In this document: one piece after another, positions 1 through 37,275 of the stretch
Position numbering within the stretch: the stretch's first letter is position 1
Layout of the letters: each line of letters opens with the position of its first letter
From: Comamonadaceae bacterium
GTDB lineage: Bacteria > Pseudomonadota > Gammaproteobacteria > Burkholderiales > Burkholderiaceae_C
Assembly: GCA_947447405.1 (NCBI GenBank)
Contig: CANFKQ010000004.1
Location: 1 to 37,275 of the forward strand
Direction of reading: 5' to 3'
DNA: 37,275 nt
Position numbers and translations under genes: made by a program
The notes under the pieces: model-generated
What the model was told of the DNA's origin: nothing
The model's input: only the letters and a program-made list of their open reading frames with translations
Database searches by the model: none

Positions 1-195
1 AACTACCTGATGCACCATGCCGAGCGCGTGCACAGCCGCAGCCAGCTGCTCGACCGCGTGTGGGGCGATCACGTGTTCATTGAAGAGCGCACGGTCGATG
101 TGCACGTCAAGCGCTTGCGCGAAGCTTTGGGTGATGCGGGTTGCATGGTGGAAACTGTGCGTGGCGTAGGATACAGAATCACCCACCAGATCTAA
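1..195 (+). CDS. phoB: Phosphate regulon response regulator PhoB, C-terminal winged-helix DNA-binding domain (5' truncated by window)
   Basis: Frame is open to the window start; 'RVHSRSQLLDRVWGDHVFIEERTVDVHVKRLREALGDAGCMVETVRGVGYRI' is a classic OmpR/PhoB C-terminal domain; immediately followed by a PhoR-type kinase. Confidence 0.9.
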   Translation, partial: NYLMHHAERVHSRSQLLDRVWGDHVFIEERTVDVHVKRLREALGDAGCMVETVRGVGYRITHQI

Positions 196-213
196 AACCG
201 TTGTAAGGTCCCC

Positions 214-1563
214 GTGATTAGTCGCTTTCTTTCGTTTTTGTCTCTGTTAGCTTTTGGTGCCGCGATTGGTTTTTCGTGGGCTGTGATGGGGGACAAGCAG
301 CCGCAATCACTGTATCTGTTGACGGGTGCTTTGCTGGCAGGTTTGGCTTGGATGTTGATCGACGGATGGCGCGGTTACCGCGTGCGCTCTTGGTTGCGTC
401 ATGGCGATTTGGCCATGGCTCCACAGATGTCCGGTTGGTGGGGGGTCGTTTTAGACCGTGCTCGTAAATTGCTGCGCGACCGTGAGCGCAGCATCGACGC
501 TGGAGAGCAGCGACTTAAAGATTTCTTATCTGCCATTCAGGCTTCGCCCAATGGCGTGGTCATGCTCGATGCCAATGCGCAGATTGAGTGGTGCAACCAA
601 ACTGCGGCAACCCATCTCGGCATTCATCCCGAGCGCGATGTCATGCAGCGTGTGGGTAATTTGTTACGCGACCCGTTGTTCACGGCCTATATGGCTGTAG
701 AGCAGCCTGTGGAGCCTGTGGTGATGGCTGGATTCAGACACCGCATGGAGCGACCTGTGCGTATCTCGGTTCAACGCCACCGCTACGGTGAAGGTAAGCA
801 GTTGTTGCTCACCCGTGACGTCACGCTGTTGGAGCAGGCCGAGGCCATGCGCCGTGACTTTGTAGCCAACGTCTCGCATGAAATTCGCACACCTCTAACC
901 GTCATGTCTGGCTTTGTGGAAACGCTTCAAACGCTGAACCTGAATGCCGAGGAGCAAAAACGCTATTTAGGCTTGATGGCGGTTCAAGCCGTGCGCATGC
1001 AGGGGTTGGTCGAAGATTTGTTGACCTTGTCGCGTTTGGAAGGTAGCCCGGTACCTAGCTTTGTGAACACCTTGCCTTTGATACGTTTGATGCAAGCGTG
1101 CGAGCTAGAGGCCCGTGGTTTGTCGGACACCATTTCGCATGGAGCACAAGCTCAGCATATTAAGTTTGAAATCAATCCCGTGCTGGGTGATGTGCAACTA
1201 TTGGGCGAGGCCCGTGAGTTGCAAAGCGCAGTGTCAAATTTGGTGAGCAATGCTGTGCGTTATACCCCAGCGGGGGGCAGCATTCATGTGTCTGTGGATC
1301 AGGGCGTAGAGGGTAATTTGTTGGTTTCTGTTCGCGACACTGGAGCCGGTATTGCCGCCGAACATTTGCCGCGTTTGACCGAGCGTTTTTACCGTGTCGA
1401 CCGCAGTCGATCACGCGAATCTGGCGGCACCGGACTTGGTTTGGCCATCGTCAAACATGTGATGCAGCGTCACGGTGGCAGCCTCTCTATCACCAGTGAG
1501 GTGGGGCAGGGCTCCTGCTTCAAGTTGAGCTTTCCTGCAAACCGTTGGCGTCTCAACGCTTAA
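214..1563 (+). CDS. phoR: Phosphate regulon sensor histidine kinase PhoR
   Basis: N-terminal TM segments, PAS-like region, H-box 'FVANVSHEIRTPLTVMSGFVETL', N box 'LVSNAVRYTPAGG', G box 'GGTGLGLAIVKHVMQRHGG'; GTG start. Confidence 0.93.
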   Translation: MISRFLSFLSLLAFGAAIGFSWAVMGDKQPQSLYLLTGALLAGLAWMLIDGWRGYRVRSWLRHGDLAMAPQMSGWWGVVLDRARKLLRDRERSIDAGEQRLKDFLSAIQASPNGVVMLDANAQIEWCNQTAATHLGIHPERDVMQRVGNLLRDPLFTAYMAVEQPVEPVVMAGFRHRMERPVRISVQRHRYGEGKQLLLTRDVTLLEQAEAMRRDFVANVSHEIRTPLTVMSGFVETLQTLNLNAEEQKRYLGLMAVQAVRMQGLVEDLLTLSRLEGSPVPSFVNTLPLIRLMQACELEARGLSDTISHGAQAQHIKFEINPVLGDVQLLGEARELQSAVSNLVSNAVRYTPAGGSIHVSVDQGVEGNLLVSVRDTGAGIAAEHLPRLTERFYRVDRSRSRESGGTGLGLAIVKHVMQRHGGSLSITSEVGQGSCFKLSFPANRWRLNA

Positions 1564-1793
1564 GCAGGCACCACGCGGCAATCGCCGCAAAAGAAGTGAT
1601 TGGCATTTAAAAATCGGCGAAACGAACCACTTGCGCGTGGCTTGTGTTGGCTGCATTTGATGCAACTCATCATTTCACCCGTTCGACCTGTGCCCTCAAA
1701 GGGGGAGCCATTTTTCTTGCGGGCGTAGCGCAAGCCATCGTCTTTGATTTCAGAGGTTTCGTGTTTGTGATAAGTCATGGTTGTGGTTTTCAT
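1560..1793 (-). CDS. Small zinc-ribbon-like protein of unknown function
   Basis: 77 aa ORF with paired CxxC motifs (CIKC...CGDC), convergent with phoR with a 4 bp overlap; true start may be the internal Met (MTYHKHET). Confidence 0.6.
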   Translation of the reverse strand: MKTTTMTYHKHETSEIKDDGLRYARKKNGSPFEGTGRTGEMMSCIKCSQHKPRASGSFRRFLNANHFFCGDCRVVPA

Positions 1794-3124
1794 TATTTTT
1801 TAAGTCGGCGTTTTTCGAAATGCTTGAGCAGCACATAGGTGATCAAACCGATGAAAGCCGAGCCCACCAAAAAGCCACCATAGGCCAGCGGCCAAGGTGT
1901 GCCCTCGGTCATCATGGAAAACTCGGACATGCCACCAACACCCGCCAAGATGTTGATGGGCATGAACACCACACTGAACACAGTCAGTTGGTTCACGCGT
2001 TTGTTTTGGTTGATATTGATGAAACCAATCGTGGCATCCATCAAGAAGTTGATCTTGTCGAATAGAAATGCCGTGTGGCTATTCAAAGAGTCAATGTTGC
2101 GCAAAATTTGTTTGGCATCATCGATTTGATCGGGCGTCAGTAAACGCCCTCGCATCAAAAAACTCAAGGCACGTTGGGTGTCCAAAATATTGCTACGTAT
2201 GCGACCGTTTTGGTTTTCCTCTTCGGCAATGTCTGCCAGAATTCCCGCGGCTTCTTGGTCGGTGATGGCTTCACTCAGCACATGGCGACCGACCACACCT
2301 AACTTGGCGTAAATGTTTTCAAGAGAGTCGGCTGATACCTCGACATCGGCGCCATAAAGGTCTAGCAACAGATCAATGCAGTCTGTCACATAGCCAGGTT
2401 GTGTGAGCGCACGACGGCGTTGCAAGCGAAAGACGGACAGCTCTTCGTTACGCAAAGAAAACAAAATCCCCCCATGCAAGATGAACGCCACAGGCACGCT
2501 CTTGGAGTGACCCTCACGATCGAATAAAAAGTTGGAGTGCAGGTGAATGTCATCGTTTTCTTCTACATGAAAACGCGCGCTGACCTCAAGGTCTGTTGCT
2601 TCAATCGGGTCTGGCAATTCAACGCCGAAGTGTGAGCCGACAAAGATGCGTTCAGCTTTGGTCGAGTTGATCAAGTCCACCCAAATGGGTTTGGCACCTT
2701 CTAAGTCTTTGCGGCCAGAGATAGGTAAGTTTTTAAGTCGCCCATCGCTTAGCTCGTACACATTAATTTTGCTGTCCTCAAAGCCAGGTTGCCTGTCACC
2801 TGCAATGGCGATGCGTCGCTCATCCGACATTTCCCACAGTACATCGTTTTCCCGCGTGCTGGGTAATTTGCTCCACAACTTCTTCGCATCATCCATCGGT
2901 AGGGCATCTAGGTAGCTCCCCAGTTCGGTGGAACTTTGCTTGGCAATGAAGTTGAGCAGCTCTGCGTCATGCTGCTTTTGCAGCAACGACTCCACAAAGT
3001 CGTGTTTGTGCATTTGCTGACTGTGAACCATCCCGTCTACCAGTTTTTGTTTGTTCAACATTGCGATTAAATTTTTTAGTGACATAGCAAAGCAAAGGCT
3101 GTCGACGCGAGAGAAATTAAGCAC
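1793..3124 (-). CDS. CorA-like Mg2+/divalent cation transporter with MgtE-N-like N-terminal region
   Basis: Two C-terminal TM helices after 'VNQLTVFSVVFMPINILAGVGGMSEFSMM' (CorA-type, GMN replaced by GMS); N-terminus 'LGSYLDALPMDDAKKLWSKLPSTRENDVLWEMSDERR' resembles MgtE N-domain repeats. Start may be GTG 3124 or ATG 3085. Confidence 0.8.
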   Translation of the reverse strand: MLNFSRVDSLCFAMSLKNLIAMLNKQKLVDGMVHSQQMHKHDFVESLLQKQHDAELLNFIAKQSSTELGSYLDALPMDDAKKLWSKLPSTRENDVLWEMSDERRIAIAGDRQPGFEDSKINVYELSDGRLKNLPISGRKDLEGAKPIWVDLINSTKAERIFVGSHFGVELPDPIEATDLEVSARFHVEENDDIHLHSNFLFDREGHSKSVPVAFILHGGILFSLRNEELSVFRLQRRRALTQPGYVTDCIDLLLDLYGADVEVSADSLENIYAKLGVVGRHVLSEAITDQEAAGILADIAEEENQNGRIRSNILDTQRALSFLMRGRLLTPDQIDDAKQILRNIDSLNSHTAFLFDKINFLMDATIGFININQNKRVNQLTVFSVVFMPINILAGVGGMSEFSMMTEGTPWPLAYGGFLVGSAFIGLITYVLLKHFEKRRLKK

Positions 3125-3162
3125 AAAAAAAGTTTTGTACTTTTTATAAATTTATTAAATTT

Positions 3163-3182
3163 CTGTGACGGGGTGATGACGG
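3163..3182 (-). promoter_or_regulatory. Putative Pho box
   Basis: Minus strand CCGTCATCACCCCGTCACAG: two GTCA half-sites 11 bp apart, followed by AT-rich -10-like sequence toward the CorA-like gene. Confidence 0.5.
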
Positions 3183-3224
3183 TGTAGGTTTGCCATCAAA
3201 ATATCTCAACCTAGGGAGTTTCAG

Positions 3225-3695
3225 ATGGAAATGGGCGTAATTTCAGAAGCAATCAAGTTGGCGACAGCACCGGTTTTTTTGCTGACGGGCGTGGGTGGCA
3301 TCTTGAATGTGCTCGGCAATCGATTGGCACGCGTCATTGATCGCGCTAGGCGTGTGCAGTCTTTGATCGAGGAAGCAAGTCACCATCAGGTGCAAATGTC
3401 CGTACGGGTGACTAGCTACTTGAAAGAGCTCGAATCGCTCAAACGTCGCAAGTCCATCATCAATGTCGCGACAGCTTTCTTAGTCTTGTGTGCGGTGTTG
3501 ATCGCCTTGACTGTGATCGAGCTCTTCTTTTCAGTGAGCATCGAGCCCGGCAAGCTTCACATTTCCAACTGGGTGCCCATCACGTTCATTGGCAGTTTTT
3601 TGTCTTTGGTGGGTGCATGTGTTCTGTATTTCGCAGAGATTTTGTTCGCCTCCAGCACCATCAGCTTTGATCCTATTCATCACCCTGTCGAGTGA
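3225..3695 (+). CDS. DUF2721 family membrane protein
   Basis: 'ISEAIKLATAPVFLLTGVGGILNVLGNRLARVIDRAR' typical of DUF2721; three TM segments. Confidence 0.75.
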   Translation: MEMGVISEAIKLATAPVFLLTGVGGILNVLGNRLARVIDRARRVQSLIEEASHHQVQMSVRVTSYLKELESLKRRKSIINVATAFLVLCAVLIALTVIELFFSVSIEPGKLHISNWVPITFIGSFLSLVGACVLYFAEILFASSTISFDPIHHPVE

Positions 3696-3700
3696 TGCTT

Positions 3701-4096
3701 TCAAAGATGGTGCGCAAATTTCATTAGCAAAGCGGATAACCAAATGCCCATGCAAAACAGAATGCTCAGTAAAACTGCCGCACTACCTAGGTCTTTGCAG
3801 CGTTTGGAGAGGTCGTGCCACTGAGGCCCGACACGATCAATGGCGGACTCAAGGCCCGTGTTTAAGAGTTCGACTGTCAAAACAAAAATGACCGATCCGG
3901 AAAGAAGTGAAATTTCAACCCAGTTGTCGCCCACGTAAAACGACAACGGGATCAATACAAAAGCAAGGTAAGACTCTTGTCTAAATGCAGGCTCATGCAT
4001 GGCCGCTTGCAGGCCTTGCATGGAATAACCCAACGCATGAACGACGCGGTTCAGGCCACGTCTTTGTTTTTGCAGGTTTTCATGAATTTTGTTCAT
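3701..4096 (-). CDS. dgkA: Diacylglycerol kinase DgkA
   Basis: 'EISLLSGSVIFVLTVELLNTGLESAIDRVGPQWHDLSKRCKDLGSAAVLLS' matches the DgkA catalytic core. The ORF extends to 4141, but ATG 4096 (MNKIHENL) is preferred because a Pho-box-like repeat lies at 4119-4139. Confidence 0.88.
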   Translation of the reverse strand: MNKIHENLQKQRRGLNRVVHALGYSMQGLQAAMHEPAFRQESYLAFVLIPLSFYVGDNWVEISLLSGSVIFVLTVELLNTGLESAIDRVGPQWHDLSKRCKDLGSAAVLLSILFCMGIWLSALLMKFAHHL

Positions 4097-4118
4097 CTTT
4101 GCAGACTTTACAAAGCTT

Positions 4119-4139
4119 GTATGACGCTGGTGTGACTTC
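4119..4139 (-). promoter_or_regulatory. Putative Pho box upstream of dgkA
   Basis: Minus strand GAAGTCACACCAGCGTCATAC: GTCA half-sites 11 bp apart, followed by TTGTAAAGT. Confidence 0.5.
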
Positions 4140-5049
4140 AATAAACTTCAGGAACCATCATGTCGTCAGGCACAGGTTGACGCAAGTAGTCGGGGTTGCG
4201 TACGCGCGTGGGCAGCTCGACCTCAGGGTGCGCGATCTCGTGGTAATCAAAGTGATCTAACAAATGGTGAATGCAGTTGAGACGTGCGCTTTTCTTGTCC
4301 ACCGCTTGCACCACCCACCATGGAGCCTCAGGGATGTGTGTGCGCTCAATCATGGTTTCTTTGGCGACGGTGTAGTCTTCCCAGCGGCGGCGGCTTTCTA
4401 GGTCCATGGGGCTGAGCTTCCATTGCTTGAGTGGGTCATGGATGCGACCTAAGAAGCGGGCATGTTGTTCGTCATCGGTGATGGAAAACCAATACTTGAT
4501 CAGCGTGATACCACTGCGAGCCAGCATCTTTTCAAACTCTGGCACGGTGCGAAAAAACTCTTCGTACTCGTCATCATTGCAAAAGCCCATCACACGTTCA
4601 ACACCTGCGCGGTTGTACCAACTGCGGTCAAACAAGACGATTTCACCTGCGGCTGGCAGATGTGCTACGTAGCGCTGAAAGTACCACTGCGTGCGTTCAC
4701 GGTCGTTGGGCGCGGGCAGGGCGGCCACACGGCACACGCGTGGGTTCAAGCGTTGGGTGATGCGCTTGATGACACCCCCTTTGCCTGCCGCATCGCGGCC
4801 TTCAAACAGGATCACCACTTTTTGTTTGGTGGCTACCACCCAGTCTTGCAGCTTGACCAATTCGCCTTGCAAGCGCAGCAGTTCGCGAAAGTAGGTCACG
4901 CGCTCCGTGTTACTGCCTTCTTCGTCGATGGACATTTCTAGCTCCTCATCAAGCGTGTCCAAGATGTCATCACGCAAGCGTTGAATCTGCTCTTCATCCA
5001 GTGGGTGTTTGTTGTGCATGGCCATTTCCTTTTTACACATCATGGTCAT
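4138..5049 (-). CDS. ppk2: Polyphosphate kinase 2 (PPK2)
   Basis: Walker A 'LFEGRDAAGKGGVIKRI', 'NPRVCRVAALPAPNDRERTQWYFQRYVAHLPAAGEIVLFDRSWYNRAGVERVMGFC' typical of PPK2. Start may be 5019 or 5025. Confidence 0.93.
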   Translation of the reverse strand: MTMMCKKEMAMHNKHPLDEEQIQRLRDDILDTLDEELEMSIDEEGSNTERVTYFRELLRLQGELVKLQDWVVATKQKVVILFEGRDAAGKGGVIKRITQRLNPRVCRVAALPAPNDRERTQWYFQRYVAHLPAAGEIVLFDRSWYNRAGVERVMGFCNDDEYEEFFRTVPEFEKMLARSGITLIKYWFSITDDEQHARFLGRIHDPLKQWKLSPMDLESRRRWEDYTVAKETMIERTHIPEAPWWVVQAVDKKSARLNCIHHLLDHFDYHEIAHPEVELPTRVRNPDYLRQPVPDDMMVPEVY

Positions 5050-5073
5050 GCACTGTTGCAGCTTGATGACGGC

Positions 5074-5091
5074 CTGTCACTGAATATTCAC
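5074..5091 (+). promoter_or_regulatory. Putative Pho box between ppk2 and the TRAP cluster
   Basis: CTGTCACTGAATATTCAC: GTCA and TTCA 11 bp apart; extra TGACAG/GTCAT half-sites flank it on both strands. Confidence 0.55.
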
Positions 5092-6027
5092 ATGACAGAT
5101 TTACAGTTTTCGCCATCTGTTCACAGCCAACCACTCAGAGGTGTTCTTATTTACTATCGTCGCCTAATTCCATTTTTGACTTTTGCGCTGTTGCTATCAG
5201 GGTGTGCTGTTCGACCTTTCATGGTGGATCAAACGGCACAAGCGCTATCTGGACAAAGCATGTCCACTGAAGATGATTTACAACTTGCACGCGAAGCCAG
5301 TGCTTTTTATTTGAAGTTCTCTGAGTCGGTGCTCAAAGAAGCGCCTGGTCATTTGAAGTTGGCTGAATCTGTGTCTGCTGGCTTCACGCAATATGCCTAT
5401 GCGTTTGTGGCGTTTGATGCTGAAAAGATTGATGCCCAAAGCCCAAAAACTGCCTTGCAGATGCGTGAGCGCGCGGGGCGCATGTATGCCCGCGCACATC
5501 GCCATGCCATGACTGCGCTTGAACGCAACCAATCGGGATTTTCTGCAGCCCTCAGGCAATCTGACCCCAAGAAACAGCCCCACCTGACCCAAGCCCAAGT
5601 TCCTTTGGCCTACTGGGCTGCTGCCTCTTTGGGCGGCTTGATTTCAATGTCCAAAGATGACCCGGATGTGGTGGCCGATTTGCCGCTGTCCATGCGCTTG
5701 GCAGAGTTGGCTTGGCAAACAGACCCGACCTTTGGCCAAGGTGCCTTGGCCAGTTTGATGGGCACCTTGGAGGGCGCAAAAGTGGGTGGCTCTCGTCAAA
5801 AAGCGCAAGCATATTTCGACCAAGCGATTGCCTTGGCCCAAGGCCAAGAAGCAGGGCCTTATGTAGCCAAGGCAGAAGGCGTGGCGCTCCCAGCAGAAGA
5901 CCGCGAGCTGTTTGAGAAGTTGTTGACGCGAGCGATTGACATCAGCCAACAGCACCGCAGTTTGCAAAACGAAGTGATGCGCGAACGTGCGCAGTGGTTG
6001 CTCTCGTCCATTGATGATCTTTTTTGA
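5092..6027 (+). CDS. TRAP-associated TatT-like lipoprotein
   Basis: Lipobox 'LTFALLLSGC'; helical-repeat protein directly upstream of DctP and DctQM; resembles TRAP transporter TatT component family. Start uncertain (ATG 5092 or a later start). Confidence 0.7.
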   Translation: MTDLQFSPSVHSQPLRGVLIYYRRLIPFLTFALLLSGCAVRPFMVDQTAQALSGQSMSTEDDLQLAREASAFYLKFSESVLKEAPGHLKLAESVSAGFTQYAYAFVAFDAEKIDAQSPKTALQMRERAGRMYARAHRHAMTALERNQSGFSAALRQSDPKKQPHLTQAQVPLAYWAAASLGGLISMSKDDPDVVADLPLSMRLAELAWQTDPTFGQGALASLMGTLEGAKVGGSRQKAQAYFDQAIALAQGQEAGPYVAKAEGVALPAEDRELFEKLLTRAIDISQQHRSLQNEVMRERAQWLLSSIDDLF

Positions 6028-6036
6028 AAGCCGTGA

Positions 6037-7062
6037 ATGTTTAAATTATTGAAATCCTGTTTGCAAGTGTGCGTGGCCGTGTGCTTGTTGTGCGCACAAA
6101 CCGCTGTCTGGTCTGCGCCCGAAAAACAGCTGCGTTTGGGTACCTTGGCCCCTAAAAATTCGCTGTACCACCGCCAACTGATGGAGATTGGGGACGCGTG
6201 GCGTACTGCGCAAGGTGGTAATGCCAAATTTGTGGTCTATCCCGACGGCAGCCAAGGTGGTGAGACAGAATTGGCTCGTCGCATGCGGATTGGCCAGTTG
6301 CAAGGGGCCCTGCTGTCGGTGGTGGGTTTGCGCGAGATTGAGCCCTCGATTGCAGCTTTGCAATCCATGCCCTTGTTGTTTAAAACATGGGAGGAGGTGG
6401 ACTATGTGCGCGAAAAAATGCGTCCTGCCATGGAGAAAAAGTTTTTAGACAAAGGCTTCGTGGTGTTGGCTTGGGGCGACGCGGGTTGGGTGCGTTTCTT
6501 TTCGAAAGACGCGGCCTTCAGGCCTGAGGACTACCAAAAAATGAAGTTTTTTGCATGGGGCGGCGAAGCCGACCAGCAAGAGATCATGAAGAGCATGGGC
6601 TACACGCCCGTGCCTTTAGAGACCAGCGACATCTTGCCTTCGGTGCAAACTGGCATGATCAACGTGGTGCCGTCGACGCCTTACTTTGCCTTGGCCAGTC
6701 AGGTCTACACCATGGCTCCTAATATGTTGGAAATCAATTGGGCGCCCATTGTGGGGGCCTTGGTGGTGACCAAAAAATCTTGGGATGACATGACGCCTGA
6801 AACGCAGGCGGCTGTACGTGTGGCCAGCGACAAAGCAGGCGCACAAATTCGCACCAAGGCCCGTCAAGAAGTGGAGGAGGCTGTAGATGCCATGAAAAAG
6901 CGCGGCTTGGTGGTGAACAAACCCAACGCCGAACAAATGCGTGCGTGGAACGACTTGGCCGAAAAGCTGTACCCACGCATTCGCGGCACCTTGGTACCCG
7001 CTGAAACTTTTGATGAAGTGTTCCGTCACCTCAAGGCTTACCGCGCAGGTAAAGCCAAATGA
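6037..7062 (+). CDS. TRAP transporter substrate-binding protein (DctP family)
   Basis: Signal peptide, 'LRLGTLAPKNSLYHRQLMEIGDAWRTAQGGNAKFVVYPDGSQGGETELARRMRIGQLQGALLS' typical DctP fold. Confidence 0.9.
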   Translation: MFKLLKSCLQVCVAVCLLCAQTAVWSAPEKQLRLGTLAPKNSLYHRQLMEIGDAWRTAQGGNAKFVVYPDGSQGGETELARRMRIGQLQGALLSVVGLREIEPSIAALQSMPLLFKTWEEVDYVREKMRPAMEKKFLDKGFVVLAWGDAGWVRFFSKDAAFRPEDYQKMKFFAWGGEADQQEIMKSMGYTPVPLETSDILPSVQTGMINVVPSTPYFALASQVYTMAPNMLEINWAPIVGALVVTKKSWDDMTPETQAAVRVASDKAGAQIRTKARQEVEEAVDAMKKRGLVVNKPNAEQMRAWNDLAEKLYPRIRGTLVPAETFDEVFRHLKAYRAGKAK

Positions 7063-8864
7063 TGGGCCGGCTGTTGCGTGGTCTGACACAGGCTGACTCA
7101 TGGCTGGCTGGATTGGCAATGGTTTTGATGGCCTTGATTCCGCTGGTCGAAATTTTGTCGCGCCCCATGATGGGCAAGGGCATCGATAACGCGCCTGTGG
7201 TGGTGCAGCACTTGGGGCTACTCATGGCCATGGCCGGTGCGATTGCCGCTGAGCGCTTTGGTCACCTCACTAGCTTGGGTGTGATGGTGCCGCGCTTTTA
7301 TGCCGTGGGTCAGCTCGGAGCTGCTGCGGTATGTGGTGTGTTGGCTTGGGCAAGTGGCCAGTTGGTGCTGAGCGAAATGACGGCGGATCAATTTTTGGCC
7401 TACGGCATTCCCGTGTGGTGGTTTGAAGCGGCCATGCCGATTGGCTTTGCCTGTTTGGCTTTGAAATTGGGTGCACGTTGCAGCACACAGTGGCACCTGA
7501 AGTTGGCAGGGGCTTTTGTCGCGCCTCTGTTGGGTGTGTGGATGGCCTATAGCTTTGATGGCGAAGCGCTGCCGCTGTGGCCCTGGGTGATTGGGTTGGT
7601 GTTCTTACTGTCGTTTGGTGCGCCCATCTTTGCAGTCTTGGGTGGCTTGGCATTGGCCTTGTTTTGGCAAGATGGTTTGCCGCTGGCCTCTATTGCGCTG
7701 TCGCATTACCAAATCACGGTCAATCCATCGTTACCTGCTTTGCCACTGTTTACTTTTGCTGGATTGATCTTCGCTGGCACAGGTGCTGCGCAGCGATTGG
7801 GTGCTGTTTTTGTAGCCTTATTCGGCGGCGGACAGGCTGGCACCGTGATTGCTGCTACCGTGCTGTGTTCTTGCTTCACGGCCTTTACAGGCGGCAGTGG
7901 TGTGACGATTCTGGCTTTGGGCGGCTTGCTGTTGCCGCTATTACAAGGCGTGGGCTATCCAGAACGTAAAGGCATCAGTCTCATTACAAGTGCCAGCGCC
8001 CTCGGCGTTTTGTTGGCGCCGTCTGTGCCACTCATCATGTACGCCATCATTGCGCGTGTGCCCATCAACACCATGTTTTTGGCGGGCATCTTGCCTGCGG
8101 TGGTGATGGTGGTGTGCTTGCTGATCTTTGGTGGCTATTTGCGCCAAGCCGCGGTGCGTTCACAAGCAAGCACCCAAGCTAAATTCAACCTGTCTGCATT
8201 GCGTGATGCAGCGTGGATTGCCAAGTGGGAGTTGTTGGCGCCTGTGGTCGCCATTGGTTCGCTGGGCAGTGGCATGGCCACGCCGACTGAGAGCGCAGCG
8301 CTGACGGCCATCTACGCGGTGCTTACCCAATCGTGGGCGCATCGTGAGTTAGACCTCAAAAAGCTCGGTGCGTGTTTGTCGCAATGCACCCAAATCATTG
8401 GCGGGGTGATGTTGATTTTGGGCATGGCTTTGGGCTTGACCAACTACTTGGTCGATGCCGGAATTCCAGACTTGGCTACCGATTGGGTGCAAAGCGTCAC
8501 GCAAAACAAGTGGGTTTTTTTGTTGGCACTGAATGTGTTCTTATTTGCCGCTGGTGCGTTGATGGAAATTTATGCAGCCATCGTGGTGTTGGTGCCCTTG
8601 TTGTTGCCCTTGGCTACCAGCTATGGCATTGACCCCATCCACTTTGGCATCATCTTTTTGGCCAATATGGAAATGGGATTTTTGTGCCCTCCAGCAGGGA
8701 TGAATATTTACTTTGCGTCTGCGGTGTTCAAGCAACCCATTCGTACAGTGGCGGCCTCAGTGGCACCTGCCTTGATGGCTATCTTTGTGGGGACTTTGAC
8801 AATTTCTTGGTTGCCCTTGCTGGCCACAGGTTTGCCTAGTTGGTTTGCCTCGCTTATGCGTTGA
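7059..8864 (+). CDS. TRAP transporter permease, fused small and large (DctQ-DctM) subunits
   Basis: 601 aa polytopic; N-terminal DctQ-like 'VEILSRPMMGKGIDNAPVVVQHLGLLMAMAGAIAAERFGHL', C-terminal DctM-like 'FTAFTGGSGVTILALGGLLLPLL...GLLLAPSVPLIMYAIIARV'; ATGA overlap with the DctP gene. Confidence 0.9.
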   Translation: MMGRLLRGLTQADSWLAGLAMVLMALIPLVEILSRPMMGKGIDNAPVVVQHLGLLMAMAGAIAAERFGHLTSLGVMVPRFYAVGQLGAAAVCGVLAWASGQLVLSEMTADQFLAYGIPVWWFEAAMPIGFACLALKLGARCSTQWHLKLAGAFVAPLLGVWMAYSFDGEALPLWPWVIGLVFLLSFGAPIFAVLGGLALALFWQDGLPLASIALSHYQITVNPSLPALPLFTFAGLIFAGTGAAQRLGAVFVALFGGGQAGTVIAATVLCSCFTAFTGGSGVTILALGGLLLPLLQGVGYPERKGISLITSASALGVLLAPSVPLIMYAIIARVPINTMFLAGILPAVVMVVCLLIFGGYLRQAAVRSQASTQAKFNLSALRDAAWIAKWELLAPVVAIGSLGSGMATPTESAALTAIYAVLTQSWAHRELDLKKLGACLSQCTQIIGGVMLILGMALGLTNYLVDAGIPDLATDWVQSVTQNKWVFLLALNVFLFAAGALMEIYAAIVVLVPLLLPLATSYGIDPIHFGIIFLANMEMGFLCPPAGMNIYFASAVFKQPIRTVAASVAPALMAIFVGTLTISWLPLLATGLPSWFASLMR

Positions 8865-9597
8865 GCAACTCCAGTTGGTTGCTGACGCTGCGGTGTGACA
8901 AATGCGCCAAGGTTCTGCGCGAGTGCCCTTGTGGCGACAGCATGTCACCCGCGTGAACCTTGGCCTGAATTCCTGTTGCAGACATCACTTGGTGCAGCGA
9001 TTGCACAAAGCCGATGTCACCAATGAACGCTGCTTTCAAACACAGCGCCCCTGTGGCTGGGTTGGTGTAGCGGATGGCCAAGGGTTGTATTTGGATGTTG
9101 TGGTTGATGGCCGCTTCAAACAAGTTGGCATGAAAAAAACTAACTGCATTGCCTTCACTGCTGGTGCCTTCAGGAAAAACGGCTACGCAATAGCCATGGT
9201 GGAGAGCGCTAGAGACTTCATCCACCATACGTCGCGCAGAGCTGGGAGAGCCACGGTCGACAAACACCACGCCACAACCTTTGGCAATGCTGCCCACGAT
9301 GGGCCATGCTTTGACTTCGGTCTTGGCCACAAAAATGCTGGGTTGAATGGATTGAATGATGAGCGCATCCACCCAAGACACATGGTTGGCCACAAACATG
9401 AGTGGAACCGAAGACTGTTCAATTGGGTTCAGCGATGTTTCATGAAGCACTTGAATGCCAAGAATTTCAAGTGTGTGTTGTGACCAAGCTTTGATTTCTT
9501 CAAGCTTTCTTTCTCGGTTTAAACGAGGGAACTTGATCCACAAAATCCAGAAGGCATTGCCAAAGGCGTGTATGAGTCGTAAATATTTAATCAGCAT
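8854..9597 (-). CDS. 1-acyl-sn-glycerol-3-phosphate acyltransferase family; candidate lyso-ornithine lipid acyltransferase (OlsA-like)
   Basis: PlsC motifs 'VANHVSWVDALII' (NHxxxxD) and 'VFPEGTSSEG'; divergent from an OlsB-like gene. Confidence 0.85.
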   Translation of the reverse strand: MLIKYLRLIHAFGNAFWILWIKFPRLNRERKLEEIKAWSQHTLEILGIQVLHETSLNPIEQSSVPLMFVANHVSWVDALIIQSIQPSIFVAKTEVKAWPIVGSIAKGCGVVFVDRGSPSSARRMVDEVSSALHHGYCVAVFPEGTSSEGNAVSFFHANLFEAAINHNIQIQPLAIRYTNPATGALCLKAAFIGDIGFVQSLHQVMSATGIQAKVHAGDMLSPQGHSRRTLAHLSHRSVSNQLELLNA

Positions 9598-9623
9598 GAT
9601 TAGCTGGTAAGCATAGGTGTTGT

Positions 9624-9643
9624 GTATGACAAATTGGTGAATG
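9624..9643 (-). promoter_or_regulatory. Putative Pho box upstream of the olsA-like gene
   Basis: Minus strand CATTCACCAATTTGTCATAC: TTCA and GTCA 11 bp apart. Confidence 0.5.
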
Positions 9644-9653
9644 TTTGATGCGA

Positions 9654-9672
9654 CTTGTCACGAATATTTCAT
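9654..9672 (+). promoter_or_regulatory. Putative Pho box upstream of the olsB-like gene
   Basis: CTTGTCACGAATATTTCAT: GTCA and TTCA 11 bp apart, followed by GGTTAATTC as a -10 candidate. Confidence 0.6.
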
Positions 9673-9739
9673 GCAATCTTCGCGGTTAATTCACATGGCC
9701 TGACAAGAATCAATGCCATTGAATTACCAAGGAGCCACC

Positions 9740-10588
9740 ATGAAAGAACTGCCTAACCCCACCATGCCGCTGTCGTTCATCGATGTGCCACGGGGGTCGC
9801 TTCATCGAAACGATCAAGACCTTCAAAAAGTTTCTGTCGCTGCCGAAAAAACTGAAACGCGCCCAGCCCTGATTGTTGAATGGGCGAAGCACCAAGACGA
9901 AGTTCGTGAGGCGCAGCGCTTACGCTATGACGTGTTTGCCAGCGAGATGGGCGCGCGTTTGAAAGACAGCATTCCTGGTCACGACATCGATTTGTTTGAT
10001 GACTTTTGCGAACACTTGATCATCCGCGACGATGCGACAGAACAAGTCATCGGTACCTATCGCGTGTTGACGCCAGCACAAGCCAAGCGTATTGGTAGCA
10101 CATATTCAGACTTGGAGTTTGATCTCACACGTTTGCGTCAATACCGCGAACGCATGGTCGAGCTGGGGCGCAGCTGTGTGCATCCAGACCACCGCCACGG
10201 TGGCGTGATCATGGCTTTATGGGGTGCGTTAGCTGAGTTCATGGTGCGCAACAAACTGGACGTGATGATTGGCTGTGCCAGTATTCCCATGTTGCACCAA
10301 GGGGTGGTGAGTGGCGAAGTGGCTGCCAGCATTTGGCACCAACTCAAGACAACGCATTTGGCAGGTGTTGAAAACCATGTCACGCCGCGCTTGGCGTTGC
10401 CCGTTGAGCAGTGGGAGGTGAACCCTGCGTTTGAACCTCCTGCATTGATCAAAGGTTATTTACGTTTGGGGGCCAAAGTACTGGGCGCACCCGCATGGGA
10501 TCCTGATTTCAACACAGCTGACTTGCCTATGTTGATGAAGATCAACGACATGCCACCGCGCTATCGCAAACATTTCTTGGGCGCTTGA
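9740..10588 (+). CDS. GNAT/OlsB-like N-acyltransferase (candidate L-ornithine N-alpha-acyltransferase)
   Basis: 'EVREAQRLRYDVFASEMGARL...DFCEHLIIRDDATEQVIGTYRVLTPAQAKRIGSTYSDLEFDL...ELGRSCVHPDHRHGGVIMALWGALAEFM' is OlsB/Acetyltransf_5-like; RBS AAGGAG before ATG 9740 rather than ATG 9713. Confidence 0.85.
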   Translation: MKELPNPTMPLSFIDVPRGSLHRNDQDLQKVSVAAEKTETRPALIVEWAKHQDEVREAQRLRYDVFASEMGARLKDSIPGHDIDLFDDFCEHLIIRDDATEQVIGTYRVLTPAQAKRIGSTYSDLEFDLTRLRQYRERMVELGRSCVHPDHRHGGVIMALWGALAEFMVRNKLDVMIGCASIPMLHQGVVSGEVAASIWHQLKTTHLAGVENHVTPRLALPVEQWEVNPAFEPPALIKGYLRLGAKVLGAPAWDPDFNTADLPMLMKINDMPPRYRKHFLGA

Positions 10589-11358
10589 TGCACTACAGAG
10601 CCATCTTTATTTCTGACCTGCACTTGGGCACGCCAGGGTGCCAAGCAGAGGCGCTGTTGGACTTTTTAAAGGACAACACCAGCGACTACTTGTACTTGGT
10701 GGGTGACATCATTGATGGATGGCAATTACGTCGCCGTTGGTATTGGCCGCAAGCGCACAACGATGTAATTCAAAAACTGTTGCGCAAAGCACGCAAAGGT
10801 TGTCGCGTCATTTATGTGCCGGGTAACCACGATGAGTTTGCGCGCCATTTCTTAGATCACCATTTCGGTGGCATTGAAGTGGTGGATGAAGCCGTGCATC
10901 AGACCGCGGATGGTCGTAAGTTATGGGTGATTCATGGCGATTACTTCGATGCCGTGGTTCAACAAGCCAAATGGCTGGCTTATGTGGGCGACTACTTGTA
11001 CGAGTTCACCCTCAAGCTCAACCGTTATTTGAATAACTTACGCGGTCGCATGGGCTTGCCTTATTGGTCCTTGTCTGCCTACCTCAAACACAAGGTGAAA
11101 AAGGCGCTGAATTACGTCACTGATTTTGAAAATGCGGTGGCGCACGAAGCTGCCAAGCATGGTTACCAAGGTGTGGTGTGCGGCCACATTCATCGCGCTG
11201 AAATTCGCGACGTGAATGGTGTTCTGTATTGCAACGATGGCGACTGGGTAGAAAGTCGTAGCGCTTTGGTTGAAGACGCGCAGGGTCAGCTGTCTTTGTT
11301 GTATTGGGAAACAAAACCCATCTTGATCGATAAACCTGAACTGTCCCAAGTTACATGA
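10588..11358 (+). CDS. Calcineurin-like metallophosphoesterase (annotators usually call LpxH-like; candidate PlcP phospholipase C)
   Basis: 'AIFISDLHLGTPGC', 'YLVGDIIDGWQLRRRWYW', 'YVPGNHDEFAR', 'WVIHGDYFD', 'VVCGHIHRAEIR' metallophosphatase motifs; start overlaps the upstream stop. Confidence 0.85.
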   Translation: MHYRAIFISDLHLGTPGCQAEALLDFLKDNTSDYLYLVGDIIDGWQLRRRWYWPQAHNDVIQKLLRKARKGCRVIYVPGNHDEFARHFLDHHFGGIEVVDEAVHQTADGRKLWVIHGDYFDAVVQQAKWLAYVGDYLYEFTLKLNRYLNNLRGRMGLPYWSLSAYLKHKVKKALNYVTDFENAVAHEAAKHGYQGVVCGHIHRAEIRDVNGVLYCNDGDWVESRSALVEDAQGQLSLLYWETKPILIDKPELSQVT

Positions 11359-12422
11359 AAATTGCCCTCATCACAGATGCTTGGCGTCCCCAAATCAATG
11401 GTGTGGTCACCACTTTGGTTGAGCTGGTGGATCAGCTCAACGCCAAAGGACATGTGGTGGAGGTGATTCATCCGGACTTATTTAAGACCCGTCCATGTCC
11501 TGGCTATGCAGGCATCGACTTGGCGGTGAAGCCTTACCCACAATTAGCGAAGCAATTGGATGCGTTTCAGGCCGATGTGATTCATGTGGCCACTGAAGGC
11601 CCCTTGGGATGGGCTGCACGAAAATATTGTTTGAAACACGGTTTGCCGTTCACCACTGCATTTCACACACGATTCCCTGAGGTGTTGAAAGCAGCTTTGC
11701 ATATTCCGCTGTGGATCGGTTATGCCATCTTTCGACACTTTCACAAACCATCCGCTGGGGTATTGGTTCCCACACAAGGTGTGATGCGTTTGCTGGACGG
11801 ATGGGGTTTTAAAAATTTGCGCAGCTGGACGCATGGTGTAGACATGCGTTTGTTTGGCTATGCCGACACGGTGGCGCATCACCCAGACTTGGACGATTTG
11901 CCACGCCCCATTGCTCTGTATGTGGGGCGCGTGTCATATGAGAAAAATATCGACAGTTTTCTGGCCATGCCATGGCACGGCAGCAAAGTCGTGTGTGGCG
12001 TTGGTCCTCTTGAGAAAGAGTTGAAAGACAAGTTCCATCATGTGCGTTGGTTGGGTGTATTGCCTCGCGATGTCTTAGCACGTGTGTATGCGAGCGCCGA
12101 TGTGTTCACATTTCCCAGCCGCAACGAAACCTTTGGCTTGGTCATGCTCGAAGCCATGGCGTGCGGTACGCCTGTGGCGGCTTATCCCGTGGATGGTCCG
12201 CTTGAAGTGCTGCGCCCTGAAGCAGATTACCCGCATCGGCGCAAAGGTGGCGTGCTGCACGAGGACTTGGCTTATGCCAGCCTAGAGGCCTTGAAAGTGC
12301 CGCGTTCAGAAGCGCACGCGCAGGCCCTGACGTTCAGTTGGGATGAGTCCACCCGATTGTTTGAGCAGCATGTGGTGCCCATTGATCGAGCGATTCGTTT
12401 GGGTGGTGAGATGCGTTTATGA
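11355..12422 (+). CDS. GT4-family glycosyltransferase (candidate Agt-type diacylglycerol glycosyltransferase)
   Basis: 'ALITDAWRPQINGVVTTLVELVDQL', 'HVATEGPLGWAARKYC', 'FTFPSRNETFGLVMLEAMACGTPVAAYPVDGPLEVL'; ATGA overlap with the metallophosphoesterase gene. Confidence 0.9.
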   Translation: MKIALITDAWRPQINGVVTTLVELVDQLNAKGHVVEVIHPDLFKTRPCPGYAGIDLAVKPYPQLAKQLDAFQADVIHVATEGPLGWAARKYCLKHGLPFTTAFHTRFPEVLKAALHIPLWIGYAIFRHFHKPSAGVLVPTQGVMRLLDGWGFKNLRSWTHGVDMRLFGYADTVAHHPDLDDLPRPIALYVGRVSYEKNIDSFLAMPWHGSKVVCGVGPLEKELKDKFHHVRWLGVLPRDVLARVYASADVFTFPSRNETFGLVMLEAMACGTPVAAYPVDGPLEVLRPEADYPHRRKGGVLHEDLAYASLEALKVPRSEAHAQALTFSWDESTRLFEQHVVPIDRAIRLGGEMRL

Positions 12423-12802
12423 GCCCGTTGTATTTTTTACCCAACAGCCTGAGCGATCCTAGCTTTGAGACGTACTTGCGAGACACCCATCGACTGTTCG
12501 ACTATCGGGATGTCAAAGATCAATTGCTGCCTCAACTGTTCGATTCGATAGAGGAGTTTTCAAATCAAAGCCATTGCCGATTCACATGCGGCAACCGCTT
12601 CGAGGGACAGTTTCCAGAACTTCGCATTCAATGCCCGGTTGGTTTTGTGCCCGATGTGATTCACATTGAATTCCCTCATCGCCATGAATCATTTGTGGTT
12701 AGACAAGCTGGGCAAGAGTCCAAGTTGCAAGGGCTTGAAAATTTAGCGATTCATTTGCGCGTCATTGTGTTGATGGGGCTTGCACATTGGCATACCACTT
12801 GA
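12419..12802 (+). CDS. Hypothetical protein, translationally coupled to the glycosyltransferase
   Basis: 127 aa ORF beginning at an ATGA overlap with the upstream stop; no recognised domain. Confidence 0.6.
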   Translation: MSPLYFLPNSLSDPSFETYLRDTHRLFDYRDVKDQLLPQLFDSIEEFSNQSHCRFTCGNRFEGQFPELRIQCPVGFVPDVIHIEFPHRHESFVVRQAGQESKLQGLENLAIHLRVIVLMGLAHWHTT

Positions 12803-12823
12803 GGCGTTTTTAAAACTGCATGC

Positions 12824-12845
12824 ATGACTCTTTGAGTCATTTTTT
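12824..12845 (+). terminator. Rho-independent terminator
   Basis: ATGACTC-TTT-GAGTCAT followed by TTTTT. Confidence 0.7.
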
Positions 12846-12929
12846 ATCTGTACGTCACTGAAATGACTTTTTTTCTTCTTATTCCTTTCATCATGTTCTG
12901 CAACGATGAACGCATTCAGGAGAAAATTT

Positions 12930-14351
12930 ATGCGAATCACCGTCATCGGTTCTGGTTATGTAGGTTTGGTCACAGGTGCCTGTTTGTCCGACCTTGGTTT
13001 TAAAGTGCTGTGTCTTGACAAGGACGAAGACAAGGTCAAGATGCTGCAAGCGGGCGAGGTGCCGATTTACGAGCCTGGACTGAAAGAGTTGTTGTCGCGT
13101 AACCATGCCGATGGACGCATTCGGTTCACCAGTGATGCGCATGAGGCCATTGACCACGGCGATATTTTGTTCATCGCGGTGGGCACGCCTGCACAAGAAG
13201 ATGGCTCAGCCGATCTGGGCCATGTGCTGTCGGTTGCCTCGATGGTGGGGCGCAATCTCAAAGACTTTAAGCTCGTTGTGAACAAATCCACTGTGCCTGT
13301 GGGTACGGCTGATCGTGTGCGTGCTGCAGTCAAACACGAGCTCACACAGCGTGGCATGTCGGATGAAATGTTTGACGTGGTGTCTAACCCCGAGTTCTTG
13401 AAAGAGGGTGCGGCCATTGACGACTTCATGCGTCCGGACCGCATCGTCGTGGGCATTGACGATGGCATTCACCATGAAAAAAGCCAACGCATGATGGGTG
13501 ATTTGTATGCCAGCTTTAACCGTCACCATTCACGCACCGTGTGGATGGATGTGCGCAGTGCTGAGCTGACCAAATACGCTGCCAACGCCATGTTGGCTAC
13601 GCGCATTTCGTTCATGAACGAAATTGCCAACTTGGCCGATGCCTTGGGCGCAGATGTGGACCAAATTCGCCGTGGCATTGGTGCGGATAACCGCATTGGC
13701 TATAGCTTTTTGTATGCGGGTTGTGGTTATGGCGGCAGCTGCTTTCCCAAGGACACGCAAGCCCTGGTCAGCACTGCTCAGGCACACGGCCAGCACATGA
13801 GTGTGGTCAGTGCCACTGAGCAGGTGAACGAGCGCCAAAAGACTTTGTTGGTCGACCGTTTGGTCAAGCGTTTGGGCCATGACTTAAGTGGTCGAAAAAT
13901 TGCGGTGTGGGGCTTGGCCTTTAAACCGAACACCGATGACATGCGCGAAGCACCCAGCCGTGTGGTCATCAAAAGCTTGTTAGAGCGCGGTGCCCATGTC
14001 ACAGCGTATGACCCTGTCGCAGGTCACGAGGCCATGGTCGCTTTGAAGCTCGATTGCGCAGGGCAAGAAGCGTTGTTGAAGAACTTCACCTTGGTCGCCC
14101 ACGACATGGATGCTTTGGAGGGTGTGGATGCACTGATGGTGCTGACCGAGTGGAAGAATTTCCACAACCCTGACTTCCAAGCCATGAAGTTGAGCATGCG
14201 CACGCCCTACATTTTGGATGGACGCAATTTGTACAACCCCGATGCCTTGGCTGATTTAGGCATCGCCTATCAGGGGGTGGGTCGTCGCAACGAATTGGTC
14301 AATCTGACCGTTGATCCGGTCGCTTTGGAGACTTCAGCACTCAATGCCTAA
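12930..14351 (+). CDS. ugd: UDP-glucose 6-dehydrogenase
   Basis: '[36 protein letters not shown]', '[18 protein letters not shown]', '[17 protein letters not shown]'; RBS AGGAGA before ATG 12930. Confidence 0.95.
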
Positions 14352-15549
14352 AGGGTTTTACTTTCTGATTGGTGCCCAGTTCGCTTCTGGACTTGCTGAC
14401 AATGCGCTGCTGATTTTAGGAATTTACTTTCTCAAAGAGCAGGGCTATCCGGGGTGGTGGGCACCACTCTTGAAGTTTTCGTTGACCTTGGCTTATGTGC
14501 TCTTGGCCTCTGTGGTGGGGCCCTTAGCTGATGCATTTTCCAAGAGCCGTTTGATGGCTGGTATGAATGCACTCAAGATCGTGGGCGTGCTGATGTTATG
14601 CGTAGGCGCGCAGCCTTTATGTGCCTTTGCCGTCATTGGTTTGGCCGCCTCGGTATATGCCCCTGCGAAGTATGGTTTGGCGACCGAGTCTGTGCCTGCA
14701 CGTTGGTTGGTGCGAGCCAACGCTTGGATAGAAGTGTCGATGGTGTTGTCGGTTATTTTTGGCATCGCCCTTGGCGGTACGCTCACGGGTCTGTCAGAGG
14801 CAAGCGCCTCAGTTGACCTTCTGATTCGTACCCAAACTTTGCCCGCCATGGCCGTGGTGGTGGGGGTGTATCTGGTGGCTGCTGTTTTGAATGTGGGATT
14901 GATGCCCATGGGGCAGCGGTCCAACCTCGCGCCTTTCACGTGGCATGCATTGCGTGTATCGACGTTTTGGAAATCGAATCAAAAACTTTGGCGTGATCCA
15001 TTGGGTGGCGTTTCTCTATATGTCACCACCTTGTATTGGGGTGTGGGCGCTGTGATGCAATTTTCTGTACTGGTGTGGGCTCAAAGTTCATTGGGAATGA
15101 GCCTTAAATTGGGTGCGTACTTGCAGGCCTTGGTGGCGCTGGGCGTGATTGCAGGTGCCTACATGGCAGGACGCTCTTTCAAACTGCATTCTGCGAGGCA
15201 GGCGTTGCCTTGGGGTTTGTTGCTGGCGGTATTGTTGCCGGTGATGGTGATGGTCACCGATCTGTGGATTGCCGTTCCGCTTTTGTTGTGCGTGGGTGTG
15301 GCTGGAGGCATGCTGCTGGTGCCCATGAATGCCTTGCTCCAGCATAGAGGCATGCTAGTTTTGAGCGCTGGCCGCTCGATTGCCGTGCAAGGTTTCAACG
15401 AAAACCTTTGCGTGTTGTTGATGCTTGCCTCCTACAGTGCGTTGCTGGCGTTCGGCATGCCGTTGAGTGTGATCATGTTGCTCATGGCCGTTGTATTGTT
15501 TGCAGGCATAGCGCCGCTGTGCCTGCTTCTTTGGCGAAAGCTGCGCTGA
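14344..15549 (+). CDS. MFS transporter, lysophospholipid transporter LplT-like
   Basis: '[65 protein letters not shown]' LplT-like N-terminus; overlaps the ugd 3' end. Confidence 0.85.
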
Positions 15550-16743
15550 TTAGCTGTGTTCGATGGTGCGCTGGAAGATGGTCTCAACCTGACCTGCAAT
15601 TTCATCCCAGCCCAAGTGCGCCACGCTGGCACGGGTAAATTCACGCGCTTGACGCAATGTGGTTTGATCGTTTGTGATCTCCAACGCGCGCTGTATGTAG
15701 GTGTGAGGCTCGGCACTGTCAATCAACCAGCCGTTTTTTTGATCTGTGACAAAGTCACTGGCCGCTGCGCAATCAAAGGCCAACACGGGGGTGGCACTGG
15801 CCAGTGCTTCTAAGGTGACGTTGCCAAAGGTTTCGGTCAAGCTTGGAAACAACAGTAAATCAGCACTTGCATACAGCGTGCTCAGTTGCTCGTGGCTGCA
15901 CATGCCCATGAAGATGGCATCTGGGCATTTGGCTTCGGTGATGGCGCGCATGGGGCCGTCACCCGCAAAAACCATCTTGACGGAACGACCCGCAGCAATC
16001 AGGGCTTGGTAGGTTTGAATGGTGAGCTCTAGATTTTTTTCAGCCGCCAATCGCCCCACAGACAGTAGGACCAAGGTGCCTGACGAAGCGCGCCAATGGG
16101 CACGCATGTCTGCGCTTCGCTTGTCAGGGTGAAATAGCTGTGTGTCCACACCGCGTGCGACCACTCTGAGATTTTTGAAGCCCATGGCTTCGAGTTGAAA
16201 TTTCATCGCTTGCGTGGGCACCATGGTGAAGGCCGTGCGGTTGTGAAACTTGCGCAGGTACGCCACGATGGGTTTGCTCAACCAGCCCACGCCGTAGTGT
16301 TGGCAGTAGCTGTGAAAGTTGGTGCGGAAATCTGAAGTGACAGGCAAACGCAGAGTTTGTGCCGCTTGCAAGGCCGACCAACTCAGCGGTCCTTCTGTGG
16401 CAATGTGCACCAGGTCGGGTCGTTTGGTACTCCAAGCTTTGATGAGGGCTTTCTTGCTGGGTAAACCCAGCTTGAGCTGTGGGTACCGAGGGATGGGTAG
16501 GCCGCGCAACAGCAATTCGGACCAGCCCGTTTGTTCGTGTCCCGCATCATGCTTGTCTTGCCGTGGGCGAATCAGCTGGATGGTGTGGTGTCGCAGGCCT
16601 AGATGATGAATCAATTTTGACAGCGTGACTGCAACACCATTGACTTCGGGTGGCCATGTTTCTGTCACAACAGCAATGCGAAGAAAGCGCTGTGCGGGTT
16701 CAAAGTTTTCAACGGTAATCGGCGTACTGGGTGATAGTTCCAT
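15550..16743 (-). CDS. Second GT4-family glycosyltransferase
   Basis: 'RIAVVTETWPPEVNGVAVTLSKLIHHLGLR', 'HIATEGPLSWSALQAA', 'LLLFPSLTETFGNVTLEALASATPVLAFD'. ORF open to 16788; ATG 16743 is a plausible start. Confidence 0.9.
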   Translation of the reverse strand: MELSPSTPITVENFEPAQRFLRIAVVTETWPPEVNGVAVTLSKLIHHLGLRHHTIQLIRPRQDKHDAGHEQTGWSELLLRGLPIPRYPQLKLGLPSKKALIKAWSTKRPDLVHIATEGPLSWSALQAAQTLRLPVTSDFRTNFHSYCQHYGVGWLSKPIVAYLRKFHNRTAFTMVPTQAMKFQLEAMGFKNLRVVARGVDTQLFHPDKRSADMRAHWRASSGTLVLLSVGRLAAEKNLELTIQTYQALIAAGRSVKMVFAGDGPMRAITEAKCPDAIFMGMCSHEQLSTLYASADLLLFPSLTETFGNVTLEALASATPVLAFDCAAASDFVTDQKNGWLIDSAEPHTYIQRALEITNDQTTLRQAREFTRASVAHLGWDEIAGQVETIFQRTIEHS

Positions 16744-16827
16744 GGCGCTATGTTCGCCATTGAATTTAACAACTTGATGACATGACACGCATTTGAGGTT
16801 TTTATTTCATTCGTGTTGGGGCGCACT

Positions 16828-16845
16828 TTGTCATGGTTTTTTCAC
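16828..16845 (+). promoter_or_regulatory. Putative Pho box
   Basis: TTGTCATGGTTTTTTCAC: GTCA and TTCA 11 bp apart, upstream of the 16896 gene. Confidence 0.55.
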
Positions 16846-16895
16846 ATGACACGCCCATGATTGGCAGGTCTTGAAACACATGAGGAACATCAGCC

Positions 16896-17504
16896 GTGAA
16901 AAACTTTTTAGAAGCCTTGCGTATTCAGCGTTGGGATGATCACCGTTATTACCACCACTGCCGCATCAACCAGTCGTTGCATTTGCTCAGTGCAGTTTGC
17001 TTTTTGATCTCGTATGTCTTGTTGTTTGTCAATCCAGCTTGGGCAGCTTTGTTGGCTTGGTTGGTGTCTATGGTCGCTAGGCAGTCGGGGCATTTCTTTT
17101 TTGAGCCCTTGGGCTATGACCATGTGAACGAAGCGACGAATGACTTTAAAGAAGAAATCAAAGTGGGTTTCAACCTGCGTCGCAAAGTGGTGTTGCTCAG
17201 TCTGTGGGTCTTGTTGCCTTTGGTGATTTACTACTCCCCAGGCATGTTCCACGTGGTGCCAACACATGAAACATGGGTAGAGTTTTCAGAAGCTGTGGGT
17301 TATTCGTGGTTGGCCTTAGGGGTAGGTGGTTTGCTGTTTCGCACGATTCATTTGTGCTTCATCAAAGATGTGCAAACTGGCTTGGTGTGGATGACCAAAA
17401 TTCTCACAGATCCATTCCATGACGTGTACCTGTATCACAAGGCACCATGGCAGTTGTTACGTGGTCAACGTTTTGACGAAGAATTTTTGCATGCCTCTCA
17501 GTAA
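16896..17504 (+). CDS. Multi-pass membrane protein, possibly Mpo1/DUF962-like
   Basis: 202 aa with several TM segments and conserved-looking His clusters ('RYYHHCRINQSLHLLSAV', 'RQSGHFFFEPLGYDHVNEATNDFKEEIKVGFNLRRK'); family call is tentative. Confidence 0.55.
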   Translation: MKNFLEALRIQRWDDHRYYHHCRINQSLHLLSAVCFLISYVLLFVNPAWAALLAWLVSMVARQSGHFFFEPLGYDHVNEATNDFKEEIKVGFNLRRKVVLLSLWVLLPLVIYYSPGMFHVVPTHETWVEFSEAVGYSWLALGVGGLLFRTIHLCFIKDVQTGLVWMTKILTDPFHDVYLYHKAPWQLLRGQRFDEEFLHASQ

Positions 17505-17524
17505 AAATAGTCAATTCAAAACTG

Positions 17525-17558
17525 AAAGGCGTTCGGATGTTGCAACTGAACGCCTTTT
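17525..17558. terminator. Hairpin terminator between convergent genes
   Basis: AAAGGCGTTC...GAACGCCTTTT inverted repeat in the convergent intergenic region. Confidence 0.65.
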
Positions 17559-17580
17559 GCTTTATCGAAGCAAAGTTGCT

Positions 17581-19221
17581 TTACCGAAATAAAGTTTCTT
17601 TCAAGATGCTTCGACGGATACGTTTGTTGGTGAGTTCGGGGGAATGCCACCACCAGCCATCATTTTTCATTTGCATGGCGGCCATAACAAAGCGTTGCAC
17701 CACTGTTTCAAAGTCATCGTCGCTGTAGTTCAGGCTGAAAATCAAACGACCTGTACCAACCCAGCTCAATGCCAAACCATGGATGCGCAAGTAGTACTGC
17801 AACATCCAGTGGTAGCGGCTCGGTTGTGTGTAAAACAGAGTCCACACGCTCGACATATTTGCAGCTTGCAGCGGGATGTTGTTGGCTTGCATGACGCTGT
17901 TGAAATGCTGTACGCGAACATTCCAGCGTTCATCCAGTCCTTCGTACACGGCTTGAATTTCAGGTGTTTCTATTTGGTCTAAAAAAGCAGACATGGCACC
18001 CATCACCACGGGATGCTCTTTGAAGGTACCACGTGCAAAACAAATGTCAGCAGGGCGGTCGGCACGGAAGCGGTGCATCCATTCTTTTTTGCCGCACACC
18101 ACACCCACGGGGAAGCCACCGCCCAGTGTTTTGCCATAAGTCACCATGTCGGCTTTGACACCGAAATATTCTTGTGCGCCACCGGGTGCCAAACGAAAAC
18201 CTAAGAAGACTTCATCAAATATCAGCACCACGCCGTTGTCGGTGCATGCTTGACGCAGTTTGTGCAACCATGCGGTGTAAGCCTGTCGGTCATATGCTGC
18301 TTTTCGACTGCCGTCCACCAAGGTGGTGTCACCCGGTGCATTGGCGTTGGGGTGCAAGGCTTGCAGTGGATTCACCAGCACGCAGGCAATGTCTTTGCGT
18401 GTGCGAATCACGTCTAAGCTGCGTTCACTCATGTCGCTGAGTGTGTAGGTTTCGCGTGGCGGCATGGGGTTGCCAGGGCCTGGTTGCACGTCTTCCCACC
18501 AGCCGTGATACGCGCCACAAAAACGCACCAAGTTTTTGCGCTTGGTGTGGTAGCGCGCCAAACGCACGGCTTGCATCACAGCTTCGGTGCCCGACATGTG
18601 AAACGACACCTCGTCCATGCCAGATATCTTTTTGAGCCGCTCTGCATTGCTGGCAACGCACGGGTGATAAGCACCCAGTGTGGGGCCTAGCGATTGCATT
18701 GTTGCCATACCGTCGGCCATGGTCTTTTTATAAAAATCTGCACCAAACACGTTTACGCCATATGAACCGGTTAGGTCATAAAACGACTGACCGTCCAAAT
18801 CTGTCACGTACACGCCGGTGGCTGATTGCAAGAAGGAGCCGACCTTTAAATGCTCTTGCACCAAGGGGCTGAACTGAAAAGGTACTCGGTAAGCTGAAAT
18901 GAATTGCATGTCCGAGATGGTTTCACGGGCCGTCGCTGTGGCTTGAATGCTCAATGGATGGCGCGCTTTGAGAACTTCGGAGATTTTGAAAAATGCTTGG
19001 CGCCTAAGGTTTTGTATCTCGAAAGGCGCGTTGTCACATTTAAAGAACATTTGTTCATCAAAATGGTAGCCGGGTAGCAGGCGGGCCAAACGTTTGGCCA
19101 TGCGTGAGTGGCCTGCAAGTGATCGATGCTTGGCGCGTGAGAGTTGTAGTCGTCGATAGATAGACGGGGCTAATGTGGCCATTGCGCTCAATGCGCCCAA
19201 ACTCATCCAAGTGGTATTCAC
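17581..19221 (-). CDS. Class-III PLP aminotransferase, glutamate-1-semialdehyde aminomutase-like, with N-terminal membrane-anchor-like segment
   Basis: 'VSFHMSGTEAVMQAVRLAR', 'FCGAYHGWWEDV', 'LIFDEVFLGFR', PLP-Lys region 'DMVTYGKTLGGGFPVGVVCGKKEWM'; N-terminus 'WMSLGALSAMATLAPSIYRRLQL' hydrophobic then basic; GTG start with AAGGAA RBS. Confidence 0.88.
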   Translation of the reverse strand: MNTTWMSLGALSAMATLAPSIYRRLQLSRAKHRSLAGHSRMAKRLARLLPGYHFDEQMFFKCDNAPFEIQNLRRQAFFKISEVLKARHPLSIQATATARETISDMQFISAYRVPFQFSPLVQEHLKVGSFLQSATGVYVTDLDGQSFYDLTGSYGVNVFGADFYKKTMADGMATMQSLGPTLGAYHPCVASNAERLKKISGMDEVSFHMSGTEAVMQAVRLARYHTKRKNLVRFCGAYHGWWEDVQPGPGNPMPPRETYTLSDMSERSLDVIRTRKDIACVLVNPLQALHPNANAPGDTTLVDGSRKAAYDRQAYTAWLHKLRQACTDNGVVLIFDEVFLGFRLAPGGAQEYFGVKADMVTYGKTLGGGFPVGVVCGKKEWMHRFRADRPADICFARGTFKEHPVVMGAMSAFLDQIETPEIQAVYEGLDERWNVRVQHFNSVMQANNIPLQAANMSSVWTLFYTQPSRYHWMLQYYLRIHGLALSWVGTGRLIFSLNYSDDDFETVVQRFVMAAMQMKNDGWWWHSPELTNKRIRRSILKETLFR

Positions 19222-19277
19222 AGTCGGTTTCCTTGTGTAAGAGGTGATCCTTTGTATTTAAATTAAGTGACAAGACG

Positions 19278-20153
19278 ATGAAGATTCGAAATATATTTCA
19301 AACGTGGCTCTTGCAAGAAGACCTTAATTTTTTATTGACCAACCGCATTCCACGTATCACGTTGACGCGCTTCATGGGCTGGTGGAGCCAGCGGCGCAAT
19401 CCTTGGATCGTCATGGGCTCGATTGCCGTGTGGCGTTGGTTTAGCGATCTAGACTTGACAGAGTCCAAGCAACAAAAATTTACCAGTCTGCATGAATGCT
19501 TTACACGTGAGCTGCGACCAGGCTTGCGCCCGATTGACCCTCGCCCTGACGTCATCAGCTCGCCGTGCGACTGTATCTTGGGCGCGTGTGGTGACATCCA
19601 CGACGGCATGGTGTTTCAAGCCAAGGGCTTTCCGTACACGATAAACAGCCTGTTGAGTTCGCCTGGTTTGATACAGCGTTGGCCCCATTTACTAGAGGGG
19701 GGCACATTTGTGACGATGCGCTTGACAAGCAGCATGTATCACCGATTTCATGCGCCATGCGATGCGCATATGAATCATGTGACCTACATCTCGGGTGACA
19801 CGTGGAACGTTAATCCGATTGCTTTGACGCGTATTAAAGAGTTATTTTGCAAAAATGAGCGCGCCATATTGCAAATGCAAACGACGACAGGCGTGCCATT
19901 TTTGATCGTGCCGGTGGCAGCCGTTTTGGTGGCCAGCATGCGTTTTCATGCGGTGGATGTGTTGCTGAACCTACGTTACAAAGGTCCCAACGACATTCCT
20001 TGCAATGCTGACTACAGCAAGGGTCAAGAGATGGGCTGGTTTGAACACGGTTCCACCATTTTGATGTTTGTGCCGCGGGGCTATTCGCTGGCCGAGGGCT
20101 TAGAAAACGGTAAGCGCATCCAAATGGGACAGGCTTTGCTGAAGCGGTTGTGA
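19278..20153 (+). CDS. Phosphatidylserine decarboxylase family protein
   Basis: 'SPCDCILGACGDI', 'GGTFVTMRLTSSMYHRFHAPCDAHMNHVTYISGDTWNVNPIAL', C-terminal 'MGWFEHGSTILMFVPRG' with the GS(T) pyruvoyl self-cleavage motif. Confidence 0.85.
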   Translation: MKIRNIFQTWLLQEDLNFLLTNRIPRITLTRFMGWWSQRRNPWIVMGSIAVWRWFSDLDLTESKQQKFTSLHECFTRELRPGLRPIDPRPDVISSPCDCILGACGDIHDGMVFQAKGFPYTINSLLSSPGLIQRWPHLLEGGTFVTMRLTSSMYHRFHAPCDAHMNHVTYISGDTWNVNPIALTRIKELFCKNERAILQMQTTTGVPFLIVPVAAVLVASMRFHAVDVLLNLRYKGPNDIPCNADYSKGQEMGWFEHGSTILMFVPRGYSLAEGLENGKRIQMGQALLKRL

Positions 20154-20193
20154 TCACATCTATCTGTTCGAAGCGTCCGTATGATTGTCACAA

Positions 20194-20211
20194 ATGTCAC
20201 GCCTTTGTCAT
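20194..20211 (+). promoter_or_regulatory. Putative Pho box upstream of ppk1
   Basis: ATGTCACGCCTTTGTCAT: GTCA half-sites 11 bp apart, with a third GTCA 9 bp upstream (20187). Confidence 0.65.
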
Positions 20212-20248
20212 GAAAACTTGACACACTTGTGTATCAGTTAGACAGGTA

Positions 20249-22384
20249 ATGCATATGACGACAGGTATTCAAGCCAAAGAACAGCTCGCACACAAGACAC
20301 ACAAGGTCGAATGGCTAGATCGTGATTTGAGCCTGCTGGCATTCAACGCGCGTGTGCTTGACTGGGCCAAACGTCCCGAAGTGCCGTTGCTTGAGCGCTT
20401 GCGCTACCTGTGCATCGTGTCGTCTAACTTGGATGAGTTTTTTGAAGTGCGCGCTGCGCTGTACAACAGCGTGGAGCATCCCAAAGCCCCGTTGGATGCA
20501 GCAGGTACGCAGGCACAAGATTCGCTCAGCAAAGTAGCGCATGCCTTGGTGGACGAGCAATATGCGCTGTACAACGACGTATTGCTACCTGCATTTGCCA
20601 AGGAAGGTGTGCGCATCTTGTCCCATGGTGACCGCACTTTGGCGCAGCATCAATGGGTGAAATCATTTTTTGAACGTGAAGTGCGTCCTTTGTTGTTGCC
20701 TGTGGGCTTGGACCCCGCACATCCGTTTCCACAAGTGGCTAACAAGTCGCTCAACTTCATCGTGCGCTTGTCGGGCAAAGACGCATTTGGCCGTGACAAC
20801 GAAATTGCCATTGTCAAAGTGCCACGGAGTTTGCCGCGTCTCATCCCATTACCAGACAAGCTTTCGGGCAAGCGCCAGTTATATGTGTCTATCTCCAGCG
20901 TCATTCGTGCGCATTTGAAAGACCTCTTTCCAGGCCGCGATGTGGGGCAGTTCTCACAGTTTCGTGTGACGCGCCATTCCGATTTGTCGGTCGACGAAGA
21001 GGATGTAAAAAACCTGCGTACCGCCTTGCGTCAAGGTCTGGTGCATCGCAACTACGGACAGGCGGTTCGGTTGGAGGTGTCTTCGGGATGCTCTGAATAT
21101 TTGTCTGAGTTTTTGTTGCATCAGTTTGAGTTGCCGCCTTCGGCCTTGTACCGCGTGCATGGCCCTGTGAACTTGGTGCGCTTGAACCAGCTGATAGATT
21201 TGGTGGACAACCCCAAGTGGTTGTTTCCGCGTTACAACGCCAGCTATCCGCAACAGATGGTGACCAACGGGTCTATCTTTGAGCGTTTGCAAAGTGGCGA
21301 TGTGATGATTCACCAGCCATATGAAAGCTTTGACGGCGTGTTGTCGTTTTTACGCGAGGCCGTTCGCGACCCTGATGTGCTGGCCATCAAGCAAACCATC
21401 TACCGTACGGGTGCTGACTCGAGCTTGATGGAGTTGCTGCGCGAAGCGGTGCAGCGTGGTAAAGAAGTGACGGTGGTGGTGGAGCTCAAAGCGCGCTTTG
21501 ACGAAGAGGCCAATATCAACTGGGCTGAAAAGCTGGAATACATTGGCGCCCAAGTGGTGTACGGTGTGGTGGGTTTGAAGACCCACGCCAAGATGCTGCT
21601 GGTCACGCGTCGTGAAAAGCGCAGCATTCGCCGATACGCGCATTTGTCCACGGGTAACTACAACCCTCGCACGGCCAAGCTCTACACCGACCTGAGCCAC
21701 ATCACCTGCGACCCGAAGCTCACGCAAGACGTGGAGAGTGTGTTTAACCTGCTGGCTAACCAAAGCAAGATTCCGCGCTTGAACAAATTGATGATTGCGC
21801 CGTTCCAGTTGCAACGCAGTTTGATTGACAAGGTCGAAAAAACTGCACAAGCTGCCGCGCAGGGTGTGGCCAGTCGCATCATTTTGAAGATGAACACGCT
21901 CACCGATGAAAAGTTGATGGAAGCGTTGGTGCACGCGGGTCAAATGGGTGTGCAAATTGACTTGATCATTCGCGGTGCCTGCATGTTGCCGGCACTTCGC
22001 CCAGGCGTGACGGACAACATCCGTGTGCGCTCCATCATTGGGCGGTTCTTAGAGCACTCACGCGTGTTTTATTTCCGCACGGGCAATGACGAGTCCTTGT
22101 ATTTGTCCAGCGCTGATTGGATGAATCGCAATATGTTGCGCCGTGTTGAGCTGGCATGGCCTGTGGAAGACGCGGTATTGCGCCAACGTGTGATTGATGA
22201 ATGTTTGGTGGCGTACTTGCACGACAACTTGGACGCTTGGCGTTTGAATGCCGATGGCCAATACACGCGCGTGCAGCCGGTCAAACCCAAACGCGCATCT
22301 ACCAAAACAGACCAGACCGCAACACCTGTGCCATTGCATGGTGCCCAAGCCGCACTGATGGCGCTGTATGCCGCCAAGCATTGA
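20249..22384 (+). CDS. ppk1: Polyphosphate kinase 1
   Basis: 'DRDLSLLAFNARVLDWA', 'HPFPQVANKSLNFIVRL', 'RRYAHLSTGNYNPRTAKLYTDLSHIT', 'RVFYFRTGNDESLYLSSADWMNRNMLRRVELAWPV'. Confidence 0.97.
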   Translation: MHMTTGIQAKEQLAHKTHKVEWLDRDLSLLAFNARVLDWAKRPEVPLLERLRYLCIVSSNLDEFFEVRAALYNSVEHPKAPLDAAGTQAQDSLSKVAHALVDEQYALYNDVLLPAFAKEGVRILSHGDRTLAQHQWVKSFFEREVRPLLLPVGLDPAHPFPQVANKSLNFIVRLSGKDAFGRDNEIAIVKVPRSLPRLIPLPDKLSGKRQLYVSISSVIRAHLKDLFPGRDVGQFSQFRVTRHSDLSVDEEDVKNLRTALRQGLVHRNYGQAVRLEVSSGCSEYLSEFLLHQFELPPSALYRVHGPVNLVRLNQLIDLVDNPKWLFPRYNASYPQQMVTNGSIFERLQSGDVMIHQPYESFDGVLSFLREAVRDPDVLAIKQTIYRTGADSSLMELLREAVQRGKEVTVVVELKARFDEEANINWAEKLEYIGAQVVYGVVGLKTHAKMLLVTRREKRSIRRYAHLSTGNYNPRTAKLYTDLSHITCDPKLTQDVESVFNLLANQSKIPRLNKLMIAPFQLQRSLIDKVEKTAQAAAQGVASRIILKMNTLTDEKLMEALVHAGQMGVQIDLIIRGACMLPALRPGVTDNIRVRSIIGRFLEHSRVFYFRTGNDESLYLSSADWMNRNMLRRVELAWPVEDAVLRQRVIDECLVAYLHDNLDAWRLNADGQYTRVQPVKPKRASTKTDQTATPVPLHGAQAALMALYAAKH

Positions 22385-22407
22385 TGCGGTGAATGAAGGG
22401 GTGAAGC

Positions 22408-22908
22408 ATGGACTTGATTTTGTGGCGTCACGCCGAAGCTGAAGTTGCGCCAGAGGGAGGCGACGATTTGTCGCGCTCGCTGACTAAGAAAGGTGAGCGT
22501 CAGGCCATGCGGATGGCGGCTTGGTTAGACCGCCATTTGCCAGAAGGCACGCGAGTGCTCGTCAGCCCTTCACGACGGACCCAACAAACCGTAGTCCCTT
22601 TGGGCCGTAAATTTAAATTGCGCGATGAATTGGTGCCCGAGACATCGATAGACGATGTGCTGACGCTACTCAAGTGGCACCCTGAAACTGGACCTCAATT
22701 GAAGGGGCCTGTGTTGTTGGTGGGGCATCAACCGTATTTGGGTGAGCTGGTCGCCAAGCTGCTGGGCATGCAAGAGCACACATGTGCTGTGCGCAAGGGT
22801 GGGGTGTGGTGGTTACGTACCCGCACACGGGACGGTCAACCCCAAACAGTGTTGCTGACCGTCGCCTGTCCAGAACTTACTTCGAGTTCTTGGGACGACC
22901 GGTCTTGA
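22408..22908 (+). CDS. sixA: Phosphohistidine phosphatase SixA-like
   Basis: 'MDLILWRHAEAE' (RHG motif), 'LVSPSRRTQQT', 'VLLVGHQPYLGEL'. Confidence 0.88.
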   Translation: MDLILWRHAEAEVAPEGGDDLSRSLTKKGERQAMRMAAWLDRHLPEGTRVLVSPSRRTQQTVVPLGRKFKLRDELVPETSIDDVLTLLKWHPETGPQLKGPVLLVGHQPYLGELVAKLLGMQEHTCAVRKGGVWWLRTRTRDGQPQTVLLTVACPELTSSSWDDRS

Positions 22909-23347
22909 TGGTTGGCACATTGCTCAAAGCAGCTTTGAACTGAATGTCGCTCATGGCGGCGAGAGCTTTGACGCCAGCGCGCAGCAATTCGCTTTTCTTC
23001 ACGGCTTGGCCGAGTTTGCCAGCGCGAATTTTCAGGCTGTCGATCACAACGTACTCGTCTTTAGGAATGGTGAAGCTGTCGCGCACCAACTTTGGTTTTT
23101 TCACTTTGACTGCCTTGGCTACTTTGACGGGCTTAGCGGCAACTGTTTTAACGGGTGATTTTTTGACCGAAGTTTTGGTCACAGCTTGGGTCAATGGTTT
23201 GACGGCAGCTTTTTTCACGACGGCTTTCTTTGCGGCTGGTTTTGCCACAGTCGTTTTCTTGACTGCGGGTTTTTTGGCAGCGGGGCGTTTGCTTGCCGGG
23301 GCCTTAGCGGCTCCACGTGTGGTGGTTTTTTTGGCAGTTGCGTTCAC
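22877..23347 (-). CDS. Histone H1-like Lys/Ala-rich protein
   Basis: Long low-complexity KKPAVKKTTVAKPAAKK tail plus a short folded C-terminus; GTG 23347 preferred (AAGGAA SD upstream) over the ORF start at 23407. Confidence 0.75.
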   Translation of the reverse strand: MNATAKKTTTRGAAKAPASKRPAAKKPAVKKTTVAKPAAKKAVVKKAAVKPLTQAVTKTSVKKSPVKTVAAKPVKVAKAVKVKKPKLVRDSFTIPKDEYVVIDSLKIRAGKLGQAVKKSELLRAGVKALAAMSDIQFKAALSNVPTIKTGRPKNSK

Positions 23348-23416
23348 TGGATTGTTCCTTTTTATGAAATGAATAAACAGTTTATATCGTTTAAATAAAA
23401 ACACCAAGTGTCATAT

Positions 23417-23434
23417 ATGTCATGGATTTGTCAC
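23417..23434 (+). promoter_or_regulatory. Pho-box-like repeat in plus orientation without an obvious sense gene
   Basis: TATGTCATGGATTTGTCA: GTCA at 23419 and 23430 (11 bp), plus GTCA at 23410 (9 bp upstream). Confidence 0.45.
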
Positions 23435-24922
23435 GAGCTCGAATGACCACGGCGATTTTTGCCAAGAGGTGGTTTCGAGTTTGAGTAAGTGTGTGGACTG
23501 TGGGTAGTCGTTCACCCAAGAGGCCGGTGCCGTCAATGTGACACGGTGTTTGTGGTCGTCGCAGCGCAGCACAAGCATGTCATGTGCAGGGTCTTTGCGG
23601 GCGTGACACAGAATCAAGCTCAGGCGTAGGGCCAACAGCATTTTGGCGAAGTCGTTGTCTTCTAATTCAACTTCTAGTTTTTTCAATTTGCCACGCTGAC
23701 CTAACACCAGCAAGCCTAAGAGGTGAAGCTCTGGCACGCTAAAACCCACAAGGTCGGCGTTATCCAAAATGTAGGCACCATGCTTGTGGTAATCACTGTG
23801 CGAAATGGCAATGCCGACTTCGTGCAGTTGCGCTGCCCAGTTAAGTTTTCGGCTCAGACGAGCCAGCTGCGTGTCATCTTTGGTGTGGGCGTACAGGGTG
23901 TTGAGCCAATGCAGTGCCACGTCGCCGACGCGGCGCGATTGCTGCACATCGACTGCAAATTTCAAGGCCAAACGTTGCACCGACAGGTCGCGCGTGTCGG
24001 TGCTGTGGTCTTCACGTTCGACCATTTCAAATAACACGCCATGGCGCAACGCGCCTTGGGCGACGTGCAGGGTGTCGATTTTCAGCAATGACATCAGGGC
24101 TCGCAAAATGCTCACGCCTCCGCCAATCACAGCGCGTCGGTCGTCTTTCAAACCTTCCAGCTGCACGCGGCTGGCGTTGCCCGAACGGATGAGACATTTC
24201 ATCAACCAGTCCAGCCCATTCATGGTGATTTGGTCTGCAGGAAATCCTGCAAAGGCCAAAATTTCAGCCACGGCACCCACGGTGCCAGACGCGCCATAGG
24301 CTTTTTTCCATTGGTTGCGAGGGTAGGCGGTGAGCGCTTCCTCCAGCACGGCTTGCGCCGCGATTTCTGCTCGGTAAAAAGTTTGTTCGCTGAACTCCCC
24401 CGTGGGGAAATACTTCATGGACCAAGCCACACTGCCTACGCGAAATGAGGCAGTTTCTGTGGCATCTAATTTTTGGCCCAGAACCAATTCGGTCGAACGC
24501 CCGCCAATGTCAATGACCAAGCGCGGGTCGTTGTCACTGGGCAGTAGATGCGCGACGCCTTGGTAGATCAAGCGTGCTTCTTCGGTGCCCGCAATGACCT
24601 CGATGGGGAACCCCAATATTTCGCAGCCACGCTTGACGAATGCATCTCGGTTTTTGGCTTCACGCAGGGTTTGTGTGGCAACCACACGAACCTGCGATTT
24701 TTTGAAACCAGACAAACGTTCAGCAAACCGGGCCAAACATTCCCAGCCGCGTTGCATGGCTTCGGGTGTGAGGTTGCGGTCTGCATCTAGGCCATTGCCT
24801 TGGCGAACCGTTTCTTTGAGGTAGGCCACGCGTTGAATTTGCCCGTGGTCGTAGCGACCAATTTCAAGGCGAAAGCTGTTGGAACCCAAATCTATCGCTG
24901 CGAGGAGTGTGCCGTGTTTCAT
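23420..24922 (-). CDS. ppx: Exopolyphosphatase (Ppx/GppA family)
   Basis: 'LAAIDLGSNSFRLEIGRY', 'RLVIDIGGRSTELVLG', 'AAQLHEVGIAISHSDYHKHGAYILDNADLVGF'. Confidence 0.93.
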   Translation of the reverse strand: MKHGTLLAAIDLGSNSFRLEIGRYDHGQIQRVAYLKETVRQGNGLDADRNLTPEAMQRGWECLARFAERLSGFKKSQVRVVATQTLREAKNRDAFVKRGCEILGFPIEVIAGTEEARLIYQGVAHLLPSDNDPRLVIDIGGRSTELVLGQKLDATETASFRVGSVAWSMKYFPTGEFSEQTFYRAEIAAQAVLEEALTAYPRNQWKKAYGASGTVGAVAEILAFAGFPADQITMNGLDWLMKCLIRSGNASRVQLEGLKDDRRAVIGGGVSILRALMSLLKIDTLHVAQGALRHGVLFEMVEREDHSTDTRDLSVQRLALKFAVDVQQSRRVGDVALHWLNTLYAHTKDDTQLARLSRKLNWAAQLHEVGIAISHSDYHKHGAYILDNADLVGFSVPELHLLGLLVLGQRGKLKKLEVELEDNDFAKMLLALRLSLILCHARKDPAHDMLVLRCDDHKHRVTLTAPASWVNDYPQSTHLLKLETTSWQKSPWSFELVTNP

Positions 24923-24956
24923 GAAAACAATATTACCGTTTATTCATGACAAATAT

Positions 24957-24974
24957 ATGTCATATCTTTGTCAT
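24957..24974 (+). promoter_or_regulatory. Putative Pho box upstream of phoX
   Basis: ATGTCATATCTTTGTCAT: two near-perfect half-sites 11 bp apart, then GGCTTAAAGT as a -10 candidate. Confidence 0.7.
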
Positions 24975-25018
24975 GAACTCGGCTTAAAGTTCGCACCACT
25001 TAATTCAGTGAGGACGGC

Positions 25019-26929
25019 ATGAATACCTTTGATGAAAACGACCAACGCAACCACCCACGTCCTGATGACAGTGAATTTGGCTTGATGGTGAACACCTTGT
25101 TGAGTCGACGTCAATTGCTGGGTGCAGCAGGGGCGGGTATGGGTTTGTTCTTGGGCGGTCAAGGCTTGGTGCAAGCGGCCACCACGGCGAACACTACAGC
25201 GTCTAACGTGGGTCCACGCATTGGCTTCACACCCATTGCTGCCAACTCCTTAGACACGGTCACCGTGCCCGCAGGCTACCAATGGCGCGTGCTGGCTTCG
25301 TGGGGCGATGCCATTCTTCCCGGCGGCACCACGTTTGATCCCGCCACGCGTGGCACAGCCATCAGTCAAAGTTTCTCGATCGGTGACAACAACGATGGCA
25401 TGAGCTTTTTCAGTTTGGGTGCAGACCATGCCGTGATTGCGGTCAACAACGAATACGCCAATTACGAATACCTTTTTGTCAGCGGCCGATGCAGCAGCAT
25501 CGAAGACACCCGCAAAGCCCAAGCCGCCCACGGCGTGAGCGTGTTTGAAGTGCGCCGCATTGGCGGTGTGTGGAAGTTGCAACCGCAAGCGCGTTTGAAC
25601 CGCCGCATCACGGCCAATACGGAAATGCGTTTGAGTGGTCCCGCCGCTGGCAGCGCTTTGCTCAAAACACAGGCCGATCCAACGGGTACGGTGGTCTTGG
25701 GTACGTTCAACAATTGCGCCAACGGTCGTACCCCGTGGGGTACGTACCTCACCTGCGAAGAAAACTTCAATGGCTACTTTGGCAGTGCTGAGAGCTTGCC
25801 CGAGAATGCGGCGTTTAAACGCTACGGCATCAGCGCCAAAGGTGCAGGTATCAATTGGCACCCCTTTGATGGTCGATTTGATTTGGCCAAGAACCCCAAT
25901 GAACCTAACCGTTTTGGCTGGGTGGTTGAAATTGACCCGATGGACCCCACCAGCACGCCCATCAAGCGCACGGCCTTGGGTCGTGTCAAACACGAGAACG
26001 CCGAAGTGGTGGTGAACGCCGATGGTCATGTGGTGGTCTACATGGGAGACGATGAAAAAGGCGAACACATTTATAAATTTGTATCGGCTCAAAAGTTCAA
26101 TGCCAAGAATCTACAAGCCAATCGCGACTTGCTAGACGAGGGCACCTTGTATGTGGCCCGCTTCACCACGGTCGACGGCAAGGCGCAAGGCGAGGGTGAG
26201 TGGCTAGAACTGACCCACGGCAAAAACGGTTTGACGGCAGAGGCTGGATTCAAAGACCAAGCCGATGTGCTGGTTCACACACGTTTGGCTGCCACTGTGG
26301 TGGGGGCGACCACCATGGATCGTCCTGAGTGGATTGCGGCACACCCCACACAAGCTCAGGTGTATGTGACCCTCACCAACAATACGGATCGGGGAATGAA
26401 GCCCAACCAAGCGGTGAACGGTCCTAATCCACGCGCTAAAAACGTGTACGGCCAAATTGTGCGCTGGACGCCCAAGGGCTATGACCACACCTCTAACCAA
26501 TTCACATGGGACATCTTTGCCTTGGCGGGCAACCCCATCTTGCACAAAGACGCCTATGCAGGCTCAGCCAACATCACACCCGAGAATATGTTCAACAGTC
26601 CTGACGGTTTGGCATTTGACCGCGATGGGCGTTTGTGGATTGAGACCGATGGCGACTACAGCAATGCCAACGCTTTTGCAGGCATGGGCAACAACCAAAT
26701 GTTGTGTGCCAACCCTGTGACGGGCGACATCAAACGCTTCTTGGTCGGACCTGTGGGCTGCGAGATCACGGGCATTGCCTTTACGGCAGATCAGAAAACC
26801 ATGTTTGTGGGCATTCAGCACCCTGGCGAAAAGCTCACACCTTCACATTTCCCGCACGGCGGTGATGCCGTGCCGCGATCGTCCATCGTGGCTGTGTCAC
26901 GTCGTGATGGTGGCGTGGTGGGTGCTTAA
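25019..26929 (+). CDS. phoX: PhoX-family alkaline phosphatase (DUF839), Tat-exported
   Basis: Tat motif 'SRRQLLGAAGAGMGLFLGG'; 'YANYEYLF', 'NGRTPWGTYLTCEENFNGYF', 'RFGWVVEIDPMDPTSTPIKRTALGRVKHENAEV', 'PDGLAFDRDGRLWIETDGD'. Confidence 0.93.
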   Translation: MNTFDENDQRNHPRPDDSEFGLMVNTLLSRRQLLGAAGAGMGLFLGGQGLVQAATTANTTASNVGPRIGFTPIAANSLDTVTVPAGYQWRVLASWGDAILPGGTTFDPATRGTAISQSFSIGDNNDGMSFFSLGADHAVIAVNNEYANYEYLFVSGRCSSIEDTRKAQAAHGVSVFEVRRIGGVWKLQPQARLNRRITANTEMRLSGPAAGSALLKTQADPTGTVVLGTFNNCANGRTPWGTYLTCEENFNGYFGSAESLPENAAFKRYGISAKGAGINWHPFDGRFDLAKNPNEPNRFGWVVEIDPMDPTSTPIKRTALGRVKHENAEVVVNADGHVVVYMGDDEKGEHIYKFVSAQKFNAKNLQANRDLLDEGTLYVARFTTVDGKAQGEGEWLELTHGKNGLTAEAGFKDQADVLVHTRLAATVVGATTMDRPEWIAAHPTQAQVYVTLTNNTDRGMKPNQAVNGPNPRAKNVYGQIVRWTPKGYDHTSNQFTWDIFALAGNPILHKDAYAGSANITPENMFNSPDGLAFDRDGRLWIETDGDYSNANAFAGMGNNQMLCANPVTGDIKRFLVGPVGCEITGIAFTADQKTMFVGIQHPGEKLTPSHFPHGGDAVPRSSIVAVSRRDGGVVGA

Positions 26930-26948
26930 GGGGCTGAGCGCTTTTTGT

Positions 26949-28337
26949 TCACCTTTGGCTCAATGTCTCTAGCTCGGTGCAGATTTGCGCCAAGCTGGGG
27001 CGCTGAGTTGGCGTTTCTTGCAAGCACTGTTGCGCGAGTCGAGTCAAGGCTTGAAGTTGAGATGTATGTAAGGGTGCCGTCGCCTTGTGTGATGTCGCTG
27101 TGTTTTTCTCCGCTTCTGCTGCCGAGTGGAGAGAGGAGGCGTCGCACTGCAAGGCCAGCTCTTCCAGCAAGCAACCCAACGCACGTGCTTCGAGTTTTTC
27201 TAAACCTTGCGCAAGTGTTGCATCGTTCACATCAAAAAATGCAGCCGCGCCAAAGTCGCTCAGCAGCGCATCGCCATCAGACGTGTGCAAGATGTTGTGC
27301 GCATAGAAGTCACCATGCAAGATGCCGCGTGTGTGCAAGTGTTGCGCCGCAGAGGCCATGCCTTTTGCAATGCGCAGTGTGGCAGGCCAGTTGAAGCGTT
27401 TGCCTTTCGCATACACATCGCGTGTGCAACTCTCTAGGTTGGGTGGGCTTGCGAGGTTGCCAAACTCAGGTGGAATCAGCGGCATGACCAAGGCTTGTTT
27501 GTCGTCTGGATGCTTGGTCACGCGGGCCATGGCAGACACCAAATGCGGATGTGCGCCTGCGTGCATGCAGGCTGCCATTTCGCAGTCAGGCCAACCATCG
27601 CTCGTGACGGCGCCTTTGAACAGCTTGACGGCCACAGTTTGTTCACCTTTGTCCGTGCGGCGTGTGGCTTGATGAATCACACCAGAAGCGCCTTCGCCCA
27701 GCTGGTGTTGCAGCTGTAGCTCAGGCCATGCCATGTGCGGCGTGGGCGCGTTGGCCAAGGCTTGAGCTTCAAGCGCTTGTGCAAATGGGTTACCCGCAAA
27801 CGCCAACCAGGTGAGACGTGGCAGTTGCAGTAGCCACTCGGGAAATTCGGCCAGTTGATTGGCCGAAATGCGCAGTAGCTCTAGGTTTTTGCAATGTGCC
27901 AGTTCTGATGGCAAGGCTTTGAGTTGATTGCCTGCCAGCATGAGCTTTTGCATCTGAGTGCATCGCCCAATCTCAGACGGTAAGGCGGTGAGTGCGTTGT
28001 CGGTCAAGATGAGCCAACGTAAGCGAGGCGGCAACGCATGGGGTGATACATGCTTGATGCGGTTCGCCTTAAAACCCATCATGCTGAGTTGGTCGCATTG
28101 ACCCAGCACTTCGGGGAGTTCGGTGAAGCGGTTGTCCGAGCAAAAAATCACGCGCAACTTATGCAAGCGTGGCAGATCGTCGGGTAAGGCCTTCAGTTGA
28201 TTGCCCGATAAATCTAAGATTTCCAACGAGTCTGCCAACTTGAAAATTTCGCGTGGAAACTCGGTCAAGCCGCAGCGCAGTTGCAGGCGTTGAATGCCTG
28301 TCAGTTCGCCGCGTCGCAGTTGTTCAAGGGTGTGCAC
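26949..28337 (-). CDS. Leucine-rich-repeat protein with C-terminal protein kinase domain
   Basis: LRRs ('LEILDLSGNQLKALPDDLPRLHKLRVIFCSDNRFTELPEVLG') then kinase motifs 'VAVKLFKGAV', 'RGILHGDFYAHNILHTSDGDALLSDFGAAAFF'. Confidence 0.9.
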   Translation of the reverse strand: MHTLEQLRRGELTGIQRLQLRCGLTEFPREIFKLADSLEILDLSGNQLKALPDDLPRLHKLRVIFCSDNRFTELPEVLGQCDQLSMMGFKANRIKHVSPHALPPRLRWLILTDNALTALPSEIGRCTQMQKLMLAGNQLKALPSELAHCKNLELLRISANQLAEFPEWLLQLPRLTWLAFAGNPFAQALEAQALANAPTPHMAWPELQLQHQLGEGASGVIHQATRRTDKGEQTVAVKLFKGAVTSDGWPDCEMAACMHAGAHPHLVSAMARVTKHPDDKQALVMPLIPPEFGNLASPPNLESCTRDVYAKGKRFNWPATLRIAKGMASAAQHLHTRGILHGDFYAHNILHTSDGDALLSDFGAAAFFDVNDATLAQGLEKLEARALGCLLEELALQCDASSLHSAAEAEKNTATSHKATAPLHTSQLQALTRLAQQCLQETPTQRPSLAQICTELETLSQR

Positions 28338-28340
28338 GTT

Positions 28341-29717
28341 TTACAAAGGAATGAGTTTTACGGCCAAACCTACCAAAGCGCAAAGGCCAATTACTTCCAT
28401 CACGCTGCGTTTGAATTTAAACAACAACACCGCTGCAGCCATGGCAATGAGTGCCGAGCGCACATCAAATGCACCATCAAAACTTTCAGGCCACAACAGG
28501 TGATAACCAAAGAACAAAGCGAGATTCAAGATCACGCCCACCACTGCGGCGGTAATGGCTGTGAGGGGCGCGGTAAATTTGAGGTTGCGGTGCGTGCTCT
28601 CGACCAAGGGGCCACCCGCCAGGATGAAGATGAACGAGGGCAAAAACGTGAACCACGTCACGAGGCAAGCGGCCAATGCACCTGCGGCCAACAAACTCTC
28701 AGGGCCGAGCAGCGCTTTCACATAGCCGCCAATGAACGCCACAAACGCCACCACCATGATGAGTGGACCTGGTGTGGTTTCGCCCAAGGCCAAGCCGTCC
28801 ATCATTTGCGTAGGCGTGACCCAGCCAAATTGGCTGACGGCACCTTGGTACACATACGGCAGCACGGCATATGCGCCACCAAAAGTGAGCAAGGCCGCTT
28901 TGGTGAAGAACCAACCCATTTGCGTGAAGCTGTGCTCCCAGCCAAACACCGCACACAGCACACCCATGGGCACAGCCCACAGCACCGCGCCTGCCAATAA
29001 CACTTGCGCCAAACCTGCAAAGCTGAAATGCGCGTGCGCGGGTGGTGGCGTGTGATCGTCAATCAGTGCAGGGCCAGATGAGGCCTTGGATGCACCATGC
29101 CCGCCGCCCGTTTGAAAGGTTTGCGGCGACACGCGGCCACCCACATAGCCCACAGCAGCAGCGACGCCCACGATGAGCGGGAAGGGCACATCGAGTGCAA
29201 AGATGGCTACAAACGATGCCGCAGCGATGGCCCACAGCGTATTGTTTTTCAACGCACGAGAACCTATGCGATGTGCCGCTTGCACCACGATGGCCGTGAC
29301 CGCAGGCTTGATGCCAAAGAAAAGGCCTGCAATCCAGGGCACATCTCCTAATGCGATGTACACCCACGACAGCGCAACGAGGATGAGCAATGACGGCAAT
29401 ACAAACAAGGCGCCCGCCAGCACACCACCCCAACGCTTGTGCATGAGCCAGCCGATGTAAGTCACCAGTTGCTGCGCCTCAGGCCCCGGCAAGACCATGC
29501 AGTAGTTGAGTGCGTGTAAGAACCGTCGCTCAGATAACCAACGGCGACGCTCCACCAGCTCTTGATGCAGGATGGCAATTTGCCCAGCAGGCCCACCAAA
29601 GCTGATGAAACCAAGCTTGAGCCAAAACCAAAATGCCTCGGCTAAGCTCACGGGGGGCGGGGTAACTTGTGCCGTTACATCATCTGGCGTGGGCGTGTTA
29701 CGTGAGGCTTGCGTCAT
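28341..29717 (-). CDS. chrA: Chromate transporter ChrA family (two-domain CHR)
   Basis: 'FGGPAGQIAILHQELVERRRWLSERRFLHALNYCMVLPGPEAQQLVTYIGWLMH' and 'FGGAYAVLPYVYQGAVSQFGWVTPTQMMDGLALGETTPGPLIMVVAFVAFIGGY'. Confidence 0.92.
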   Translation of the reverse strand: MTQASRNTPTPDDVTAQVTPPPVSLAEAFWFWLKLGFISFGGPAGQIAILHQELVERRRWLSERRFLHALNYCMVLPGPEAQQLVTYIGWLMHKRWGGVLAGALFVLPSLLILVALSWVYIALGDVPWIAGLFFGIKPAVTAIVVQAAHRIGSRALKNNTLWAIAAASFVAIFALDVPFPLIVGVAAAVGYVGGRVSPQTFQTGGGHGASKASSGPALIDDHTPPPAHAHFSFAGLAQVLLAGAVLWAVPMGVLCAVFGWEHSFTQMGWFFTKAALLTFGGAYAVLPYVYQGAVSQFGWVTPTQMMDGLALGETTPGPLIMVVAFVAFIGGYVKALLGPESLLAAGALAACLVTWFTFLPSFIFILAGGPLVESTHRNLKFTAPLTAITAAVVGVILNLALFFGYHLLWPESFDGAFDVRSALIAMAAAVLLFKFKRSVMEVIGLCALVGLAVKLIPL

Positions 29718-29770
29718 AGGTGTTGAGGGAGTGTTCGATGAATAGGGTTACGAGTGTTCAAGGCATGAGT

Positions 29771-31336
29771 TCAAGCTTTGGGCTTGAACCGCGTGGCTTC
29801 TAAAAACTTAGCCAGTCGTACCTCGATGGGCAAAGGTTCACCATGCCATTGTGCCGCCAGCAATTCGCCGCAGAGCAAACCCAGTGTCAACCCGCGCGAG
29901 CCCATGGCCGCATTCATGTACAAGCCTTCGGGCGCATGGGGCACGCGGCCCGTCATGGGCAAACGGTCATGCACGCCGCAGCGCACACCGGCCCAGCCGT
30001 GCACGCGTGGCGCATCTGTGCCCACCGTCGCAAACATGGGGGCAAGTGCAGCGGCCGTGTCTGGCTCTAAAGCTTGCAAGCGCTCTAAATTTTCAGCATG
30101 GTCGGCCTCAAGCAAACGGGCATCGCCGTTGATGCGGTCGTATGTGGCGCCGGTGTACCAGGCGGGTCCGTCGGGCGAAGTGATGTTGTGCACAAAGCTG
30201 CCGTTGCCGTTCACAGGTGTGGCGGGCATGGGCGAGCCTGCAGGTACATCGGCCATCAATCCCCATGAGATTTGTCCGCGTAGCGGGTTGATGCGTGGTG
30301 CACTCCCGTCTTCAGTCGCTGTGGCGATGAGGGCAACAGAGCCAGGCCCAGCGGCCAAGACCACGCGCGATGATTCGGCTAGGACGGTTCGGTCTTGCAG
30401 CACTTGCCACTTGGCATCTACGCGCTTTAGCGCATCCACCTTCGCATTGCCTTGCCAACGAATGTTGGGATGGATGAGCAGCGCACTCACCAATTGCGTA
30501 GGCCTGAGCCATGCGCCGCGTGGGTGCCAGTAAGCATCATCAGGGGCCGGCGCTGGAGCTTTGCATGTCCAGTCGCTTGCAGTATGGGCGTGTTCGTTGA
30601 GCCAGCTCAGTGGCACGCCGCCGCGTCGTGTTTTGCCGGGCAGTCGGCGTTCTCGCACGCCAGTGCAACCCCAATCCACGCCTTCGGTCAGCAATAGACG
30701 CATGGTGTGTTCCATGAGTCGCAAGCCAGCACGCGAGAGGCGCGACACGCCGCTGTCGTCGTGTGAGGTGTGTGGTGCGACCACGCCTACGGGCAAGCCT
30801 GTTGCGCCGGCTGCAGGTGCTGAGCCCGCATCCAGCACCGTCACTTGCCAACCGCGTTCAGCCAGTGCGCGTGCGGTGCCTGCGCCTGCAATGCCTGCAC
30901 CGATGATGGTGACGGTGCGATCGTTCCAAGCGGGCACGTCGACAGGCGTGGCACACGGGCCAGTGGGATGTGCGCGCAGCACGTCGGCAAATTCAGGCCA
31001 GTCCTCATGCTCGCCCACACAGAGGGTGAGCGTCAAGCGGGCATCGCCTATCAAAGCAAATCGCAATTGATGCATGCCGGGTAACAAGCCCCAGCATTGC
31101 ATGGCCAGCTTTTGAGCGAGGGGCAACAGCTGGGGGTGTGAGGCAGCAGTGCTCAGCAGCGCATCCGCTTGCAAAGGCTGCGTCGTGTGCGCTAGCACAT
31201 GCAAGTGTGTAGGGCGTGCGCTATCGGTTATCCAGTCTTGCCACAGACGTAGAAAAGCCAGCTCATCAAAGCTGGCTTGGGTGTGACACCAGCGGGTGTG
31301 GCCGTGCCAAGTTTGCGCGAATGGCGTGAGGGCCAC
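29771..31336 (-). CDS. FAD-dependent oxidoreductase, MnmC C-terminal-domain-like, with partial MnmC methyltransferase remnant
   Basis: FAD motif 'VTIIGAGIAGAGTARALAERGWQVTVLDAG', 'GATGLPVGVVAPHTSHDDSGVSRLSRAGLRL', 'GSRGLTLGLLCGELLAAQ'; N-terminus 'LLPLAQKLAMQCWGLLPGMHQLRFALIGDARLTLTLCVG' resembles part of the MnmC MTase domain. Confidence 0.82.
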   Translation of the reverse strand: MALTPFAQTWHGHTRWCHTQASFDELAFLRLWQDWITDSARPTHLHVLAHTTQPLQADALLSTAASHPQLLPLAQKLAMQCWGLLPGMHQLRFALIGDARLTLTLCVGEHEDWPEFADVLRAHPTGPCATPVDVPAWNDRTVTIIGAGIAGAGTARALAERGWQVTVLDAGSAPAAGATGLPVGVVAPHTSHDDSGVSRLSRAGLRLMEHTMRLLLTEGVDWGCTGVRERRLPGKTRRGGVPLSWLNEHAHTASDWTCKAPAPAPDDAYWHPRGAWLRPTQLVSALLIHPNIRWQGNAKVDALKRVDAKWQVLQDRTVLAESSRVVLAAGPGSVALIATATEDGSAPRINPLRGQISWGLMADVPAGSPMPATPVNGNGSFVHNITSPDGPAWYTGATYDRINGDARLLEADHAENLERLQALEPDTAAALAPMFATVGTDAPRVHGWAGVRCGVHDRLPMTGRVPHAPEGLYMNAAMGSRGLTLGLLCGELLAAQWHGEPLPIEVRLAKFLEATRFKPKA

Positions 31337-31341
31337 GCCGC

Positions 31342-31614
31342 TTATGCGCTAGGGGGCACGTAACCTTGCACGGCGTCCGCGCCTTCACCAAAGAAGTGTT
31401 TTTCCATTTGACGCTTCAGGTATTCACGGGCTCGCAAGTCGGCCAAGTTCAAACGGTTTTCGTTCACCAACATGGTTTGTTGCTTGATCCAATCGGCCCA
31501 AGCTTGCTTGCTGACGCTTTCCCAGATGCGCTTGCCCAGCTCGCCTGGGTACGGTGGCAAGTCGAGGCCCTCTGCTTCGGTGCCGAGTTTGATGCATTGA
31601 ACGGTGCGTGACAT
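31342..31614 (-). CDS. yggX: Oxidative damage protection / Fe(2+)-trafficking protein YggX
   Basis: '[76 protein letters not shown]'. Confidence 0.95.
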
Positions 31615-31697
31615 GTGATGTGCTTCTCTGTGATGAAGGTTGAATACTTAAGACAAGACTGTAGCAATGTTTGCTTAGACTTTTTCGGTGTCAGGGC

Positions 31698-33890
31698 TTA
31701 GATGACTTTGAAATGGTGTGTGCCATCGCGGGCCAACTGTTCGACCAAACCAAACTCCCAATCGAGGTAGCCCTGCATGGCTTCCACGGGGTTGTTGGTG
31801 CCTTCATAGGGGCGGCGGTAGCGGTCCACGCGATCGACGGCCATTTGGTGGTCGCCAGTTTGCAGCTTGCCCCCAGCGGCCACCCAAGCGGCGTTGCCGC
31901 CTTCGAGCCACACCACATCCACACCAGCTTTGACAGCGGCTTGCACATCAGCCAAGGCAAAGCGCGACACGCTGCCGTTTTGGCAAGTCAGCACATAGCG
32001 GTAGCCTTTGTGTGCAGCCGTGAGTGATTCTTTGAGCTGCGTGCGCAGCACCCACCACGCGCTGTGGATGTGGCCTTTGATGTATTGGGCGCTGGTGCTG
32101 AAGTCGAGTACCACGGTGTGGCTGTTGCGGTCGGCCAGCCAAGCTTTGACTTGTTCGACTTTCACGGACGTGACCTTGCCTTGTGTCTCGGGCAAGCGCA
32201 GCGGCGATGTGTCGGTGTGTGTGAAGTCTTCGGCAGTCAGACCTTGGACCACATACACCTCCCAGCCCATTTGGGCCAGCCATGAGGCGGACATGTTGGC
32301 GCGTGTGCCATCGGTGTCGCACAGTACGATGCGTGCGCCGCGCACGGCGGCTTGGTGGTCAGTCTCTTGCACCAGTTGGCCACCAGGGGCGCTGCGTGCG
32401 CCGGCCACATGGCCTGCTGCGTATTCTTCAGGCGTGCGCACGTCAAAGAAGTAAGTGGTGCGCGTAGGGTCGGCTAGCCATGCGTTGACGTCGTCCATGC
32501 GGGTGCGTTTCACGCCAGCGCGCATGGCCACTGCAAATGCACTGGCAGCGGCTTTGGCTCGGGTGGCATCGTCCACCTCGGGGAAATGTTCGCTCGCACC
32601 TTTGACCAATTCTTGGCCCGCCAAGGTCCAACCAATCGTGCCATTGCGCAGGGCGCTCACGGGGTTGGGGATGCCTGAGTTGATGAGCGACTGCGTGCCG
32701 ATGATGCTGCGCGTGCGGCCCGCGCAGTTGACGATGATGCGCGTGGTGGCGTTAGGCGCCAACGCGCGTGCACGCAACACCAACTCAGCCCCAGGCACGC
32801 TGATACCACTGGGAATGCTCATGGTTTGGTACTCGTCAAAACGGCGAGCATCCATCACCACCACATTGGCTTTTGACTCAATGAGGGCTTTGACTTCTTG
32901 CGCCGAGAGCGACGGGGTGTGGCGTTTGGACTCGACCAACTCACCAAACGATTTGCTAGGCACGTTGACATCACGGAACACTTCGCCGCCTGCGTCTTGC
33001 CAACCTTGGAGGCCACCGGCGAGCAAATGCACGTTCGTGTAGCCCATGCGTTTCAAGGTACGGGCAGCGGGGAGGGCGAGGTCGTCGCCATTGAAGGCGG
33101 TGCCGTACACCACGATGAAGGTGTCGAGGCGAGGGATGCGTGTCCACGCATCCGCTTCGATGCGGCCCAGTGGCAGGTTGGCTGCAAACAGAGGGTGGCA
33201 TTGAGCAAACGGGTCTTCTTCTCGGACGTCGAGGATGGCAATTTCCTGGCGTTGCAAGAGCGTTTCGCGAATGCGGGCGTAAGGCACGAGGGGAAACTCA
33301 AGCTGCGCTTCAGCCTTCGCATTGCTGTAGCCTGAAATAAATTCTTTTGCCGTGCCGTCTTCATGGAACACATGGCGGCTGACCTTGCCAATGTTGGCGC
33401 CGTACACATGGATGCTGATCGAGGCTTGGTCGCTGTGAGCGTTACACACGCGGTGCACATCGCCAATGGTGGGCGATACGGCTTCGACATCGCCTGCTTC
33501 AAGGCGGTCTTGTTCGCCGCTGGGCTTCCAATGGCCTTGTGCATTTTTGGCAAAGGGTTGGCAAAGCTCAGCGCCGCGCAGCATGCCGATCATGCCCCAG
33601 ACGGTGTGGTCGTGGATGGGCGTGGCTTGGCCGGGGCCCCACACAAAACTCACCACCGAAAAACGGTCGTCTGGGTCGGCGTAAAGCAAGAACTGTTGGT
33701 AGCGCTCGGGGTTGGGCTGGGCGTATTCGTTAGGTAGCCAATCGTCTTGAGCCACCAGCTCGGCCAGCAGGGGTTTACCGTTCGCCAAAATGGCGGCTTC
33801 GTCGGCAGTGCTTTTGAGCAAGGCATCGAGTTGGGTGACGAGGTGTTGAAGGCGGGGCGTGTCTGCGAGCTGGGGTGTACGTAGGGTCAT
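31698..33890 (-). CDS. Cysteine dioxygenase-like cupin fused to tandem rhodanese domains
   Basis: N-terminal 'VSFVWGPGQATPIHDHTVWGMIGMLRG' (thiol dioxygenase cupin HxH); rhodanese-like repeats with 'CAGRTR', 'CDTDGTR', 'CQNGSVSR' active-site-like loops. Start ATG 33890 preferred. Confidence 0.87.
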   Translation of the reverse strand: MTLRTPQLADTPRLQHLVTQLDALLKSTADEAAILANGKPLLAELVAQDDWLPNEYAQPNPERYQQFLLYADPDDRFSVVSFVWGPGQATPIHDHTVWGMIGMLRGAELCQPFAKNAQGHWKPSGEQDRLEAGDVEAVSPTIGDVHRVCNAHSDQASISIHVYGANIGKVSRHVFHEDGTAKEFISGYSNAKAEAQLEFPLVPYARIRETLLQRQEIAILDVREEDPFAQCHPLFAANLPLGRIEADAWTRIPRLDTFIVVYGTAFNGDDLALPAARTLKRMGYTNVHLLAGGLQGWQDAGGEVFRDVNVPSKSFGELVESKRHTPSLSAQEVKALIESKANVVVMDARRFDEYQTMSIPSGISVPGAELVLRARALAPNATTRIIVNCAGRTRSIIGTQSLINSGIPNPVSALRNGTIGWTLAGQELVKGASEHFPEVDDATRAKAAASAFAVAMRAGVKRTRMDDVNAWLADPTRTTYFFDVRTPEEYAAGHVAGARSAPGGQLVQETDHQAAVRGARIVLCDTDGTRANMSASWLAQMGWEVYVVQGLTAEDFTHTDTSPLRLPETQGKVTSVKVEQVKAWLADRNSHTVVLDFSTSAQYIKGHIHSAWWVLRTQLKESLTAAHKGYRYVLTCQNGSVSRFALADVQAAVKAGVDVVWLEGGNAAWVAAGGKLQTGDHQMAVDRVDRYRRPYEGTNNPVEAMQGYLDWEFGLVEQLARDGTHHFKVI

Positions 33891-33975
33891 GGCTTGTCTC
33901 TGGTTTTTTGGCACTAGGGCCATTCCCAACATTGTTTCACAGCGACAATCGAATTCAGTCCCTTTGGAGATACTT

Positions 33976-34509
33976 GTGCGCGTAAAAATTTTGAATCACC
34001 CCCGTCGTGTTTGGCTTGGTATTGCGTTGACCTGTTTTGGCTTGCTGTCATTCGGTCTGTATCTGCAACACGTGGTTGGCTTGGAGCCGTGTCCCATGTG
34101 CATCGTGCAGCGCTACGCCATGGTTTTGATGGGGCTTGTGGCTTTGCTCGGCACTTTTGTATCAAGCCGCCTTCCCACGTTGATGGTGGGCGGTGCTGTG
34201 GTGTTGTTGGCCGAAGGCGGTGCTTATGTGGCGGCCCGTCAAAGCTGGCTGCAGTGGAACCCGCCCGAGGCCGTGTCATGTGGTCGTGACTTTTACGGAA
34301 TGATTGAAACCTTCCCGCTTAAGCAAGCCATCCCGATGATTTTCAAAGGCAGTGGCGACTGTTCAAAAGTCGATTGGACGTTCTTGGGTGGCTCGATTGC
34401 CAACTGGTCATTCGTGGCCTTTGTGGTCATCGGTACCTTGGCTCTGGTGACCACGCTGCGCGTACTGCGCCCGCAGTCGATGGCTGTGCAGACAGGCATC
34501 GAGGCCTGA
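33976..34509 (+). CDS. dsbB: Disulfide bond formation protein DsbB
   Basis: 'GLEPCPMCIVQRYAMVLMGLVALLG' (CxxC), 'PPEAVSCGRDFYGMIETFPLKQAIPMIFKGSGDCSKVDWTFLG'; GTG start with GGAG upstream. Confidence 0.93.
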   Translation: MRVKILNHPRRVWLGIALTCFGLLSFGLYLQHVVGLEPCPMCIVQRYAMVLMGLVALLGTFVSSRLPTLMVGGAVVLLAEGGAYVAARQSWLQWNPPEAVSCGRDFYGMIETFPLKQAIPMIFKGSGDCSKVDWTFLGGSIANWSFVAFVVIGTLALVTTLRVLRPQSMAVQTGIEA

Positions 34510-34523
34510 AGCCCCGTTTTTTA

Positions 34524-35870
34524 TTACAGCTTCTTCACCAAAACCAAGCTCTTGCGGTCGGTGTTGTATTTGCGTTTGCGTGCCTCGGGTAGCCAGTCGG
34601 GGTCGACCTGCACAAAACCGCGTTTCAAGAACCAATGTTTGGTGCGCGTGGTCAGCACAAAAATGCTCTTGAGGCCTTTATTGCGTGCCCGGTGTTCGAT
34701 GCGTTTGAGCACCTTCTCGCCGTCGCCTTGGCCTTGCGATTGAGGCGACACCGTGAGCGCCGCCATCTCAGCGGTTTGCGCTTCGGGGTAGGGGTAGAGT
34801 GCCGCGCAGGCAAAGATGACGCCGTCATGCTCGATGACAGTGTATTGGCCCACATCGCGCTCAATCTCGTTGCGGTCACGCTTGACCAGCGTGCCATCGT
34901 TTTCAAACGGTTCAATCAGTTGCAAGATGCCGCCCACATCTTCGTGCGTGGCTTCGCGCAGTTCTTCCAGCTTCTCGTCCACCACCATGGTGCCGATGCC
35001 GTCATGCATGTAGACCTCCAGCAGCAACGAGCCATCTACCGCAAACGGCAAGATGTGGCTACGCTCCACGCCTGTCTCGCAGGCTTTCACGCAATGCTGC
35101 AAGTAAAACGCGATGTCCGATGGGTTGGTGGTGTGGGGCAGGGTGGCCAGCAGCTTTTTGGCTGCGTCCAAAGGCAGCTCGGTGTCGATGGGGTTGTCTT
35201 CGCTGGCAGGTTCTGCGGGGTTGATGCGGATGCCTGGTGTCTCGGTGACAAAAATCAGCTTGTCGGCTTGCAGCGCGGTGGCGACTGAGGTGGCCACTTC
35301 TTCCATGGTGAGGTTGAACGCTTCACCCGTAGGTGAAAAACCAAAGGGCGAGAGCAACACCATAGACCCCGCTGCGAGGGTTTGGGTGATGCCCGCCACG
35401 TCCACCTTACGCACCAAGCCCGAGTGCTGAAAGTCCACCCCGTCCAAGATGCCCACGGGGCGAGCGGTAATAAAGTTGCCCGAAATCACGCGCACCGTAG
35501 CGCCCGCCATGGGCGTGTTGGGAAGGGCTTGGCTGAAGGCAGCTTCAATCTCGTAGCGCAACTGACCCGCGGCTTCTTGCGCGCAGTCCAAGGCTACGCT
35601 GTCGGTGATGCGCATGCCGTGTGAATACTGAGGCACATGGCCTTTGGCAGCCAGCTGTTCGTTCACCTGAGGGCGAAAACCGTGCACCAACACAATCCGC
35701 ACGCCCATGCTTTGGATGAGCGCCAAGTCTTGCGCCAAGTTGGGCAGCTTGCCAGCTTCAATGGCCTCGCCCGCGATACCGACCACAAAGGTCTTGCCGC
35801 GATGCATGTGAATGTAAGGCGCGACCGAACGGAACCAAGGCACAAAGGTGAAGTCAAAAACGGCGGACAT
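34524..35870 (-). CDS. argA: Amino-acid N-acetyltransferase (N-acetylglutamate synthase)
   Basis: Amino-acid-kinase-like N-terminus plus GNAT 'AALTVSPQSQGQGDGEKVLKRIEHRARNKGLKSIFVLTTRTKHWFLKRGF'. Confidence 0.95.
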   Translation of the reverse strand: MSAVFDFTFVPWFRSVAPYIHMHRGKTFVVGIAGEAIEAGKLPNLAQDLALIQSMGVRIVLVHGFRPQVNEQLAAKGHVPQYSHGMRITDSVALDCAQEAAGQLRYEIEAAFSQALPNTPMAGATVRVISGNFITARPVGILDGVDFQHSGLVRKVDVAGITQTLAAGSMVLLSPFGFSPTGEAFNLTMEEVATSVATALQADKLIFVTETPGIRINPAEPASEDNPIDTELPLDAAKKLLATLPHTTNPSDIAFYLQHCVKACETGVERSHILPFAVDGSLLLEVYMHDGIGTMVVDEKLEELREATHEDVGGILQLIEPFENDGTLVKRDRNEIERDVGQYTVIEHDGVIFACAALYPYPEAQTAEMAALTVSPQSQGQGDGEKVLKRIEHRARNKGLKSIFVLTTRTKHWFLKRGFVQVDPDWLPEARKRKYNTDRKSLVLVKKL

Positions 35871-35938
35871 GTGGGCTGGTTTGTGGCGGGTAAAGGGTTG
35901 GGCGTTCTCGGTGCAAGCCGGACGAGGATAATTGCGGA

Positions 35939-37275
35939 TTGTCTATCAAGTTAGTGCCTGTTTTGTCTACGCCCGTTCCCTTCCAGATTGAATTTCCAGA
36001 ATCGTTGCCCGTCTCGGCCAGACGCGAAGAAATCATGGCCGCCATGCAAGCGCACCAGGTCATCATCGTCTGCGGCGAAACGGGCTCTGGCAAAACCACG
36101 CAGCTGCCCAAAATGGCGCTGGCCTTGGGCAGGGGGCAAGGGCGCGAACTGGGCCCCAACTCCAAGCCTGGTCAGCGTAAACAAATCATCGGCCACACCC
36201 AACCTCGTCGCATTGCCGCCAGCTCGGTGGCCAAGCGCATTGCCGAAGAACTCAAAACCCCGTTGGGTGATGTGGTGGGTTTTAAGGTGCGCTTTCAGGA
36301 CCGCCTGAGCAAAGACGCTTGCGTCAAGCTGATGACCGACGGCATCTTGCTGGCCGAAACGCAAAACGACCCGCTGCTCAAAGCCTACGACACCATCATC
36401 ATCGACGAGGCCCACGAGCGCAGCCTGAACATCGACTTCCTTCTGGGCTACTTGCGCGAAATTTTGCCGCGCAGGCCAGACCTGAAAATCATCGTCACCT
36501 CGGCCACGATTGATGCGGACCGCTTTGCGCAGCACTTTGCGTCAATGAGACCGGCGCAGGCACGCCCCAAGGCGAGCTCAGCCCCCTCGGGGGGCAGCGA
36601 CCCACACGAAGTGGGAGAGCGTGGGGGCATGGTGTTATGTCCTGCGCCGGTGTTGATGGTGTCAGGCCGCACCTTCCCTGTGGAGATGCGCTACCGCCCA
36701 TTTGAAGAAAAGCGTGACTACGATCTGAACAGCGCCATTGCCGACGGCGTGGACGAGCTGTGGAGCAACCCCTCGCAGCAGGGCGACATCTTGGTGTTCT
36801 TGCCGGGCGAACGCGAAATTCGTGAAGCGGCAGACCACTTGCGTGCCCACCTGAGCCACAGCCCCGTCATGCGCAGCGCTGAGGTGCTGCCGTTGTTCGC
36901 GCGACTCTCAACCGCTGAGCAAGACCGCGTGTTTGACACACGCGGTGGCCGTCGCATCGTGCTGGCCACCAACGTGGCCGAAACCTCACTCACGGTGCCC
37001 GGCATTCGCTATGTGATTGATGCAGGCACGGCACGTGTCAAGCGCTACAGCTGGCGCAGCAAGGTGGAGCAGTTGATGGTCGAGCCCATCAGCCAAGCCG
37101 CAGCCAACCAACGCGCAGGCCGTTGCGGCCGTGTGGCCAACGGTATTTGTATTCGCTTGTACGACGAGGTGGATTTCAACGGGCGAACCAAATTTACCGA
37201 CCCCGAAATTTTGCGTTCATCGTTGGCCGGTGTGATTTTGCGCATGAAGTCGCTGCACCTCGGTAACGTGGAGCA
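35939..37275 (+). CDS. hrpA: ATP-dependent RNA helicase HrpA-like (3' truncated by window)
   Basis: TTG start candidate; '[26 protein letters not shown]', '[18 protein letters not shown]', '[20 protein letters not shown]', '[13 protein letters not shown]', '[21 protein letters not shown]', '[10 protein letters not shown]'; open to the window end. Confidence 0.9.
36581..36628. repeat. Palindromic REP-like element inside the hrpA reading frame
   Basis: GCCCCCTCGGGGGGC hairpin followed by CCCACACGAAGTGGG hairpin and GAGCGTGGGGGC; resembles dispersed palindromic elements I recall from Comamonadaceae genomes. Confidence 0.6.

Follow-up and report, generated by a model that had tools for sequence, protein, structure and literature searches.

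A conserved cassette with an aminotransferase and a Psd-family decarboxylase in a Pho island of a Comamonadaceae bacterium

The role of a divergent gene pair in a Pho island, encoding a class III PLP aminotransferase (AT3) and a Psd-family pyruvoyl decarboxylase (Psd2), was analysed. The whole stretch of DNA studied, termed the window, is 37,275 nucleotides long and sits on contig C4 of a draft genome (G000, Comamonadaceae bacterium, 83.6% complete); Limnohabitans isolates are among the named relatives of this DNA, at 78-90% identity. An earlier note had proposed that the pair may build or tailor an amino-containing head group, possibly of a phosphorus-free lipid. Pi-limited bacteria exchange phospholipids for phosphorus-free lipids, and to our knowledge the established routes (PlcP-Agt, OlsBA/OlsF and BtaAB) use neither an aminotransferase nor a Psd. 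A word search of a 2024 aminolipid review and of two PlcP papers found no mention of an aminotransferase, a decarboxylase or an Mpo-like protein. The cassette described below was also not found in the literature searched, which mostly excluded subscription journals. As a gene set it is undescribed; lipid remodelling under Pi stress as such is already known.

The gene pair, its island and probable Pho control

The gene pair was real and placed as claimed. AT3 occupies 17581-19221 on the minus strand (546 aa, GTG start, Aminotran_3) and psd2, a specialised paralogue, occupies 19278-20153 on the plus strand (291 aa, PS_Dcarbxylase). The coordinates and the Pfam matches agreed, as did the gap of exactly 56 bp between the two start codons (19222-19277), which forms the divergent AT3/psd2 promoter region. 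On the other side of AT3 lie mpo (16896-17504, plus strand), encoding a Mpo1-like (DUF962-type) multi-helix membrane protein, and GT4b (15550-16788, minus strand), encoding a GT4 glycosyltransferase nearest to lipid-acceptor enzymes; the region between them (16789-16895) is likewise a divergent promoter. These genes are preceded by lplT (14311-15549, plus strand) for the lysophospholipid transporter LplT (NCBIfam 398 bits, cut-off 297), which is a kept neighbour in Burkholderiales, and by ugd (12906-14351, plus strand) for a UDP-glucose 6-dehydrogenase-type enzyme of UDP-GlcA supply, which adjoins the cassette in many relatives too.

The label of a Pho island given to this region was appropriate. 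It contains an olsA-like lyso-ornithine-lipid O-acyltransferase gene (8854-9597, minus strand; 124 and 104 bits against the NCBIfam OlsA models, under cut-off), an olsB-like ornithine N-acyltransferase gene (9713-10588, plus strand; 167 and 151 bits against the NCBIfam OlsB models, likewise under cut-off), a gene for a calcineurin-family phosphoesterase (10585-11358, plus strand) and, immediately 3' of it, an agt-like GT4 glycosyltransferase gene (11355-12422, plus strand). The phosphoesterase is presumably PlcP, a name based on the plcP-agt arrangement familiar from the literature. The island also holds PhoR (above cut-off), Ppk1, Ppk2, a SixA-like protein, Ppx and PhoX. Exact Pho boxes, with no half-site mismatches, are present on the plus strand 5' of ppk1 (20194-20211, ATGTCACGCCTTTGTCAT) and 5' of phoX (24957-24974, ATGTCATATCTTTGTCAT).

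The Pho box sought was the PhoB-type direct repeat of TGTCA with an 11-bp period. The GT4b/mpo promoter carries a conserved box at 16828-16845 (TTGTCATGGTTTTTTCAC). Over 18 diverged loci the best score in this promoter averaged 10.11 against 8.05 for dinucleotide-shuffled sequences, and no shuffle set reached 10.11. Comparison with 60 permuted half-sites placed both overlapping Pho half-site registers at the top, and the 6-bp gap was a sharp optimum. The AT3/psd2 promoter gave a weaker result. Its Pho-box-like site (19267-19284, minus strand) overlaps the psd2 start codon, and the first Pho test looked strong partly because this codon contributed; when start codons were left out, the score was 8.04 against 7.45 for shuffled sequences. 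A window-wide search for TGTCA-N6-TGTCA with two mismatches returned 39 sites with 43 expected, showing no excess over chance, and only exact sites and the comparative promoter test were counted as evidence. The shared 56-bp promoter claimed earlier for the pair was therefore upheld in its geometry, while the Pho signal within it is weak. From promoter sequence, AT3 and psd2 are likely to be under Pho control, although this is less well shown than for GT4b and mpo.

Conservation and co-inheritance of the cassette

The two families were found together in the same neighbourhood far beyond this genome. About 100 Burkholderiales loci, from Limnohabitans, Hydrogenophaga, Variovorax, Leptothrix, Sphaerotilus, Paucibacter, Hylemonella and others, showed the usual order (ugd)-(lplT)-GT4b-mpo-AT3-psd2 on the same strands, with GT4b as a neighbour in most of them. 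The mpo-AT3-psd2 triad persists outside Burkholderiales with other partners, in other gammaproteobacteria and in alphaproteobacteria. Ugd, LplT or a PmtA-like methyltransferase is often encoded with the cassette. In the alphaproteobacterial loci an Agt-like glycosyltransferase and a PmtA-like phospholipid N-methyltransferase are encoded 5' of mpo; on a Sphingomonas parapaucimobilis plasmid psd2, AT3, mpo and a methyltransferase gene are consecutive.

Operon and fusion forms were also observed. At two loci (L190 and L181) AT3, a large GT4 gene, psd2 and mpo are all co-directional; in L190 AT3 and the GT4 gene overlap by 4 bp and the gap from the GT4 gene to psd2 is 1 bp. Two other loci encode AT3 and the Mpo-like domain in a single ORF of about 740 aa (L192, 8265-10493; L193, 8907-11123), which adjoins btaA/btaB-like genes, plcP and agt. 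A genome search did not find Psd2 in these two fusion genomes or in one further genome (G185). At locus L188 the neighbours of the cassette are plcP, an OlsF-like gene and, by reading of the sequence, PhoU/PstB-like genes, and across unrelated lineages PlcP, OlsB or OlsF, Pst/PhoU and PhoX are cassette neighbours. The linkage of AT3 and psd2 that the earlier note had put forward was thereby supported by operons and co-inheritance, but not the pair as the unit, since the cassette comprises AT3, Psd2, the Mpo-like protein and GT4. Present annotations of these genes read, for example, 'aminotransferase class III-fold enzyme' and 'archaetidylserine decarboxylase'.

Several further ORFs around the cassette that had looked conserved (clusters 3, 5, 8, 9, 10, 14 and 15) were rejected as shadow frames of cassette or neighbour genes. 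In seven loci (L179, L180, L181, L182, L190, L196 and L197) the GT4 protein of the operon is about 900 aa long; its long N-terminal part is unrecognised by Pfam and looks PHP-phosphoesterase-like by eye.

The inheritance of the three families was compared in 101 relatives. Of these, 44 carried AT3, 42 carried Psd2 and 41 carried the Mpo-like protein; in the 57 relatives without AT3 neither Psd2 nor the Mpo-like protein was found. Judging from the coordinates, relatives missing a member of the triad are incomplete genomes or have cut contigs. Among 399 Pseudomonadota genomes drawn evenly, AT3 occurred in 26 and Psd2 in 26, both being present in 25; one of the two non-shared cases was on a 4.4-kb contig and the other in a 78% complete genome. 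The genomes in both profiles are related, which makes a simple significance test unsuitable, and the pattern covers many families.

Features of the encoded proteins

Psd2 matched the Pfam family PF02666 (PS_Dcarbxylase) with an E-value of 1.4e-53 (182 bits, cut-off 22) and the equivalog model TIGR00163 (PS_decarb) with 159 bits, above its cut-off of 111.75. It shares with E. coli Psd the fold family and an N-terminus of membrane-association type. The GST autocleavage motif noted earlier is kept, as HGST (residues 257-260) instead of the usual LGST, and H257-G-S-T is invariant across 32 relatives. A second Psd is encoded on contig C68 of the window genome (194 bits for PF02666); Psd2 as the only copy would have counted against the earlier proposal. 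A further Psd, full-length or short and above the Pfam cut-off, was found in every sampled genome carrying Psd2. One genome (G063) had appeared to carry Psd2 as its only Psd; this was rejected, as a second, short Psd is present.

In phylogeny Psd2 formed its own clade, separated from canonical Psds with a support of 100/100. The residues of 32 Psd2 relatives were compared with those of 10 canonical copies in E. coli numbering. D90, H144, H147 and S254 of the GST motif were retained in 32 of 32 relatives. The same 32 carry the switches Y137R, S166N and L252H, and 31 of them carry D142M and F165W; all 10 canonical copies have Tyr137 and Ser166. In E. coli Psd the side chains of Tyr137 and Ser166 hydrogen-bond the phosphate, H144 reads the carboxylate, and the Tyr137/Ser166 double mutant has much reduced activity (PMC7952604). 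The retention of the catalytic residues together with the change of both phosphate-contact side chains indicates, at the level of sequence, that the decarboxylation chemistry is kept and head-group recognition altered. Arg137 by itself does not prove a new substrate, because about 15% of PSD family members have arginine at this position (PMC7952604).

AT3 matched Aminotran_3 with an E-value of 1.8e-32. It shares the class III fold and the PLP motif GKTLGGG with HemL/GSAM, whereas its score against the HemL model TIGR00713 (174.9 bits in the window, 172.7 in the genome search) is far from the equivalog cut-off of 527.3. A profile search revealed a bona fide HemL on contig C122 of the window genome (565 bits); AT3 as the sole HemL would have counted against the earlier proposal. 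That Psd2 and AT3 are not housekeeping copies is supported. In 36 sequences the PLP residues of AT3, including K364, SGTEA and YHGWW, do not vary. Among solved structures, the profile comparison put the mycosubtilin synthase AMT domain first (6kfm, 238 bits), compared with 160 bits for GSAM. A Foldseek search with the predicted structure (mean pLDDT 88.7) placed the AMT domain at ranks 1-2, with a TMt of 0.85 for 6kfm. In sequence and in predicted fold AT3 resembles this AMT domain more than GSAM; it differs from it in being stand-alone, in having a hydrophobic N-terminal helix and in lacking the ACP/NRPS context. The mycosubtilin domain aminates a beta-ketothioester with Gln as the amine donor (PMC3870968).

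The hydrophobic N-terminal extension of AT3 was found to be a genuine feature of the family. The model contains an N-terminal helix at residues 3-30; Kyte-Doolittle hydropathy peaks at 1.23 in the window protein and mostly at 1.4-2.4 across 37 relatives. The hydrophobic segment is followed by a basic motif, an arrangement that is conserved among the relatives, and it may have a membrane role.

The Mpo-like protein matched PF06127 (Mpo1-like) with an E-value of 1.3e-4 and 22.5 bits, and Mpo-like proteins of the cassette scored 22.5, 22.2, 21.8 and 20.6 bits, all below the cut-off of 24. Within the family alignment, which includes the fusion proteins, H16, H20, H29, H66 and E70 are invariant and may form a metal site. 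The predicted structure is all-helical (pLDDT 90), and a fold search of the PDB with it returned no match. The weak Pfam match and the helical membrane character are shared with yeast Mpo1/DUF962, and the conserved His pattern may be shared as well, but the protein is longer than the Pfam domain and its function is putative. The name of Mpo1-like proteins refers to the oxidation of 2-hydroxy fatty acids, and by analogy with this name only, an Fe-dependent oxidation may be suggested. The NCBIfam models that scored best with GT4b, GlcN-PG synthase at 139 bits and MGlcDAG synthase at 92 bits, stayed under cut-off.

Proposed lipid tailoring and its alternatives

AT3, Psd2, the Mpo-like protein and GT4 are proposed to form one membrane-lipid tailoring pathway, induced at least partly by PhoB under Pi scarcity, with a probably phosphorus-free amino(glyco)lipid as the product; we consider this proposal to have an even chance of being right. 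The four proteins were read as one pathway because of the conserved neighbourhood, the co-inheritance, the operon and fusion forms, the AT3 helix, the Psd2 residue changes and the Pho boxes of GT4 and mpo. AT3 would install an amine on a lipid-borne carbonyl. Psd2 would generate its own pyruvoyl group and take CO2 off a serine-like amino-acid head group, yielding a primary amine. GT4 would glycosylate the lipid, with a donor possibly supplied via Ugd, and the Mpo-like protein would carry out an Fe-dependent oxidative step. In alphaproteobacteria the amine may be methylated by the PmtA-like enzyme. The end product would be an amine-bearing (glyco)lipid that is free of phosphorus and replaces PE; both the precise head group and the order of the reactions are guesses.

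Given the context, the most parsimonious product would be a phosphorus-free amino(glyco)lipid. The amino head group suggested earlier agrees with the lipid context of Pi starvation and with the altered phosphate contacts of Psd2, and agrees less readily with AT3, whose nearest solved relative is a beta-ketoacyl aminotransferase domain. Against lipid tailoring stand the score of Psd2 over the PS_decarb cut-off, the occurrence of Arg137 in other PSDs, the sub-threshold Mpo match, the weak Pho signal between AT3 and psd2, the three genomes where Psd2 was not found (both fusion genomes and G185) and the failure to find BtaA in the window genome. We know of no gene that supplies the serine-like phosphorus-free substrate proposed for Psd2. 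More tentatively, and with some doubt, the product may belong to an undescribed class of phosphorus-free lipids, whose amine is installed by the membrane-anchored, AMT-like AT3 and exposed by a Psd2 that no longer uses phosphatidylserine. Such a route would be a phosphate-free counterpart of PS to PE (and on to PC) in Alpha- and Gammaproteobacteria.

Two known lipid routes are comparable. The PlcP-Agt remodelling, which makes the glycolipids MGDG and GADG under Pi starvation, shares the kind of island, a GT4 lipid glycosyltransferase, UDP-GlcA supply and Pho boxes; the cassette adds an aminotransferase, a Psd paralogue and the Mpo-like protein. The BtaA-BtaB betaine lipid pathway also leads to a phosphorus-free amine-bearing lipid, and btaA/btaB-like genes adjoin the two AT3-Mpo fusions, but BtaA (DUF3419) was not found in the 83.6% complete window genome, occurred in only 15 of 101 relatives and was not found in most AT3 carriers. 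DGHS, the BtaA product, was accordingly rejected as a general substrate of Psd2. As a separate observation, BtaA is seemingly commoner in listed genomes of the genus that lack AT3 (7 of at least 20) than in those that carry AT3 (5 of 40), as though the two lipid routes partly replaced each other.

The alternative that survives best is that Psd2 is a Pi-stress isoenzyme converting PS to PE, while AT3 and the Mpo-like protein do a separate lipid job alongside. The retained catalytic residues, the PS_decarb score and the natural Arg137 of other PSDs are all in keeping with it, and the PmtA-like neighbour in alphaproteobacteria suits a conversion of PE to PC. It is nevertheless considered rather unlikely, as every sampled genome already has another Psd, both phosphate-contact side chains are invariantly changed, and Psd2 tracks AT3 and Mpo near-perfectly and shares their operon in some lineages.

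The resemblance of AT3 to the mycosubtilin AMT domain raises a second alternative, in which AT3 would act as a beta-ketoacyl aminotransferase and produce a 3-amino fatty acyl or sphingoid-like chain, so that the amine of the cassette lipid would lie in its hydrophobic part. The beta-ketothioester substrate of the AMT domain, the fatty acid oxidation in the name of Mpo1 and the Sphingomonas parapaucimobilis cassette, in whose vicinity a class I/II PLP enzyme and an acyl carrier protein are encoded, are consistent with such a chain. This neighbourhood is a single case, however; in the remaining loci examined, no ACP or fatty acid synthesis gene was a recurrent neighbour, and a Psd has no obvious role on a beta-amino acid, which makes the explanation improbable. 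Salvage or degradation of amino head groups freed from phospholipids by PlcP, with no new lipid built, is highly improbable: PlcP often adjoins the cassette and class III enzymes include lyases acting on aminoethyl compounds, but AT3 is a poor match to the aminoethylphosphonate lyase model (68 bits, cut-off 525), three partners are of membrane-associated types and the GT4 is of anabolic lipid type.

If the tailoring pathway proposed here is true, it would mean one more class of lipid and a new specificity for Psd, and its genes could serve as a marker set in the ecology of Pi stress. The carriers include common freshwater genera such as Limnohabitans and amount to about 6.5% (26/399) of the even Pseudomonadota draw.

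Some further features were observed around the cassette. In Sphingomonas parapaucimobilis (L212, 16365-25647) the class I/II PLP enzyme, the acyl carrier protein and an NAD(P)H-binding protein are encoded about 10 kb from the cassette and may form a cluster for sphingolipid synthesis; a desaturase and LptFG are encoded between this group and the cassette. A TRAP transporter with a TAtT component (4981-8864 in the window) recurs near the cassette or island in four other loci (L054, L098, L106 and L126). The window, in a genome of freshwater betaproteobacterial type, also encodes on its minus strand a Tyr/Ser/Thr protein kinase domain fused to a leucine-rich-repeat protein (26949-28337) and a 744-aa protein (31698-33932) with a cysteine-dioxygenase-like N-terminal part and four rhodanese domains.
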